Assembly (NCBI GenBank): GCA_017936265.1
Contig: JAGBFX010000003.1
Location: 1 to 64,000, forward strand
Direction: 5' to 3'
DNA length: 64,000 nt
DNA from: Bacteroidaceae bacterium
Lineage (GTDB): Bacteria > Bacteroidota > Bacteroidia > Bacteroidales > Bacteroidaceae
The notes below the pieces were generated by a model. The model did not search any database. It was not told the origin of the DNA and worked only from the letters and a program-made list of their open reading frames with translations. The position numbers and the translations under genes are program-made. Within the stretch, counting starts at the first letter, position 1. The number at the start of each line of letters is the position of its first letter. Shown here piece by piece: positions 1-64,000 of the stretch.

Positions 1-156
1 GAGATACGTCCTGTTGCAATATATTATGGTAAGGACATTTCTGCTATAAACAAGAAAATTCTTAGTAATATAGCCAAAGAAAAAGGATTAAAAGAGTATC
101 AAATGTATATAGATGTTCAGTCTGAACAGTATACGATGAAGTTTAAGAAAATATAA
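1..156 (+). CDS. C-terminal end of an unidentified protein (5' end outside window)
   Basis: An open frame runs from the first base to a TAA at 154-156 and gives 51 residues ending in KFKKI. It is Lys- and Ile-rich and distinctly AT-rich compared with the genes that follow. No motif is recognisable in this fragment, so no function is proposed. The start lies upstream of the window. The AT-rich codon choice could mean an accessory gene. Confidence 0.6.
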   Translation, partial: EIRPVAIYYGKDISAINKKILSNIAKEKGLKEYQMYIDVQSEQYTMKFKKI

Positions 157-477
157 TTTGTTTTTATTCTATATTTTGAAAATTAGGGATTCCGAACTGA
201 GGTGGAACAAAATTATAGTGTACCCGTTTCTGTTTCAAATTATTTCACTACTTTGGCTTCGCCGAAGGTAGGCTGCGCCTCGGATGAAATAATAAACCCA
301 TTTATTTTGTTCTTCTCTCGGCTTGCACTACTTTTGCATCAAAGTAGGAACTCGACTCTGCGAGACACTTCTTACCACTATGAGCAGGAGGAGTGACATA
401 TCCGGACAAGCCTTCCTTTCTGGCAGGTTTTTAATTATAAATTCCTATATTCGCATATGCAAACACCTTGTTACCTG
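157..477. other. Gene-free stretch with hairpin-forming intergenic sequence
   Basis: I see no convincing gene here. A short frame at 202-396 has no usable start context and lies across hairpin sequence. The main structure is an inverted repeat with arms 239-247 (ATTATTTCA) and 285-293 (TGAAATAAT), enclosing a smaller hairpin around GGCTTCGCC. This looks like a dispersed intergenic element. The promoter of the next gene lies at the right end. Confidence 0.5.
446..453 (+). promoter_or_regulatory. Putative -7 box for the DUF1573 gene
   Basis: TATATTCG matches the Bacteroidota -7 consensus TAnnTTyG. No good -33 TTTG is visible about 20 bases upstream. Transcription would begin near 457-460, which argues against the ATG at 457 and for the ATG at 478 as the start codon. 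Confidence 0.4.
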
Positions 478-870
478 ATGAGACTGAAGTTTCTGTTCAC
501 TTTTGCATTGCTGCTGTCTGCGCCAAGCCTGTTGCTTGCACAGGCGGCTGTGGAGTTCCCTGTGAGGACTCTGGACATTGGCAAGATCTCCGAGGATACC
601 GACTCGGTAAACGGGGTATTCCGTGTCGTGAACAGGGGCGATGCTCCGCTTTTCATTGAGGGAGTGTATGTGAGCTGCGGTTGCGTCAAGGCGACGCACA
701 GCACTGATGCCATAATGCCGGGCGAGAGCGGCACTGTAACTGCGACGCTTTTCCCCGAGGGGCGCGAGGGGCAGTTCCTTAAGTCTATCTATGTCTACAC
801 AAACACTATCCCGCGCAAGAATGTAATAAGGTTGAAAGCATTCATTACTGAGCCAAAGAAGAAACAATAA
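478..870 (+). CDS. DUF1573 family exported protein
   Basis: A 130-residue protein of the DUF1573 family, which is common in Bacteroidota and has an ASPM/SPD-2/Hydin-like Ig fold. An N-terminal signal peptide (MRLKFLFTFALLLS..., cleavage near LLAQA) sends it to the periplasm or cell surface. The core has the family pattern: a strand rich in V and F, then a VNRGDAPLFI segment, then a CGC motif (SCGCVKA) and a GESGTVTATL turn. The ATG at 478 was chosen over one at 457 because it gives a clean signal peptide and sits a sensible distance from the -7 box at 446-453. It appears to be a single-gene unit. The exact role of DUF1573 proteins is not known. The TAA stop is part of a long terminator stem. 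Confidence 0.85.
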   Translation: MRLKFLFTFALLLSAPSLLLAQAAVEFPVRTLDIGKISEDTDSVNGVFRVVNRGDAPLFIEGVYVSCGCVKATHSTDAIMPGESGTVTATLFPEGREGQFLKSIYVYTNTIPRKNVIRLKAFITEPKKKQ

Positions 871-922
871 CAATATATGAATGAAGGTGACCTTTTAGGT
901 CACCTTCATTCATATATTGTTA
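868..922. terminator. Bidirectional terminator, 26-bp perfect stem
   Basis: A perfect inverted repeat has arms 868-893 and 897-922 and a 3-base loop. It begins in the stop codon of the DUF1573 gene and ends 12 bases from the stop of the converging minus-strand gene. It can serve both transcripts. Confidence 0.85.
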
Positions 923-933
923 CACTCGCGCGG

Positions 934-1317
934 TCACTCGCAACGGTACGTTACAATGCGGCTCTTGACAAGTAACCCCTCGCCTACCCCTTTGTCACTG
1001 GTTGTGTTGTAGAGGCATATCTCAATGCTCAGGTTATCCCATATGAGAGCGCCGCGGTTCTCATCATAATAGTTCTGCAGGTTGTTGCAGACTTTATTGA
1101 AACGTTCTATGGCGTCTTCCTTCTCGCATGGCACTGATGCAAATTCCTCGTTGACGGTCTCTATCTCGAAGATATTATCCTGTGGAATATAATCGAGCCT
1201 GTCATTGACCACTATCCTGAAGTGTGCCAATGGACCGTCGAGCTCGCACGAGGTAAATGCCAGCGGCAGGAACGCCGCCAGCATTATAAGAAGCATATTC
1301 TTTATCTTTCCTTTCAT
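934..1317 (-). CDS. Small lipoprotein, last gene of the giant-protein operon
   Basis: 127 residues. The N-terminus MKGKIKNMLLIMLAAFLPLAFTSC is a lipoprotein signal with lipobox FTSC, so the mature protein should begin at Cys24 with a lipid anchor. The remainder is acidic with mixed polarity. It has a second cysteine in VPCEKED, a cysteine in VCNNL, another in EICLYN and a C-terminal RCE. I recognise no family. Its ATG overlaps the stop of the upstream gene by four bases (ATGA), a sign of translational coupling, so it belongs to the operon starting at 25095. A periplasmic or surface accessory role for the large proteins is an inference. Confidence 0.7.
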   Translation of the reverse strand: MKGKIKNMLLIMLAAFLPLAFTSCELDGPLAHFRIVVNDRLDYIPQDNIFEIETVNEEFASVPCEKEDAIERFNKVCNNLQNYYDENRGALIWDNLSIEICLYNTTSDKGVGEGLLVKSRIVTYRCE

Positions 1318-4300
1318 TTTACAATATATTCATTTAACATCTTCAGTTCTGTGGCTGTAGGGATGACTTTCTTGCCCTTCTCAAGGAAGATGATATCATC
1401 CGCACTGCCGTCGGTCGACATTACTGCCTTCATCTCGCGGTAGCGACGTGCATTGTCAGGAACAATGAGGCCTGCATCATAGTATGGGGTCGTAAACTCC
1501 ACGATGTTGCCGTAGGTGAATTTGCCGCCGGCATAGACAAAAGCACGATAGTAGTACTTTGTATCAGGCATCAGGTTCAGCACACGCGAGTAATAACCGG
1601 TGCTCTTGTTTACCGTGACACTGCCGTCACGATAGACATTCTCATTGCCTTCGTTAAGGTCGGCTACGCTAAGGGCATACTCGAAACCTATATAAAGGTC
1701 ATTATACTCCTCAGACTCGATGGCTTCGAGCACCGTACTGTTCACCTTGCCGCGGAGTGTTGTCCACTCGTCATCAAGGACTGCATCGAATGTCTCAAGG
1801 TCGAAGTTCTCAAGCGGTTCCTCATCTACAGTAAAGCTCTTTATGGCACCGCGGTATGTCTGCTTTTTGTCTGCAGTCATTGCCACTAAGCGGTAGTAGT
1901 ACTTTGTGTTCCAGGCAAGATTCTTGAGTTCGGCCGAGTACTCGCGTTCATCTGTCATGGGAACATAACAGATTGCCGACGCCGACATATCCTTGTTCTT
2001 TGAGACCTCGAAATAGAGCATGTACTGCTTCTCATCTTCGTTCTGCACCGAATTGTCGAGACGCTCCTTCAGCGGTCTTGTCACAGAGCCAGCCATACTT
2101 ACCCTGTTCTTTGTGACAGTCGCCGACATTGTGGTAGCCATAAGGTCGAGTTTCTTGGTCTTGAACATATGTACAGGAGTTGCATAGTCCACCTCCCCGT
2201 CATCCAGCTCAAGGTCGAGCCTGTAACGGTAGTAGTATGTGGTAGACGGGGCGAGGTTCTCAAGTGTATAGTTGAGCAGATAGATATCCATCTCCTTGCT
2301 TGACCACCCTATTTTCTTGGTTATGTCAATCTCCTCGGCATTCTCATCAAAATCGTTCTCTGTAGTCGAGTACTGGATTGTTGTCTTTACCTTGCCTAAA
2401 GCATATTCGCCTTGGACGTCTGCCGAAAGTTCAGCCAACTCAGCCTCGGGTTTGGCAGCCAGATTGTCAATTGGTGGCGGCACCGAGAAAGGCATGACGT
2501 TTGACTCGTGTCTGTTGCCCTTGCCATCATCATAGACAACCTTGAAGTAGTACTGCTTGTCACGGTCCCACTTGTTGTCGGTCTCAAGGATTATCTCAAA
2601 GTCATCCTCATCGCTGTCACGGCCGATATCCTCAGGGCTGACAGCTATCTCATCACCCATGTCAATGAAATCCTTACTGTCGGCAACAAGGAACTTGTAC
2701 CTGTTCTCGTTCGATACCCCCATAAATCCCTTGTCGACTTTTGCGAAGAAGAGCACCTTGGTATAGCTTGCTTTTGCCTCAATGTCGGAGAATACCGGTT
2801 TTGTCCTGAACTTGACTGTGAGGCCCTTGTATGTCTTGCCGGTCTCATGGTCCTGCACAACGGCATTGAACATGTATTCGGTATCCGGTTTCAGTAGGCC
2901 GTCAAGGTTATACTCATAGCCCACCTTCCTCACGTTGTTGAGATAATCCATCGGCATTTTCGCGTCGGGGTAGTATGCAAAGCCTACGCTGAACCTGTTG
3001 TCGATATGGTTCATATCCTCGGCCTCATATATGCTGCTATGAAGATCGGCATTCAGCGTTGCGCCTACGGCCGTAATATCAGTAGCATCTTCGGTGGTGG
3101 GGGCATAGTATTCGAAGAAACCTCCCGGCCAGGTTGTACTATAGACATATTGGTCATTGGCACTGTCAATGATGTATGCCTGCACATTGAACTCATCGCG
3201 CGGGAACTCGCCACGCTCCACCGTCATTTTCATCACATTACTGCCGGGATGCGCCTTATCGAAGATGACCACCGGTTTAATCACATTATCGGTTTCCGGG
3301 TCAAGGAATATGAAACCGCCCTCCGTAATGTTGGGGTTATCAAGGGCATGCACTTCAAACTCCGCCTCAATTTCTGCCCGCTCATAATCCTTATCGTTCC
3401 TTGTCATTTTCACCTTGTACGGGATGTAAATCTCATCAAATTTACCCATTACAAGATTGCCTGTGTAGAAAGAGTTGTAAATGACCGGATATACACCTAT
3501 CAGACGTCCCTTCAACTGATCCAACCCATTCAGGTCAATACCAAACTCAATCTTGTTGTCCGAGGTAAAGTTATCAAAGAGACCGACACTCTTTACGTAG
3601 TCGGGATTGTGGTCAAGAGGTGCACCAGGCGAGTTGTCTACGAACATAATGCTGGCATCATATTTGAACAGATGCTTATAGTCACTCTTCAGTATTCCTT
3701 TATAGACACCACCTGTAAAATGCTTCTCCTCGAATCTGGTTGTATTCGGAACGGCACCTACCTCATACCAAGGGTAATACATCTTATTGTCAAGTCCGAA
3801 CAGACTCATCCAATCGCTGACCTTAAGACTCCACCCGTCGTTCAAGACCGTGAAGACCAGGTCGAACAGCAGTACACTTTCGAGTTTCAGGAAGGTTCCG
3901 TCATTCATCTTCTTATAGAGTTCCTCCCTTTCATACAGCCACTCCGGGTCATCCTCCAAAGCATAATCCAACTGGCCGCCCTCGACAGATGCTTGAGCCG
4001 AGATTTTCATTCCCGCGCCGAACTTCAGCTGGAATTTGACTCCTTGTCCCAAAAGACCGATACCGACTTTCACATGAGGTACAATCATAAATTCGCCTTT
4101 GACAGCGAAAGCGTCAGAACCATACAGACCTGTCGAGAACTTCTCCCGGGGGTCATCATAAACATGTTCTTCCCAAATCACATCCTTGTCAGAGCCTTGT
4201 AAGATAAAACCCACTTTACGTCCTATTTTAAAGCCGCCCTCTAATGAAGCCTGCATTCCCACAAAGAAATCATAGGTTACTCCCAAATCAATATTGATAC

Positions 4301-5282
4301 TCAACCCAGGCAGGACAGGTATAGGGATAGGGATTTTGACCCAATTCTTTTCTATCTCTTCTTTCGGCTTATAGCCAAAAGAGCCCTCTACCGTAATTTT
4401 ACCATCGAGCACGGCATCCACATAACACTCGGTCCGGGATATATCCTGTGCTTTATCTATAATCGTAGAACAACATGCATCAAAGAAACTTTTTCCCGTA
4501 ATCTTGACAACAAGCGGGCCTTCAGAACCGATGACAAACTTTCCATCCTCTTTTACTGAAAAGACTATATTTATCTCATGTTCTTTCTCTTCCTTCCCGC
4601 TTTCTATCTGTGAGTCACCGTCTGCACGCGTATTCAACCGTTTAACGACGATTTTCTTCTCGACGATAGAATCAGGCATCTCCTCTGTTTCTCCGTCCCT
4701 CGATACGCCACCTGTGTATAATACGTCATAAACGTCTTCAAGAGCAAGAGTACCGCATTGCATGACAACCACTCCACGATTGTAATCGAGATACATATTC
4801 TCGACAAGGCCCATGAATCCATATGGTAACTTGTCACGGTATATATTGCAGATCACCTTCTGCCCCACCTTGGGGACTTTGGTCTTTGTAATGCAATCGA
4901 TTCTGAAGTATATTGTGCTCGCGGAATCACTGTCGACAATATACTGGAACAACTCCTCTCCAATCTCGAACACCCCAGCAGCAAGTTGTGTTTCGGGCAG
5001 CTTGAACAGCAAGCTGTCGACCTTAGCCATATCATATTTCATAGTATCAGGATACAAGGCACCATTGACCATTATCCTTACCGGTCCATCATACTCATTT
5101 CCTAAGGTATCGGTTGTTGCAAAGGTTATCTTCCAGTTGCCGCCCTCGGCAAACATGAAATCATCCTCACTGTCGCACATTATACCAAAAGACTGCTGGA
5201 GGTCAACCTGTGCTGTCGCACCCGTAAAGGCCATCATGATGGCCACCGATGCAAGAAGCATTTTCTTAAGAATCCTTTTCAT
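1314..5282 (-). CDS. Large secreted protein with fibronectin type III-like repeats
   Basis: 1,322 residues with a Sec signal peptide (MKRILKKMLLASVAIMMAFTGATAQ). Residues about 25-230 are an unassigned beta-rich region. Residues about 290-520 contain Gly-rich alternating segments such as GVTYDFFVGMQASLEGGF and VKVGIGLLGQGVKF, similar in style to the central part of the giant protein in this operon. From about 735 to 1270 there are five FN3-like units of roughly 100 residues, each with the typical ending NLAPSTTYYYR or LMPDTKYYYRA followed by FTT or FKT. No enzyme motif and no clear T9SS tail are visible; it ends LNEYIVK. Start and stop codons overlap both neighbours by four bases, so it is translationally coupled. 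A surface or extracellular structural role is inferred from the architecture. Confidence 0.75.
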   Translation of the reverse strand: MKRILKKMLLASVAIMMAFTGATAQVDLQQSFGIMCDSEDDFMFAEGGNWKITFATTDTLGNEYDGPVRIMVNGALYPDTMKYDMAKVDSLLFKLPETQLAAGVFEIGEELFQYIVDSDSASTIYFRIDCITKTKVPKVGQKVICNIYRDKLPYGFMGLVENMYLDYNRGVVVMQCGTLALEDVYDVLYTGGVSRDGETEEMPDSIVEKKIVVKRLNTRADGDSQIESGKEEKEHEINIVFSVKEDGKFVIGSEGPLVVKITGKSFFDACCSTIIDKAQDISRTECYVDAVLDGKITVEGSFGYKPKEEIEKNWVKIPIPIPVLPGLSINIDLGVTYDFFVGMQASLEGGFKIGRKVGFILQGSDKDVIWEEHVYDDPREKFSTGLYGSDAFAVKGEFMIVPHVKVGIGLLGQGVKFQLKFGAGMKISAQASVEGGQLDYALEDDPEWLYEREELYKKMNDGTFLKLESVLLFDLVFTVLNDGWSLKVSDWMSLFGLDNKMYYPWYEVGAVPNTTRFEEKHFTGGVYKGILKSDYKHLFKYDASIMFVDNSPGAPLDHNPDYVKSVGLFDNFTSDNKIEFGIDLNGLDQLKGRLIGVYPVIYNSFYTGNLVMGKFDEIYIPYKVKMTRNDKDYERAEIEAEFEVHALDNPNITEGGFIFLDPETDNVIKPVVIFDKAHPGSNVMKMTVERGEFPRDEFNVQAYIIDSANDQYVYSTTWPGGFFEYYAPTTEDATDITAVGATLNADLHSSIYEAEDMNHIDNRFSVGFAYYPDAKMPMDYLNNVRKVGYEYNLDGLLKPDTEYMFNAVVQDHETGKTYKGLTVKFRTKPVFSDIEAKASYTKVLFFAKVDKGFMGVSNENRYKFLVADSKDFIDMGDEIAVSPEDIGRDSDEDDFEIILETDNKWDRDKQYYFKVVYDDGKGNRHESNVMPFSVPPPIDNLAAKPEAELAELSADVQGEYALGKVKTTIQYSTTENDFDENAEEIDITKKIGWSSKEMDIYLLNYTLENLAPSTTYYYRYRLDLELDDGEVDYATPVHMFKTKKLDLMATTMSATVTKNRVSMAGSVTRPLKERLDNSVQNEDEKQYMLYFEVSKNKDMSASAICYVPMTDEREYSAELKNLAWNTKYYYRLVAMTADKKQTYRGAIKSFTVDEEPLENFDLETFDAVLDDEWTTLRGKVNSTVLEAIESEEYNDLYIGFEYALSVADLNEGNENVYRDGSVTVNKSTGYYSRVLNLMPDTKYYYRAFVYAGGKFTYGNIVEFTTPYYDAGLIVPDNARRYREMKAVMSTDGSADDIIFLEKGKKVIPTATELKMLNEYIVK

Positions 5283-5788
5283 CGTACCACCACTTTAATT
5301 TTACAATCATTTACCTTGGCAAGATATGTTCCTTTAGGCAGATTGGCCAAAGGGATATTCTTCCTTGCATCTACAATCCCAGTCATAAGCAACTTTCCGG
5401 CGGCATCGTACAGATGAAGTGTTCCGCCGTCCAGGCTACTGTGAAATACCAGTTCCCCATCGATATAACGCATGGGGTTCGACTCATCGACCCCGACCAC
5501 AGTCGGCACATCTGTCGTTACTGCCTCGACAAACTTTAGCGACAGCAGTTCGTTGCGTTCGAACAGATACATCTCGCTTTTTCCGGAAACCTCGACATAT
5601 TGTACTAATTTCCCGTCCTCACCACTCTGGGTATATGAGTATATAAAGGACTCCGAATCGATATCAATGTCGAACACTCTTCCGTCCACCAATGCAAGCA
5701 CGACCTTGTCATACTGTCTTATCTTGCCGTCGGCCATCGCTGTCGACACAATCATCACTGCAAACAAAAGAAAAAACAATTTTCTCAT
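5279..5788 (-). CDS. Small exported protein with T9SS type A-like C-terminal sorting domain
   Basis: 169 residues. Residues 1-19 (MRKLFFLLFAVMIVSTAMA) form a signal peptide. A short beta-rich part (KVVLALVDGRVFDIDID...) leads into a C-terminal 70-residue segment, LHLYDAAGKLL ... LPKGTYLAKV ... IKVVVR. This follows the pattern of the type IX secretion type A sorting domain: a YD..G+ turn, an L..G.Y...V strand and a final basic strand. There is very little cargo ahead of that tail, so the protein may act as an anchor or be assembled with its neighbours rather than be an enzyme. The stop overlaps the next start by four bases. Type A tails are known to direct export and surface attachment in T9SS organisms; use of that route here is inferred. 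Confidence 0.75.
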   Translation of the reverse strand: MRKLFFLLFAVMIVSTAMADGKIRQYDKVVLALVDGRVFDIDIDSESFIYSYTQSGEDGKLVQYVEVSGKSEMYLFERNELLSLKFVEAVTTDVPTVVGVDESNPMRYIDGELVFHSSLDGGTLHLYDAAGKLLMTGIVDARKNIPLANLPKGTYLAKVNDCKIKVVVR

Positions 5789-5803
5789 ATCCTTGTAGTT
5801 TTA

Positions 5804-6499
5804 TCAGTTACCATAATTACGGCTCTTGCACCTATAACGTTTGAGGTCGGAGAGCGTTCCGTGTGTCTCACCGTCAAGTTGCAGTTCCTCTATCACAAAG
5901 CGCTGATGGATATCGGGGGTGTAGCACTCTATAGTAGCCTCCTCGCCCGGCCATGCCGTCTTTATCCTTAACTCAAGATAAGGGATATCATGCTCTCTGC
6001 GCATTACCGCCATGCCGCGCAGTTCGCCGTCGACAACCGCTACAAGACGCGTATTGCCAAGGTCATCGGTCTTCTGCGCACCATCTATTACCAACGAGCA
6101 ATAGAGAACTGTCTCGTAGAGATACTCGTTGCTTATGGTATTTCCCCAGTCGAACACATTTACATAGCAGCTGTCACTTATTATCTCTGCCTCATTGCTT
6201 ATGCGCTGCGCCTGCACGACAACAAGGGCCTTTCCCTGTTTCAGGGCCTTTACCTTGCGCCCGGCCAGCTCAATGGCATCCTCATCCCCCTTTACAAGCC
6301 AGTAATAGGAAACCGGTACGGTGTCAGTCGACAACTCAATGTCAAAAGTCACCGAATCACCGACGCAGAGGTCCACCTCATGATGCGACATCCTGAGCCC
6401 GTCCACGGCGGGTTGCTCCGTCCCGAAGTTGAAGAACTCTCCACAGGAGCAGAACAGCACCGTAACAAACAGCAGGAACATGTTACCAATCCGCTTCAT
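5804..6499 (-). CDS. Lipoprotein with an Ig-like domain
   Basis: 231 residues from the ATG at 6499. The in-frame ATG at 6532 would add 11 residues before the signal and is less likely. The N-terminus MKRIGNMFLLFVTVLFCSC is a lipoprotein signal with lipobox LFCSC. Residues about 30-110 (VDGLRMSHHEVDLCVGDSVTFDIEL ... GKALVVVQAQ) look like a bacterial Ig-like (BIG2-type) beta sandwich. The C-terminal 110 residues are unassigned and end in RYRCKSRNYGN. It sits 43 bases after the 766-residue FN3 protein and 15 bases before the T9SS-tail protein, in the same operon. Confidence 0.7.
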   Translation of the reverse strand: MKRIGNMFLLFVTVLFCSCGEFFNFGTEQPAVDGLRMSHHEVDLCVGDSVTFDIELSTDTVPVSYYWLVKGDEDAIELAGRKVKALKQGKALVVVQAQRISNEAEIISDSCYVNVFDWGNTISNEYLYETVLYCSLVIDGAQKTDDLGNTRLVAVVDGELRGMAVMRREHDIPYLELRIKTAWPGEEATIECYTPDIHQRFVIEELQLDGETHGTLSDLKRYRCKSRNYGN

Positions 6500-6542
6500 C
6501 TTAATTCTCGTTATATTTAGACAAAATATCATTCAAACAAAA

Positions 6543-8843
6543 TCACTTTCCGTTCCCTTCCTCGGGCACCTCAACCGACACCACATTTGAGTAGGGCGAC
6601 ACATGTCCCTCTCTGCTACGCACTCTTATGCGGTACTCCGCCTTGTCTCCCGCCTCCATATGGGCATCGATGTAATCAGTCTCGTTTATATTTACCGACC
6701 TTACGAAACGGAATATATCATCGTCACTCATCTTCCTGTATATGCACAGGTATAATCCCTTGTCAAGCATATCGCGTGTGATGCCCGATATGTCCCATGC
6801 CAGATGGACCTGCTCATCATCATTCCTGTATGCAGCACCCATTCTCAGTGTCAGCGGCAGCACTGTCTCTCCCTTGAAGAGGAACGACGTCTCGTACGAT
6901 GGTTCCGATGTCACACCTGTCTCGTTCATTGTTTCAATGTGGTAGTAATATCTCTTCTTGCTGTCTGGAACAGGAGAATCCACCACAAGCAGACGGCCGT
7001 TCTTTACCGAGTCCTTTGTGAGCACATTAATGAGCGTATTATACTCCTCGCCATGCACGCGACGGTAGACATAGAACTTCTCCACATCATCCTCGGATGA
7101 TGGGAACCAGGTCATGTATACCCTCTTCGTATCCTGCCACACCGAGTCAATGCGGCAAGGACGTGGCGGGTCATAGTTCTTGCGTTTCACTGTCAGTATC
7201 TCGGAGAAAGCCGACTCGTTACCCGAGAAGTCGTAGGCCTTGACACGATAGTATGTATATCTTTGTATCACATTTGTTACCTGCAACGTATCAAACATTA
7301 TCGGTGTACGGCTCATCTTGCCGTGTTTCTGCAGGAACGTGTGTGTACTGTCATTCGCATAATAAAGATGATATCCTGCGACGTCAGGCTCCGGGTTCTT
7401 GTTCCACCTTATCATGACACTGCCGGTAGGCGACATCACATACTCGAGGCCTGTGGGCGCTGTCGGAGGAGTGAAGTCCGCTATGAACAGTTCCTGTGGC
7501 ATAGCCGCCGAAGAGTTGTTCAGCGTGTCCACGGCAACCACCGTCACATGACCTGTACCGAGGAATGTCACCTCGCAACGGAAAGATGTCATCTCGGGGT
7601 CAAGCAAACGTTCGTTAAGCTTTACCCAGACAGAATCGACCTGAGCATTGTAATAGTAGACATTATAACCGAGGAAATCGGGCTCAATGATATTCTTTTC
7701 CCAGATGACATCGGCCATGATTGTATTCTCAGTGGGACGTTCCACATTGAACTGGATGATAACCGGCGCTGTGGGCGGGATGACATCGGCCAGTTGTGCT
7801 GTATGCACCTTGCTGTAAGCGCTTTTCTCGCCGAATGTATCGTAACCGCATATACGGTAGCTGTATGTACCCGGCTCAAGGTCCACATCCTCGAATATAT
7901 TCTGTACCGTAGACTCATCCTCCTGCGTGAACAGCGTCATGAAACGGCGCTCATTCAGTTTTATCCACTCGCCCTTCTCATCCAGGCGTTCGATATCATA
8001 CGTACTGAACTGTGGTGTCCTTGACCAGAAGAGACGTATTGAACGGCCGTCGACACCCATAGAATCGGTTATTACCGGGTCATAGGGCAATGGTTTTTCC
8101 TTGACATTCTTCACAATTACCGGTTGGTAGGACATATTCAGTTCCTTTTCCGGGATATCGGTAGTCACTACATATGTATACTCGGCATTCTTCGCTGCTG
8201 TTTCATCGGTATACATCATCGCCATAGCCTCGGCAAGGTCGGGACGTACCTCGGCAAGCAGCATCGCATAGGCATAGCGTGTCTGCTGCTCCTCATAAAC
8301 CTGCATGATACCCTCGGCACCGTCCACGCCAATGGCCATATTCAGTTCGGTTCCTGCACCGTAGAGCATCTGTGCAGCAGCACCTGCAAGAGAGTCGTTC
8401 GGTTCGAAACGCTCCTTCAGCTGTTCAATGGTATATGGTTTCAGGTTCTTCTGCAATGTATCCACTACCCCATCCTTACCGATACGCAGGATATTATATC
8501 CATACTTGTTGGCAAGATACCATGGGGCGAACTCATCGGGTGCCCAACGGAGCAACACCCTGTCTCCCTTGGCACGTGCAAGTACATGGACCGAGAAACC
8601 TGTAGTGACCGAATCGCGTCGGGTCGTATCGACAGGTGCCGTCAGCAGATACTCTTCATACTCCTTCTGGCTCATCTTGCTAAAATCCACCCTGTTGTCC
8701 TCAATCGTATCGGCCGGCGCGGTAAGGGCAATCATCTTCTCGACAATGCCACAACCTTCATGCACCACCGCAGCCTGCGCTGCGGTGCCTGCAAGCAACG
8801 TAGCCGCCACAACAAATCTACTTATTCCTGAATATACTTTCAT
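6543..8843 (-). CDS. Secreted fibronectin type III repeat protein
   Basis: 766 residues with a signal peptide (MKVYSGISRFVVAATLLAGTAAQA). Residues about 75-260 are an unassigned N-terminal region with repeated YA-rich helices (TRYAYAMLLAEVRPDLAEAMAMMY). Five FN3-like domains follow, beginning near residues 261, 356, 454, 560 and 661, with hallmarks such as TPPTAPTGLEYV, VMIRWNKNPEPDVAGYHLYY and RYYYHIETMNETG. The protein ends VEVPEEGNGK with no sorting tail. It lies 25 bases after the giant gene, so the two are almost certainly co-transcribed. FN3 arrays in secreted bacterial proteins usually act as spacers or bind polymers; the partner here is unknown. Confidence 0.8.
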   Translation of the reverse strand: MKVYSGISRFVVAATLLAGTAAQAAVVHEGCGIVEKMIALTAPADTIEDNRVDFSKMSQKEYEEYLLTAPVDTTRRDSVTTGFSVHVLARAKGDRVLLRWAPDEFAPWYLANKYGYNILRIGKDGVVDTLQKNLKPYTIEQLKERFEPNDSLAGAAAQMLYGAGTELNMAIGVDGAEGIMQVYEEQQTRYAYAMLLAEVRPDLAEAMAMMYTDETAAKNAEYTYVVTTDIPEKELNMSYQPVIVKNVKEKPLPYDPVITDSMGVDGRSIRLFWSRTPQFSTYDIERLDEKGEWIKLNERRFMTLFTQEDESTVQNIFEDVDLEPGTYSYRICGYDTFGEKSAYSKVHTAQLADVIPPTAPVIIQFNVERPTENTIMADVIWEKNIIEPDFLGYNVYYYNAQVDSVWVKLNERLLDPEMTSFRCEVTFLGTGHVTVVAVDTLNNSSAAMPQELFIADFTPPTAPTGLEYVMSPTGSVMIRWNKNPEPDVAGYHLYYANDSTHTFLQKHGKMSRTPIMFDTLQVTNVIQRYTYYRVKAYDFSGNESAFSEILTVKRKNYDPPRPCRIDSVWQDTKRVYMTWFPSSEDDVEKFYVYRRVHGEEYNTLINVLTKDSVKNGRLLVVDSPVPDSKKRYYYHIETMNETGVTSEPSYETSFLFKGETVLPLTLRMGAAYRNDDEQVHLAWDISGITRDMLDKGLYLCIYRKMSDDDIFRFVRSVNINETDYIDAHMEAGDKAEYRIRVRSREGHVSPYSNVVSVEVPEEGNGK

Positions 8844-8868
8844 ATCTTATCGTTATTTCATCAGTTCA

Positions 8869-11800
8869 TTACTCTAAACTTGCAGTACCTCCGGCAAGTT
8901 CAATAGCACTCTTTATTGCTTCTGCTTCATCTTGACTCTTGTCCGACGCAACTACAACAGGAATTGTCTTGGTAATGGTATTGGCCTCTGTGAGCGACAT
9001 TCCGCATGACTCCTTAACAGCCTTTACCACATTGAGTCTGTTGGTTCCCACACTTGTAAGCACCACATTGAACTCACTCTTCTGCACGACTTTCTGCAGA
9101 TTTGAAGGTGCATTCAATGGTGCGTTGACCTGTGTAGAACCTCCAACGGCATCAATGGCGCTCTTGATAGCCTGTGCCTCAGACTCCGTCTTGTCGGTCG
9201 CTATCACTACCGGGGCACTTCCGCAAAGAGTATTGGCCTCGGTAAGAGTTAAGCCACAGACATCTCTCAACGCCTTTACCACATTTAATTTGCTTGCCCC
9301 CACGCCCAAAAGGACAACCTCGTATCCGCGTGTTTCATCTGCCTGAACCGGTTTTATCGAGGCATCGGCAAGAACGACAGCTCCGCCACCGGCTGTTACA
9401 ATGTCCTTCCTGAGAGCCTCAGCATCGGCACGTGTTGCGAAGCCGCCTGCTACCACTGGGGCGTTGTCGCACAAAGCCTTGGCTTCCACAAGCGTATAGC
9501 CGCAATGCTCACGCACAGCAGTGATTACACTTACCTTGTTGTCGCCGGCACTGGTCATGTACACCTCATAAGGGTTATTCTTCGCAACATAGCCGACCTC
9601 CTTGAGCATATCGTCGAACTTTGCACCAGAAGCGAAATTACCTTTGGCTACACAGTCTATTATAGCATCTATCGCGAGCTGCTTGTTTGCATCGCTAAAG
9701 CCGCGTCCTGCCTTCGCTTCGGTATTGAATCCCTCCAATGCCGCATCGCATGCAGTCTTGTTTCCGCCAAGCAGTACCATGTTGAAACGCTGGCCGGAAT
9801 AATTGCCCTTTGACCAGTCGGCAAGGAACTTGAGCGCAACATCAGCCGACTTGAAAATGATGCTAGGTGTCACATTCCTGTCAAGTTGCAGGTTCGATAT
9901 TGAAATCTTGTCAAGGTCGCCATGCATAATCAGATATAGACTCTGCAACTTCAGAGTCTGCATTTTACATGAATAGATATTTACAGAACCTGAAATCGTA
10001 AGCTCACCCAATTTGTTCGACGCCTCATCTATCGTCCACTGGCCTGGAGAAGAAACCCTCAGGTTCGTGACAACATTCTTCAAGGCAGCATCGAGCACGT
10101 TCTGGTTTATTGTTGTACCCTTGAGGTCAAGTGCTATTGCCTTGCTTCTGAATACCAGCGTGTCGAGCGGAACCGTTCCGTTTGACAGGATATATATACC
10201 CCTTACAGGTATAAGCATCTTGTCTATGGCATTTTCCGAAGCATCTACCCTTGTAACCGACGGCATATATTGCAGAACGACATTCAAGTCCACCACGCCC
10301 ATTCCTGCGCAGTCGAGTGACGTAACGTTCTTCAGGTCCTCGACATGCAGATACTCCTTATCAGGAGCATACTCCTTCTTGAGTGCATCGTAAAGTGTTG
10401 CACCCATTGCACGGCTCATCCTCAAATCATCATCCGTACGTGTCTCGTGCAAGCCGAACTCATCAAGCACCTCGTTGAAGCGTATACCCTTGGGCACATC
10501 ACCCCTGAAAGCATACGGCAACAGGATGTTGTTGGCCATCTGCTTCATCTCATCGGTAAGCTTGCTCACAGAACCGGTCGCTGTTGCGCTGTTGATGAGC
10601 GACAGCATTCCGTTCAGTTTCTGGTCAATCTCCTCGTTACCTGTCTCTACCCTCATTGTGAACTTGCAGTTCGGATTGTCATCAATCCACTTGTTTACCC
10701 ACAGGAGAGGCATATCCACAGTCGTGAAGACAAGTTCTATGGGCTGCTCATTGTTCTCGATAAGCAGTTTCTCCATCTCGCATGTGCTGATGCGTGCAGA
10801 ATGGAAAGTTATTGACTTTCCGCTGAACTTGAGCACATTGGCATAGCAACCCTGCAAATCAAGCTCACGGTTCTTGCTTAGCAGTGTAATAGTCTTAGGA
10901 GACATCTTTGCTGTTCTAGATTTCAGCACAAGAGGATTCGGTCCGAGGTCACTGCTTGCAATTAGGGCACCGCCTCTTGACATCAATGCCGCCATGTTGA
11001 GGATATTGTCATCAATGAACGAGTGGGAGAGGTTTATGCGTTCTGCACAACCCTCATACTTGGCGCTCAATGTCCTGAGTTCCGGGTTGTTCGACAGGTC
11101 GAGTACCTTGAGACCGTTGACAGGAATATCCACATTCTCCAATTCATTGCCTTTCGCATCCACAGTCTTCACATTCGGCATATATTTGAGTATGCCACCA
11201 AGATTGACAATCTCCATGTTAGCAGCCTCAAGAGCAGCAAGTTCTGCAATATTATAGGTGTGCAAAGCGCGATAGCCGAGGCTGTCGGGGCGGAGCTTAT
11301 CCTTCATATATTTGTAGAAGGTCTCGCCCATAGCCTTGCGTAACACAATATCATCCTTGCTCAGGCTCTCAAGATACCTGTCTTCATCCTCATCATAAAA
11401 GGCCAGTACTTCCATGCTTTGATAGTTTCTGACGACTATCATATATGTAGTGTGGATATTCTCCGGCCAATCTTTCCACTCATCCCATTTTGTAAACCAC
11501 TTGGAACTGAGCACACGTACTGCAACCTTGTCGCCGGTCCTGCGCTGCGGGACGCCCACGCCAAGGAATGTAATCTTGCACTGTTCGGGCTTTGTAAGAC
11601 CTATTCCAAAGAAAACATCCTTCACATCACAGCCCGATACGTTTATCTTTCTCAGTTCCTTATAGGAATCGGGGTAGTAACCGACCTCAACAGCCAACTC
11701 CGGGTTGTTCGACAAGTCAACCTCAATGAGTGATGTCCAGTTCTTCGACGCCTCGTTCCCGAGTTTGAAACCAGTGTTCAAAGAACAGTCATTAGCGTAG

Positions 11801-14800
11801 AGATACTCCAATGAGGTCGCCATTTCCGGCATCACAAAACTCTTGAGCTCCTTGTTGTGGGAAATATCCACCTTGCGCAGCCTTGTGTAGGCCGAGAGGT
11901 CAATTGTCTCAAGACCTGTGAAGGCATTCTTCGCGTTGAATGCAGTAAGACCGTTACCCGCGGGCATTGAGAAACCGGCTGCATCAATGCGGTTGTCACT
12001 TATGCTCAAGGTTGTAATGTAGTTCAGCTTGTCAAGGTGAAGTTCTGTCAGGCTGTTGCCCGAACAGTCAAGCTTGCTCAGGTACTTGCACGCAGCGGGA
12101 TAGAGGACATCGATATTGTTATTGCCGCATTCAAGGATGCTTAGCGACGGCATCATATCCACTGGCAATGCCGAGAGTCCATTGTTGTTGATATACAATA
12201 TCTCCATCGCGTTCTTCTCTCCTACAGTGAAGTTGTGTATCATGTTGTTGTTTGCATAGACACGCCTCAGTTTATGGAAACCGCTTATGTCAAGCGCTGT
12301 AAGTTCGTTATCATCAATGTAAAGGCTTGCAAGTTCCGGCATATAATAATCAAGATACTCTATTGACTTGATGCCAAGCCCTTCGGCATGCAGGGTTGTC
12401 TGTTCAAGTGCCCATACATCCAGTTCCTTGCCGGCTTCCTTGGCAAGTTCATTCAGTCTATTGTAAAGGTTCTTGTCCATCTTTTCCCTTGCAGCATCCT
12501 CGCTCTTCTTTATAGTAAAGCATACAACACAGTTTGGTGAATCCATGTCGTTTATTGTTGCTCCGCCGCTGCTTATGCCGAATGTCACCACATCATTGCG
12601 GACAACATTGTTCCTTGGCGTTGCTGCACCCTCCTTGACTTGATAACCAAGCCTTACATTCTCCTCCTTAATCCTGTAAGCCGCGCTGATATCCAGATTG
12701 CGTATATGGTTCATGCGGAGGTCAATCTCCTCAAGATTTATATTTTTAGACAAGTCAATCTCCTTGAGGTCACAGTCAACAGCATGCAAAACTTTCAGTT
12801 TGCTGCATTTTGAAACATTCAGATACTCAATACCTTTATGCTTTACAGTACCATTGTTCACCGCAGCCATTTTGTCAGCAGTTGAACCGCTCTTCTCGCG
12901 CATGTCAATCTTGAGGGTAACAAGTTCACTGTTTGAACCGAAATCAAGTTTATTGACATACCAGCGGTTCATGAGCACATAGTTAAGGTTAGGATTGCTC
13001 TCGAAGCTCAATGAAGGAGTATTCTTCCTGAACTCATTATGTGTAGAGGCCGCATTGTCATACAGATACAGGCTCCTGAGGTTAGGCATATTCTTCAACG
13101 CATCAAGAGAACTGATATAGACCTTCCTACCGTCTTTATACGTATAGATGTTGTCAAAGTCAAGGGTAAGGGTCGTTATCTTGTTCATCTCATCGATATG
13201 CATCTTGCCATCCTTGTCAGCATCATAGTACTTGAGGATGTATGCAAGCATTGCCTTGTCACCGATATGTACGAATTCCTCATTCTCAACCTCGGTATCG
13301 CCGAAAGTGAAGCTTACCACACTTTTTCCTCCTTCCCATACAGACTTCAAATCCACCTTTTCCGACATCACGACAGTGCGCTTGGCACTTGTCAGCGGGC
13401 GTGTGCCATATTGGTTTACAGTACTGCCGTTACCGGTTACAGCCGCAATGTTATAGCCGTCGCAGAAGCGCATCTTCACAGTGATTTTCTTTATACGTTT
13501 AAGGAAATCCAAAGGGTTGAATGTTTCCCAATCGCCGTTCATATACTTATAGGCATAGGTTGCCAAGCGTCCGCAGTTGGCTTCATTAAGGCCATACTTG
13601 TGAGGATGGTCGGCTGCATATATAAGACCGAGCTGCCACCTAGGCATTGCAGCATAGGCCTTATCACTTTTCTGTGGATAATAATTCATATAACCGGTAA
13701 GAATATAGCCATTCTCGGCAGCCAAGTCAAAATCGGCATTACCTTTGCCCAATTTATGATAATTATAGTAGTATTTTATCCACCTTTCGAAGTTCGCGGC
13801 AATGTGGGCATCGGATTGGTATGCATCCAATATATCTGTGAATACGCTGGTACCATCAATATCATCATAGCGATACCACTTTGTATTGTGTTTGGGGTTA
13901 TAGTAGTAGTCATATGTCGCATCGGACACAGTTGCCGCACTGTTGGTTATGCGGTTACGCAACCATTCGTAGCCCGGTTCGAATGTGACACCGGTAGATA
14001 TCTCGTTGCCTTCCATTGCACCGACATTGCACCTGTTGAACGGATAGCTGCAGAAATCATATTCCGGAGTCTTGTTATAGGTGATTGCAGCCTGTGAGTG
14101 CCAGAAGTTGAGAGCATAGTATGGATTGGTACTCCTTGAATCGCTGCCACTCATCTCAACATCCTCGACCTTACAGTAGAGTGAAGAATAATCGACAGGA
14201 CTGCCTTTAGAGTAGTTCTTGCGCCAGAGGTCCCAGCCGCCGCGTGACACAAAGTCCTGGAAGGTAGCAATGCCGTTGTATATGTAGTCTTTTGTATACA
14301 CAACCTCGGCAAAGCCCTGGGCATTGGACTTCAGTTCCTCCTTATACTCCTTTATACGCTGTTCGGCCTCGTTCTCGCCATACATCTCCCCTACCTCCTT
14401 ATAGTAGTTGTAGAGGTCGCGTATTGCCTGGTTCACCTGCTTGTCACCGGCCTTGGCGTCGCCTTCGGCAATGGCCTCGTCCATTTCGGCAAGCTGCTGC
14501 TCGTAGGCATCGACATCCTCCTTGGTCATGGCCATGATGCTCTTGTAGTTCTCCTCAATCATGTCCATGTAGCTGTCGAGCTGGGCACGGTTTATGCGTT
14601 TGATTTCGAAGCGGTAGGTTTTGTCCTTTATAAAGTTCTCACCGGGAACAGGTTTCTCAATTGTAACAGTGGCATACTTGAACTCCTTGCCCTCATCATC
14701 ATAGCCTTGCTCAACAATCTCAATGACAGGCAAATTATCGTACTTTGATACCTGACCCTTGCGGAGTCCCTGACGGGCGTCGGGAAGCACATACATTCCG

Positions 14801-17800
14801 GTAGCTTCATCGTACTCCTTTATGCTTGCCACAAACTCATGGTCGGGATTGTTCCAGTAGTCATCACGCACGTGCTGCTCCATGATAGACGGTTGGGTGG
14901 CATTCTCAAGAGTCTGTGTAAACTCGCTCTCGTTTGGCAGATAACCCACAACCTCTTTATTTATATCATTGCTGAGCTCTCCTGTACGGAAATAAACATA
15001 GCGCTCATCGGCAAATGGGCGGTGAACATCCTTGTAATTGGAGAGAGAATCCCTGTAAATCGGGTCAACCTCATCGCCATTGACAATCTCCTTGCAGGTA
15101 CCGCGCAGCTTTATGCGGTAGAGAGTGTTAGGTTCGAGTGAACCGGTAACAATCTCGTAGTTCTCCCTGTCGAATGTGGGGTTAGCATGTGTTACATATG
15201 TTGTAATTGCAGCGCGCTCATCATCGGTGGGGTCACTCTCATCGTACTTCTTCATCTCGAAGTTATTGTCAAGATGGAACACATACTTGCGTGTTATCTG
15301 GCTGCCGTCGCCACCCATTCCGTCCTCTCTCATGGTAGCGCCTTCATCCACAAGCGTGAGCACCTTGTCTATCTTCATGTTGGTAGTGAAGGTAGACTTT
15401 CCGTAGCATGACGCAAGAGACTTTGCACTCCAGCCCTTCTCGATATCTTCGTCACCAGGCTGAACGTCGCCGAAAATCTTGATATCATCGAGCGGATTAC
15501 CCATTTCGGGCACGCACACTTTACCTGCCTTCATTTCTATTGTCGAACTGAACTTGATGAGACCTCCAAGCACTGAACCCTTGGCACGCAGACGGCCATA
15601 GACCCATGTGGGGTTGGGGAAGCCACCCTGCAACAGAGCACCTATTGTCATGTCCACCAAAGGCACTTTGCCCTTGAATATCCAAAGGTCGAGCATAAGG
15701 CCAAGTTCACCCTTGAGCATTGCATATATCTGGCCGGTAGCGTAGAAACCGTTCTTTCCGCCGGCACGCGAGCCATCAGTACACTTCACACCCTCCTTAT
15801 ACTGCTTGAGGATAAGGTCAAAGCCAAGCATACCCTCTATATCGGCATAGCAGAACACCGCATTACATCCAATCTCGGCACCAAGAGCAGCACCAACCAT
15901 TATACCGCCGTTGATGTCGCCTGCAGGACCGCCCTTCATTGTCTGCTCACGTGCAGCGTCGAGCTTTCTCTTCAGACTTGCATCTACCTTGCCGTCGGCA
16001 CCCTTCATACCCAATGCCTCCTGTACCTTGTCGGGGAGTGCCGGCAGCTGGCCATTGCCCGGAAGCTCGTTACCGATACATAGATACATGTTGGCATATA
16101 CCTTTGCCCACAGGCCTACAGGCGAATTCCTGCCCACCTCAAAGTCGATGAACGTTACACGGCAACGCTTACTCTCATCTGGCTCGCCCACATAGAGGTG
16201 CCAGTATGTCTTGTCGAGCGAAGGATAGTTGCGTATCTCAAGTTCCATATTTATTGAAGCACCACAACCGGACTTCACATAGCCTTTGCTCTCGAGCTTG
16301 CCTGAAGAAGAACTTTCATTCTTCTTCTCACCCTGATTCTCACTGTCGGCACTCTTCTGGTCAAGAGCCTGAAGGTCCGATATCGGAGCCTTTACCTGGT
16401 ACTCATCGCCTGTGAACTTCTTGTACATGGCGGCAATATCGGTATCCACCGTTACCGACAGACGGAACATCTTGTGCTCTTTGTTCTTTGCCGCAAGTTT
16501 CTCCTTGAGTTCGGATGCATCCATTGCCTTCTTCTCATCCTCAGTGATGTCAGGCGTTGTGGTATCCTCGTAAAGAATTGTTACCTTGCCGTTGACAAGA
16601 CCACTCTCGGCATCGGCCGAAGCACAGAGCGCATGCACCTCGCCCTGCATTACCACACCCGGAACGCGGATGCCGTCCCTCTGTATATCAACCATGAGCA
16701 GAAGCGAGGCCTTACCGTTGATGAAATTGTCATCACCCACAGCAAGCCCGAGGCCAAACATACCGCCATAGGATTTGTATTTCGGCTTGACGCTCTTCTC
16801 GAGCGCATCTACCATATCATCACTGCCTGCAACTTCGGAAGCTGAAACCGAATAGTTTACAAAGAAGCCACCCGAGATTTCCTTGAGCGATACAGGCCCC
16901 AACGGCAGACCGACACCGAAACCGGCCTTCGCAAGGAAATATCCTGCATGGTAATACTCATCGTTCCGCTCCTCGGGGTCATCGAGTTTGAGCTCTTCCT
17001 CGCTCTTCTTTACCTTATAATATCCACCGGAGAGCTTAATATCGAAGAGACCCTTTACCGTCACATCAAGGTCGGCATCAAAGCCCGATTTCTCCTCTTC
17101 ATCAGAGACTTCAAGGTCGCCGACAACGGATACCATACCTGCGAACTGTCCTTCGACATGCAGTTTTTCGAATTTTACCTCTTTATATTTGATAGTAAGT
17201 TCTTCCCAGTCAATCTCGGACCATATTGTGAGCCCAACAGTTGCACCGAGACCGAACTTCTTGTTACCCATGACCACAATACCTCCTTCAATGCCGAGAC
17301 CGATGGTTCCGGCACCATCGCCCACCTTCATCGATATATTCTCGAGCACAAGAGGCATTCCGCCCCAGAAAGTACCTTCGTCACTTCCCGGGTCACCTGC
17401 TAAAGCCCATTTTCCTGTGTGGAAATTGGTATTTCCATCTGGGCTTGCCACACCCTTGCCGTTGTCCTTCTTATCATTACTTTTCTTGCCAGTGAGCAGA
17501 CTCTGGTCAAAGTTGGCGATACGCATGTTCTTGAACGGGATATCGGGCAAGTCAAAGTCGATATCCTCGAGGCATGTGATGCTTACCTTACCGTCGAGAC
17601 AGAGTTCGACAAGCGTCTGCTTACCCTTGGGCAATGTGTCGCAATAGATGACATTGAAGTAGGTGCTGTCCTTATTGAACTTTACTTTGGCGAGCATGAA
17701 GTCAAGACCCACCTCATCATCAATCTGCTGCATCTTGAAATTGACGGCAAGACCGTCCTTCTTTCCATGTGCAACTGACTGTATATCGGCCTTGTAACCG

Positions 17801-20800
17801 ATTTGTGCCTTTTCGGTAGTGTCCTTCTTGCACAATAGAGGAACCTCTATTCTACCGCTAAGACCTGAACTGCCGAAGCCGTTCTGCTTTATATTAAGGT
17901 ATATGTTGTCGAGTGTAATCTTCCAGCCACCGACTTTAGGTGTTCCGTAAGTGAACAGACTGTCGACAGAGGCCGTCATGGAGAAGCCCGAAGCATCGTA
18001 GATGACACTCTTTACAGCGACCTTCACGCGAGAATCATCCTCTGAATTAAGTTCAACAAAGTGAGGCAGTTTACAGCTGAGTTCCTCAAAGTAGAAGCCT
18101 TGCCACTCGTTGTATGCCTTCTCGCTCTTCCCCGGGTCGGCCGAGAGGCCTAACTTACCATCGTACTTATAGTTGTCGGGGAACTTTATGCCGGCTGGAG
18201 TCCTTTTCTTTGAACGGTCGAGGACTATACCCACAGAATCGCCCACTGCGCTGAATGTGAAGCCCGGGGCACTTGCCACCTGGAACGGGTCCATCTTGAC
18301 CGTCGCAAACCAGTCTTCTGCATCGGCGATGAAGGCAGTAAGTGTAATCTCGGGATGTACAGAGGGGTCAAGGGCAGCCTTGCCGTTGTCCTTTATAAGT
18401 TCGTCACTCGGCAGGTTCATGCTTATGCTTGCGCAAAGTTCGTGGAACTTGCCGTCCTTCCATGAGATGAAACAACCGTCAGTGGCCTTGCTGTAGTCCT
18501 GATTAGTAGGTGCATTGAATGTGAACGTGAAGTCCGATTCAGGGTCCTTGACCTTGAAGCTCTTTACCAGACCCAAAGAGCCGCTCTGCGGGAGGAAACT
18601 CTCGGGCGAGGTGCCGAGCTTACGCGCCGCGAATATGAGAATCTCGCTCTCTATGGCCTCGCACTCGGGGAGCACGAACTCGCCTATGAGGTCGAGGTTT
18701 GCACTCTCGGGCAGGAACTCCATCTGTGCCAACTGTATTGTCGCCGGACACTCCATATCCTTGTCCATCGGTACAGAAAGGCCGATAGGCAGAGTGACAA
18801 TTGCAGCCGAATCGACCTTGGCCAGCGTCTGCATGGCATTACCTACCACGTAGTTGTAGAATGCACCCACTCCACTCTCCTTAAGCAGTTCCTCTACCTT
18901 GGCCTCGGCATTGATTGAGTCACTCTTCTGCAGTTCCTTTACAAAATTCTCCTCAAAGAGGTCTAACGGTACATGTGCGCTCTTCTCGGTTATGGACTTT
19001 ACCCCGTTCTTTACCACGCGCTTTATTGAAGCATCGACATAAATGCTGTCGAACTCTACTGCTACACGCACAGGGACCTGCATCATGGTTGTGTGCACAT
19101 AACCCTTACCCTTAAAGCACTCGTAACCTTTATCCTTAAGCTCCTTATCCTTGGCATCTACCTTCTTGGCCTCGGTGAGCGTGAGACGGTACTCGCCTAT
19201 CCAAAGATCACGCAGTGCCGGCTGGAACACAGTGTCGCACACCGAGATACTGTCAACCTTATATACTGAAGGCTTATCCTCATCCTCAATTATCTTGCGC
19301 CATACAAGGGCCGTAATCTTGTTGTCGCCCTCTTTCATCTCTATTTCAAGAGGGTCGGGTTTCTCGGGCTTGACCGTGCCCAATGTATCGGCCTCGAAAA
19401 GCGGAGCACCGTAACTGTACATATCGTGTCCGCACAGGTCGTTCAGACGTGATGCCGAGAGTTTAAGTTTCTCATCGGGCTTCACTGTTATGATACTGTC
19501 GGGCTTGCTTATGAAGAAACGGTCATTATATGTAAGTCGCAGACCTACCTTCTGCTCCTTGCCTGTTACATTGAGCAGTGTGACCTCAAAGAGATTGCCC
19601 GGTTTCTCGAAGTATTCATCGGGCTCAGGTTTGAATGTCGCATCTTTCTTGGGAGCGACAGTCACGACCACCTCGGAAAAATCCATCTCCTTGGCGTTAA
19701 AATCCGATTTTCCGCCACCGAGCATCGCTCGTGCTTTGCGGTTCTTCTCATTGGCAGCAATCTTCTTGAGCGAATCGGCACTATATGCTACCACCTCTAT
19801 CTGGTTGAACGACTGCAGGTTCACTACCTTGCTGATGTCCGGGATATCGGCCTCGACAAAAGTGCCGTTGAGACGGGACTCGAAACATTTTATGCTGTCA
19901 GGCATGCCGCACAGGGCATTCAATTCCCCCGCAGTAAGTTTCTTTACCTCGTTGGGGCCAAGCGCTATCGCCTTGTCGTAACGCGGTTCCTTGAATACCG
20001 AGGTATAGTAAGAGCCGAACTCATCGAACAGGTACATGATATTCGGGAGCACATTGTATGTATTGGCTGTGTTGTTCTTCAGTTCAACCTCGAACAATGC
20101 AGCAGGGCTCTCGAAATATAGTTCACTCTTCGCCGGCATTGGGTCGAGCTTCGGTTTCACTGTCACCGTCACATCATCGAGACGCACCAACGGCGACACC
20201 TGATATCTCACATGTCCTTCTCCCATTATGAAATCGGAGAGTTTACCAACAGCTACCTGCTGGACAGCAGGCTTGAGAGCCGTAAAAGTGAGCTTGCTGA
20301 AAAGCTCGGGATCTATCGTGATATCCTTGTCTGCATTAAGGATATCATACTCCGCTTTTTCGGTTATATTGCCCTCCTGGTCGCTCTTTATTCTTGTAAA
20401 GCCCTTCCCCGCAAAATAGAGGTTTACCTGTTCATCATCAAGCTTTATTGTCTCGCCTGGCTTGATGACCACACGTTTAAGTTCCTTGTCCTTGTATGAG
20501 TTCGAAAGATATGTGATACCGTCATCATCGTTGAACTCATACATTACCATTGGCACCAGCACTGCACTCATGTCGCCTGTATTGCTCAAAGAGACCTCGA
20601 ACAGCTGTTCGGGTTTTGTGAAGTATGCCCTTGCATTGTAAGGCATAGGGTTCATCTTGAGGCTTATCGAGACATCAAGGTCGGTAAGAACGACATCTTC
20701 ATCGGCCCAGAAGTCAAAGGATTGATTGGCGACAAGAATCCTCTTCATCCTATCCTCGGCATCGGCGGGAACAGCACGCGCACTGTCGGCATTGATAAGG

Positions 20801-23214
20801 GTAAACTGCAGATGATTGGCATCGGCAAGAGTGATAAGCTCATCAAAATCACGGAAATTCTCCTCTTTCTCGCCTGTTGAGTGGTTTATGCGTGTGGCAA
20901 CCGTATCGCCGCAGAGCTGGTTGAGCGTTGCACGGTCAAGAATCTTCTTCTCCTTGGCCTTGAGCACGAACTCGGGCATGGTATACCATTTTGACGGAAT
21001 ATATGAGTAAAGATTACCGTCAATCTCCCTGTTGGCATATGTTATACAAGGATGTAGCTTTATATCCTTGTCCGTCAGGTTATTGAGTTCTATCTCGAAC
21101 AGACGTCCGGGGCTGTTGATATACACATTGCCATTATAAGGGAACGGATTTACCCTTGGATTTATCACAATGTCGACATCGCCCAGTTTGACACTGGATG
21201 AAGCATTGAAGGCTGTAGAATATTCCATGAGCAGCGCCGGCTCGACACCGTCCTGCCCGATATTGAGCATGCTCAAGCGCTCGTAGTCGAAAAGATAGAG
21301 CCGTGCCACATTGCCTGAACCCTCGGAGAGTTCCACCTGGCTGAAATCGGTCAGAGTCTCCTTTTCTCCACCTTTGATGCTCTTGTTGAACTCTTCGAAT
21401 CCACCGAAGAACTTGTCGAACTCATCATCGGTAAAGGTCTTTGTCTCATTAGGCTTTATGGTTATATAGTTGTCGGCCAGGCGCTTGCCCTTCATATATT
21501 CTCCCGAGTATGCGACCTCATCCTGCGCAAAGTAGAACATACAGGGGAACAGACGCATGTTCTTTGGGGAGAGACTCTTTATCTTGAGGGTAAACAACCT
21601 CGAAGGTTTGTCAAAATAGTACTCACCGTCAGTCGGCAATATCGGCATCTTGGGCTCAAGCGTAATGTTGAACATCTCGCCGCTTATGACGTTGGGCGAT
21701 GTACGGAAGGGAGTACGTCCTTTTCCGACTATCGTCTCGCGCAGCACGGGCTTGCCGCCTGTATAACGGCAGACACGTACGAAAGCCGTATCAATCTCCT
21801 CGGAAAAATAGTCATTCGAAGGTTTTCCGATTACAAAACCTGTCTTGGCCTTGAATGCAATGGCATCGCGGTCAAAATCGTAACCTCCGGCCAGACGATC
21901 GAACTCTTCGGCGGGAAGGGTAATCTTCTCGCCCGCAGGTATCTCAATATACTCGTTCCTGTGCTGTCTGTCGGGCGCAGCCGTAACACCCCAGTTACCC
22001 TTGTAGTACTGCATGAGCATACACACGGGAATTGTCTCGCTGCTCCTGTTCTCAAGCGTCACATTGAACAGTTCACTGGGAGACTCGAAATATGAGTACA
22101 TCGCCGAAGGCAGCTCCGTGAACTTGGGTTCAACGGTCACGTTTATCGGGAGGTCAATGACAGGATTATCGACAACTATATCATTGTCATGACCTTGATT
22201 GTCATCCTCCATAATCAGCACCACCATCTCACTCTTACCCTCATTGCCTATCTGTGTATAGTTGGGGTTGGAAGCATCGTTCACAAGAGGACGTGCTGTA
22301 ACCTGAGCTACATATTTCACATTCCTGTAACGCTTGAGTTTGGCAACCACATTATAAGGCACAATGCATTGGGGGGTCATGAGACCACACTGCTGGAAAG
22401 CAATGTTGCCACTGTGCAGGACAGCGTCGGAAGGATACTGTTCCTCGCTGAGCTGGTAAATACAGAAGTCATATATGAACTGACGCGTTACGGTAAGACC
22501 CGCATTGTTGAATGTAGGTTCAGTCCATGAGAAACGGGGGTTGAACGTGGGGAAATAGGCTGTATAAAAGCCACCCTCCTCTACAAAATCCGAATCGCCT
22601 TGATTGCCGTCATTGATGTAGGTTATATTGTTGAATGACGGCGGATTGGCATTGTAGCAGACATCGAAGAAACAGGTTCCTTCGCCAAGGAAGTCTCCCG
22701 GGTCATTGAAATCGGTAAAGTTGGTCTTTGCCGTTATCCTGAGGCCGTAGTGTCCCTCGGGCAACAGACCGAAAGAGCCGTTGGCCGCACCGCCCTGGAA
22801 TGTATCGAACAGGACTCCTCCACCGTACATCTCGGTTCCGGCATCATACTGGCGGAACATATTGTAGAGGTCGGTCTGTGTCAGCACACGCGACTGTCCC
22901 GGCTGCAGAGGGATATATATAGGCATTGTGCGGCTCGCCATGGTAGCAAGATAGGAGTCGCTGTTAGGCCATATATCGACAGCATTCTCGATTGGACCCT
23001 CAATTCTTGCCTCAAGACGTACCGGCAGGAACTCGCTGGCACTGTTGTTGGTTACGACAATATTGAAGAAACGTCCAGGGTCACTCATATATATGCCGCC
23101 TTGCGCCGGCAAGGGGTTCTGCTTGCGTTGTACGGTTACCGATACCTGCGCAAACAGGGAGCCTGCGCACATCAGCATTAACACTATTGTTGAAAATATC
23201 CTATGCTTTATCAT
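8869..23214 (-). CDS. Giant secreted protein (4,781 aa) with seven N-terminal modules, EF-hand/LRR blocks and three L7/L12-like C-terminal domains
   Basis: A single uninterrupted frame with a Sec signal peptide (MIKHRIFSTIVLMLMCAGSLFAQ). Residues 25 to about 1300 hold seven copies of a beta-rich module, each opening with a pattern like V.V.PK..P.P...YF..P..LFEV.L.N. The middle (about 1300-2850) has Gly-rich alternating beta segments and extended acidic/Lys-rich parts. Residues about 2850-3300 include Tyr-rich segments. Near residue 3338 there is a textbook EF-hand loop (DADKDGKMHIDE), then leucine-rich repeats to about 4400 (e.g. LDLSNNPELRTL, LDCSGNSLTEL), broken by two further cap-like units (KAMGETFYKYMK, RAMGATLYDALK). 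Residues about 4547-4781 are three L7/L12 C-terminal-domain-like units. There is no T9SS tail. Its position after an outer-membrane barrel gene suggests a surface location. The function is unknown. Confidence 0.85.
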   Translation of the reverse strand: MIKHRIFSTIVLMLMCAGSLFAQVSVTVQRKQNPLPAQGGIYMSDPGRFFNIVVTNNSASEFLPVRLEARIEGPIENAVDIWPNSDSYLATMASRTMPIYIPLQPGQSRVLTQTDLYNMFRQYDAGTEMYGGGVLFDTFQGGAANGSFGLLPEGHYGLRITAKTNFTDFNDPGDFLGEGTCFFDVCYNANPPSFNNITYINDGNQGDSDFVEEGGFYTAYFPTFNPRFSWTEPTFNNAGLTVTRQFIYDFCIYQLSEEQYPSDAVLHSGNIAFQQCGLMTPQCIVPYNVVAKLKRYRNVKYVAQVTARPLVNDASNPNYTQIGNEGKSEMVVLIMEDDNQGHDNDIVVDNPVIDLPINVTVEPKFTELPSAMYSYFESPSELFNVTLENRSSETIPVCMLMQYYKGNWGVTAAPDRQHRNEYIEIPAGEKITLPAEEFDRLAGGYDFDRDAIAFKAKTGFVIGKPSNDYFSEEIDTAFVRVCRYTGGKPVLRETIVGKGRTPFRTSPNVISGEMFNITLEPKMPILPTDGEYYFDKPSRLFTLKIKSLSPKNMRLFPCMFYFAQDEVAYSGEYMKGKRLADNYITIKPNETKTFTDDEFDKFFGGFEEFNKSIKGGEKETLTDFSQVELSEGSGNVARLYLFDYERLSMLNIGQDGVEPALLMEYSTAFNASSSVKLGDVDIVINPRVNPFPYNGNVYINSPGRLFEIELNNLTDKDIKLHPCITYANREIDGNLYSYIPSKWYTMPEFVLKAKEKKILDRATLNQLCGDTVATRINHSTGEKEENFRDFDELITLADANHLQFTLINADSARAVPADAEDRMKRILVANQSFDFWADEDVVLTDLDVSISLKMNPMPYNARAYFTKPEQLFEVSLSNTGDMSAVLVPMVMYEFNDDDGITYLSNSYKDKELKRVVIKPGETIKLDDEQVNLYFAGKGFTRIKSDQEGNITEKAEYDILNADKDITIDPELFSKLTFTALKPAVQQVAVGKLSDFIMGEGHVRYQVSPLVRLDDVTVTVKPKLDPMPAKSELYFESPAALFEVELKNNTANTYNVLPNIMYLFDEFGSYYTSVFKEPRYDKAIALGPNEVKKLTAGELNALCGMPDSIKCFESRLNGTFVEADIPDISKVVNLQSFNQIEVVAYSADSLKKIAANEKNRKARAMLGGGKSDFNAKEMDFSEVVVTVAPKKDATFKPEPDEYFEKPGNLFEVTLLNVTGKEQKVGLRLTYNDRFFISKPDSIITVKPDEKLKLSASRLNDLCGHDMYSYGAPLFEADTLGTVKPEKPDPLEIEMKEGDNKITALVWRKIIEDEDKPSVYKVDSISVCDTVFQPALRDLWIGEYRLTLTEAKKVDAKDKELKDKGYECFKGKGYVHTTMMQVPVRVAVEFDSIYVDASIKRVVKNGVKSITEKSAHVPLDLFEENFVKELQKSDSINAEAKVEELLKESGVGAFYNYVVGNAMQTLAKVDSAAIVTLPIGLSVPMDKDMECPATIQLAQMEFLPESANLDLIGEFVLPECEAIESEILIFAARKLGTSPESFLPQSGSLGLVKSFKVKDPESDFTFTFNAPTNQDYSKATDGCFISWKDGKFHELCASISMNLPSDELIKDNGKAALDPSVHPEITLTAFIADAEDWFATVKMDPFQVASAPGFTFSAVGDSVGIVLDRSKKRTPAGIKFPDNYKYDGKLGLSADPGKSEKAYNEWQGFYFEELSCKLPHFVELNSEDDSRVKVAVKSVIYDASGFSMTASVDSLFTYGTPKVGGWKITLDNIYLNIKQNGFGSSGLSGRIEVPLLCKKDTTEKAQIGYKADIQSVAHGKKDGLAVNFKMQQIDDEVGLDFMLAKVKFNKDSTYFNVIYCDTLPKGKQTLVELCLDGKVSITCLEDIDFDLPDIPFKNMRIANFDQSLLTGKKSNDKKDNGKGVASPDGNTNFHTGKWALAGDPGSDEGTFWGGMPLVLENISMKVGDGAGTIGLGIEGGIVVMGNKKFGLGATVGLTIWSEIDWEELTIKYKEVKFEKLHVEGQFAGMVSVVGDLEVSDEEEKSGFDADLDVTVKGLFDIKLSGGYYKVKKSEEELKLDDPEERNDEYYHAGYFLAKAGFGVGLPLGPVSLKEISGGFFVNYSVSASEVAGSDDMVDALEKSVKPKYKSYGGMFGLGLAVGDDNFINGKASLLLMVDIQRDGIRVPGVVMQGEVHALCASADAESGLVNGKVTILYEDTTTPDITEDEKKAMDASELKEKLAAKNKEHKMFRLSVTVDTDIAAMYKKFTGDEYQVKAPISDLQALDQKSADSENQGEKKNESSSSGKLESKGYVKSGCGASINMELEIRNYPSLDKTYWHLYVGEPDESKRCRVTFIDFEVGRNSPVGLWAKVYANMYLCIGNELPGNGQLPALPDKVQEALGMKGADGKVDASLKRKLDAAREQTMKGGPAGDINGGIMVGAALGAEIGCNAVFCYADIEGMLGFDLILKQYKEGVKCTDGSRAGGKNGFYATGQIYAMLKGELGLMLDLWIFKGKVPLVDMTIGALLQGGFPNPTWVYGRLRAKGSVLGGLIKFSSTIEMKAGKVCVPEMGNPLDDIKIFGDVQPGDEDIEKGWSAKSLASCYGKSTFTTNMKIDKVLTLVDEGATMREDGMGGDGSQITRKYVFHLDNNFEMKKYDESDPTDDERAAITTYVTHANPTFDRENYEIVTGSLEPNTLYRIKLRGTCKEIVNGDEVDPIYRDSLSNYKDVHRPFADERYVYFRTGELSNDINKEVVGYLPNESEFTQTLENATQPSIMEQHVRDDYWNNPDHEFVASIKEYDEATGMYVLPDARQGLRKGQVSKYDNLPVIEIVEQGYDDEGKEFKYATVTIEKPVPGENFIKDKTYRFEIKRINRAQLDSYMDMIEENYKSIMAMTKEDVDAYEQQLAEMDEAIAEGDAKAGDKQVNQAIRDLYNYYKEVGEMYGENEAEQRIKEYKEELKSNAQGFAEVVYTKDYIYNGIATFQDFVSRGGWDLWRKNYSKGSPVDYSSLYCKVEDVEMSGSDSRSTNPYYALNFWHSQAAITYNKTPEYDFCSYPFNRCNVGAMEGNEISTGVTFEPGYEWLRNRITNSAATVSDATYDYYYNPKHNTKWYRYDDIDGTSVFTDILDAYQSDAHIAANFERWIKYYYNYHKLGKGNADFDLAAENGYILTGYMNYYPQKSDKAYAAMPRWQLGLIYAADHPHKYGLNEANCGRLATYAYKYMNGDWETFNPLDFLKRIKKITVKMRFCDGYNIAAVTGNGSTVNQYGTRPLTSAKRTVVMSEKVDLKSVWEGGKSVVSFTFGDTEVENEEFVHIGDKAMLAYILKYYDADKDGKMHIDEMNKITTLTLDFDNIYTYKDGRKVYISSLDALKNMPNLRSLYLYDNAASTHNEFRKNTPSLSFESNPNLNYVLMNRWYVNKLDFGSNSELVTLKIDMREKSGSTADKMAAVNNGTVKHKGIEYLNVSKCSKLKVLHAVDCDLKEIDLSKNINLEEIDLRMNHIRNLDISAAYRIKEENVRLGYQVKEGAATPRNNVVRNDVVTFGISSGGATINDMDSPNCVVCFTIKKSEDAAREKMDKNLYNRLNELAKEAGKELDVWALEQTTLHAEGLGIKSIEYLDYYMPELASLYIDDNELTALDISGFHKLRRVYANNNMIHNFTVGEKNAMEILYINNNGLSALPVDMMPSLSILECGNNNIDVLYPAACKYLSKLDCSGNSLTELHLDKLNYITTLSISDNRIDAAGFSMPAGNGLTAFNAKNAFTGLETIDLSAYTRLRKVDISHNKELKSFVMPEMATSLEYLYANDCSLNTGFKLGNEASKNWTSLIEVDLSNNPELAVEVGYYPDSYKELRKINVSGCDVKDVFFGIGLTKPEQCKITFLGVGVPQRRTGDKVAVRVLSSKWFTKWDEWKDWPENIHTTYMIVVRNYQSMEVLAFYDEDEDRYLESLSKDDIVLRKAMGETFYKYMKDKLRPDSLGYRALHTYNIAELAALEAANMEIVNLGGILKYMPNVKTVDAKGNELENVDIPVNGLKVLDLSNNPELRTLSAKYEGCAERINLSHSFIDDNILNMAALMSRGGALIASSDLGPNPLVLKSRTAKMSPKTITLLSKNRELDLQGCYANVLKFSGKSITFHSARISTCEMEKLLIENNEQPIELVFTTVDMPLLWVNKWIDDNPNCKFTMRVETGNEEIDQKLNGMLSLINSATATGSVSKLTDEMKQMANNILLPYAFRGDVPKGIRFNEVLDEFGLHETRTDDDLRMSRAMGATLYDALKKEYAPDKEYLHVEDLKNVTSLDCAGMGVVDLNVVLQYMPSVTRVDASENAIDKMLIPVRGIYILSNGTVPLDTLVFRSKAIALDLKGTTINQNVLDAALKNVVTNLRVSSPGQWTIDEASNKLGELTISGSVNIYSCKMQTLKLQSLYLIMHGDLDKISISNLQLDRNVTPSIIFKSADVALKFLADWSKGNYSGQRFNMVLLGGNKTACDAALEGFNTEAKAGRGFSDANKQLAIDAIIDCVAKGNFASGAKFDDMLKEVGYVAKNNPYEVYMTSAGDNKVSVITAVREHCGYTLVEAKALCDNAPVVAGGFATRADAEALRKDIVTAGGGAVVLADASIKPVQADETRGYEVVLLGVGASKLNVVKALRDVCGLTLTEANTLCGSAPVVIATDKTESEAQAIKSAIDAVGGSTQVNAPLNAPSNLQKVVQKSEFNVVLTSVGTNRLNVVKAVKESCGMSLTEANTITKTIPVVVASDKSQDEAEAIKSAIELAGGTASLE
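8872..9575 (-). repeat. Three tandem L7/L12 C-terminal-domain-like units within the giant gene
   Basis: The units begin near residues 4547, 4628 and 4710 of the giant protein, each about 65-70 residues long. They open YEVYMTSAGDNKVSVITAVR, YEVVLLGVGASKLNVVKALR and FNVVLTSVGTNRLNVVKAVK. Each continues with G..L.EA (TLVEAKAL, TLTEANTL, SLTEANTI), then P.V and a DAEALRK- or EAEAIKS-like helix and a final AGG turn. This matches the bL12 C-terminal domain pattern (F.V.L...G.NK..VIK.VR..TGL.L.EAK.LV...P...K...EA..LK..LE.AGA) in order and spacing. Units 1 and 2 have two cysteines each, which bacterial bL12 domains usually lack. Confidence 0.85.
19500..23145 (-). repeat. Seven-copy novel beta-rich module at the N-terminus of the giant protein
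   Basis: The copies start near residues 25, 361, 516, 685, 851, 1018 and 1186. Shared positions are a V.V strand, then P+..P.P or similar, then Y(I/F) followed by two or three residues and P, then (L/R)(L/F)F(N/E)(V/I), then N.(T/S). Spacing after the first copy is about 155-170 residues. The DNA copies are diverged, so this is old duplication. I do not recognise the family; an Ig-like or FN3-like sandwich is the most likely fold. Confidence 0.65.
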
Positions 23215-23244
23215 AGCTCTTTCGATTTTCTTGTTCTACTATGG

Positions 23245-25095
23245 CTAAAGTGGGGAAGCCTCCACACTATTCATCTTCTGACGGTTCTCGTTATTCTTCT
23301 GTCTCTGGTACTCAAGCATCTGACGTTCACGTATCGCGCTGCGTGAGAAGTCGGAATAATACTCATACTTTCCGTAGCGCGCGATTTCATCCTTGGCCCT
23401 ACGCTTTATGCTGAATGCCGTAAAGGAGAAACTGTAGCTGAACGAACATGTGAAATCATATCCCTTTTCGCGCATGTACTCCTCGACAACCAGGTTGGTA
23501 TTCGCATATCTGCTGTAGTTCAGATTGAAAGTAAAGTTGTGCACCTTCGCGAGTGTATATGCCGCTGAAAGATTGGCGGCTGCAGTTATGCTCTTGTCGC
23601 TGTCCATACGGTTGTCGACAAGTGATGCCGAGGCATTGAGCGACAGGTTCCTCTCTTTGAGCAGTGCCTTTGAAGCGCTAAGGGTATAGACATTCGTCGT
23701 ATATTTGGAGTCGTATCCGTTTGACTGCTGGAAACTGTAGTTGAAGCTGAAATTGGTCTCTATCGGGATGACTGTCAGCGAGTAGTTCGAGCCGACAGCG
23801 AGAGTACCCACATCACCGGCTCCCGCGATTGTCTTGTTGTTGTCCTCGTTAATGGAGTAGTTTCCTGTGAGCGAGAAGTAATGCCCCAGTTTCTCGGTAT
23901 TGGTGTTGTAGGATACCGTAGCCGAGAAACTGTTCATTGTACGGTCGATGCGCGTCGTGTCATTCACCTGCGCCACACCGTCGTACTGGCACTGCCTGTA
24001 ACCGTTGTAGTTCGCCGAGAGGCTTATCTTGTTTCCGAGAGGCATTGACGCATTGGCCGAGTATGTCAGACCGCGTGTCGTGTAGAGCTGTTCGCCCGAG
24101 ATATTGTCCTCTTGCAGGGAGAAATTGCCGCCCAACGTAAGGTTACCCAGACGCAGATTCGCCGCTGTACCTATATTATGATAGTTGTTGTTCATGTAAG
24201 AGACACCCATACTCATGTAATCGGGCTGTATCAGTTTATAGAAGAGAGAGAGTGATACACGGTTGAAAGTAGCGGCAAGGGTCACATCGCCCGCCCAGCG
24301 CATGAGCGAGGTGTAACGCACATCAAAAAGTTTGTCATATTTTTCGGTCTTTTCTCCCTTGAGTTGCGGAGCTTTAGTATCTGTCGAGAAGATTGACGTC
24401 GCGATATTTCCGGTAAGCGACAGCTGCTTGAATATCTGCCACCTTCCACGTAATCCAATCACCACGTTCTCCTGAGCAAATACATCATCGTACCATATAT
24501 CATCGATGGATGACTGGTGGTCCTGTGAACGGAACAGATAGAGGTCGGCAAAGTTCCTGCTGTTGCCGTAACCCACCTTTATACCCCAGCCCGAGCGTTT
24601 GTAGACAGGTTTTCCCGACGGCATCTCTCCAGGAGTGAAGTTGACCGCCTCGCGGAGCACTCCGTAGAACAATCCGAAGCGGAACCCCGAAGTGAGGCTC
24701 TTGTACTCGATACCCGCTCCATTGAACGGGAGATTATACACATATGACGAGAAAGGCATTGAACGTTTGCCGAGATGCAGTGTCCATCCCTTGTATGACG
24801 GGCTGAAATTGAAGGCAAACTGCGGGTACGACATCGAATAGTTGTTGCAGCTGTAGTAGAAAGCGAACGGCATGTTGTAACCATAGAGGTTCACGTTCAT
24901 GTTGGCATACATAGAATAGTTCAACGGCGAAGCGAAGCTGCCTCCCGAAGAGTAATACAGGGTACTCTGTAAGCCCAAAGAACCGGTAATTATAAGCGGG
25001 TCCTTCTTACGCGGGTCCTCAATAGCCTGAGAGCCACCGATGCCCAAGAGGGCAACAGCCACCAGAAGGATTGTTTTCTTGATGTATGTTTTCAT
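23245..25095 (-). CDS. Outer-membrane beta-barrel protein, first gene of the giant-protein operon
   Basis: 616 residues from the ATG at 25095. That start yields a clean signal peptide (MKTYIKKTILLVAVALLGIGGSQA), so an upstream in-frame ATG at 25194 is rejected. Almost the whole mature chain alternates polar and aromatic/hydrophobic residues in short strands (SLGLQSTLYYSSGG, ANMNVNLYGYNMPFAFYYS, SLSANYNGYRQCQY, TFNLNYSRYANTNL), separated by N/D/G-rich turns, as in outer-membrane barrels of about 20 or more strands. No TonB box or plug domain is evident. It ends in a soluble basic tail rather than a terminal aromatic strand. It is followed after 30 bases by the giant gene. A role in exporting or anchoring the giant protein is an inference from order alone. 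Confidence 0.75.
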   Translation of the reverse strand: MKTYIKKTILLVAVALLGIGGSQAIEDPRKKDPLIITGSLGLQSTLYYSSGGSFASPLNYSMYANMNVNLYGYNMPFAFYYSCNNYSMSYPQFAFNFSPSYKGWTLHLGKRSMPFSSYVYNLPFNGAGIEYKSLTSGFRFGLFYGVLREAVNFTPGEMPSGKPVYKRSGWGIKVGYGNSRNFADLYLFRSQDHQSSIDDIWYDDVFAQENVVIGLRGRWQIFKQLSLTGNIATSIFSTDTKAPQLKGEKTEKYDKLFDVRYTSLMRWAGDVTLAATFNRVSLSLFYKLIQPDYMSMGVSYMNNNYHNIGTAANLRLGNLTLGGNFSLQEDNISGEQLYTTRGLTYSANASMPLGNKISLSANYNGYRQCQYDGVAQVNDTTRIDRTMNSFSATVSYNTNTEKLGHYFSLTGNYSINEDNNKTIAGAGDVGTLAVGSNYSLTVIPIETNFSFNYSFQQSNGYDSKYTTNVYTLSASKALLKERNLSLNASASLVDNRMDSDKSITAAANLSAAYTLAKVHNFTFNLNYSRYANTNLVVEEYMREKGYDFTCSFSYSFSFTAFSIKRRAKDEIARYGKYEYYSDFSRSAIRERQMLEYQRQKNNENRQKMNSVEASPL

Positions 25096-25274
25096 CTCTC
25101 CACTATTTTTAAAAATAGCCTTTACTCTTATTCCTATATATATTGTCCTGCCGATGCAGGTAGGTATTTTCATTTTGAGGTTGCTGTGCAACATTGCCCA
25201 TATGTCGCCGTGCTATTGGAACGGCAAGGGTGGACAATCCCTTTTTTAAGGTAAAAGCAACAATGTTCCGGTTG

Positions 25275-25480
25275 CTCCAAGGACCTAATTCCATATTTAG
25301 ACGTCATAGGTTCGCTCATTCTTTCGCGACCCGCACGGCATCACAACGCGTTGTTGCGTGCGACCGAACGCTAATGAACTCACCGATAACAAAACTTTGT
25401 TTTGTCATTCCGATACGCAGTGAGGAATCTCCAGAACAAAGCGATTGAGATATCTCACATTCGTTCGATATGACATAATG
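25275..25480. repeat. Dispersed intergenic repeat, copy 1
   Basis: It comprises a GCATCAC segment with a short hairpin, then a CAAAAC...GTTTTG inverted pair, then GAGGAATCTCC, then GAGATATCTCAC...TTCG.TATGACATAA. The same order of elements, diverged, occurs at about 62815-63030 upstream of dihydroorotase. Elements of this type are common between genes and do not encode protein. Confidence 0.5.
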
Positions 25481-25564
25481 TCAAGTTATTTTTAAACACA
25501 ATTTGTGGAATTGGACCTACTCTCGCTCGGAGGTTCTCTGTTTTCAGTTTAAACAATGGTGCTC

Positions 25565-25600
25565 CCCTCCCCTGTTACGGGGAGAGGAACCATTGTTCTT
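25565..25600 (-). terminator. Possible terminator of the Ig-like T9SS protein gene
   Basis: The inverted pair GGTGCTCCCCTCCCC / GGGGAGAGGAACC lies directly downstream of the stop at 25606 on the minus strand. Pairing is imperfect and no strong U run follows. Confidence 0.35.
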
Positions 25601-25605
25601 TAAGT

Positions 25606-28600
25606 TTATTTACGTACTTTCTTTGTTACAATCTTGTCGCCCTCGCGTACCTTTATTACATAGATACCCTCGGTCATCTGCTCTACCTTACGGCCCGAAA
25701 TGTCGTAGATAGCCTCAACATTATTGCTGTCGATTGAGTTTATATCAACAATTCCGGTTGTACCCTCAATTGTACCCATTGTAACGGGAACCTTTACAGA
25801 ACCTGCCATTCCTGAGAACTGAAGTTCACGGTCAACGTCTACAAACTCGCCTGTGTACTTGTTGTAGAGACGGAATGTCACATTCTCATCGGCCTCGCCG
25901 GCAACAGAAATGAACGCAAGGCCATTGATGAAACGACCCTCGCCACGACACTCGTCGCCAACGAATGCACCGATTGTGTAATCCTCGCAATTCTCAATCT
26001 CTACCTTGGCAATCACAGCCATTGAGTTTGCGAAGCGGCTGCCGTCGTAAACCCATACACTGCGCTCTCTTGCTGCTGCACCGGCCGGAGCAGGAATTTC
26101 AGTTCCGGCGGAAGCTGAAACTTCAAACTCACCCTGTTCAAGAGAGAAGCGGTTAGGCATCTCGCAAGTAAATGCGTTTGCTGTGTATATCATGTAACCC
26201 TCATTGGGGAGAAGATCGCTGAGTGTACCCACCCAAGCACCGTCGGTCAATGTAACGAAGCCGTCGTTCTTTGAGAGGATAATGTCACCCTCGGCAAAGT
26301 TTGCAGCATCGAAGATATCCTCAACCGGATAGCGGTACTCATAAGGGTAAGATACCCAGTTCCAACCCTTGATGAACTCCTTGCTTTCGATAGCGCCGTC
26401 ATAGCTCATGACGCCTTCAAGGTCGGCATATACGGTAACTGGGTCAATATCATCCAGCATCTTTATCTTGTATGCCTGACTCTGGTCAAACATTGTCAGA
26501 GAACCGAAGGGACCCCATATAGCATCATTGAAGACAAGGTCGGTGCGGCTACGTGCCTCCACAAAGCCATCCTTAATAGCCTCAGGAGCAAACATTGCCG
26601 ATGTCAAAGAAATCCAGCTCCAGCCGCCACCAAGTGTCAATTTCTCCATAACGCTTACCATGCCGCTGGTTGTAAGCATCTCTGAAGAACCCTCAACGCT
26701 TGCCGCGTCATACTCGAATATCACATTTGAGTTCTGGCAAAGTGCCTTTGGAGTGAACTCAAACATTACACCATTGTCAACGGGCACACCCTCTGACACC
26801 TCAACAACACTCCAGTGTCCAGGGAAGCTGAACTGTGTATTCTCTATCCTCACGCTCAATGCACTTGCGTCAAAGTCGGCATCCTCGGGCAAGAATCTTA
26901 CCATTACCTCACGTGCCTCGCCGTCGTTGTATAGCGGTTCGTTAAAACCATCGAAAGAGATTTCATCCACTTTTCTCTTTACATTCACAACACATTGTGC
27001 TGTAACCGACGGATTATCCTCGCTTGTAAAGGTAATGGTAGCAGTACCCTTGTTCATTGTGCGGAAGTTATGCATACCTGTAACCACGCCTATGCCCAAA
27101 TACTCAACAACAAGATTATCATCAACCTCAACGATGATATTCTTGTTTGTAGCATCTTCGGGGAGAGCAATTGCAGTGATTGAGAAATCAATCTGCTCAT
27201 TACCGAACCATATTGTCTTCTCTGTTTCGGAGAGCTGAATCTCATTCACTGACTGAACGACAAACAAAGACACCTGGTCGGTAATGGTCTCATTTACCGT
27301 AGCCATAAGTGATATGCTGCCATCATAAGGAACTGTGATGAAACGGAATCTGATTCTGCACTCAGTCTTTGCATCGTTGAGTACAACCTCCTCCACGGCA
27401 ACCTCGGCATCGCCAAGTTCCATATAGTCACTATTGACAATGGACATAACGAAGGATTCTACTGTTGCATCGCCCGGTTCTACAACAGCAATAGCCTCAA
27501 CAATCTGACCGACGGCTACCTGCACACCGTTCAAGCCCTCTTCTATTACCTGGTCGGCGATGCTGGTAATTCTCACGCCACTTGGGGTGCGCTTGATAAC
27601 GGTAGAATATTCAACTGCCACATCAGGGTTATCCTCGCTTTTGAATATGAATGTAACCTCGCCTGGAGCATACGCATGCAACTGGTAGACACCGGCATCA
27701 TCGCTCTTGATAATCTCGGCAACTTCAGGATTTGAAGATTCAACCGTGAACTCCTCATTCTTCACATTGCCGGGAGCAACCGCATACTTGAAATCGAAGA
27801 TATCTCCGTCGCTGTCAATCCAGTACTCATCCAGCAATGATACATCGATGTACTCTACCCTGTTATATACATTAAGGAGCACATTATCGGACCTCACGCC
27901 ATCGGCTTGTGCCTCAATGCATACCTCAACATCAGGTATTGTATTGAACACGAAGTCCATTATACACTGTCCGTCGGTAATCTTTGTGCTTACAATTTCT
28001 ACTCCGACAGTTTCAGTTGGGATTTCCATACCGTCTGATGTAACGAAACGGAATGAGAAATCGGTATAGTCGGCATCGGCAGGGTTGAGCTCTGCAACCA
28101 CGGTAACAGTCTCGTTTACATATACATCGGCCATAGGACGGGTCTCGGAAACGGCAACATCCTCGCCGTTGACTGTCAGGAAGTTCACTCCATATACAGC
28201 CTGCCTGATTACGGTTCTTACCTTTACACTCATTGTAGGGTCATACTTGCTTGTGAACACAAGGTTTGTTTCGCCCTTCTTGACAGCAGTGACAGTGAAC
28301 TTTGTACCTGTATCATCGTATTCTACAAGAACAACCGACTCATCCTCTGAGGCTACTGTATACTCCTCATTGGGTTCAATCACGGTCTCACCGCTGTTCT
28401 CATCAATTACCCAATGGAATATCGGCAGATTGACGGAACCCATCATGTCCTTGGAGTTCTCGTCATATATAGTAAACTCTATTTCACCTTTATAAGTGAA
28501 CTCCTGAAGGGCTGAAAGCACATTTACCTGGAATGTTGTCGTAACTTCGGGGTTGTCATCGGCAACAGCAGTTACAGTAACAGAACCTTTTGCCACCGGG

Positions 28601-29526
28601 ACAATTGTTATACCGTCGACAATCTTAACAACATCCTCGCCATCTACCGTAAATGTAACGCCCGGGTTTGTAGGATAAGAGTCGCCGCCATTATAAGTTA
28701 CTTCGGGAACAAAACGCTCAACACCAAGATAGATATCGGCATTCTCAATTGCAATATCTGTTACCGGCTGATAAACAAAGATATTGACCGGCATTTGGAG
28801 TTGACCGGCACGGGCTGTCACACTAATGCCATAAGGAGTTGAATTGAGAGCCGTAATGACATTCTCCTCAATTGAGACATAGTACGACGCGGGGTTACCT
28901 GAATTGTCATAAGAAGAGAGGTCCCACTCAAGAGCGGCCTCAGGGGTTGTAGCCGGTATCTCCTCGCCATTTTCATAGCTCCTGTAGATATACTCGATGC
29001 TACCGCCGTCCTCAATGGTCATCACATCGCCCACGTTCATGAAGATGCTGCCATGTTCTACATCATAGTAGGTAAATCTCATCTCATTGGCAGGGGTTGC
29101 AGAACCGGTAAAGAGTTTGATGCTCTGGTTCTCCTGATAGGTGTAATCGCCCTGATAGGTAATTTCGGCAGCCTCGAACTGCTCATCGGTCATCTCAAGA
29201 GGATAGATAAGACCGCTCACAGGGTCATAGAACTTGAAATCAATGACACTGCCATTGTCGTCGCTCGTACCGCCCACTCTCAAGGTATAAACCTTGTAGT
29301 TACCGAGCGACTGGTACGATGTAGCCAATGCACGGATTTCATCACCGATAAAAGCGGCCACCTGGGGTACTGTAACACCGGAGTAGATGTCGTAGTCACC
29401 GCAATCAACGGTCACATACACAACAGTCTGCTCCTGGTAGTTTCCCGACGGATCACTCCAGCCGCTCTGTGCCAATGAGGTCATCCCGACCATCATAAGC
29501 AACATGGTTAACAACTGTTTTCTCAT
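25606..29526 (-). CDS. Large T9SS-exported protein with Ig-like (BIG2) repeats
   Basis: 1,306 residues from the ATG at 29526, which opens a signal peptide (MRKQLLTMLLMMVGMTSLAQS); an ATG at 29577 lacks this context. Residues about 20-130 form a domain with VAAFIGDEIRAL that recurs near the C-terminus as IGAFVGDECRGEG. Between them lie several BIG2-like Ig units (e.g. GSVTVTAVADDNPEVT, GETNLVFTSKYDPTM, GTATITFTSEDNPSV). A GGWSWISL / GWNWVSYPY region follows. The last 55 residues (VEAIYDISGRKVEQMTEGIYVIKVREG) are a T9SS type A sorting domain, so the protein should cross the outer membrane and be attached or released there. It is divergent from the two-component-like genes at 29767. Adhesion or glycan binding is possible but unproved. 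Confidence 0.85.
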   Translation of the reverse strand: MRKQLLTMLLMMVGMTSLAQSGWSDPSGNYQEQTVVYVTVDCGDYDIYSGVTVPQVAAFIGDEIRALATSYQSLGNYKVYTLRVGGTSDDNGSVIDFKFYDPVSGLIYPLEMTDEQFEAAEITYQGDYTYQENQSIKLFTGSATPANEMRFTYYDVEHGSIFMNVGDVMTIEDGGSIEYIYRSYENGEEIPATTPEAALEWDLSSYDNSGNPASYYVSIEENVITALNSTPYGISVTARAGQLQMPVNIFVYQPVTDIAIENADIYLGVERFVPEVTYNGGDSYPTNPGVTFTVDGEDVVKIVDGITIVPVAKGSVTVTAVADDNPEVTTTFQVNVLSALQEFTYKGEIEFTIYDENSKDMMGSVNLPIFHWVIDENSGETVIEPNEEYTVASEDESVVLVEYDDTGTKFTVTAVKKGETNLVFTSKYDPTMSVKVRTVIRQAVYGVNFLTVNGEDVAVSETRPMADVYVNETVTVVAELNPADADYTDFSFRFVTSDGMEIPTETVGVEIVSTKITDGQCIMDFVFNTIPDVEVCIEAQADGVRSDNVLLNVYNRVEYIDVSLLDEYWIDSDGDIFDFKYAVAPGNVKNEEFTVESSNPEVAEIIKSDDAGVYQLHAYAPGEVTFIFKSEDNPDVAVEYSTVIKRTPSGVRITSIADQVIEEGLNGVQVAVGQIVEAIAVVEPGDATVESFVMSIVNSDYMELGDAEVAVEEVVLNDAKTECRIRFRFITVPYDGSISLMATVNETITDQVSLFVVQSVNEIQLSETEKTIWFGNEQIDFSITAIALPEDATNKNIIVEVDDNLVVEYLGIGVVTGMHNFRTMNKGTATITFTSEDNPSVTAQCVVNVKRKVDEISFDGFNEPLYNDGEAREVMVRFLPEDADFDASALSVRIENTQFSFPGHWSVVEVSEGVPVDNGVMFEFTPKALCQNSNVIFEYDAASVEGSSEMLTTSGMVSVMEKLTLGGGWSWISLTSAMFAPEAIKDGFVEARSRTDLVFNDAIWGPFGSLTMFDQSQAYKIKMLDDIDPVTVYADLEGVMSYDGAIESKEFIKGWNWVSYPYEYRYPVEDIFDAANFAEGDIILSKNDGFVTLTDGAWVGTLSDLLPNEGYMIYTANAFTCEMPNRFSLEQGEFEVSASAGTEIPAPAGAAARERSVWVYDGSRFANSMAVIAKVEIENCEDYTIGAFVGDECRGEGRFINGLAFISVAGEADENVTFRLYNKYTGEFVDVDRELQFSGMAGSVKVPVTMGTIEGTTGIVDINSIDSNNVEAIYDISGRKVEQMTEGIYVIKVREGDKIVTKKVRK

Positions 29527-29590
29527 AACACAAAAAGATTTAAAAAGATTATGTAATGTTTCCTTATTCTTTTGCATTTTTTCACTAATG

Positions 29591-29598
29591 CAAATTTA
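29591..29598 (-). promoter_or_regulatory. Putative -7 box for the BIG2/T9SS gene
   Basis: Read on the minus strand this is TAAATTTG, matching TAnnTTTG. It lies about 65 bases ahead of the start at 29526. A -33 box is not clear. Confidence 0.45.
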
Positions 29599-29736
29599 CC
29601 TTGAACCGGCAAAAGGATTTTTCACTTAAAAGACATAGTTTTTAACTAAAAGGACAAAACGATTCAATAAAGGCACAATACATAAATTTCTGCCATCCAT
29701 GCACGAATTTATAGCTGAATATGAACCGTTTTTGGT

Positions 29737-29744
29737 TACATTTG
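29737..29744 (+). promoter_or_regulatory. Putative -7 box for the TPR kinase-like gene
   Basis: TACATTTG matches the -7 consensus and lies 22 bases before the ATG at 29767, with AAAGGAGAAG between them. The -33 region is weak. Confidence 0.5.
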
Positions 29745-29766
29745 TGATACACAAAGGAGAAGCAGC

Positions 29767-31332
29767 ATGAAAAACTACTTTACTATTACGGCAATTGCCA
29801 TAATTATCGCATTGGGTTCATGCGACAAAGAGGTACATGAGAGCAAGGAGACACTATGCCACGAGGCTACCGCCATTGCCGACAGCGTCAACGATGTCGA
29901 CAGGCTGAAGAGCCACATTGCACGTTTCGATGCCCTGAAGGAGAAGAGAGCAGCACTGATTTTAAGGCAGAAACTGGGCAGCACACTACGGAACAGGTCC
30001 CATTTTGACTCTGCAGTAGTAGTACACGAAACATGTCTGAGAATAGCGGAGGAGATAGAGGATACACTGCAAATGATTATCGCGCTGAACAACCAAGGCA
30101 CGAATTTCAGAAGAATAGGAGAACTTGAAGAGGCAAGCGTATACCATTATAGGGCATTGGAACTTTGCGACAAGACAAGCGGAGACACCTCATATATATC
30201 GCGCAAGAACAGTGTACGCACACTCAACGGTCTGGGGAATGTGATGCTCTCCTTAGGTAACGACGAGGTGGCTGAGGAGATGTTCCGTCGCGCGCTCAAA
30301 GGCGAGGAAGAACTCGGCAGTGCAACCGGACAGGCGATAAACTATGCGAACATCGGTGCCATAAAGGAGAGGAACGACGACGTTGATTCGGCACGCATAT
30401 ACTACAACCGGTCGATGCAGAAGAACATTGAAGCCGACAACCGCATCGGCATAAGCCTCTGCTATCTGAACCTCGGCAAGCTTGATGAGACCGAGGGCAA
30501 TTTCACGGCGGCAAGAGAGAACTATCTGAAAAGCTATGAGATAGGATTACAGAGCAAGGATGTATGGCACTGGCTGAACTCCTGCATAGCATTGGGGCGA
30601 CTCAACATAAAAGAGGGAAACATTGCAGAGGCGCAGCGCTACAACGATGAAGCATTGGAAGCAGCACAGAGAATCGGAGCAAAAGGGCGCTTGAGCAATC
30701 TCTACTATCAGCAGGCGGCAATTCATGAGATGCATGGAGAATACCGCAAAGCCCTTGAGAGCACAAGACTGTCTGTCGCCTACAAGGACAGCGCAAACCT
30801 TGAAGAGAACCGCGTATACACGCAGAACATGCGCGTAAACTACGAGGTCAACAAGAGAAAGGAAGAGGTCGAAAAGGCGCTTGCCGACGCTGAGCACGAG
30901 AAGGAGATACGCAACATGATAATATGGGGCTGCATTATAATTCTGTTGCTCATACTGGTAGCCGTCATCGCTTTGATACGCTCGGTACAAGACCGTAAGA
31001 GAGCCAACAGACTGCTCGAAAAGACCAACATCGAACGACAGGAGTTCTACCGCAGCATTACCCACCAGCTACGTACACCGCTTACCGTAATAATAGGTAT
31101 GATGCATGAACTGAAACGGTTCATCCCGACCGGCAACGACCTTGCACAAAAGGAGTTCGACGCTGTAACCCGCAAGAGCGACCAGCTGCTTACCTTGGTA
31201 AACGAGATGATAGAATATAACCGCGGCGAAAGGGCCAAAGTGGAGATAAACGAGCTTTCAAAAAACGGAAATCCCCAAACAATCAAAGATAATGCGCTGA
31301 AAAACAGCAATTTACAGATATGGGGGGGGTAA
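29767..31332 (+). CDS. TPR sensor with histidine-kinase dimerisation domain but no ATPase domain
   Basis: 521 residues. The N-terminus MKNYFTITAIAIIIALGSC looks like a lipoprotein or Sec signal. Residues about 60-350 are TPR-like helices (ALNNQGTNFRRIGELEEASVYHYRAL, INYANIGAIKERNDDVDSARIYYNRS). A membrane segment (MIIWGCIIILLLILVAVIALI) starts near residue 384 and a coiled-coil leads to a HisKA domain. The H-box is SITHQLRTPLTVIIG, with phospho-acceptor His433. After the second HisKA helix only about 35 residues remain; the N, G1 and G2 boxes of an HATPase_c domain are absent, so it cannot bind ATP like a normal kinase. The frame ends in TAA just after an 8-G tract. Removing one G would fuse it to the receiver/AraC frame beginning at 31334. 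Confidence 0.8.
   Translation: MKNYFTITAIAIIIALGSCDKEVHESKETLCHEATAIADSVNDVDRLKSHIARFDALKEKRAALILRQKLGSTLRNRSHFDSAVVVHETCLRIAEEIEDTLQMIIALNNQGTNFRRIGELEEASVYHYRALELCDKTSGDTSYISRKNSVRTLNGLGNVMLSLGNDEVAEEMFRRALKGEEELGSATGQAINYANIGAIKERNDDVDSARIYYNRSMQKNIEADNRIGISLCYLNLGKLDETEGNFTAARENYLKSYEIGLQSKDVWHWLNSCIALGRLNIKEGNIAEAQRYNDEALEAAQRIGAKGRLSNLYYQQAAIHEMHGEYRKALESTRLSVAYKDSANLEENRVYTQNMRVNYEVNKRKEEVEKALADAEHEKEIRNMIIWGCIIILLLILVAVIALIRSVQDRKRANRLLEKTNIERQEFYRSITHQLRTPLTVIIGMMHELKRFIPTGNDLAQKEFDAVTRKSDQLLTLVNEMIEYNRGERAKVEINELSKNGNPQTIKDNALKNSNLQIWGG
31322..31329 (+). repeat. Homopolymer G8 tract at the kinase/receiver junction
   Basis: Eight consecutive Gs precede TAAC. With eight Gs the upstream frame reads WGG then stop. 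With seven it reads WGGNLHEYVLVAEDD and continues into the receiver. Such a tract is prone to slippage in replication and to sequencing error. Confidence 0.8.
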
Positions 31333-31333
31333 C

Positions 31334-32110
31334 TTGCACGAATACGTGCTCGTAGCCGAGGACGACGAGGATGTCGCCCTGCTGATAACACAGATGCTCA
31401 AGAACGAAGGCTACAGCTACTGCTGGGCACAAAACGGCAAGGAAGCCCTCGAAATTATAGAGCAGAAACACCCTCAGCTCATCATTACCGACATAATGAT
31501 GCCTATGTTGGACGGCATTGGGCTTATAAAGGCTGTGAGGACAAACGATGAGACAAACCACATACCTATTATAGTGGTATCGGCACGCACCGAGGACAAC
31601 GACCGCTTAATAGGCCTTGATGCGGGAGCAGAGGTGTACCTTGGCAAGCCGTTCATTCCCGATGAACTTCTCATGATGGTGCGCAAGCTTATCGAGCAGA
31701 GAGAGATTCTTAAGAACAAGTACAGCAAACAGATTGAGGAGTCCGACAAGATAGACAGCTGCGAGACAATCAAAGGCATAAACAAGAGCGAGCAGGAGTT
31801 CATTAAGAAAATAAATGAATATATACGCGAGAATATCATGGACTGCAACCTGAACGCAGCCATGCTGGCCGCCCACATGATAATGAGCGTTACCACACTC
31901 AACCGCAAGATAAACGGAATAACAGGCAACACAACAACCAATTATATACGCCAAAGGAAACTGGCTAGGGCGAAATATCTGCTCAAGAACAGCGGAATGT
32001 CAATGGGCGAAATACAGGCAGTATGCGGTTTCGAGACTCCAAGCTACTTCAGCCGCACATTCAAGGCCGAGTTCGGCATAACACCCACAGAATACAGAAA
32101 AAAGGAGTGA
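31334..32110 (+). CDS. Response regulator with receiver and AraC-type DNA-binding domain
   Basis: 258 residues if translation starts at TTG 31334 (GTG at 31346 is another option; no ATG lies before the receiver core). The receiver domain, residues 1-120, has the acidic pair in VAEDDED, phospho-acceptor Asp53 (LIITDIMMP), Ser83 (VVSARTED) and Lys105 (YLGKPF), so it looks functional. A linker is followed by an AraC-type double helix-turn-helix (about 155-258): AAMLAAHMIMSVTTLNRKING ... GEIQAVCGFETPSYFSRTFKAEFGITPTEYR. The first codon lies one base past the stop of the sensor gene in the +1 frame. In Bacteroidota such domains normally form one hybrid polypeptide, so the split is suspicious. Probable targets are the divergent T9SS protein gene and perhaps the giant operon, by inference. 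Confidence 0.85.
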   Translation: MHEYVLVAEDDEDVALLITQMLKNEGYSYCWAQNGKEALEIIEQKHPQLIITDIMMPMLDGIGLIKAVRTNDETNHIPIIVVSARTEDNDRLIGLDAGAEVYLGKPFIPDELLMMVRKLIEQREILKNKYSKQIEESDKIDSCETIKGINKSEQEFIKKINEYIRENIMDCNLNAAMLAAHMIMSVTTLNRKINGITGNTTTNYIRQRKLARAKYLLKNSGMSMGEIQAVCGFETPSYFSRTFKAEFGITPTEYRKKE

Positions 32111-32257
32111 TACCGGCTTGCATGGCACAAAAATGACAAAAAGCCTCTGATTTTCCTTGAAAAAGTCCTTCAAGTGAAAAACAGAGGCTTTTGAGTGAAA
32201 AAGGAATATAATTTTTCTTATCATTTTTGTTGCGTAAACTATAAGACGCAACGGCCT

Positions 32258-32596
32258 ATGGCAGATGTATCAAGCATATTCATGAAAAGGTATCTGGTGT
32301 TATTAGGCAATAATCCGCCATTCTTCACCAATAAGGGCTATACCATCGAGCAGTTCGCAGCTGACCTGGGCACTAACCGCAGCTATGCGTCACGGTTCGT
32401 CAACAAGGAGCTGGGGGTGACATTCTCAACCCTGCTCAACAAACTGAGGCTGGCGCATTTCATCAGACAGAAGAGTGAACGTCCCGACGCCACCATTGGT
32501 GATCTTGCAAAAGAGTGCGGCTTCAACAATGCCTTCTCGTTCCGCAGGGCATTCCGCCAAGAATACGGGACAACACCAAGCGAATATTTCAAATGA
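32258..32596 (+). CDS. Short AraC-family transcription regulator
   Basis: 112 residues from the ATG at 32258; an upstream in-frame ATG at 32195 would add 21 residues with no family similarity. The chain is little more than one AraC DNA-binding domain: the first helix-turn-helix at GYTIEQFAADLGTNRSYASRFVNKELG and the second at ATIGDLAKECGFNNAFSFRRAFRQEYGTTPSEYFK. There is no ligand-binding or receiver domain, so it either works as a stand-alone regulator or was cut away from a larger ancestor. It lies 147 bases after the receiver/AraC gene and is possibly co-transcribed with it. Confidence 0.75.
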   Translation: MADVSSIFMKRYLVLLGNNPPFFTNKGYTIEQFAADLGTNRSYASRFVNKELGVTFSTLLNKLRLAHFIRQKSERPDATIGDLAKECGFNNAFSFRRAFRQEYGTTPSEYFK

Positions 32597-32654
32597 CAGT
32601 GCCACACTGAGAGCATGGCTGTCATAGAAGCCAAAGCCATAACATTTCCGCACT

Positions 32655-32876
32655 CGCTGAGAAAAATCAAAGCAAGCTTTATTTTTTGCTCGTTTGTTGT
32701 TATATTTGGGTAAAACCCGAATATATACTGCGCTCGCTGTAAAAAACATTCAAGCGAGCTTGATGTTTTTCGCTCGTTTGTTGTTATATTTGAGTAAAAC
32801 CCGAATATATACTGCGCTCGCTGTAAAAAACATTCAAGCGAGCTTGATGTTTTTCGCTCGTTTGTTGTTATATTTG
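32655..32876 (+). repeat. 84-bp tandem repeats (two full copies plus partial ends)
   Basis: Full copies lie at 32688-32771 and 32772-32855, differing at about one base, with a partial third at 32856-32876 and a degenerate half copy at 32655-32687. Each unit holds an imperfect inverted repeat (AAAAACATTCAAGC / GCTTGATGTTTTT) and the string TATATTTG, at 32701, 32785 and 32869. That string matches the Bacteroidota -7 box. The last one lies 30 bases before the ATPase start, so the array may supply serial promoters. A frame through the repeats (28 codons per unit) is open by chance. Confidence 0.85.
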
Positions 32877-32906
32877 CGCTAAACCGTAAAATCGCAATAA
32901 TTAATC

Positions 32907-34412
32907 ATGTATAAGGACAATCAATTATATGTAGCCCATTCTGCAGAGGGGCCTATTCATCTCATAAGCAAGATGGCAAACCGCCACGGCCTGATAGCCG
33001 GCGCTACCGGTACCGGTAAGACAGTTACCCTTCAAGTACTGGCAGAGACATTCTCGCAGGCCGGCGTGCCTTGCTTTATGGCAGACATGAAAGGAGACCT
33101 CTCGGGCATCTCGCAGACAGGCGGGCTCAGCAAGTTCATTGAAAAGCGATGTGCCGAGTGGGGAATGGACACTGCAACACTGAAGTTCGAGGGATGTCCG
33201 GTACGTTTCTACGATGTGTTCGGCGAACAGGGACACCCCATGCGTACCACTATCGAGAAGATGGGTGCAATGCTCTTGGCACGCCTTATGGAGCTTAACG
33301 AGACACAGACCGGCATCCTGACACTGACGTTCCGCATAGCCAAGGATGAGAAGCTCCCATTGATTGACATGAAAGACCTGCGCCTGATGCTGGACTACGT
33401 TGCCAAGAACGCCAAACGCTACGAGACCACATACGGCAACATATCATCGGCATCGGTCGGCGCTATCCAACGCGCCTTGCTGGCGCTGTCGGAACAGGGT
33501 GGCGACATTTTCTTCGGCGAGCCCGCATTCGACGTGTATGACCTGTTGCAGACCGAAGGCGGACGTGGAGTGATGAACATTCTGGCGGCAGACAAGCTCA
33601 TGCTGCAGCCAAAGCTCTACTCTACCTTCCTTATGTGGCTCCTGACAGAAATATATGACAAGATGCCTGAGGTAGGAGATATGGAGCTCCCCAAAATGGT
33701 ATTCTTCTTCGATGAAGCACATATGCTGTTCAAGGATACATCGAAGGCACTGACCGACAAGATTGAACAGATAGTACGCCTCATACGCTCTAAAGGTGTC
33801 GGTGTGTATTTCATCTCGCAGTCGCCATCGGACCTGCCTGAAACCATATTGGGACAATGCGGTAACCGCGTGCAACACGCATTGCGTGCCTTTACACCGA
33901 AAGACCAGGCCGCAGTGAAGTCGGCAGCCAGGACTTTCCGCCAGAATCCCGCATTCGAAACTGAGCAGGAGATTCTGGAACTGGGAACAGGAGAGGCATT
34001 GGTATCCTTCCTCGATGAGAAAGGCGCGCCGTCAATGGTGCAGAAGGCGAAGATTCTTTTCCCGTTGAGCCAGATAGGTGCAATAACACAGGAACAACGT
34101 AGCACAATAAATGAATCCTCACGCATCAGCGGAAAGTACGAGAGTGCAATCGACCGCGAATCGGCATTCGAGCAGATAGTTAAACAACGGGAAGCTGCCG
34201 AGAAAGAGGCGGCTCAGGAGGCTGCCAGAAAAGCCGAGGAGGAGGCAAAGGAGAAGGAAGAAAAGGAGCGGCAGAAGAAAAGCGGCAAGAGCAAGGGCTC
34301 TTCTACCCAAAAGAGCATCCTCTCAACTGTCATAGGCACGGCATTCACCTATTTTGCAAAGACAATTGCCACACTACTGGCCCGTAACCTGACAAAGAGA
34401 AGCAAGAAGTAA
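32907..34412 (+). CDS. HerA-like / DUF853 ATPase
   Basis: 501 residues. Walker A is GATGTGKT near residue 33 and Walker B is KMVFFFDEAH near 275, followed by an IRSKGVGVYFISQSPSDLP sensor-like strand and a late arginine-rich region. This is the DUF853 family, related to HerA/FtsK-type hexameric helicases and DNA pumps. The C-terminal 75 residues are a charged coiled-coil (AAEKEAAQEAARKAEEEAK) and a short hydrophobic end (ILSTVIGTAFTYFAKTIATLLA) that could touch the membrane. The cellular role of DUF853 proteins is not established; a function in DNA handling is inferred from the fold. It appears monocistronic, with its promoter in the repeat array upstream. Confidence 0.85.
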   Translation: MYKDNQLYVAHSAEGPIHLISKMANRHGLIAGATGTGKTVTLQVLAETFSQAGVPCFMADMKGDLSGISQTGGLSKFIEKRCAEWGMDTATLKFEGCPVRFYDVFGEQGHPMRTTIEKMGAMLLARLMELNETQTGILTLTFRIAKDEKLPLIDMKDLRLMLDYVAKNAKRYETTYGNISSASVGAIQRALLALSEQGGDIFFGEPAFDVYDLLQTEGGRGVMNILAADKLMLQPKLYSTFLMWLLTEIYDKMPEVGDMELPKMVFFFDEAHMLFKDTSKALTDKIEQIVRLIRSKGVGVYFISQSPSDLPETILGQCGNRVQHALRAFTPKDQAAVKSAARTFRQNPAFETEQEILELGTGEALVSFLDEKGAPSMVQKAKILFPLSQIGAITQEQRSTINESSRISGKYESAIDRESAFEQIVKQREAAEKEAAQEAARKAEEEAKEKEEKERQKKSGKSKGSSTQKSILSTVIGTAFTYFAKTIATLLARNLTKRSKK

Positions 34413-34567
34413 TGGCACAACGCCCTCCGGCAATACAGTATTCCTGTCATGCCATGATACAAAAGCAAAAAAAATCCTGAACTTAAAGAACAAAACGGTA
34501 TCCTTGTCTGTTATGTAGACATACACTGCCAAAAAAAAGCGGTGTACAACAATTAAACATATACCGG

Positions 34568-35071
34568 GTGGATACTGCAAAGTTTAGGAGAGACCTGCTC
34601 GAGGTGCAGTCGGAACTACAACGATTTGCTTACAAACTGACAGCAGACAAGGAAGAGGCGAATGATTTACTGCAGGAAACGTCATTGAAGGCGCTTGGCA
34701 ACATGGACAAATATACCCCTGACACCAATTTCAAGGGATGGGTATATACCATTATGCGCAACATCTTCATAAACAACTACCGCAAGGAGGTACGCGACCA
34801 GACATTTGTCGACCACACCGACAATCTGTTCCACATAAACCAGCCGCGGGAGTTCGAGAACTACACAACCGAGAACAACTACGACAGCAAGGAGATTTAC
34901 CGCGTCGTGCACAGCCTGCCACGCGACTACCGCATACCTTTCCTCATGCACATTTCGGGATTCAAGTACCGCGAAATCGCCGATAGGCTGGATTTGCCCC
35001 TGGGTACCGTCAAGAGCCGGATATTCTTCACGCGACAGCAGCTGCAAAGGATGCTTAAGGATTACAGATAA
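34568..35071 (+). CDS. ECF-type RNA polymerase sigma factor
   Basis: 167 residues beginning with GTG. Region 2 is at about 10-80 (FRRDLLEVQSELQRFAYKLTADKEEANDLLQETSLKAL ... FKGWVYTIMRNIFINNYRK). Region 4 is at about 110-165 (VHSLPRDYRIPFLMHISGFKYREIADRLDLPLGTVKSRIFFTRQQLQRML). Those two domains without region 3 define an extracytoplasmic-function (ECF) sigma factor. No anti-sigma gene is beside it, unlike the SusCD-linked FecI type, so it may be one of the anti-sigma-independent general stress-type ECFs of this phylum. It is followed by a perfect 42-base palindrome that acts as terminator. Confidence 0.9.
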   Translation: MDTAKFRRDLLEVQSELQRFAYKLTADKEEANDLLQETSLKALGNMDKYTPDTNFKGWVYTIMRNIFINNYRKEVRDQTFVDHTDNLFHINQPREFENYTTENNYDSKEIYRVVHSLPRDYRIPFLMHISGFKYREIADRLDLPLGTVKSRIFFTRQQLQRMLKDYR

Positions 35072-35087
35072 AAGAAGTTCATGATAC

Positions 35088-35129
35088 ATGATACAAAAAT
35101 AGCGGGCATGCCCGCTATTTTTGTATCAT
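35088..35129. terminator. Bidirectional terminator, perfect 42-base palindrome
   Basis: The arms are 35088-35108 and 35109-35129, with no unpaired loop in the DNA. A- and T-rich flanks allow termination in both directions. It separates the sigma factor gene from ispG and contains the ispG stop codon. Confidence 0.85.
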
Positions 35130-36865
35130 AAAACCTTCTTGTCATTCTCTATCAGTTGCAACAACCGTTCAATGGCCTCATCCTCGGGGATGTTCTTCTC
35201 AACACACTCCTTGCGACGGTAGAGAGAGACCTTGCCTCGGGCAGCACCTACATAACCGTAATCGGCATCGGCCATCTCGCCCGGACCGTTCACTATGCAG
35301 CCCATGACACCAATCTTGAGCCCTTTCAGATGCCCTGTGGCAGCCTTGATGCGGGCCAAAGTACCCTGAAGGTCATACATTGTACGGCCACAACCCGGAC
35401 AGGCGATATATTCGGTCTTGCTTATACGTGCACGTGTCGCCTGAAGGATTCCGAAAGCGAGCGCATTGAGATCAGAGGCAGACATCCCCGGATTCTCTAT
35501 CCATAGACCGTCGGCAAGCCCGTCGATAAGCAGCACACCAAGGTCGGCCGAAGCCTTGATGCGCAGAGCCTCAACGGAACTCTCGTTATATGCCCTGCGG
35601 ATGATTACAGGAGCTTCGACGCCCTCAATCATCAGGCGGTGCACCAATGCGCGCAGCTCGCCCACAGGGTTCTGATGCTCCGATGATGCAACAAGGACAA
35701 TATCCTTGAGCAATCTTATCTTCGCGATGTTCTCGGGGGTAAGTCCGCCGTATGTGACAGCAATGAACCTGGCATCCTTTGCATTCTCCAAGCTCACAAC
35801 AGGCACAAGGTCCGCTGCAATATCGGAAGCGATATCCTTATCCTCGACCTCGCCCCCCACAACAACGGGAACATTATCTCCACCTATTATACCGAATGCA
35901 CATGTCCTGCGGCGTACAGGCTCTTCGTAGTTGAAGCCCGCAGCGGCAACGGCCTCTATGGCGGGAGCGTCCTTGCGGAGAGCCACATATTCAACAAGCT
36001 CCTTGGCAACAGGAATCTCATTCTCGGGAGCCTCGGCTAGCGATACACGCACTGTATCACCGATGCCGTCGGCAAGCAGGGCACCGATACCGACGGCGCT
36101 CTTTATACGGCCGTCCTCGGCATCGCCCGCCTCGGTAACGCCAAGATGAAGAGGATAGGCAATGCCCTCCTCGGCCATCACACGCACAAGACGGCGAACA
36201 GTCGTCACCATCATAGTGGTGTTGCTGGTCTTTATCGATACCACCACATTGTCGAACTTCTCATCACGGCATATGCGCAGGAACTCCATGCACGACTCGA
36301 CCACTCCCGACGGTGTGTCACCATAGCGGCTCATGATGCGGTCGCTGAGCGAACCATGATTGACTCCTACACGTACCGCACGGCCCTGAGCCCTGCAGAT
36401 GTCAAGAAAAGCCACAAAACGCTCGCGAAGACGTTTCAGTTCATCGGCATATTCGGCATCAGTGTATTCAAGCTGTTTGAATGTCCTCGCGGGGTCTACA
36501 TAATTTCCCGGGTTCACACGCACCTTGTCGGCATACATCGCAGCAGTATCGGCTACAGCCGCATTGAAATGCACATCTGCCACAAGGGGGACATAGCATC
36601 CGCGTGCCTTGAGCTGCGCCTTGATATCGCCCATGTTGACCGCCTCGCGGTTACCCTGTGTTGTAAGGCGTACAATCTCGCCACCCTTTGCCACGATGCG
36701 CAATACCTGCTCCACACTGCCATCGGTGTCCATGGTGCTTGTATTTGTCATGGACTGGACGCGGACAGGATTGGTGCAACCGATAGTCACACCACCCACA
36801 TTTACCTCAACCGTTGCGCGACGCGCATAGTTGAAGAGGTTGATATCAGTTTGTCTTGTACTCAT
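35126..36865 (-). CDS. ispG: 4-hydroxy-3-methylbut-2-enyl-diphosphate synthase
   Basis: 579 residues from the ATG at 36865. A longer frame to 36961 runs through purE and is rejected. The enzyme converts methylerythritol cyclodiphosphate to HMBPP in the MEP isoprenoid pathway, using a [4Fe-4S] cluster. N-terminal TIM-barrel motifs include VQSMTNT and the repeated VRLTTQG. The cluster ligands are CPGCGRT near residue 489 and the cysteine of GCIVNGPGE near 524. The length (579 against about 370 in Escherichia coli) shows the plant/Chlamydia/Bacteroidota form with an extra central domain, seen between about 250 and 420. It overlaps purE by 20 bases and is probably the last gene of an fbp-purE-ispG unit. 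dxs at 48501 belongs to the same pathway. Confidence 0.95.
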   Translation of the reverse strand: MSTRQTDINLFNYARRATVEVNVGGVTIGCTNPVRVQSMTNTSTMDTDGSVEQVLRIVAKGGEIVRLTTQGNREAVNMGDIKAQLKARGCYVPLVADVHFNAAVADTAAMYADKVRVNPGNYVDPARTFKQLEYTDAEYADELKRLRERFVAFLDICRAQGRAVRVGVNHGSLSDRIMSRYGDTPSGVVESCMEFLRICRDEKFDNVVVSIKTSNTTMMVTTVRRLVRVMAEEGIAYPLHLGVTEAGDAEDGRIKSAVGIGALLADGIGDTVRVSLAEAPENEIPVAKELVEYVALRKDAPAIEAVAAAGFNYEEPVRRRTCAFGIIGGDNVPVVVGGEVEDKDIASDIAADLVPVVSLENAKDARFIAVTYGGLTPENIAKIRLLKDIVLVASSEHQNPVGELRALVHRLMIEGVEAPVIIRRAYNESSVEALRIKASADLGVLLIDGLADGLWIENPGMSASDLNALAFGILQATRARISKTEYIACPGCGRTMYDLQGTLARIKAATGHLKGLKIGVMGCIVNGPGEMADADYGYVGAARGKVSLYRRKECVEKNIPEDEAIERLLQLIENDKKVL

Positions 36866-37352
36866 ACTGCAACTCCTTGAGCTCTTCGTTGGCCTTCTCG
36901 ATCTTCTTCTTGAGGTTCTCCTTGTAATTTGCCAAACGCTCTGCCAGCTCGGCATCGGCAAGAGAGAGCATCTCTACCGCCAGTATCGCGGCATTGAGCG
37001 ACGCATTGACACCAACCGTTGCCACCGGTATGCCCGGAGGCATCTGCACTATCGCAAGCAGCGCATCCATGCCGTCAAGAGTACTGTTGATGGGCACGCC
37101 TATCACAGGCAGCGTGGTGCTTGCCGCAATGACGCCAGGCAGATGGGCCGCCATGCCCGCAGCAGCGATGATAATCTTCACGCCACGCTCCTTGGCACCC
37201 TTTGAGAATGTCTCTACAGCCTCTGGGGTACGGTGCGCCGATAGCGCATTGACCTCAAAAGGAACTTTCATATCATTGAGGAAGTCTGTTGCCTTCTTCA
37301 TCACAGGAAGGTCTGACGTGCTTCCCATTATTACGCTTACAATTGCTTTCAT
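36846..37352 (-). CDS. purE: N5-carboxyaminoimidazole ribonucleotide mutase
   Basis: 168 residues, normal length for class I PurE, which converts N5-CAIR to CAIR in purine synthesis. Signature motifs are MGSTSDLPVM at the phosphate-binding N-terminus, SAHRTPE with the catalytic histidine, AAGMAAHLPGVIA, and GMDALLAIVQMPPGIPVATV. A charged helical tail (ENLKKKIEKANEELKEL) extends beyond the core. The gene overlaps ispG by 20 bases, indicating coupling, and lies 63 bases after fbp. Confidence 0.95.
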   Translation of the reverse strand: MKAIVSVIMGSTSDLPVMKKATDFLNDMKVPFEVNALSAHRTPEAVETFSKGAKERGVKIIIAAAGMAAHLPGVIAASTTLPVIGVPINSTLDGMDALLAIVQMPPGIPVATVGVNASLNAAILAVEMLSLADAELAERLANYKENLKKKIEKANEELKELQYEYKTN

Positions 37353-37415
37353 ATGCTGTTGTTTTTGTTTTGTTTAAAAGGGGGATAAGGGTTATTAATG
37401 TGTTCCCCGTTTAGT

Positions 37416-39407
37416 TTATGGTCTTTCCTTAATCACGCCCTGGCGGTATGCATAGAGCAGACGTTCAAGGTCGGCAATCTTTACCATGATTCCGCGGCCT
37501 ATATCGGTATCGCGCACCTTCTCGCGCTCGCCTACCATCTCCACAATCTTTATCGTGCCCTCAATGTCGGTACCATTGAGCACAGCCTCTTCGGGCGACG
37601 TGAACGGAGTGAGCTGCACGAGTTCGAAGCCTCGGCTGTGGTAGACCAGCGTGTACCCTGCAATACCTGTACGGTTGTGGTATATCTTCGAGAAACCACC
37701 GTCAATGACCATGAGACGGCCATCGGCCTTGATTGGAGTCTCGCCCTTGAACACACGCACGGGAACGTGACCGTTGATAATGTGGCGGTGATTGCCCTTC
37801 ACACCGAACTCATCGAGTATGCGGTCGCTTACATCGGGGTTATCGCGCAGGATGTAGTACCACCCCTTGGGCTCTTTCTGTACCTCCTTGTCATCAAGCA
37901 GATAACGCTCGAAGGTCGCCATTCTCGCCTTTCCGAAGAGCGGAGACTCGGGACCGCACCACAGATACCAGAAGAAGTCGGCATACTTGTTACGTACCTC
38001 AGGATCCACATCATTGTCGAAGGCTGTACGCGCCATACGCTCCACCTTCTTGAGCAACTCCTTACCTTTGACAGGCACGCCGTCAAAGACAACCTCGCGC
38101 ATCGAGCCGTCCTCGTTGATGGGGACAGCCGCGTGGAACATGAGGTTCGAATTGTATATGACATACATTCCGCCACGCATGAGCAGACAGTTGACATGGT
38201 TCTGCAGACGCTCGCTGCGCACGAACGAGTGACGCAGACGGTCGATGACATCCTGTTCCTCGGGTGTGAGGTCATAAGGATGTGCAGGGTCAAGTGTCGG
38301 CCACTCCTTGTCCTTCATCTCATACTCCTTGCCGTCGATTGTTATGGTACCGCGCTCCTTGTCGATAAACTCCATGAGGCAACGGTCCATCATGTTCCAC
38401 TCGGGGTGCTGCATCGCAATCTGGCCCGACAGTTTGAACTCGATGACCGAGATTGCCTTATGCATCTGCGCTATGAGACGCACATCCTTCTCGTTGAAGT
38501 TGGTACGCTCCTCATCGACACGCGGTTGGTATATCTCGCAGGGGTCATCGGCATACTGCTCCATGGCAAAAGTCGCCAACGGCACCATGTTGATGGCGTA
38601 ACCGTCCTCCAGGGTCGTGGTGTTGGCATCGCGCAACGAAAGACGCAACACGCTCGCGATACAGCATGTGTTACCTGCCGCCGCACCCATCCAGAGCACA
38701 TCGTGGTTACCCCATGTGATGTCAAGATGATGATACTCGCAAAGAGCGTCCATGATATGATGCGCACCGGGACCGCGATCAAATATATCGCCGAGGATAT
38801 GCAGACGGTCTATGACCAGACGCTGTATCAGATAGCAGAGCGCCGTGATGAAATGACCGGCACGGCCTGTGCCGATGATTGTCTGTATGATGACATTGAA
38901 GTAGGCCTGTTTGTTATGGATATCATTAGCCTCATGCATAAGCTCCTCGATGATGTAGGCATACTCTTCAGGGAGGCTCTTGCGTACCTTTGAGCGCGTA
39001 TATTTTGAAGATACATCGCGACACACCGCTATAAGGCGGTTGAGCGATACCGCATAGTACTCATCAAGGTCAACTTCAGACTGCTTTACGAGTTTCAGTT
39101 TCTCCTCGGGATAATATATGAGGGTACATAGTTCCTTCTTCTCCTCGGGAGTTATGCTGTCGCCGAATATCTCATTTACCTTGCGTTTGATGTTTCCTGA
39201 CGCATTCCTCAGAATATGCTGGAACGCCTCGTGCTCTCCATGAAGGTCGGCGAGGAAATGCTCGGTAGGCTTGGGCAGATGAAGAATCGCCTCAAGATTG
39301 ATAATTTCTGTCGTAACACTTGACACTGTGGGAAAATCACGTGCCAACAGACGCAAATACCTCAGGTCCTCACGTACCTCTTCAATTGTTACCTTCTGTC
39401 TTGACAT
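37416..39407 (-). CDS. fbp: Fructose-1,6-bisphosphatase, class III
   Basis: 663 residues, the usual length of the class III enzyme found in Firmicutes and Bacteroidota and unrelated to classes I and II. It hydrolyses fructose-1,6-bisphosphate in gluconeogenesis. Metallophosphoesterase motifs are visible in order: FLADLHGEHEAF near 50, GDIFDRGPG near 190, WGNHDVLWMGAAAG near 235 and INGHVPV near 555, which supply the metal ligands. A good promoter sits at 39465-39495. The next gene downstream is purE. Confidence 0.95.
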   Translation of the reverse strand: MSRQKVTIEEVREDLRYLRLLARDFPTVSSVTTEIINLEAILHLPKPTEHFLADLHGEHEAFQHILRNASGNIKRKVNEIFGDSITPEEKKELCTLIYYPEEKLKLVKQSEVDLDEYYAVSLNRLIAVCRDVSSKYTRSKVRKSLPEEYAYIIEELMHEANDIHNKQAYFNVIIQTIIGTGRAGHFITALCYLIQRLVIDRLHILGDIFDRGPGAHHIMDALCEYHHLDITWGNHDVLWMGAAAGNTCCIASVLRLSLRDANTTTLEDGYAINMVPLATFAMEQYADDPCEIYQPRVDEERTNFNEKDVRLIAQMHKAISVIEFKLSGQIAMQHPEWNMMDRCLMEFIDKERGTITIDGKEYEMKDKEWPTLDPAHPYDLTPEEQDVIDRLRHSFVRSERLQNHVNCLLMRGGMYVIYNSNLMFHAAVPINEDGSMREVVFDGVPVKGKELLKKVERMARTAFDNDVDPEVRNKYADFFWYLWCGPESPLFGKARMATFERYLLDDKEVQKEPKGWYYILRDNPDVSDRILDEFGVKGNHRHIINGHVPVRVFKGETPIKADGRLMVIDGGFSKIYHNRTGIAGYTLVYHSRGFELVQLTPFTSPEEAVLNGTDIEGTIKIVEMVGEREKVRDTDIGRGIMVKIADLERLLYAYRQGVIKERP

Positions 39408-39464
39408 ATATATGAAATAAACTTCTTAAACGAGGGCATAACACCCCCAATATCACATTTATTG

Positions 39465-39495
39465 CAAATTTAGATATTATTTGCAAAAAGACAAA
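39465..39495 (-). promoter_or_regulatory. Promoter of fbp
   Basis: On the minus strand a -33 TTTG (39492-39495), a 19-base spacer and a -7 TAAATTTG (39465-39472) match the Bacteroidota consensus. The -7 box lies 57 bases ahead of the fbp start. Confidence 0.7.
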
Positions 39496-39517
39496 AGATG
39501 CAGCGCATAAAAAAAGA

Positions 39518-39535
39518 GTTCACTTTTCAGTGAAC
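39518..39535 (-). terminator. Terminator of the esterase gene, overlapping its stop codon
   Basis: A 7-bp stem (arms 39518-39524 and 39529-39535) with loop TTTC is followed on the minus strand by a CTCTTTTTTT run. The TGA stop of the esterase lies inside the stem. Confidence 0.75.
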
Positions 39536-40374
39536 CCTTCTGACACGAACGGCAGAGCAATCTCAAGAGCCTCCTGCCAGTATTTCCATGTGTGGCCGCC
39601 GTCACGAACGCGCAACTGGTAAGGGATGCGTCTCTTGCGCATCTCCCTGACAAAATCCATATTGTTGTCGAAGAGGAAATCATCATCGCCCACATCAATG
39701 AACCAACGTACCGAAGCTATACTGTCACGCAACGCATCATCGGCATTCTTCACGATATCAATGTTATTGCGGTCGATGACGCTGCGCATGAACACTTCAC
39801 GGCGGTCATCGGGATTATGACTTATCCAACTGTTCTCGACCATGCCCATGAGAGCGCTCATGGCATATGCACTGGAAAACATATCGCTGTGGCGTATGGC
39901 ATAGCCCGTGGTGCCGCCACCACCCATCGATAGACCCGCAATAGCGCGATGCTCCCTGTCCCCTACTATGCGGAACCGTTTCTCGACATAAGGAATGAGT
40001 TCCTGAAAGAAGTAATCCTCATAGGGCCAGCCAACTACATTGAAATATCCGTCGTACGTTGTTCCCGCATCAGGCATCACGATGACCATCTCCTGTGCCG
40101 CGCCGGAAGCCATAACTCTTGTGGCGATCTCGGCCATGTTGCCTTTGTCGCGCCATGCTGTATGGGTATCACTGAGCCCATGCAGCAGATAGAGCACTGG
40201 GAAGTGTCTCTCTTCCTCGCCGTAGCCGGCAGGCAAATATACACAGAATTTCTTGGTACAGCCGAGTATCTTGCTCTGCATCTCGCACTCGAGTACCTTG
40301 GGATAGTCCGACTGGGCACTTGCCTGTACCCCTATCATCAACAGAAGAGAGAATATAAGAAATAGACGTTTCAT
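39520..40374 (-). CDS. Secreted esterase D / feruloyl-esterase-like alpha/beta hydrolase
   Basis: 284 residues from the ATG at 40374, which begins a signal peptide (MKRLFLIFSLLLMIGVQASAQ); an ATG at 40440 lies before it and is not used. The family is the alpha/beta hydrolases of the esterase D/XynZ type. FPVLYLLHGLSDTHTAW carries the oxyanion part, GLSMGGGG holds the nucleophile serine, DVGDDDFLFD is the probable acid, and the histidine is in RDGGHTWKYW. Relatives act on acetyl or feruloyl groups of plant polysaccharides or on trehalose mycolates; the substrate here cannot be told. It follows rpoN by 43 bases. Confidence 0.85.
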   Translation of the reverse strand: MKRLFLIFSLLLMIGVQASAQSDYPKVLECEMQSKILGCTKKFCVYLPAGYGEEERHFPVLYLLHGLSDTHTAWRDKGNMAEIATRVMASGAAQEMVIVMPDAGTTYDGYFNVVGWPYEDYFFQELIPYVEKRFRIVGDREHRAIAGLSMGGGGTTGYAIRHSDMFSSAYAMSALMGMVENSWISHNPDDRREVFMRSVIDRNNIDIVKNADDALRDSIASVRWFIDVGDDDFLFDNNMDFVREMRKRRIPYQLRVRDGGHTWKYWQEALEIALPFVSEGFTEK

Positions 40375-40417
40375 ATGATAAGAATTACGGTTTATACATT
40401 GTAACCGGAAGCAGTGA

Positions 40418-41842
40418 CTACTCCCTGCGCAGTCTTGCAACCGGAATGCCGAGCTGCTCGCGGTATTTGGCTACGGTGCGTCGGGCCACATTATACCCGC
40501 GCTCCTGAAGAGCTTCCTGAAGTGCCTGGTCGGTAAGCGGTTCTTTCTTGTCCTCTTCATCCACAAGCTCACGCAGCACGCGGAAGAGTTCATATACCGA
40601 CTGCTCCGTACCGTCATCCTTGATGATGCCGTCGCTGAAGAAATATTTTAGCGGATAGATGCTCCATGGGGTCTGTACATACTTGCTGTTGCCCACACGC
40701 GAGATTGTAGAGACATCATGACCTGTCATCTTGGCGATATCCTCGAGAATCATGGGCTTGAGCATAGCCTCATCACCGCCGCTCACAAAAAACGGTTTCT
40801 GCATCTTCACTATGGCACGCATGGTAGAGAGCATGGTGCGCTCACGCTGCTGCACAGCTGTAACGAAACTCCTGGCTGCATCAATTTTCTGACGCAGGAA
40901 CTGTGCCGCGGCACGTTGCTCGCTATTGCTGCTTAACGACTGCTCCTCGAGCATCTGCATATACTCATCGCTTACCTTGAGTGAAGGTATATGCGCATTG
41001 TTGAGCGACACATAGACATCATCATCCTGGACATCGAGCAGGAAATCGGGCGTTATCTGCTGACGGCTGAAGCCGATGCTCTCGGTAAGCGACGCTCCCG
41101 GACGCGGATTAAGACGCACGATATCAGCTATAGCCTCGCGGCACTCCTCATCGGTAACACCGAGTTTGTCGGCCAACTGCCCCCAACGCTTGCCTGTGAA
41201 GTCGTCGTAGAAATCGGACACTATGCGTTTCTGCAAGGCCATGTCACGCTCAGTGCCGTTCCGTCCGAGTTGCAACATAAGGCACTCCTGAAGGTCACGA
41301 GCCGCTATTCCCGCAGGTTCGAATGTCTGTATCATACCGAGTACCTCAAGAACATCATCCTCGGGCACATTCAGGCTATTGTATACAAGAAGCTCATCGG
41401 CAATCTCGGAGATAGACTTGCGCAACAGTCCGTCCTCATCAAGGGAGCCTATTATATATTCGCCCACAGTCTGCTGCACAGGAGTCAGAGAAAGTTCACC
41501 GAGCTGTTCCATGAGAGTATCGCCAAAGGAGAGTGTATCGCCCAACGGCATCTCCGTTCCGCTGTAGGCATGCGCCACAGGGATTTCCTCATTGCCGCTG
41601 TAGTCATCCAGTTCATCGGCCGGCATACTGTCGCCATCGGGCATCGGAGCCTCATCGTCCGGTGCCTCATCACGCTCCATGGCCTCAAGGACGGGGTTAT
41701 CCATAACCTCGCCACGTACCCGCTCCTCTATCTCTATCGTCGTCATCTCAAGCAGCTGCACCGCCAGCAACTGCTGTGGCGACAGCGTCTGAGACAGGAG
41801 CTGTTCCTGATGCTGTGTCTGTGTATTTGAGTTTTTTGTCAT
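40418..41842 (-). CDS. rpoN: RNA polymerase sigma-54 factor
   Basis: 474 residues with the standard three regions. Glutamine-rich region I is at QLLSQTLSPQQLLAVQLLEMTTIEIEERV (residues 13-45), which contacts activators and the -12 element. The acidic region II is at EAPDDEAPMPDGDS. The core-binding and DNA-binding region III ends with the RpoN box ARRTVAKYRE near residue 455. Genes transcribed from -24/-12 promoters would need an enhancer-binding protein, none of which is encoded in this window. It starts 12 bases after the TGS-uridine kinase stop, so they form one unit with the esterase gene. Confidence 0.95.
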   Translation of the reverse strand: MTKNSNTQTQHQEQLLSQTLSPQQLLAVQLLEMTTIEIEERVRGEVMDNPVLEAMERDEAPDDEAPMPDGDSMPADELDDYSGNEEIPVAHAYSGTEMPLGDTLSFGDTLMEQLGELSLTPVQQTVGEYIIGSLDEDGLLRKSISEIADELLVYNSLNVPEDDVLEVLGMIQTFEPAGIAARDLQECLMLQLGRNGTERDMALQKRIVSDFYDDFTGKRWGQLADKLGVTDEECREAIADIVRLNPRPGASLTESIGFSRQQITPDFLLDVQDDDVYVSLNNAHIPSLKVSDEYMQMLEEQSLSSNSEQRAAAQFLRQKIDAARSFVTAVQQRERTMLSTMRAIVKMQKPFFVSGGDEAMLKPMILEDIAKMTGHDVSTISRVGNSKYVQTPWSIYPLKYFFSDGIIKDDGTEQSVYELFRVLRELVDEEDKKEPLTDQALQEALQERGYNVARRTVAKYREQLGIPVARLRRE

Positions 41843-41854
41843 GTCTGTATCCTG

Positions 41855-43498
41855 TCAGTACTTGAAACTGCTGCCTCCGAGGAACTCGCGGGCAAGCGAC
41901 GTCGGCGGCATCTCCGTGTCCTGCAAAGGTACAATATAATCGAGAAAACGCAAAAGTCTTTGCGCCTCGGAGTACTCAGGGACGTTCTCAGGGACTGCCC
42001 GCAGCATAGGCTCGGCCTGCGCCTTGAATACCGCAAGCTCATAGAAGAGCGAAGAGTTGAACATGACGTCGGCATTCTCCTGATACGGGAATATCCACTC
42101 CTCCTCGCCCTTACGTACGTCGGGCCAGCGCATTATGGTCTCCTGCGCAGGATAGCCACGGTACTTGGCATCGCGTATTATGCGGCGCAACAGTCTGTTG
42201 TCCGATGTGGAGATATAGTTGTGATAATCGAGTTTTATCGATGTCAGCGCCGATACATATATGCGGAACTTGTCGCTGTCGGCTACCTGCGACGTAAGCA
42301 TCGGGTTCAGCGCATGGGTACCCTCGATTACCAGCACCATCTGCGGAGTAAGTTTCAGATGATTGCCGTTGAACTCGCGCTCGCCCTTCTTGAAATTGTA
42401 TGTAGGCAGTTCAACATCCTCGCCCGCCAGCATGCGTGTGAGCGATTCGTTGAAGTAGGGCAGGTCAATGGAGTAGATTGACTCGAAGTCATAGTCTCCG
42501 TCGGGCTTACGCGGAGTGAGAGTACGGTTCACAAAATAGTCATCGAGCGATATGGCATAAGGCTTGAGCCCACATGCAAGCAGCTGTATGCTCAGACGCT
42601 TGCTGAATGTTGTCTTTCCCGATGATGAAGGACCTGCGATGAGCACCACCCTTGAACCGCGTTCATGTATCATGTCGGCTATCTGCGAGAGGCGGCGCTC
42701 CTGCAACACCTCGGAGACATTGACCAGGTCAACGCCGAACCCCGCACGCACACCCTTGTTGAAGTCGCCGATAGTCTCGACCTGCATCTTCTGGTGCCAC
42801 TGCAGACGTTCCTCGAAGAGCCCGTGCAGTTTCTCTTGCGGAACCTTGTCCTCAAGCTCTGTCGGAGAATTCTTTTTGGGGACACGGAGCAGGACACCAT
42901 CATCATAGTTCTCAATCTCGAACAGTTTTATATAACCTGTGCTCGGCACAAGACCGTTGTAATAGCTGTCGATGTAACCGTCGAGCTTATAGTAGCTTGT
43001 ATAAAGATGGTCGTATGTCTCGAGCAGACACACCTTGTCCATGCGCCCGATACGGGCAAACACCTCTATCGCTTCGGACGTGTGACACTCCACACGCTCG
43101 AACGGGATGTCGCACGCAACGATGTTGAGCATCCTCTCGCGCACTGCAACAAGCTCATCATCGGTAAGCGGGCGGTACATACGGCAATAGTAGCCTTTGG
43201 AAATGGCATTCTCGAAGCGGACAGTCTCGCCCGGGAACATCTCATTCATTGCCTTCATGAAGATAAAGAGCAACGAACGCACATACATGCGCATTCCGTC
43301 ATTTGAAGTAATGTCAATGAACTCGACATCCTTGTGGCGGTATATGCGTTTGGCAAGCCCTTCAGTAACATTGTTTACCTTGGCTGCAATTACGCCATGA
43401 GGCAAGTCAAGTCCCATACCGTCGTATATTTCCTTAAGCGTAAGACCGCTCTCGAACTCCTTGGTAACACCATTGTTCTTGCAATATATCCTTATCAT
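41855..43498 (-). CDS. Nucleoside (uridine) kinase with N-terminal TGS and threonyl-tRNA-synthetase-like region
   Basis: 547 residues from the ATG at 43498 (MIRIYCKNNG...); earlier in-frame ATGs add a non-conserved stretch through the promoter. The N-terminal 65 residues form a TGS domain. The next part (about 70-230) resembles the second additional domain of threonyl-tRNA synthetase. The C-terminal half (about 280-480) is a P-loop kinase of the uridine kinase/phosphoribulokinase family, with Walker A GPSSSGKTTFSKRL, the nucleoside-binding DDYFVNR and the IEGTHALNP strand. This fused form is typical of Bacteroidota and is annotated as nucleoside or uridine kinase, so salvage of uridine is likely; what the TGS part senses is not known. 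It is first in a unit with rpoN. Confidence 0.85.
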   Translation of the reverse strand: MIRIYCKNNGVTKEFESGLTLKEIYDGMGLDLPHGVIAAKVNNVTEGLAKRIYRHKDVEFIDITSNDGMRMYVRSLLFIFMKAMNEMFPGETVRFENAISKGYYCRMYRPLTDDELVAVRERMLNIVACDIPFERVECHTSEAIEVFARIGRMDKVCLLETYDHLYTSYYKLDGYIDSYYNGLVPSTGYIKLFEIENYDDGVLLRVPKKNSPTELEDKVPQEKLHGLFEERLQWHQKMQVETIGDFNKGVRAGFGVDLVNVSEVLQERRLSQIADMIHERGSRVVLIAGPSSSGKTTFSKRLSIQLLACGLKPYAISLDDYFVNRTLTPRKPDGDYDFESIYSIDLPYFNESLTRMLAGEDVELPTYNFKKGEREFNGNHLKLTPQMVLVIEGTHALNPMLTSQVADSDKFRIYVSALTSIKLDYHNYISTSDNRLLRRIIRDAKYRGYPAQETIMRWPDVRKGEEEWIFPYQENADVMFNSSLFYELAVFKAQAEPMLRAVPENVPEYSEAQRLLRFLDYIVPLQDTEMPPTSLAREFLGGSSFKY

Positions 43499-43569
43499 AG
43501 CCACAAGTTTTTGTTTGTTGATGAACAGGCGGCACTGTACCTTCATCCAAAGGCCGTCCACCCCGATTG

Positions 43570-43599
43570 CGAAGATAAGAACAAATTGACATCCGCAAA
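43570..43599 (-). promoter_or_regulatory. Promoter of the TGS-uridine kinase gene
   Basis: On the minus strand: -33 TTTG (43596-43599), an 18-base spacer and -7 TATCTTCG (43570-43577). It lies 72 bases before the ATG at 43498 and supports that start. Confidence 0.65.
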
Positions 43600-43638
43600 C
43601 AAATTTCACTATTTTTAAGCTATTTAATCTTACAGTTA

Positions 43639-43670
43639 TTTGAATTTGGCGTAACAATATATTACATTTG
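43639..43670 (+). promoter_or_regulatory. Promoter of the AAA ATPase / DUF4435 pair
   Basis: -33 TTTG (43639-43642), a 20-base spacer and -7 TACATTTG (43663-43670), a near-perfect match. Transcription would start near 43677, after the longer frame's ATG at 43668, which supports the ATG at 43785. Confidence 0.7.
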
Positions 43671-43784
43671 CCAAAAGCGGGAGTACAAAGGCACAGCCCG
43701 AATTGTAGGAATCTTCAGTTTTTACATTACAGCGTTGAGTTTCAAGTTTCCCGTTTTTCAGATTTCAGATTTTTAGTTCGGCCT

Positions 43785-44609
43785 ATGGAGAAGACAGCAC
43801 AATACATCAAGAGCATCGAGATTGATTCCCTGTGGAGCAACCGCAAGCATATCGTTTGGGAGCTCCGCCCCGACGTGAACATACTCAGCGGCAGCAATGG
43901 CGTGGGCAAGAGCACCATAATAAACCGATCGGCGAGCCACCTTAAGGTCATGCGCGACAGCCGCCTTACCAGCAACCCGGAGGACGGTGTACACGTAACA
44001 TTCTTCCCCGAGGATGCCACAAGCATACATTTTGATGTCATAAGCAGTATCGACCGCCCCATCATGAGCCGCGAGGTACTCGACAAGGTTTCCGGTGCCG
44101 AAATACGCACCGAACTCGACTGGCAGCTGTACAACCTGCAACGCCGCTATCTCAACTATCAGGTAAACATCGGCAACAGGATAATATCATTGCTCACATC
44201 GGGCAACCCCGATGACCAGCGGCTCGCCACAGAGCTGACCAGACCGAAGAAGCAGTTCCAGGACCTTGTAGACGAGTTGTTTGCGCCAACAGCCAAGACA
44301 ATAGTACGCGACCGCAATGAGATATTCTTCGAGCAGTACGGCGAGATAATCCCGCCCTACATGCTCTCATCGGGCGAGAAGCAGCTGCTTGTCATCATGC
44401 TTACCGCACTGGTACAGGAGAACCGTCCTGGAGTGCTGCTGATGGATGAGCCCGAGATTTCGTTGCACATAGAGTGGCAGCAGCGGCTCATAACACTGAT
44501 ACGCACACTCAACCCGAACACACAGATAATCCTTTGCACCCACTCCCCAGCCATAATCATGGACGGCTGGATGGATGCAGTGACCGAAATTGAGGACATT
44601 ACAAGATAG
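43785..44609 (+). CDS. AAA family (ABC/OLD-type) ATPase paired with DUF4435
   Basis: 274 residues from the ATG at 43785. Walker A is GSNGVGKST near residue 35. An ABC-like signature LSSGEKQLLVIML lies near 195. Walker B VLLMDEPEISLH near 215 is followed by CTHSPAII, the H-loop. This is the compact SMC/OLD-like AAA_21 type with only a short insert between the A and B motifs. It lies 26 bases before a DUF4435 gene. The same two-protein combination makes up PARIS anti-phage systems (AriA ATPase with AriB, a DUF4435 TOPRIM nuclease), but this ATPase is small for AriA and the surroundings are housekeeping genes. A defence or repair role is an inference. Confidence 0.8.
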   Translation: MEKTAQYIKSIEIDSLWSNRKHIVWELRPDVNILSGSNGVGKSTIINRSASHLKVMRDSRLTSNPEDGVHVTFFPEDATSIHFDVISSIDRPIMSREVLDKVSGAEIRTELDWQLYNLQRRYLNYQVNIGNRIISLLTSGNPDDQRLATELTRPKKQFQDLVDELFAPTAKTIVRDRNEIFFEQYGEIIPPYMLSSGEKQLLVIMLTALVQENRPGVLLMDEPEISLHIEWQQRLITLIRTLNPNTQIILCTHSPAIIMDGWMDAVTEIEDITR

Positions 44610-44635
44610 CACAAAGCGAAACAAAGCATTAGGGG

Positions 44636-45655
44636 ATGAAGAAACTTACCGAATACCTGAACTCGCAGTTCATCGAGGCTGCCAATGCGCTTCGCCCCAA
44701 GAAAGCGCAACACCGCATCATAGCCTACGTCGAGAGTTATGATGACATCTCCTTCTGGCGCTCTGTATTCGATGACTATGAGAGCGAGAAGTTTCATTTT
44801 GAGGTGATGCTCCCCGCCCGTTCAAGCCTTACCAAAGGCAAGAAACAGGCCATGATGAACATGCTCGGCAAAGCCTCGGGACGCAATATGATAGCATGTG
44901 TGGACAGCGACTATGACTATCTGCTGCAAGGGGCCACATCAACGTCGAGGCAACTCATAAGCAACCCGTATATACTGCATACATACGCATACGCTATCGA
45001 GAATCTGAAGTGCAACGCCGACAGCCTTAAGCAGGTATGCGTGCTCAGTACCCTCAACGACCAGAGCGTAATTAACCTGAAGGAGTTCATGAAGCTCTAT
45101 TCACAGATATGCTTTCCTCTTTTCGCTTGGAACATCCTGCTCTACCGCATGCACGACACCGGCACCATGAGCATGCTGCATTTCTGCGAGATTGTACGCC
45201 TGACATCATTTTCCATCGGCAAGCCGGCATTCTCTCTGCAGCAACTCAGCAACAGGGTCACGCACAACATCCAGAAGCTCGAGAAACAGTTCCCGCAATA
45301 TATCGAAAAGCACAAGGCGCTGATGGAAGAGCTTGCCGCCATGGGCGTAAGCCCCGATGAGACATATTTCTACATACAAGGTCACCACATTATGAACAAT
45401 GTGGTGCTGCGGTTGCTCTCACCCATATGCCGTCATCTGCGCAATAAGCGCGAAGAGGAGATACAGAAGCTCGCCTACCACCGCCAGCAGTACAACAACG
45501 AACTGTCATCGTACCGTCATAGCCAGTGTGATGTAGCGCTGATGCTGAGCAAGAACACGGATTTCAAGGAGACAACTCCCTATCTGCGTCTGAAAGCAGA
45601 CATCGAGAGAGTGCTGAATGAATTTGATGGCAAGAACAGGGAACAGGGGAGTTGA
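44636..45655 (+). CDS. DUF4435 (TOPRIM-like) protein
   Basis: 339 residues. The N-terminal part has the DUF4435 pattern: a strand and acidic group at AYVESYDDISFW near residue 30, then the core strand IACVDSDYDYLL near 90, whose DSDYD group corresponds to the DxD of TOPRIM nucleases such as OLD and AriB. The second half is helical with long charged segments (KREEEIQKLAYHRQQYNNEL). It follows the AAA ATPase gene in the same unit and probably acts with it. Nuclease activity is inferred from the acidic residues. It converges on trkH, whose stop is 18 bases beyond. Confidence 0.75.
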   Translation: MKKLTEYLNSQFIEAANALRPKKAQHRIIAYVESYDDISFWRSVFDDYESEKFHFEVMLPARSSLTKGKKQAMMNMLGKASGRNMIACVDSDYDYLLQGATSTSRQLISNPYILHTYAYAIENLKCNADSLKQVCVLSTLNDQSVINLKEFMKLYSQICFPLFAWNILLYRMHDTGTMSMLHFCEIVRLTSFSIGKPAFSLQQLSNRVTHNIQKLEKQFPQYIEKHKALMEELAAMGVSPDETYFYIQGHHIMNNVVLRLLSPICRHLRNKREEEIQKLAYHRQQYNNELSSYRHSQCDVALMLSKNTDFKETTPYLRLKADIERVLNEFDGKNREQGS

Positions 45656-45673
45656 GAAGTTCTCGGCTTAAAA

Positions 45674-47125
45674 TCATTGTCTTTTCCAGAAAATCGGTGT
45701 CAGCAGCAACAGCACGGCGAAGAACTCAAGACGTCCCACCAACATCTGGAAGGAGCAGAACCACTTGACACCTGCGGGCAGTAGTGCCAATGAATCCATC
45801 GGGCCGTAATTACCGAGCGCCGGTCCCACGTTACCCACGGAGGTTACAGAGAGGCCGAACGAATTGAGGAAATCTATTCCGAATGCCATGTTCACGACAA
45901 GACCCACTATTACCATAAAGAAGTATATTACCGTATAGGCAAGAATAGCCGACTGCACACTTGTAGGGACAATCTTACGGGCCATACGCACCGGAAGAAC
46001 TGCGTTGGGATGTACTATGCGCTTGAACTCGTTCCACATGACCTTGAACAGCGTTGCCACGCGTACGCACTTCATGGCACCCGATGTCGAGCCCGAGCAT
46101 GCACCTACGAACATGAGTCCGCACAGCATAAGCCACAACAGAGGAGACCACAAGGTATAATCAACCGTTGCAAAACCTGTGGTGGTCTGGATTGAGACTA
46201 CCTGGAACAACGCTGTACGGAAAGACCACTCGGCAGTCATGGTCGTTGTCAGGAAAAGGCCTACGGAGATTATTGCTGTGAAGAACAGCACAAACATGAG
46301 GTAAGTGCGGAACTCCGTATCGCGGAACAGTTCCTTGATGCGTCCTTTGAAGATAAGGAGATACTGGAGCGATAGACTGACGCCGCCGATGAACATGAAC
46401 AGGATTGTCACATATTCAATCAACGGAGACCCGAATGCGGCTATGCTTGCCTGCTTTGTCGAGAAACCGCCCGTCGACACAGTGGCCATCGAGTGACATA
46501 GGGCATCGAACCATCCCATCCCCGCCGCGTAGAACGCAACTGTCGCAATAACCGTAAGCCCAATATATACCGTGAGAATCCATCTTGCCGTAACCGAAAT
46601 TCGCGGATGCAGCTTGGCACGCATAGGGCCTACTGACTCTGCCGCGAACAGGTGCATGTCGCCAAGACCGAAGATTGGGAACACCGCCACAGTGAAAAAG
46701 ACTATTCCCAAACCGCCTATCCAGTGTGTCAATGCACGCCAGAAGAGCAATGACCTGGGCAGCGACTCGATATTGCTCAGGATAGATGAGCCGGTGGTGG
46801 TAAAACCCGACATTGTCTCATAGAAGGCATCGGTAAACGACAGTATATATCCGCTGAGCATATAAGGCAAAGAACCGAACAGCGAGAAGATTATCCAGAT
46901 GACCGTCACCACTATGTAGCCGTCCTTGCGCGACACATTGCGCCCTGCCTTGCGGCAGACATAAGCGAAGAACGAACCCGAAACGACCATTGCAGCGACA
47001 GAGAGCAGAAGATACTCTGTAGGTTCTCCGTAGTAGAGAGCCACAGGAACACTACTCAGAAGGGATAGTGCCTCAAAGAGAAGCAGGAACCCGATGATTC
47101 TGAAAATGGCTTTTGGATGGAACAT
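45674..47125 (-). CDS. trkH: Trk potassium uptake transporter, membrane subunit
   Basis: 483 residues, a polytopic membrane protein of the TrkH/KtrB superfamily that moves K+ (with H+ or Na+) into the cell. Four pore loops with the family pattern are visible: TTTGSSI near 112, STGGF near 220, TTTGFAT near 320 and TSVGNVGPALGNYG near 435. The start codon shares its first base with the trkA stop (TAATG), so the two subunits are made together. It is the last gene of dxs-trkA-trkH. Confidence 0.95.
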   Translation of the reverse strand: MFHPKAIFRIIGFLLLFEALSLLSSVPVALYYGEPTEYLLLSVAAMVVSGSFFAYVCRKAGRNVSRKDGYIVVTVIWIIFSLFGSLPYMLSGYILSFTDAFYETMSGFTTTGSSILSNIESLPRSLLFWRALTHWIGGLGIVFFTVAVFPIFGLGDMHLFAAESVGPMRAKLHPRISVTARWILTVYIGLTVIATVAFYAAGMGWFDALCHSMATVSTGGFSTKQASIAAFGSPLIEYVTILFMFIGGVSLSLQYLLIFKGRIKELFRDTEFRTYLMFVLFFTAIISVGLFLTTTMTAEWSFRTALFQVVSIQTTTGFATVDYTLWSPLLWLMLCGLMFVGACSGSTSGAMKCVRVATLFKVMWNEFKRIVHPNAVLPVRMARKIVPTSVQSAILAYTVIYFFMVIVGLVVNMAFGIDFLNSFGLSVTSVGNVGPALGNYGPMDSLALLPAGVKWFCSFQMLVGRLEFFAVLLLLTPIFWKRQ

Positions 47126-48462
47126 TATCTGAAATATTTCTCAAGTTTCTTCAAAACATGTTCAAGACAGAAGACAATAACATGGTCGCCTATCTGAATC
47201 ATGGTGTTACCTGTCACGTTCATTCCCTTGCCGTTTCGTATGATACCGCCAATGTTGGCACCGTCGGGCAAGCCGAGTTCCTTTACAGGTTTCTTTGTTA
47301 TAAGGCACTCTCCATTGACAGGGAATTCTGCGACCACTGCCTGGATGAACGTGAGGCATTTGACGCTTGACACATCGGTGTTCAGCATCATCTGGAAGAT
47401 TGTGCTGGCTGCAAGTTTTTTCTTGTTTATGATGGAACCGATATCAAGGCTCTCGGCCATTGATATGTAGTCAATGTTCTCGACCTCGGATACCGCACGC
47501 GACACACCTGAGCGCTTGGCCGCAAGACATGCAAGGATGTTTGTCTCGGAATTGTCGCATAGTGCCATGAAAACATCGGTGCGGTCGATACCCTCGCTAC
47601 GCAGCAGCTCGGGGTCACGCGCATCACCGTTGATGACCATTACCCTGTCATCGACAAGTTCAAGCAGCTTGTGGCAACGCTTGATGTCACTCTCGATTAT
47701 CTTTACCTTGATGTGCTCAGGAATAAGACGGGCTGTACGCACCGCAATGCGGCTGCCGCCCATTATTATGATGCTGCGCACCTCACTGAACTCCTCCTTG
47801 CCTGTTATCCTGCGTATGAAGGGTATCTGGTCGAATGTCGTCATGAAACAGACAAGGTCCTCGGCCTGGATGACATCGTTGCCTCGGGGGATTATTGTCT
47901 CATCGCCACGCTGTATCGCAACAACGTGATAAGGGATATCGCGGGCAAGCTCCTTGAACGGGATATTTATAATCTCGGCATTGCTCCTTATCTTGACACC
48001 TATCATCACCAGCGCGCCGTTGCCGAACTCAAGCATCTGACGCATCCAACTGTATTTGATGTTGGTAGCTATCTCCTCGGCCGCAAGCTGCTCGGGATAG
48101 ATAAGCGAATCAATTCCCAACGAGTTGAAATACTCCTTGTGCTTGGGAAGAAGATACTCGTAATTATCTATTCGTGCCACAGTCTTTTTCGCGCCCAGGT
48201 AATGAGCGATAATACACGCTGTCATGTTACGGCTCTCATCGGGAGTAACGGCAACAAAGAGGTCGGCATCATTCACATTGGCGCTCTGCAGGGAGGATAT
48301 CTTTGTTGGGTCGCCCACAATGGTCTGCAGGTCAAACAGAGCCTCCATCTTACCGAGTTTCTCTTCGCTCTCATCAAGAAGCACTACATTCTCGTTTTCC
48401 TCGGAAAGCATCTTTGCAAGGTGTGTACCTACGGCACCGGCACCGACAATGACAATTCTCAT
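47125..48462 (-). CDS. trkA: Trk system potassium uptake regulatory protein
   Basis: 445 residues, the cytoplasmic ring-forming subunit that gates TrkH in response to nucleotides. It has two repeats of RCK-N plus RCK-C. The first begins MRIVIVGAGAVGTHLA with a full glycine-rich NAD/ATP loop. The second begins near residue 230 at IIIMGGSRIAVRTA, with a weaker loop (GGSRIA instead of GxGxxG), as is common in TrkA. It overlaps trkH by one base and follows dxs by 38 bases. Confidence 0.95.
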   Translation of the reverse strand: MRIVIVGAGAVGTHLAKMLSEENENVVLLDESEEKLGKMEALFDLQTIVGDPTKISSLQSANVNDADLFVAVTPDESRNMTACIIAHYLGAKKTVARIDNYEYLLPKHKEYFNSLGIDSLIYPEQLAAEEIATNIKYSWMRQMLEFGNGALVMIGVKIRSNAEIINIPFKELARDIPYHVVAIQRGDETIIPRGNDVIQAEDLVCFMTTFDQIPFIRRITGKEEFSEVRSIIIMGGSRIAVRTARLIPEHIKVKIIESDIKRCHKLLELVDDRVMVINGDARDPELLRSEGIDRTDVFMALCDNSETNILACLAAKRSGVSRAVSEVENIDYISMAESLDIGSIINKKKLAASTIFQMMLNTDVSSVKCLTFIQAVVAEFPVNGECLITKKPVKELGLPDGANIGGIIRNGKGMNVTGNTMIQIGDHVIVFCLEHVLKKLEKYFR

Positions 48463-48500
48463 ATCTTCAGAAGCTGTTTATATTTATAAAAAACATATTA

Positions 48501-50393
48501 TTACTTGCTCTTGAGCAACATCTTCAGGACAGAGTCCTTATCCATACCACACAGGCGGTAGAGTTCCTCGGGCGTTCCATGCTCGATGAACTTGTCGGGT
48601 ATACCCATTATCCCGATATTGGGGCTGTATCCATGAGTAGACATATACTCGGCGACAGCCGTTCCCAGACCGCCCTTGACGGTTCCGTCCTCAAGAGTAA
48701 CAATATATTTGAAGTTTTCGCCTACTTCGCGGAGGATTTCCTCATCAATAGGCTTGAGGAAACGCATGTCATAGTGCGCCACGCTCACGCCCAATTTCCC
48801 GGCCTCGGCGACAACACTCTCCATCACCTTACCTATGGGTCCGATAGTGATAAGTGCGACATCCTTGCCGCTCTTCATTCGGCGTCCCTTGCCCACCTCG
48901 ACTGTCTCGAGCGGACAACGCCACTCCTTGAGCGAACCTTTTCCGCGAGGATAACGTATCACGAATGTACCCGCACCCGGCTGCGCGGCAGTGTACATCA
49001 GGCGACGCAACTCGCACTCATCATAAGGCGAGGCTATTGTTATGTCAGGTATCGGGCGGAGGTATGCAAGGTCGAACGAACCATGGTGCGTAGGACCGTC
49101 CTCGCCTACAAGACCGGCCCTGTCAAGACAGAAGACAATGTCGAGTTTCTGCAGCGCGGCATCGTGTATCAGGTTGTCATATCCGCGTTGCATGAATGAA
49201 GAGTAGACATTACAGAAAGGCAGCATACCACCCTTCGCAAGACCTGCTGAAAAGGTCACTGCATGACCCTCGGCTATGCCGACATCGAAGAAACGGTCGG
49301 GGAACACCTCGCCAAGCTTGTGCATCGAGCAGCCTGTAGGCATGGCAGGAGTAATGCCGACTATCTTTTCGTTGGCTCTTGCCATCTCTACAAGAGTCTC
49401 GCCGAAGACATCCTGGAAGCGTGGGGTGCCCCCCTCGGCAACGATACGTTCGCCGGTGTTGATGTCATAAAGACCCGGCTGATGCCATGCTGTGGCATCG
49501 GCCTCTGCAGGAGCCCAGCCCTTGCCCTTCTTGGTATGTATATGGAGCATGTGTGGACCGGTCATGTCCTTTATGCTCCTTAGCATATGGACAAGTGCTA
49601 TCACATCGTGCCCGTCAACGGGACCGAAATAACGTGTCGACATGCTCTCGAAGAAATTCTTCTGACGGAAAATCAATGACTTCAGGCCATTGTTGAAACG
49701 TATTATCGCATTGGCACGTTTCTCGTTGAGTATATGCAGCTTGCGCAGGAACTGCGCTATGCTGTAGCGCACCTTGTTGTAGAACTTGGAAGAGTGGATT
49801 GAGACAAGCAACGAATTCATGCCACCTACGCTGTTGCTTATGGACATGTTGTTGTCGTTGATTATCACAAGCAGATTGTTCCGGGTGTTCGAGAGGTTGT
49901 TCAGGCCCTCAAAAGCAAGACCTCCACTCATCGAGCCGTCACCTATGACGGCAACAACACGCTCATCGCTGTTCCTGAGACGCGCCGAAGTCTCGAGACC
50001 CAAAGCCGCTGATATCGAATTTGACGCATGACCCGCAATGAACGAATCGTACTCGCTCTCCTCGGGAGAGGGGAATGGCTTTATACCACCCAACTTGCGG
50101 TTGGTGTGAAACCTGTCACGACGTCCGGTAAGAATCTTATGGCCGTAGGCCTGATGACCCACATCCCATACAATCTTGTCCACAGGAGTGGAGAAGACAT
50201 AATGCAGCGCCACAGTAAGCTCTACTGCTCCAAGGCTCGATGCAAAGTGTCCCGGGTTGTTGGCCAAAGAATCTATGATGAAACCACGCAGCTCGCTGCA
50301 CACCTTGGGGAGCTCCGATTCGGGCAGTTTCCTGAGGTCGGCCGGGGAGTCAAGCCCCGCGAGCAGTGGATATTTATCTCTAATGTTTTCCAT
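48501..50393 (-). CDS. dxs: 1-deoxy-D-xylulose-5-phosphate synthase
   Basis: 630 residues from the ATG at 50393 ([16 protein letters not shown]), preferred over an ATG seven codons upstream. It catalyses the thiamine-diphosphate-dependent first step of the MEP pathway, from pyruvate and glyceraldehyde 3-phosphate. Motifs are [10 protein letters not shown] near 72, the TPP-binding [16 protein letters not shown] near 150, the transketolase pyrimidine domain with [10 protein letters not shown] near 420 and a C-terminal transketolase domain with DGTVKGGLG. Its promoter at 50447-50477 heads the dxs-trkA-trkH unit. ispG at 35126 is a later enzyme of the pathway. Confidence 0.97.
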
Positions 50394-50446
50394 TCCGTAT
50401 ACTATCAGACACAATTATTCATATTAATGAATGCCTATAATTTTTG

Positions 50447-50477
50447 CGAAAATACACTATTTTCATCAAAAGCAAAA
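50447..50477 (-). promoter_or_regulatory. Promoter of dxs-trkA-trkH
   Basis: On the minus strand: -33 TTTG (50474-50477), a 19-base spacer and -7 TATTTTCG (50447-50454). It is 54 bases ahead of the dxs start. Confidence 0.6.
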
Positions 50478-50601
50478 GAGTTTTGGACAAAAAGAGAGTT
50501 TATGTGTCACGAGAGCCACAGCGGCGGCAAGCATCCACACCCATAACAATATTAAATAAAAAATAAACCGATTCTTGATAGTATTCTTTGCAAAGTTGTC
50601 T

Positions 50602-50609
50602 TATTTTTG
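50602..50609 (+). promoter_or_regulatory. Putative -7 box for the GSCFA-murF/alr unit
   Basis: TATTTTTG fits the -7 consensus. It lies 33 bases before the ATG at 50643. It also places transcription start after the more upstream ATG at 50607, so that start is rejected. The -33 box is not obvious. Confidence 0.5.
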
Positions 50610-50642
50610 CAATTCATAACCTGTCATACAGAGAAACCGATA

Positions 50643-51635
50643 ATGCAATTTACCACAAAGACAGAACTGCCCATAGGAGAACTGCAGATTACCCATGAAA
50701 GCAACCTGATACTCATAGGCTCATGCTTTGCGGGCAATATCGGCAGCAAGCTGAGCGAGAGGAAGTTCCGCATCGATGCCAACCCTTTCGGTGTGCAGTA
50801 CAATCCCATGTCTATTGCATCGGTACTCAAGAGGATAGCCTTAGGCGAGCCGTTCGATGAATGCTCCGGGGAGATTTTCGAGTACAACGGGCAGTGGCAC
50901 AGCATAATGCACCACAGTGACTTTTCGGGCCGCAGCAAAGGCGAGTTGCTCGGGAAGATAAACAGCCGACTGCGACAGGCACACGATGCGGCAAAAGGAT
51001 GCGACCTTGTCATCGTGACATTAGGCACCGCATACGCTTACAGCCGCAAGAGCGACGGTTGCATTGTAGGCAACTGCCATAAACTGCCCGCGAGGGAGTT
51101 CGACCGCCGTCTGCTTGGAATAGATGAAATCGTTACCGGACTGGGCAATGTGATAGAAACATACAGGAGAGTGAACGGGAACATAAAATTCCTATTTACT
51201 ATAAGCCCGATACGACACCTCCGCGACGGAGCACACGACAACCAGAAGAGCAAGAGCACTCTGCTGCTCGCCGTTGATGAGCTGATGACAAGGTACAGTT
51301 GTTGCCACTACTTCCCCGCCTACGAGATTGTGCTCGATGAGTTGCGCGACTACCGTTTCTATGCCGATGACATGCTGCATCCCTCGGCCGTTGCCGTAAA
51401 ATACATATGGGAGTGTTTCGACAAGTGTTACTTCGGCGATGCGACAAGGGAACTCAACAGCAGTATCGAGGAGATAACAAGAGGGCTGGAGCACCGCCCG
51501 TTCGATGCGGAGTCGGACGGCTACCGCAGGTTCGTCGGCAGCCTTGTAGAGAAAATGAACAGATTGACAGAGAGGCATCCCGGCCTTGACTTTGAAAAGG
51601 AGATAAGAGAATGCAATACACTATTGAAGAGATAA
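50643..51635 (+). CDS. GSCFA domain protein
   Basis: 330 residues from the ATG at 50643. The family is named for its N-terminal motif, seen here as LIGSCFAGNIG near residue 25. Around it are an NPFGVQYNP segment and the late DDMLHPS motif. GSCFA proteins resemble SGNH/GDSL hydrolases: the serine of GSCF would be the nucleophile and D..H in DDMLHPS the rest of the triad. Substrates are unknown; genetic linkage with murF-alr suggests a cell-envelope role, by inference. Its 3' end overlaps the murF-alr start by 25 bases. Confidence 0.85.
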   Translation: MQFTTKTELPIGELQITHESNLILIGSCFAGNIGSKLSERKFRIDANPFGVQYNPMSIASVLKRIALGEPFDECSGEIFEYNGQWHSIMHHSDFSGRSKGELLGKINSRLRQAHDAAKGCDLVIVTLGTAYAYSRKSDGCIVGNCHKLPAREFDRRLLGIDEIVTGLGNVIETYRRVNGNIKFLFTISPIRHLRDGAHDNQKSKSTLLLAVDELMTRYSCCHYFPAYEIVLDELRDYRFYADDMLHPSAVAVKYIWECFDKCYFGDATRELNSSIEEITRGLEHRPFDAESDGYRRFVGSLVEKMNRLTERHPGLDFEKEIRECNTLLKR

Positions 51636-54091
51636 ACGGCATAATAGGCGGAAGAGGGGCACTGCCCGCGCCGGGCAACAAGATAACACGACTGCTCATT
51701 GACAGCCGTTCACTCAGTTTCCCCGAGGAGACACTGTTCTTTGCAATAAAGACAAGGCATGGCGACGGACACAGATACATAGGCGAACTATACAGGAGAG
51801 GAGTGCGCGACTTTGTCGTGACACAGGCCGACGGCATCACGGAACTGAAGGATGCGAACTTCATCGTAGTAAAAGATTGCATCGATGCGTTGCAGACCCT
51901 GGCTGCACACCACCGTTCACTGTTTGACATTCCGATAATAGGGATAACGGGCAGCGACGGGAAAACCATTGTAAAGGAGTGGCTCTACCACCTTGTGGCC
52001 GAGAATTACAACGTCACACGCTCGCCGCGCAGCTACAACTCACAGATAGGCGTACCGCTATCGGTGTGGCAGCTCCGCAAGGAGAGCACTTTGGGAATTT
52101 TCGAGGCGGGAATCTCGCAGGCACGCGAGATGGAGAGGCTGCAACAGATAATAAGGCCAACCATCGGTATCATAACAAACATCAGCAACGCACATCAGGA
52201 AAACTTCAGCACCGCCGAAGAGAAGTGCCGCGAAAAGCTGTCACTGTTCAAGGAGTGCGATGTCATCATATACAACGCCGACAACAATATCCTTGCCGAT
52301 GCAGTCGGGAGCATGCTGTTGCCTGCACGCGAGATTGCATGGTCGCAGAAGGACCCCGAACGCCCGCTTTACATTGAATCAATAGAGAAGGACGGGCAAG
52401 GCACCACAATCAGGTACCGATATTCCAATGTCAGTAACAGCTACCGCATACCGTTTCTTGATGAGGCATCAATAGAGGACTCCATCAATTGCCTTGCGGC
52501 AGCACTGCATCTCATGATACCGCCAGAAAGAATCGCAGGACGCATGGCACAGCTGGAACCTGTAGCCATGAGGCTGGAGGTAAAGGAGGGCAAGCGCGGA
52601 TGCATGATAATCAACGACAGCTACAATGCCGACACCGCATCACTGGATATCGCACTCGATTTCATGGAACGCCGCAGCAGCACCATGCCAGGACTGAGAC
52701 GCACATTGATTCTTGCCGACATAAAGCAGAGCGGAGAAGATGCGCAGACACTATACAGCCGTGTGCCTGACTGCATCAAGAAACGCGGGATAGAGAAGTT
52801 CATCGGAGTAGGCAACGGCATTGCGACACAGGCAGCATTATTTGCATCATCGGGAATCGAATGCCACTTTTTCGCCGGCACCAAGGAACTGTTGGCTTCG
52901 CGTCTGCTCAAAGAGACAGAGAAAGAGTATATCCTTATCAAGGGCTCCCGCTCGTTCCACTTCGAGGATGTGACAGAAGCTCTTGAGAAGAAAGTTCACC
53001 AGACCATACTCGAGGTAAATCTCAGCGCGCTACGGGACAACCTCAACCGCTACCGCAACGCTCTCGCACCAGACACAAGAACCGTATGCATGGTAAAGGC
53101 CGATGCGTACGGTGCCGGAGCACTTGAGACAGGACGTACCCTGCAGGAGTGCAATGTGGACTATCTTGCCGTCGCGGTCGCCGATGAAGGTGCCGAGCTG
53201 CGCAAGGAGGGAATAAACACAGGAATAATTGTAATGAACCCCGAACCAAGTTCATACCGCACGCTTTTCGACAACAAACTGGAGCCCGAGGTATACAGTT
53301 TCGGAATGCTCGACTCACTCATCAAGGCCGCATGCCACGAGGGCATTACTGACTACCCTGTACACATAAAGATTGATACAGGAATGCACAGGTTGGGATT
53401 CTTGCCGAGCGAGATTCCGACATTGACAGAGATACTGAAGAAGCAATATGCACTCACACCACGTTCGGTATTCTCGCACTTCGTCGGCAGTGACAGCCCG
53501 CAGTTCGACAGTTTCTCAGCCGTGCAGATTGAGCGTTTCAACAGTGCAGCGACAATGCTTCAGGAGGCATTCAGCCACAAGATACTGCGCCACATCTGCA
53601 ACAGTGCAGGAGCCGAGAGGTTTACCGATGTACAGTATGACATGGTGCGTCTGGGCATAGGGCTCTACGGCATATCTCCGATAAAGGAGGATGCGACGCT
53701 ACACCCCATTTCGACACTCAAGACCATAATACTACAGATACATGATGTCCCTGCCGATGAGACGGTCGGTTACAGCCGACGCGGCACGCTCAAGCGCGAC
53801 TCACGCATCGCCGCACTGCCCATCGGATATGCCGACGGACTCAACCGCAAGCTGGGAAACGGCAAGGGGTACTGCATTGTCAACGGGCAGAAGGCACCTT
53901 ACGTGGGCAATATCTGCATGGATGTATGCATGATTGACGTTACCGGCATCGAGTGCAACGAGGGCGACACTGTAGAAATCTTCGGTCCCGACCTGCCTGT
54001 AACGCAGCTTGCCGAATGGCTGGAGACAATACCTTACGAGATACTTACATCGGTATCGAACAGAATAAAACGCGTATATTACAGTGACTAA
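51611..54091 (+). CDS. Bifunctional MurF (UDP-MurNAc-tripeptide D-Ala-D-Ala ligase) / alanine racemase
   Basis: 826 residues. The first 455 form a Mur ligase with the ATP loop GITGSDGKTIVKEW near 115 and the later MIINDSYNADTASL. They add D-Ala-D-Ala to the UDP-MurNAc tripeptide. The rest is a fold-type III alanine racemase with the PLP lysine in VKADAYGAGALETGR near 495, the catalytic tyrosine in TVGYSRRG near 720, and IGYADGLNR. The fusion is normal in Bacteroidota and places D-alanine formation next to its use. The racemase domain has full-length N- and C-terminal parts. It overlaps the GSCFA gene and ends inside a long terminator stem. Confidence 0.95.
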   Translation: MQYTIEEINGIIGGRGALPAPGNKITRLLIDSRSLSFPEETLFFAIKTRHGDGHRYIGELYRRGVRDFVVTQADGITELKDANFIVVKDCIDALQTLAAHHRSLFDIPIIGITGSDGKTIVKEWLYHLVAENYNVTRSPRSYNSQIGVPLSVWQLRKESTLGIFEAGISQAREMERLQQIIRPTIGIITNISNAHQENFSTAEEKCREKLSLFKECDVIIYNADNNILADAVGSMLLPAREIAWSQKDPERPLYIESIEKDGQGTTIRYRYSNVSNSYRIPFLDEASIEDSINCLAAALHLMIPPERIAGRMAQLEPVAMRLEVKEGKRGCMIINDSYNADTASLDIALDFMERRSSTMPGLRRTLILADIKQSGEDAQTLYSRVPDCIKKRGIEKFIGVGNGIATQAALFASSGIECHFFAGTKELLASRLLKETEKEYILIKGSRSFHFEDVTEALEKKVHQTILEVNLSALRDNLNRYRNALAPDTRTVCMVKADAYGAGALETGRTLQECNVDYLAVAVADEGAELRKEGINTGIIVMNPEPSSYRTLFDNKLEPEVYSFGMLDSLIKAACHEGITDYPVHIKIDTGMHRLGFLPSEIPTLTEILKKQYALTPRSVFSHFVGSDSPQFDSFSAVQIERFNSAATMLQEAFSHKILRHICNSAGAERFTDVQYDMVRLGIGLYGISPIKEDATLHPISTLKTIILQIHDVPADETVGYSRRGTLKRDSRIAALPIGYADGLNRKLGNGKGYCIVNGQKAPYVGNICMDVCMIDVTGIECNEGDTVEIFGPDLPVTQLAEWLETIPYEILTSVSNRIKRVYYSD

Positions 54092-54140
54092 AGAAGCAGA
54101 ATGGCAGCCTGTTGGGCTGCCATTCTGCTTCTTTAGTCAC
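54084..54140. terminator. Bidirectional terminator, 26-bp perfect stem
   Basis: The arms are 54084-54109 and 54115-54140, with a 5-base loop. The left arm contains the TAA stop of murF-alr; the right arm is its exact inverted copy. The converging symporter gene ends at 54164. Confidence 0.85.
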
Positions 54141-54163
54141 AATATAAAAGTCCTTATTATATA

Positions 54164-55474
54164 TTACATAAAGTTCTTGATGAATATGTACAGTATCAGC
54201 AGCGGAGTGATGTATCGCAGCATGAAAATTACCACCGGAGCGAACCATCTGTTGCATTTGCCATAATTTGTCAGTTCATCCTTCATAAAACCCTTCTTCA
54301 TGAACCACACGACCATGATACATGTGAACATTCCGCCCAGAGGCATAAGGATATTAGCCGTTATATAATCGAACATATTGAAGAAGTCAATGCCAAAGAG
54401 ACTGAAGAAGGTCACTGAGCTGAGAACAATCGATACCATTGTCGTTACGAATGCGGCCTTCTTGCGGCTGAGGCTGAACTCCTCGGCAAAGTATGCCGTG
54501 AGCACCTCATGGAACGAGATTGTCGACGTTAGCGACGCAAGAATAACAAGCAGGAAGAAGATTGCCGACCACACTGCCGCCAATGGCATTCCCTTGAAGA
54601 TCTCGGGCAATGTAACGAACACCAGCGACGGGCCTTCAGTTGGCTGCAGACCTGCACTGAACACAGCCGGAAATATCACAAGCCCCGCCAGTACCGACAC
54701 AAGCAACGTAAGGACAGAAACGTTGAACGATGTCGAGACCATGTTGTTGCTCTGCTTGAAATACGAAGCATAGGTGACCATGCATCCCATTCCCACCGAG
54801 AGCGAGAAGAACGCCTGACCCATAGCCATCATGATTGTCTCGGCCTTGAAAGCCTCGGCGAAGTTGCACGACAGGAAGAAACTGTAGCCTTCGGATGCAC
54901 CGGGCATGAATGCCACGCGTACAGCCATTATGACAAGTATTATAAAAAGTGCCGGCATCATTATCTTTGAAGCCTTTTCAATACCCTTCTCCACACCCCT
55001 CGAAACAATGAAGTGTGTCATGAGTATAAAGAGAATGCCGCACAACAACGGTTTCCATGATGCCTGGAAAAGGTCGAACTGCTCCTTTGAGGATAGCTGC
55101 GAACTGAACATGTCTCCAGTCACAGAACTGATGAAATACTCAAGCGACCATCCGGCTATGAGGTAATAATAACCCGATATTAGCAATGCACCAAGGACGC
55201 CGCTGTAGCCGAGCCAGCTCCAACGCTTGGAGAGCGCGCGGAAAGCACCGACAGCGTTCTTCTTCGTGTGGCGCCCCACTGCAAACTCGGCAAGCATTGC
55301 AGGAATACCCACAACAAGAACACTCAGCAGAAACACAATAAGGAAGGCTGCGCCTCCATGCTTGCCTGCAATATAAGGGAAACGCCACAAGGCGCCCAGT
55401 CCGATGGCACTGCCGGCTGCCACCAATATGACACTCAATTTGCCCCCGAACGAGGCTCTCGGTTGTTCATTCAT
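54164..55474 (-). CDS. Neurotransmitter:sodium symporter family transporter
   Basis: 436 residues with about 11-12 membrane segments. The first helix reads AAGSAIGLGALWRFPYIAGKHGGAAF, the defining signature of the LeuT/NSS family of Na+-coupled amino-acid transporters. In LeuT the equivalent string is GNAVGLGN, in which the last Asn (N27) binds Na1; here that position is Ala and the earlier Asn is Ser. Other family parts, such as a FSLSVGMGCMVTYASY helix near 225, are intact. The chain is somewhat shorter than many homologues (about 450-510). The substrate is unknown and could be an amino acid. It stands alone between two terminators. Confidence 0.9.
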   Translation of the reverse strand: MNEQPRASFGGKLSVILVAAGSAIGLGALWRFPYIAGKHGGAAFLIVFLLSVLVVGIPAMLAEFAVGRHTKKNAVGAFRALSKRWSWLGYSGVLGALLISGYYYLIAGWSLEYFISSVTGDMFSSQLSSKEQFDLFQASWKPLLCGILFILMTHFIVSRGVEKGIEKASKIMMPALFIILVIMAVRVAFMPGASEGYSFFLSCNFAEAFKAETIMMAMGQAFFSLSVGMGCMVTYASYFKQSNNMVSTSFNVSVLTLLVSVLAGLVIFPAVFSAGLQPTEGPSLVFVTLPEIFKGMPLAAVWSAIFFLLVILASLTSTISFHEVLTAYFAEEFSLSRKKAAFVTTMVSIVLSSVTFFSLFGIDFFNMFDYITANILMPLGGMFTCIMVVWFMKKGFMKDELTNYGKCNRWFAPVVIFMLRYITPLLILYIFIKNFM

Positions 55475-55516
55475 AAGATTTTCCGTATATATTCAAGTAG
55501 AGCGCGAAGATAATAA

Positions 55517-55562
55517 AAAAACGGAAACGTACAGTCTGTAATGACCGTTCATTTCCGTTTTT
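55517..55562 (-). terminator. Terminator downstream of ddh
   Basis: The arms 55517-55527 and 55552-55562 (AAAAACGGAAA / TTTCCGTTTTT) enclose a 24-base loop. On the minus strand the stem is followed by a U run, placing it after the ddh stop at 55643. Confidence 0.6.
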
Positions 55563-55642
55563 AACTACCCGACTAAAGGAGTTTATGCCTTTGGCCTTTA
55601 TTATTCCTTTCCGAAGGCGCTTACGCGCGTACTTATTTATAT

Positions 55643-56542
55643 TTATACAAGATGAGCGATATGTTGCTCGCGGTCGCCATAGAGAAGATCGATAATCGGA
55701 ATCTCAATCATAGTATAACAACCCGGACGCTGGCGCATGGTAGCGCGCGCACAGCACACAAGCACCTGTGCTGTAAGAGCAGGGTTATTTATACGCATAT
55801 TGAATTCGAACAACTGGTTCTGTGTGACACCCGACACACCCTTGCGTGTAAGATTCACGCCATGTCCCATATCCAGAAGGTCATCAACGCATGGTACCTG
55901 TTTCACATGAGTCTCGTCATTGACAAAGTAAGGGTCAGCCTTTATTGCCGCTGATACCTGAGAGAAGTCATAGCCCTCCTCAAGCTCAATGTACACCATG
56001 CGGCGGTGTATGCCCGTACCCACAGGGATTGTCATCGAGAGAGCGGCCTTCACACCCTCTATCGCCTTCACTGCAACAGTGTGTCCCATGCTCATGCCCG
56101 GACCGAAGTTAGTGTATGTGATACCTTTGGGCGCTATTGCCTCAAGAAGAGTGCGCACTACAGAGTCGCTTCCCGGGTCCCAACCTGCCGATATTATTGA
56201 AACGGCATTGCCGGCCTCGGCGCTCTCGCCCAATGAACGGCGAAGGGCTACAATACCGGAGTGGATATCGAAGCTGTCGACAGTGTTTATTCCGAGTGCA
56301 AGGATGTCCTTTGCATACTTCTCGACACTGCGGGTAGGTGTTGAGAGGATTGCCACATCAACATCGCCAAGTTCGCGTATGTCCTTGACTACGTTGTAGC
56401 CCTCAAGTTCCGCAGGAAGATTCTCAGCACCTGAACGGCGTACGACACCTGCCACCTCGAAATCGGGGGCAGCCTTAAGCGCCTGCAGCGTATATTTTCC
56501 TATATTGCCATAACCAACGATGGCTGCTCTGATCTTTTTCAT
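55643..56542 (-). CDS. ddh: meso-diaminopimelate D-dehydrogenase
   Basis: 299 residues, normal for this NADPH enzyme, which makes meso-diaminopimelate from tetrahydrodipicolinate in one step and so gives a short lysine/peptidoglycan route. The N-terminal Rossmann loop is [54 protein letters not shown] and [14 protein letters not shown] follow, all hallmarks of Ddh. It is a single gene with its own terminator. It links functionally to murF-alr, which builds on the UDP-MurNAc-peptide carrying this residue. Confidence 0.95.
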
Positions 56543-56638
56543 AATTATATTTTTTAGACAATGCGAAGATATATAAAATTGTATTTTCCTGTTGCTACAG
56601 AAGTACTGTTTTTTTGGTTAAATAAAATAAACAAAAAA

Positions 56639-56660
56639 GGAGCCGCAAATTTGCGGCTCC
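56639..56660 (-). terminator. Terminator of pnp
   Basis: A perfect 22-base palindrome (arms 56639-56649 and 56650-56660, GGAGCCGCAAA type) is followed on the minus strand by TTTTTTG. It lies 13 bases from the pnp stop. Confidence 0.85.
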
Positions 56661-56673
56661 TCATTATGATAAA

Positions 56674-58857
56674 TTACTCGTTTCCACGTGGACGGCGTGG
56701 CTCACGCTCGCGACGTGGACGACGTTCGCGCTCCTCATAACCCTCGGGCTTCTCAAGGAGAACCTTGCGGGAGAGTTTGAACTTACCTGTCTTGGGGTCA
56801 ATCTCAACAAGCTTGACCTGAATCTTGTCTCCCTCGTTGATACCGGTCTCTTCCATTGTCTCGAAACGTTTCCAGTCAATCTCCGAAATGTGGAGCAGAC
56901 CATCCTTGCCGGGCATGAACTCAACGAAAGCACCATAAGGCATCACGCTGCGGACAGTACCCTCGTAGATCTCGCCAGCCTCAGGTATTGCAACGATAGC
57001 GCGAATCTTAGCGATAGCCTCGTTGATTGAATTGCCGTTGTTTGCTGCAATCTCGATGATACCCTCGCCGTCAACCTCCTCGATAGAGATTGTAGCGCCA
57101 GTCTCCTCCTGCATGCCCTGGATAATCTTTCCGCCCGGGCCGATGACAGCACCGATGAACTCCTTAGGAATACGCATTGTCTCGATGCGTGGAGCATGTG
57201 GCTTGAGCTCAGCACGTGGCTCTGCAATGCACTCGGTAATCTTGCCGAGGATGTGCATACGGCCCTCGCGTGCCTGGTTGAGTGCCTTCTCGAGAATCTC
57301 GTAAGAGAGACCGTCAACCTTGATATCCATCTGTGTGGCAGTGATACCGTCAACGGTACCGGTTACCTTGAAGTCCATGTCACCCAAGTGGTCCTCATCG
57401 CCGAGGATATCGCTGAGGACAGCATATTTCTCCTCGCCAGCATTCTTGATAAGACCCATTGCGATACCTGATACAGGTTTCTTGATCTTTACACCGGCAT
57501 CCATGAGTGCAAGTGTACCTGCACATACAGTAGCCATTGAAGAAGAACCGTTTGACTCGAGGATATCTGAAACTACGCGGACGCAGTATGGATAGTCGGC
57601 TGGAATCATGTTCTTCAATGCACGGCAAGCAAGGTTACCGTGACCGATCTCACGACGGCCTACACCACGCTGTGGGCGAGCCTCGCCTGTTGAGAATGGG
57701 GGGAAGTTATAGTGAAGCAGGAAACGCTCTGTACCCTGATTCATCACATCATCGATAATCTTCTCATCACGCTTTGTACCGAGAGTAACGGTTGTCAGTG
57801 ACTGTGTCTCGCCACGTGTGAAGACAGCAGAACCGTGAGGACCGGGCAGATAGCCGGCCTCGCACCAGATTGGACGGATCTCGGTTGTCTTGCGGCCGTC
57901 GAGACGCTTACCCTCATCAAGGATGCAGCGACGCATAGCCTCTTTCTCTACATCGTGGTAGTAGCGGTCGATTAGAGCGCCCTTCTCCTCGAGTTCCTCC
58001 TCGGTAAACTGAGCCTTGAACTCCTCCTTGATAGCCTCGAAAGCCTCGCCGCGACCATGCTTGTCGTTGTTGCCGCTTGCAGCAACAGCGTATGCCTTGG
58101 CATAGCATGCCTCGTGAACCTGGGCACGGAGCTCCTCATCGTTAACCTCGTGACAATACTCACGCTTAACGGTAGAGCCGACCTCTTCCATAAGCTCCAT
58201 CTGAGCCTTGCAATGCACCTTGATTGCCTCATGGGCAACCTTCATCGCCTCGAGCAGGTCGCTCTCTGAAACCTCCTTCATCTCGCCCTCGACCATCATG
58301 ATGTTGTCATATGTAGCGGCAACCATGATGTCCATATCTGCCTCCTCGAGCTGTGCGAATGTGGGGTTAACCACGAACTCGCCACCGATACGTGCAACAC
58401 GCACCTCAGAGATAGGGCCACCGAAAGGAATGTCAGAAACCGCAAGAGCGGCAGAAGCCGCAAGACCTGCAAGAGCATCAGGCATGTCCACACCGTCAGC
58501 CGAGAAAAGCACTATGTTTACATAGACCTCTGCATGGTAGTTATCTGGAAAGAGAGGACGAAGAGCACGGTCAACCAGACGGCAAGTCAGAATCTCATAG
58601 TCCGAAGCCTTACCCTCGCGCTTTGTGAAACCACCGGGGAAACGGCCGAATGACGCATATTTCTCTTTGTACTCCACCTGTAAAGGCATAAAATCGGTGC
58701 CTGGCACAGCATCCTTCGCTGCACAGACTGTGGCAAGCAACATCGTATTGCCGAGGCGCAACATGACAGAACCGTCGGCCTGCTTGGCCAACTTGCCTGT
58801 CTCAATGGTAATCACGCGACCATCGGGCAAAGCCACATTTTTTGTAACAACATTCAT
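56674..58857 (-). CDS. pnp: Polyribonucleotide nucleotidyltransferase
   Basis: 727 residues. It degrades RNA 3' to 5' with phosphate. There are two RNase PH domains (about 5-230 and 310-540), the second with the active-site [13 protein letters not shown] segment. A KH domain follows ([18 protein letters not shown], GxxG loop near 575), then an S1 domain ([20 protein letters not shown] near 620-690). The C-terminal tail is an Arg/Glu-rich string ([19 protein letters not shown]), longer and more basic than in Escherichia coli, which could hold RNA or a partner. The gene is monocistronic with its own promoter and terminator. Confidence 0.97.
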
Positions 58858-58898
58858 CTTATTATCTTCTTTTTAATAAAAATTTTATCTAATTCTTG

Positions 58899-58906
58899 CA
58901 AAGATA
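58899..58906 (-). promoter_or_regulatory. Putative -7 box for pnp
   Basis: On the minus strand TATCTTTG, 41 bases ahead of the pnp ATG. No clear -33 element is seen in the AT-rich sequence upstream. Confidence 0.5.
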
Positions 58907-59012
58907 TACATTTTTCCACATTTTATTCATTTTCATGCTGATTTTTTCGCGAAAACAGGCAACACCGGCCAAGAAACATGGAATTTTTCATTTATGTTCC
59001 GCCCGTTTGCAC

Positions 59013-59020
59013 TATCTTTG
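59013..59020 (+). promoter_or_regulatory. Putative -7 box for the thioredoxin-fold lipoprotein gene
   Basis: TATCTTTG matches the consensus and lies 43 bases before the ATG at 59064. It also rules out the upstream ATG at 58896, which would lie outside the transcript. Confidence 0.6.
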
Positions 59021-59063
59021 CGCAAGAATGCGCGAAAATGAAGCGCTCACACTTTTTACCATT

Positions 59064-60254
59064 ATGAAAACATTACAAACAAAGTCACTTTTTCCAGTTC
59101 TTGCAGCAGTTATCATGTTCTTCATATCGGCATGCGGCAGCAACGAGAAGAACAACGACAATACCGACGGGCCATGTTTTACCATAAACGGAACCATCAG
59201 CAACGCCGAGGGGAAAGTCCTATATCTGGCCAATGAGTCTCTTGGAGGAACAATCATCCTCGACTCGGCAAAGCTCGGCAATGACGGAAAGTTCGAGTTC
59301 AGACAGCCTAAGCCCGAGACATTCGAGTTCTATATTGTCGGTTTCAGGAACGGCACACCTGCGGTAATAGCAGTTGACTCTACCGAGACCATCACATTGA
59401 CAGCCGATGCCGATGACTTTACCGGGCACACCTTCGGGAACAGCCCAGAGAGTGAAAAAATCAAGGAGATGTCGGAGCTCACAAGAGCATTGGAGAAACA
59501 GATTGCCGGCATGAAACCTGACGCTTCGTTCCTGTCAAGAAAGGCTGCGCTGCTCAAGGAATTCAAGGAGAACATCGCCAAGCAGTACATCATCCCTGCG
59601 CCTTACACAGCAAGCGCATACTTCACATTATGGCTGACAATAAAAGGCGAGCCGATATTCAAGCCACTGGCCGAAAGAGCCGACAGCAAATGCTATGCTG
59701 CAGTAGCGACAAGCATGAAGCTGAAATTTCCGAATGCTCAGAGAACAAAGCATCTTTGCAGCATTGCCGAGGAGGGCATGAAGGCAACCCGCCCCATAAA
59801 CATGCAGGATGTCGAGAAGTTCGAGGCCATGGCCAACACCGCAAGCACAAGCGACATCTTCGAGATATCCCTTCCTAACCGCGACGGGGACAGCATAAGG
59901 CTGTCATCACTGAAGGGAAAAGTCGTCATTCTGGACTTCACTCTCTACGAGTTCTCGAAGCTGAAGATGCGCAACATCGACCTTCGCGAGCTGTATGACA
60001 GGTACAACAAGAAGGGACTTGAGATTTATCAGGTATCACTCGACAGCCGTGAGCACTTTTGGCAGCAGGAGGCGCTCGGACTGCCATGGGCATGCGTACG
60101 TGACGGCAGAGGCTCGGAGTCGCCTTATCTTGCCAGGTTCAATGTGCAGAATATCCCGACATACTATCTGGTAAACAGAAACGGCGAGATTGTCATGCGC
60201 GACATGCAGATTGAAGATATCTCTAAGGAGATAGCCCGTCTGCTCAAGGAATAA
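59064..60254 (+). CDS. Thioredoxin-fold (TlpA/AhpC-like) lipoprotein without the redox cysteines
   Basis: 396 residues from the ATG at 59064. The signal ends in a lipobox (FFISACGSN), so the protein is anchored by Cys22. Residues about 35-135 match the DUF4369 domain that precedes thioredoxin folds in Bacteroidota (TINGTISNAEGKVLYLANES). The C-terminal 140 residues have the TlpA pattern: SLKGKVVILDFT, then a helix, GLEIYQVSLD, NVQNIPTYYLVNRNGEIV. Where homologues have WASWCGPCR, this one has FTLYEFSKLKMRN, with no CxxC. It should therefore not be a disulfide reductase; a binding or chaperone role is possible. Confidence 0.85.
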   Translation: MKTLQTKSLFPVLAAVIMFFISACGSNEKNNDNTDGPCFTINGTISNAEGKVLYLANESLGGTIILDSAKLGNDGKFEFRQPKPETFEFYIVGFRNGTPAVIAVDSTETITLTADADDFTGHTFGNSPESEKIKEMSELTRALEKQIAGMKPDASFLSRKAALLKEFKENIAKQYIIPAPYTASAYFTLWLTIKGEPIFKPLAERADSKCYAAVATSMKLKFPNAQRTKHLCSIAEEGMKATRPINMQDVEKFEAMANTASTSDIFEISLPNRDGDSIRLSSLKGKVVILDFTLYEFSKLKMRNIDLRELYDRYNKKGLEIYQVSLDSREHFWQQEALGLPWACVRDGRGSESPYLARFNVQNIPTYYLVNRNGEIVMRDMQIEDISKEIARLLKE

Positions 60255-60318
60255 CAGTTCCATTGCACAGCAGTGCAGAAGCAAAGAGCCCATAATTGAT
60301 AAAATTTCACAATTTTAA

Positions 60319-60350
60319 TTTGGTTTTTAAATTTAAAGGGGCTACCTTTG
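60319..60350 (+). promoter_or_regulatory. Promoter of greA
   Basis: -33 TTTG (60319-60322), a 20-base spacer and -7 TACCTTTG (60343-60350), an almost ideal Bacteroidota promoter. Transcription should start near 60356. Confidence 0.75.
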
Positions 60351-60371
60351 CAACACATAAAGAGGGAAATT

Positions 60372-60397
60372 GGGTTCCAGCACTAGTGTTGGAATCC
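60372..60397 (+). terminator. Terminator-like hairpin in the greA leader
   Basis: An 11-bp stem (60372-60382 with 60387-60397, two G-U pairs) has loop CTAG and is followed by TTTGTTTTACTGTTTTTT. It lies about 16 bases after the likely transcription start and 34 before the greA ATG. It fits an intrinsic terminator that must be read through to express greA. Confidence 0.55.
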
Positions 60398-60430
60398 TTT
60401 GTTTTACTGTTTTTTAAAATAAGGAGAATC

Positions 60431-60892
60431 ATGAGTTATATGTCAGAAGAGGGCTACAAGAAATTGTTGGCCGATTTAAAGGAACTGGAGGCAAAGCGTC
60501 CCGAAGTGGTTCGCCAGATTGCCGAGGCACGCGACAAGGGAGACTTGTCGGAGAATGCCGAATACGATGCAGCGAAGGAGGCTCAGGGCCTGCTCGAGAT
60601 GCGTATCAACGAGTTGAAGATGATTATTGCCGATGCAAAGATCATCGACACCTCGAAGTTGAACACCGATACAGTGCAGGTACTTACAAAGGTCGGTCTC
60701 AAGAACACAAAGACAGGTGCCACAATGCAGTACTCTATCGTCCCCGAGAGCGAGGCGAACCTGCGCGAGGCAAAAATCTCAATCAACACACCTATCGCAA
60801 AAGGTCTCCTAGGCAAGAAGGTAGGCGATATCGCCGAGATTACCGTACCACAGGGCAAGCTCTACCTTGAGATCACAAGCATTTCATTCTGA
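60431..60892 (+). CDS. greA: Transcription elongation factor GreA
   Basis: 153 residues from the ATG at 60431, preceded by AAGGAGAATC. It stimulates RNA cleavage by backtracked RNA polymerase. The N-terminal coiled-coil holds the conserved loop ARDKGDLSENAEYDAAKEAQ; the tip acids Asp and Glu in GDLSENAEY enter the polymerase channel. The C-terminal FKBP-like domain ends YLEITSISF. Upstream ATGs in frame lie in the promoter and leader and are not used. It is followed after 19 bases by a HIT gene, probably co-transcribed. Confidence 0.95.
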   Translation: MSYMSEEGYKKLLADLKELEAKRPEVVRQIAEARDKGDLSENAEYDAAKEAQGLLEMRINELKMIIADAKIIDTSKLNTDTVQVLTKVGLKNTKTGATMQYSIVPESEANLREAKISINTPIAKGLLGKKVGDIAEITVPQGKLYLEITSISF

Positions 60893-60911
60893 TATTTAAA
60901 GGATAAGGACT

Positions 60912-61307
60912 ATGGCAACAATATTCAGCAAGATAGTAGCCGGCGAGATTCCAAGCTACAAGGTGGCCGAGGACGAGCAGTTCTACGCATTCCTCGACAT
61001 CAACCCCCTTGCAAAGGGTCACACACTTGTAATCCCAAAGCGCGAGGTAGACTACTTCTTCGACCTGACCGATGAGGAGATTGGCGCGATGCAGGTATTC
61101 GCAAAGAAGGTTGCCGAAGGCATCAAGCGCGCATTCCCCTGCGTAAAGGTGGGCCAGGCGGTGTTGGGACTCGAAGTTCCCCATGCGCACATACATCTGG
61201 TGCCCATGCAGAGCGAGAAAGACATGCTCTTCACAAACCCCAAGCTGAAGCTCACTCCCGAGGAGTTCGCCGAGGTTGCCGAGAAAATAGTAAGCGAGAT
61301 TGCCTGA
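60912..61307 (+). CDS. HIT family nucleotide-binding hydrolase
   Basis: 131 residues, typical of the Hint branch of histidine-triad proteins. FSKIVAGEIPSYKVAEDE starts the domain, FLDINPLAKGHTLVIPKRE forms the nucleotide pocket, and VPHAHIHLVPM is the HxHxHxx triad near residue 97, with the second histidine as nucleophile. Such enzymes cleave adenosine phosphoramidates. It pairs with greA in one transcript and ends in a terminator stem that overlaps its last codons. Confidence 0.92.
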   Translation: MATIFSKIVAGEIPSYKVAEDEQFYAFLDINPLAKGHTLVIPKREVDYFFDLTDEEIGAMQVFAKKVAEGIKRAFPCVKVGQAVLGLEVPHAHIHLVPMQSEKDMLFTNPKLKLTPEEFAEVAEKIVSEIA

Positions 61308-61328
61308 CGGCAATCTCGCTTACTATTT
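61285..61328. terminator. Bidirectional terminator, 20-bp perfect stem
   Basis: The arms are 61285-61304 and 61309-61328, with loop TGAC. The left arm is the last seven codons of the HIT gene and the loop holds the stop. It can serve the converging acyltransferase gene as well. Confidence 0.8.
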
Positions 61329-61378
61329 ACATGAATGCCCAATATGTGAAAAGGCATAAATAAATCAGTTAAAATAAT

Positions 61379-62377
61379 CTAACTACATTTACGATTACCA
61401 ATTAACAATGGGAAATATCTTTGCAACAACATTATAATCGGCACGAATGCCAACAAGACCAAGAACGATGCCAAGAACGACAATACCCCTTCCAGAGTCC
61501 CATCTGTCGCAATACTCTTTACTATTTTACCCAAGGGGTGATATAAATCTCTATGGAATTGAAGGATAACCATCGTGCCGACAGAGATAATACCTATTGC
61601 TTTAAACCTGACATTATCTAGTAATACTGATATCAAGAAACATATAATTGTTCCTAGCACTCCCAGGACAAAAAACAGCAATATGCTATCTCCATACATG
61701 CCTTTGAACATTCTGACAGAGCCGCTGAAGCTGCTCAAAACAAATTGTATTACAAGTAAAACAATAATGCACAGCAAGACAGGTAGTCTATACTGTCCGA
61801 TTCTTTTTACACAAGCAGAGAGTTTCTCCTCAAAATTTGTCGAAACCACATATCCTAAGAAGAAATACGGGAACGCCAAAAACACATTGGTTACCGCCCA
61901 AGCCGGATGATAATCATGATATCCGCATATTAATGATGCTACTATACACAGCACCGTCAACGACATTAATAGTTTTTTGCTTTTTGCTATCTGGAATAGC
62001 ACCTTTATTATAAAAAGAGTATATATAAACCATAAATTCTTTGCAGCTGGTGCATCCATAAATGTATGGAAACCACATAAAACGCCGGCAGGGAACTTGA
62101 GTAATTCCGGGATATCATTGTAATATTCGACAACATGTGAAAAATCTTTCATCAGACATAATAAAAGATATGGTATTATCAATGATACGTAATTCTTCTT
62201 CAGGAACACTGCAAACGTATCACTGCGTTTAAAAAGATACCCGGAGATAATAAAGAACAGGGGTACATTAAATGAATATATGAATGGTGTAAAAGTCTTG
62301 GGGAAGGCATGCCCCCAGATGATAAATAGCATACCTATAGCTTTCATCCAATCCACCCAACATTTATGTCTATTCAT
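61379..62377 (-). CDS. Acyltransferase-3 family membrane protein
   Basis: 332 residues with about ten membrane segments. The N-terminus VDWMKAIGMLFIIWGHAFPKTF has the family's conserved histidine and start pattern, and FNVPLFFIISGYLFKR matches the next conserved segment. These enzymes move acetyl or other acyl groups to sugars of surface polysaccharides or lipids; the substrate cannot be told. The DNA is clearly more AT-rich than the flanking genes, which suggests recent acquisition. A structured region on the same strand ends about 50 bases before the start, and a hairpin (TTGCCG...CGGCAA) lies close to the start codon. Confidence 0.85.
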   Translation of the reverse strand: MNRHKCWVDWMKAIGMLFIIWGHAFPKTFTPFIYSFNVPLFFIISGYLFKRSDTFAVFLKKNYVSLIIPYLLLCLMKDFSHVVEYYNDIPELLKFPAGVLCGFHTFMDAPAAKNLWFIYTLFIIKVLFQIAKSKKLLMSLTVLCIVASLICGYHDYHPAWAVTNVFLAFPYFFLGYVVSTNFEEKLSACVKRIGQYRLPVLLCIIVLLVIQFVLSSFSGSVRMFKGMYGDSILLFFVLGVLGTIICFLISVLLDNVRFKAIGIISVGTMVILQFHRDLYHPLGKIVKSIATDGTLEGVLSFLASFLVLLAFVPIIMLLQRYFPLLIGNRKCS

Positions 62378-62426
62378 AGCATAGTCGTGTATATTGCCGG
62401 CAGCCCCTTCACGGCAATATGTAACA

Positions 62427-62678
62427 AATAAAAAAGCGTAGGAACTGTACTGTCACCCGTTCCACGCCTTGAGGCTCTGGTATGCCCTAGACTGCCGGAA
62501 CAAGCAACGCAGAGCCTATGCCATTATGCATAACACACACCATAGACATCTATCATTGCCTTGCCTTTGATTGTCAATTGGAATTTACCAGATTTCTATG
62601 CGTCAAGAACAAAGCGCCAATAAACGCTTTCAAAAAATATAATCCCCCACTTGCCCGTTTGCACAGGCTCTACGAAGG
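62427..62678 (-). ncRNA. Putative structured non-coding RNA (about 250 nt), class unknown
   Basis: A strong promoter lies just upstream and an intrinsic terminator ends the unit: stem 62459-62467 with 62436-62445 (one bulge), then a run of Us. Inside are a small AAAGCG...CGCTTT hairpin and long-range pairing of GTAGAGCCTGTGC (62661-62673) with GCATAGGCTCTGC (62509-62521). The latter segment can instead pair with CAGAGCC at 62473-62479, giving two exclusive folds. It has no start codon with a sensible frame. It could be a 6S-type or Bacteroidales-1-type RNA, or a long leader with a switch for the acyltransferase gene, whose ATG lies 50 bases beyond. Confidence 0.6.
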
Positions 62679-62684
62679 TTGATG

Positions 62685-62715
62685 CAAATGTATTAATTTA
62701 ATTCAATTGGCACAA
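62685..62715 (-). promoter_or_regulatory. Promoter of the putative structured RNA
   Basis: On the minus strand: -33 TTG (62713-62715), a 20-base spacer and -7 TACATTTG (62685-62692). The predicted start near 62678 is where the long-range paired region begins. Confidence 0.65.
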
Positions 62716-62814
62716 CAGCTAAATAAAAAAACAAAAAAAACACTTAAGCCAAAGATTAATCATACCTTTTCATTATCTTCGCAGAGAGAAGCGATAAAAA
62801 GCAATAATACCAAC

Positions 62815-63030
62815 TGTGTCATTGACCCGTTTTGCTTTTCGTGCACCGCTGGGCATCACTTTCAGCGATGCACCCTGTGACGTTCACTGCAAAACTCGTC
62901 GATACAAAAACAAGGTTTCGTTTTTCTGAGCAACGCGAAATATCTCCTCTGTCAAAAAGAGATTCCTCATTTATATTCAATATGACGCATAAGATGATTA
63001 GAGATATTTCGCTCCGCTCAATATGACATA
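62815..63030. repeat. Dispersed intergenic repeat, copy 2
   Basis: It has the same order of elements as the copy at 25275-25480: a GCATCAC segment with hairpin, an inverted CAAAAAC/GTTTTT pair after CGATA, ATCTCC, and GAGATATTTCGC...CAATATGACATAA. It ends 12 bases before the dihydroorotase start. Confidence 0.5.
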
Positions 63031-63042
63031 AAAGAGTAAATT

Positions 63043-64000
63043 ATGCGCGTACTTATAAGCAACCCCACAATAGTGAACAACGGCGAGCAGTTCCAGGGCT
63101 CGATAGTAGTGAACAACGGCAAGATTGTAGAGATACTCCGCGACAACGAACTGCCTCGCACAGAGTGCGATGAGATAATCGAGGCTACGGGACTGTATCT
63201 TATCCCCGGAGTGATTGACGACCACGTGCACTTCCGCGAACCGGGACTGACCGAGAAGGCTACAATTGCCACAGAAAGCCGCGCGGCTGCTGCAGGAGGA
63301 GTGACATCGTACATGGAGATGCCGAACACCAAGCCGCAGACAACAACCATTGAAGCCCTGAAGGAGAAGTATGCCATTGCGGCAAAGGATAGCCTCATCA
63401 ACTACTCGTTCTTCTTCGGCGCGACAAACAACAATGTCGCTGACTTTGAAAAACTCAACCCGCAGAAAACATGTGGCATTAAGCTGTTTATGGGTTCAAG
63501 TACCGGCAACATGCTCGTAGACAAGCGCGAGCAGCTTGAAAAAATCTTCAGCACCGCAAAGCAGCTGGGCCTGCCGGTGGCCGTACACTGCGAGGAGAGC
63601 AGCATAATTGCCGGGAACAGCAAGCGCATACAGCAGGAGGCAGGAGAAGACCCTGACGTGAAATACCACCCGCTCATACGCAGCGCCGAGGCATGCTACG
63701 AAAGCACGAAGTGCGCCGTTGAACTGGCGCGCAAGTTCGGAACACAACTGCACGTGATGCACATCAGCACAGCACGCGAGCTGGAGCTACTCGGTGACAG
63801 CAACATAACAGCCGAGGCAACCCCCGCGCACCTTACATTCTGCGACAAGGACTATGCACGCTTAGGTACAAGGATAAAATGTAACCCTGCAATCAAGGGA
63901 GAGGAAGAGCGCGAAGCGTTGCGACAGGCTGTTGCTGACGGACGCATAGACCTTATCGGCACAGACCATGCACCTCATTTGCCAAAGGACAAGATCGGCG
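63043..64000 (+). CDS. pyrC: Dihydroorotase, 5' part (3' end outside window)
   Basis: 319 codons are visible, opening MRVLISNPTIVNNGEQFQG and still open at the window edge. It converts carbamoyl aspartate to dihydroorotate in pyrimidine synthesis. Metal-binding motifs of the amidohydrolase superfamily are present: DDHVHFREPG near 60, with the HxH and the substrate Arg; KLFMGSSTGNM, with the lysine that is carboxylated in many members; VAVHCEES; HVMHIST; and GTDHAPH near 310. The long form with HVHFREPG is the class I type. The ATG at 63043 was chosen because it begins the conserved N-terminus and follows AAAGAG. Confidence 0.92.
   Translation, partial: MRVLISNPTIVNNGEQFQGSIVVNNGKIVEILRDNELPRTECDEIIEATGLYLIPGVIDDHVHFREPGLTEKATIATESRAAAAGGVTSYMEMPNTKPQTTTIEALKEKYAIAAKDSLINYSFFFGATNNNVADFEKLNPQKTCGIKLFMGSSTGNMLVDKREQLEKIFSTAKQLGLPVAVHCEESSIIAGNSKRIQQEAGEDPDVKYHPLIRSAEACYESTKCAVELARKFGTQLHVMHISTARELELLGDSNITAEATPAHLTFCDKDYARLGTRIKCNPAIKGEEEREALRQAVADGRIDLIGTDHAPHLPKDKIG

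Follow-up and report, generated by a model that had tools for sequence, protein, structure and literature searches.

Tandem ribosomal bL12 C-terminal domains at the end of a giant Bacteroidaceae protein with a Sec signal peptide

What does a ribosomal domain do at the end of a giant protein that carries a signal for export? Almost all bacterial ribosomes contain bL12, a protein whose C-terminal domain (CTD) is best known for one task, the catching of translation GTPases. In the window, by which we mean the whole stretch of 64,000 nucleotides of Bacteroidaceae DNA that was analysed, a tandem array of such domains closes the giant P0001, whose single frame runs without a stop through 4,788 codons, 4,781 of them counted from the first ATG. 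The original prediction of a giant of 4,781 residues with a Sec signal is upheld by this frame and by a signal, judged by eye, which recurs in the homologues and whose cleavage mark falls between MIKHRIFSTIVLMLMCAGSLFA and Q. A tandem array on a Sec-signal giant, selected while its GTPase-binding face erodes, offers a natural experiment in domain recruitment, and the label 'ribosomal protein L7/L12' may be misleading on a protein that is secreted or sits at the surface.

The final ~235 residues of P0001 contain three matches to PF00542, the profile of the bL12 CTD, and all three exceed its curated cut-off of 25.9 bits (Table 1), in agreement with the prediction of three CTD-like domains at this end. 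Over the whole protein, PF00542 scores 134.6 bits (1.4e-39), and the bL12 equivalog of NCBIfam, TIGR00855, reaches 123.2 bits (8.2e-36) against a cut-off of 84.4. Sequence searches of the PDB retrieved the E. coli bL12 CTD (1ctf) at 2.8e-9 with P0001 alone and, when a 12-row profile of the domain was used, the solved bL12 2bcw at 1.2e-25. With a bL12 profile built in this analysis from 31 rplL frames, one of them reduced to a single residue, the real copies score 36.9, 44.9 and 56.2 bits; a chance match is excluded, because the best of 2,000 shuffled tails reaches only 8.4 bits. The copies are on average 37, 37 and 45% identical to the ribosomal bL12 of the family, and on these sequence criteria P0001 bears three true bL12 C-terminal domains. 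They share with the ribosomal CTD its sequence profile, a length of ~68 residues and core residues, and with Bacteroidaceae bL12 one cysteine. They differ in standing in tandem on a signal-peptide giant, in a basic GTPase face that is partly lost, and in the N-terminal dimerisation domain, which binds L10 and has no match in P0001: the best TIGR00855 stretch covers positions 50-123 of 125, and the three P0001 stretches start at positions 57, 41 and 51 of the home-made profile.

Table 1. Features of the giant gene and its operon, in window coordinates.
Feature	Positions	Strand	Basis or remark
P0008, 127 aa, lipoprotein-like (by eye)	934..1317	-	sequence
P0003, 1,322 aa, secreted, fn3-like C-terminal part	1314..5282	-	PF16656 38.4 bits
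P0006, 169 aa, T9SS type A sorting tail	5279..5788	-	TIGR04183 29 bits (cut-off 23)
P0005, 242 aa, lipoprotein-like (by eye), operon partner	5804..6532	-	no Pfam match
P0004, 766 aa, secreted fn3-like, operon partner	6543..8843	-	best Pfam match below cut-off
Giant protein P0001 with signal peptide, 4,781 aa	8869..23214	-	one open frame
bL12 C-terminal-like domain copy 3 (last)	8875..9072	-	residues 4715-4780; PF00542 61.8 bits
bL12 C-terminal-like domain copy 2	9127..9321	-	residues 4632-4696; PF00542 53.2 bits
bL12 C-terminal-like domain copy 1	9385..9567	-	residues 4550-4610; PF00542 52.7 bits
Leucine-rich-repeat (LRR) region, about residues 3472-3841	11692..12801	-	PF12799 3e-21, PF13855 1.8e-6
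Giant core, about residues 1330-2800, common to distant giants	14815..19227	-	blastp
N-terminal region, about seven copies of a ~165-aa repeat	19315..23145	-	internal repeat search
Sec signal peptide, residues 1-22	23149..23214	-	by eye; homologues' N-termini similar
P0002, 649 aa, probable outer-membrane beta-barrel, operon partner	23245..25194	-	by eye; no Pfam match
P0007, 1,323 aa, Ig-like, secreted, upstream of barrel gene	25606..29577	-	PF02368 6.5e-9

The rest of the giant is modular. The first of the N-terminal repeat copies, near residue 35, is weak (domain E 0.089); the others lie near 369, 526, 692, 857, 1026 (the query) and 1199. Both LRR profiles exceed their cut-offs of 27 bits, PF12799 with 75.4 and PF13855 with 28. 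Residues 3627-3840 match internalin J (3bz5) at 8.5e-7 in the PDB sequence search, and further LRR-like sequence follows residue ~3841 by eye. This part of the giant thus matches LRR surface proteins, internalin A as well as J; in anchoring, length and C-terminus, internalin-type proteins are unrelated to it. The giant gene belongs to an operon of large exported-looking proteins (Ig-like, barrel-like, giant, fn3-like and lipoprotein-like; window 934-29577) that recurs in other genera, beside which a DUF1573/HYDIN-like Ig-domain protein is encoded on the other strand (457-870). Pfam and NCBIfam scans assigned no function to the giant's partners; P0003 matches PF16655 at its cut-off.

Concerning export, a T9SS part, SprA (TIGR04189), was searched for and found in 8/8 genomes with L12-bearing giants, and the own genome has nine T9SS sorting-tail matches, eight over cut-off. 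The tail of P0006 reaches only 19.1 bits with the Pfam model PF18962 (cut-off 27), and P0007 has a C-terminal sorting tail by eye only, with no TIGR04183 match at 0.01. P0001 itself matches neither TIGR04183 nor PF18962, its C-terminus being an L12 domain; since the giant lacks such a tail, its passage to the surface is something we infer, and it could remain periplasmic.

The reading that we prefer, and hold at about even confidence, is that the array is an exported, re-purposed bL12 docking or adhesive module at the distal, fast-evolving end of what is probably a surface giant. An older giant protein would have gained a bL12-type CTD at its end in a single capture; this protein would be exported by Sec and would probably reach the cell surface aided by its barrel-like neighbour and T9SS-type partners; SprA in all eight genomes searched and the tail of P0006 within the operon are counted in favour. 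The captured domain would have multiplied in tandem, forming with the preceding LRRs the fast-evolving distal end. Its compact core would have been kept while most of the translation-factor face was lost and a new surface took over, and the array would serve as a protein-docking or adhesive module whose ligand is most likely a host, food or neighbour-cell surface protein.

P0001 is 58-86% identical to eight aligned full-length homologues, and a ninth (L067, on contig JAGBBX010000037.1) has the same build. All ten close giants that were read to their end, the window's included, finish in one to five bL12 domains: one in G067 and L067, three in the window, G116, G158 and G210, four in G200, G204 and G231, and five in G201, numbers that rest on metagenome assemblies, which can contain too few or too many units of a tandem repeat. 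Two partial giants, G206 with four copies and G211 with three, bring the total to 38; contigs L059, L064 and L066 stop before the giant's C-terminus and were left out of the counts. Across the genus, PF00542 matches occur in 31/44 genomes, many of them ordinary rplL of about 129 residues, and giant-type matches in ten genomes besides the own one. The twelve named giant contigs belong to metagenome assemblies of Bacteroidaceae or Bacteroidales, and ten are labelled as coming from the ruminant hindgut (goat, sheep, roe deer, yak and water deer).

Selection differs along the protein. The dN/dS ratio is 0.05-0.07 in the core for nine of ten pairs, the tenth being saturated, 0.19-0.28 in the LRR part (ten pairs, three saturated) and 0.00-0.38 in the L12 copies where computable (ten pairs, two cases saturated); these values indicate a tail that is selected but evolving faster. 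The last copy of the window has a dS of 1.38 and 1.65 against G231 and G200 (core 0.86 and 0.64), and between G231 and G200 dS is 0.23 in the last copy and 0.77 in the core, which, over ~70 codons, is only a hint that the gene's end has recombined. The domains might instead be a structural spacer or cap, stable beads that make the C-terminus longer or shield it and have no specific partner. A copy number varying from one to five, as in length-varying stalks, would suit such beads, as would neighbouring copies that are nearly identical (93% in L053; 87% in L056 and L039). However, the first and last copies within one giant are only 25-37% identical (six proteins compared), yet both have dN/dS well below 1 between species in the pairs computed, and two homologues have a single copy; we consider a mere spacer rather unlikely.

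A core-alignment search of the family returned 36 places in 31/301 genomes and 11/30 genera, seven of the close type and 29 more distant. The comparison with distant giants covers 11 loci out of these 29 places, some of them cut by contig or fetch ends, and all 11 share the core at 27-33% identity (blastp), over shorter stretches in L074, L080 and L081. No frame of at least 90 residues in the 11 loci gave an L12 match at E up to 10, and one of these L12-less giants, G186, belongs to the window's own genus. The operon partners are found there nonetheless: P0002 has homologues in 9/11 distant loci (42-45% identity in L071-L073 and L075-L079, 27% in L080), P0004 in 10/11, P0007 in 8/11 and P0005, weakly, in five (L071, L072, L073, L076 and L077), and P0003 has none in the loci as fetched. 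Pfam gave a single match, below its cut-off, on the C-terminal parts of 8/11 distant giants. Because the operon is kept in distant loci without L12, the array looks, within the loci fetched, as if one lineage had added it to an older operon of exported proteins.

The same loci bear on the proposal that the tail docks within the export or surface complex, as a retention or assembly signal for the barrel, the T9SS or the operon partners. It does occupy the extreme C-terminus, where T9SS signals sit, and P0002 and P0004 travel with the giant; on the other hand, 11/11 fetched distant giants lack the domain, most with the same partners and one in the same genus, so the domain is not needed for the export of such proteins, and we judge this proposal unlikely. 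Regarding the origin of the array, all 37 giant copies kept in a tree of 69 columns and 84 rows (duplicates and rows with more than 15 gaps dropped) form one clade with a weak support of 0.70, and one capture followed by tandem amplification appears likely. A phage origin of the domain was considered and is unsupported: the three PHROGs matches have no known function, and the strongest reaches 5.9e-8 over 33 residues; a scan of viral contigs confirmed no relative; and 14 of 50,697 phage records matched, all below 60% identity, four of them carrying a ribosomal L7/L12 annotation and the other ten none. In one human gut phage record (MT836236.1:2903-3118, unannotated), a bL12-domain-like match has 43% identity in two pieces.

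The contact face was compared, in E. coli numbering, in an alignment of 38 giant copies, 31 ribosomal rows and 33 others (32 without a partial rplL). The rplL row L024 is reduced to one residue, leaving 30 readable ribosomal rows, which include the partial L034; L034 is counted among the others in the alignment and the cysteine counts and removed from the basic-face counts, and L046, the sub-cut-off G085 protein, is kept among the others. Core residues persist in the giant copies, with L80 in 34/38, A83 in 37/38, P91 in 38/38 and G114 in 35/38. According to an excerpt of PMC6753160, the translation-factor site of L12, on helices 4 and 5, carries positive charge and is highly conserved, and an excerpt of PMC10602876 terms K65, K70, K81 and K84 highly conserved and reports weaker EF-Tu binding of K65 and K70 mutants. 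At positions 65, 70, 73, 81 and 84, a basic residue is present in 30/30 ribosomal rows at each position; in the giant copies, which are kin and whose counts are therefore not independent, it is present in 34, 25, 26, 4 and 14 of 38. The corresponding counts are 4, 8, 11, 6 and 8 of 11 in other secreted-looking copies and 18, 19, 20, 14 and 19 of 21 in intracellular-looking non-ribosomal ones. Position 73 is included here as what we take to be part of the GTPase-binding basic face. The mean number of basic residues out of five is 4.84 in ribosomal rows (the unreadable row counted as 0; all 30 readable rows have 5/5), 2.71 in the giants (3/5 in each window copy), 3.36 in the other secreted and 4.29 in the intracellular-looking copies, and the loss in the giants falls mainly at 81 and 84.

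These counts speak to the option, raised in the original prediction, that the tail captures what L12 normally meets, here translation GTPases (for example EF-Tu or EF-G on cell surfaces or released by lysis), through the ancestral face. Positions 65, 70 and 73 remain basic in most giant copies, and three of the 11 other secreted copies (L035, the second copy of L082, and L083) keep all five basic residues. Positions 81 and 84, however, are conserved throughout the ribosomal rows and basic in only 4 and 14 of the 38 giant copies, within a site whose charge and conservation are the features described for factor binding, and with a mean of 2.71 of five against 5/5 the eroded face disfavours such capture for P0001, to the point that we think it very unlikely. 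The other option then offered, reuse of the fold as a binding module, is by sequence the likelier of the two, the basic face being eroded and the core kept. The array of P0001 has cysteines at 4571 and 4582 in copy 1, at 4653 and 4664 in copy 2, and only at 4737 in copy 3; in the alignment, Cys 76 occurs in 30/30 readable ribosomal rows and 31/38 giant copies, and Cys 87 in 21/38 giant copies and no ribosomal row. Among 37 distinct giant copies, 13 have Cys 76 only, three Cys 87 only, 17 both and four neither, with no association between the two (Fisher p 0.68, n=37). The suggestion that extra cysteines point to disulfides thus loses its footing, one of them being already ribosomal and the pair unassociated, and the pattern would neither support nor exclude a disulfide.

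The giant also invites comparison with TANFOR-type polymorphic toxins, in which the L12 array would be the variable toxic or delivery end. As those toxins are portrayed in an excerpt of PMC7073777, the giant is likewise large and Sec-exported, with a signal peptide, N-terminal repeats, neighbours with fn3-like domains and T9SS tails, and a variable C-terminal end. In contrast to them, its N-terminal 1,238 residues do not match TIGR02542 even at an E of 10, and Pfam and NCBIfam show no catalytic or toxin domain in it. In 11 genomes, TIGR02542 gave five weak matches, none in a giant and none over cut-off, in a test without a positive control, since 14 control genomes also gave none over cut-off. 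P0004, the gene that follows, is also kept where the L12 domain is absent and therefore looks like no cognate immunity gene, and a toxin of this type seems most improbable. That an assembly error fused rplL fragments to the giant gene, a thought prompted by the absence of both rplL and rplJ from the own assembly, deserves next to no credence, because 10/10 close giants from separate genomes end in such domains under purifying selection and the window copies are only 37, 37 and 45% identical to family ribosomal bL12; the joined-frame artefact that the original prediction had allowed for is thereby ruled out. The own assembly is 87% complete, and rplJ is the usual neighbour of rplL. Its loss along with rplL indicates an assembly gap, not a replacement of rplL, and the giant was accordingly rejected as a substitute for the missing gene.

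The domain has other non-ribosomal copies. Of 201 genomes of the family, the own among them, 15 show several PF00542 matches; when the 14 others and G194 were searched again, the extra match fell below cut-off in G085, G122, G023 and G141. The rplL of G194 (C11:67518-67664) matches PF00542 over positions 1-49 only, within a 116-residue frame, and looks cut short or frameshifted. Across the order (393 genomes), 14 genomes besides the own have more than one match, and 11 of these 14 have a non-ribosomal frame. The proposed search for further signal-peptide proteins with PF00542 was fruitful and speaks for the docking or adhesive reading: seven more Bacteroidales proteins with the domain have signal-like N-termini, location inside or outside the cell being judged by eye throughout and L042, L044 and L083 being classed by likeness. 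Five of the seven were scanned with Pfam, and beside the bL12 domain L040 has Cleaved_Adhesin and fn3, L045 Cleaved_Adhesin and dockerin, L036 a sub-cut-off dockerin, L035 a carbohydrate-binding-type domain and L082 22 stretches of the Listeria-Bacteroides repeat. L040, L045 and L082 resemble the giant in being secreted-looking and multidomain, with one or two bL12 CTDs, and differ in that their remainder is unrelated by Pfam and their copies fall outside the giant clade. Two separate exports of the bL12 domain, one in the giants and one in the Cleaved_Adhesin, dockerin and Listeria-Bacteroides-repeat proteins, would be likely but weakly supported on this evidence. The broader proposition, that Bacteroidales turned the bL12 CTD into a general extracytoplasmic docking module through at least two exports, the tandem copies of the giants recognising outside partners with their changed face, is put forward tentatively, a little short of an even chance.

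ClpS and ribosomal L7/L12 fold adaptors form a fold group, and like the giant tail they are small alpha/beta docking domains joined to other modules. In contrast to the giant, the use described for the ClpS-ribosomal L7/L12 domain in an excerpt of PMC12419801 is cytoplasmic, and one cyanobacterial orthocaspase with Ribosomal_L12 appears in an excerpt of PMC8283722. Among the matches listed by a search of papers outside subscription journals, none deals in its title or abstract with a bL12 domain outside the cell. The original prediction that no system of this kind has been described agrees with those matches; it does not extend to non-ribosomal use of the domain, which is in print in the two excerpts just cited, nor to the wider order, where the domain also occurs in other secreted-looking and intracellular-looking proteins. 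In the giant, the known bL12 domain stands in a new place and probably has a new job.

Several intracellular-looking proteins of the order carry the domain as well. Each product of three adjacent genes (L050:2462-9151; G230:C33) has a bL12 domain behind an N-terminus that resembles a zinc ribbon by eye, and two of the three products continue with Sel1-like repeats (Pfam on one of three). A 360-residue protein (L051:3897-4976; G208:C95) combines a TIR domain, a bL12 CTD of 62.3 bits and a SEC-C motif. In L091:525-2279 (G457:C1), EF-Tu domain 2 is joined to a caspase (Peptidase_C14) and a C-terminal bL12-like domain that scores 24.5 bits in one scan and 28.6 in another, around the cut-off of 25.9, placing two translation-type domains on one caspase. 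Apart from these intracellular-looking cases, a protein of 357 residues (L088:101-1174; G392:C476) contains three bL12-like domains, the first two of which are almost identical.
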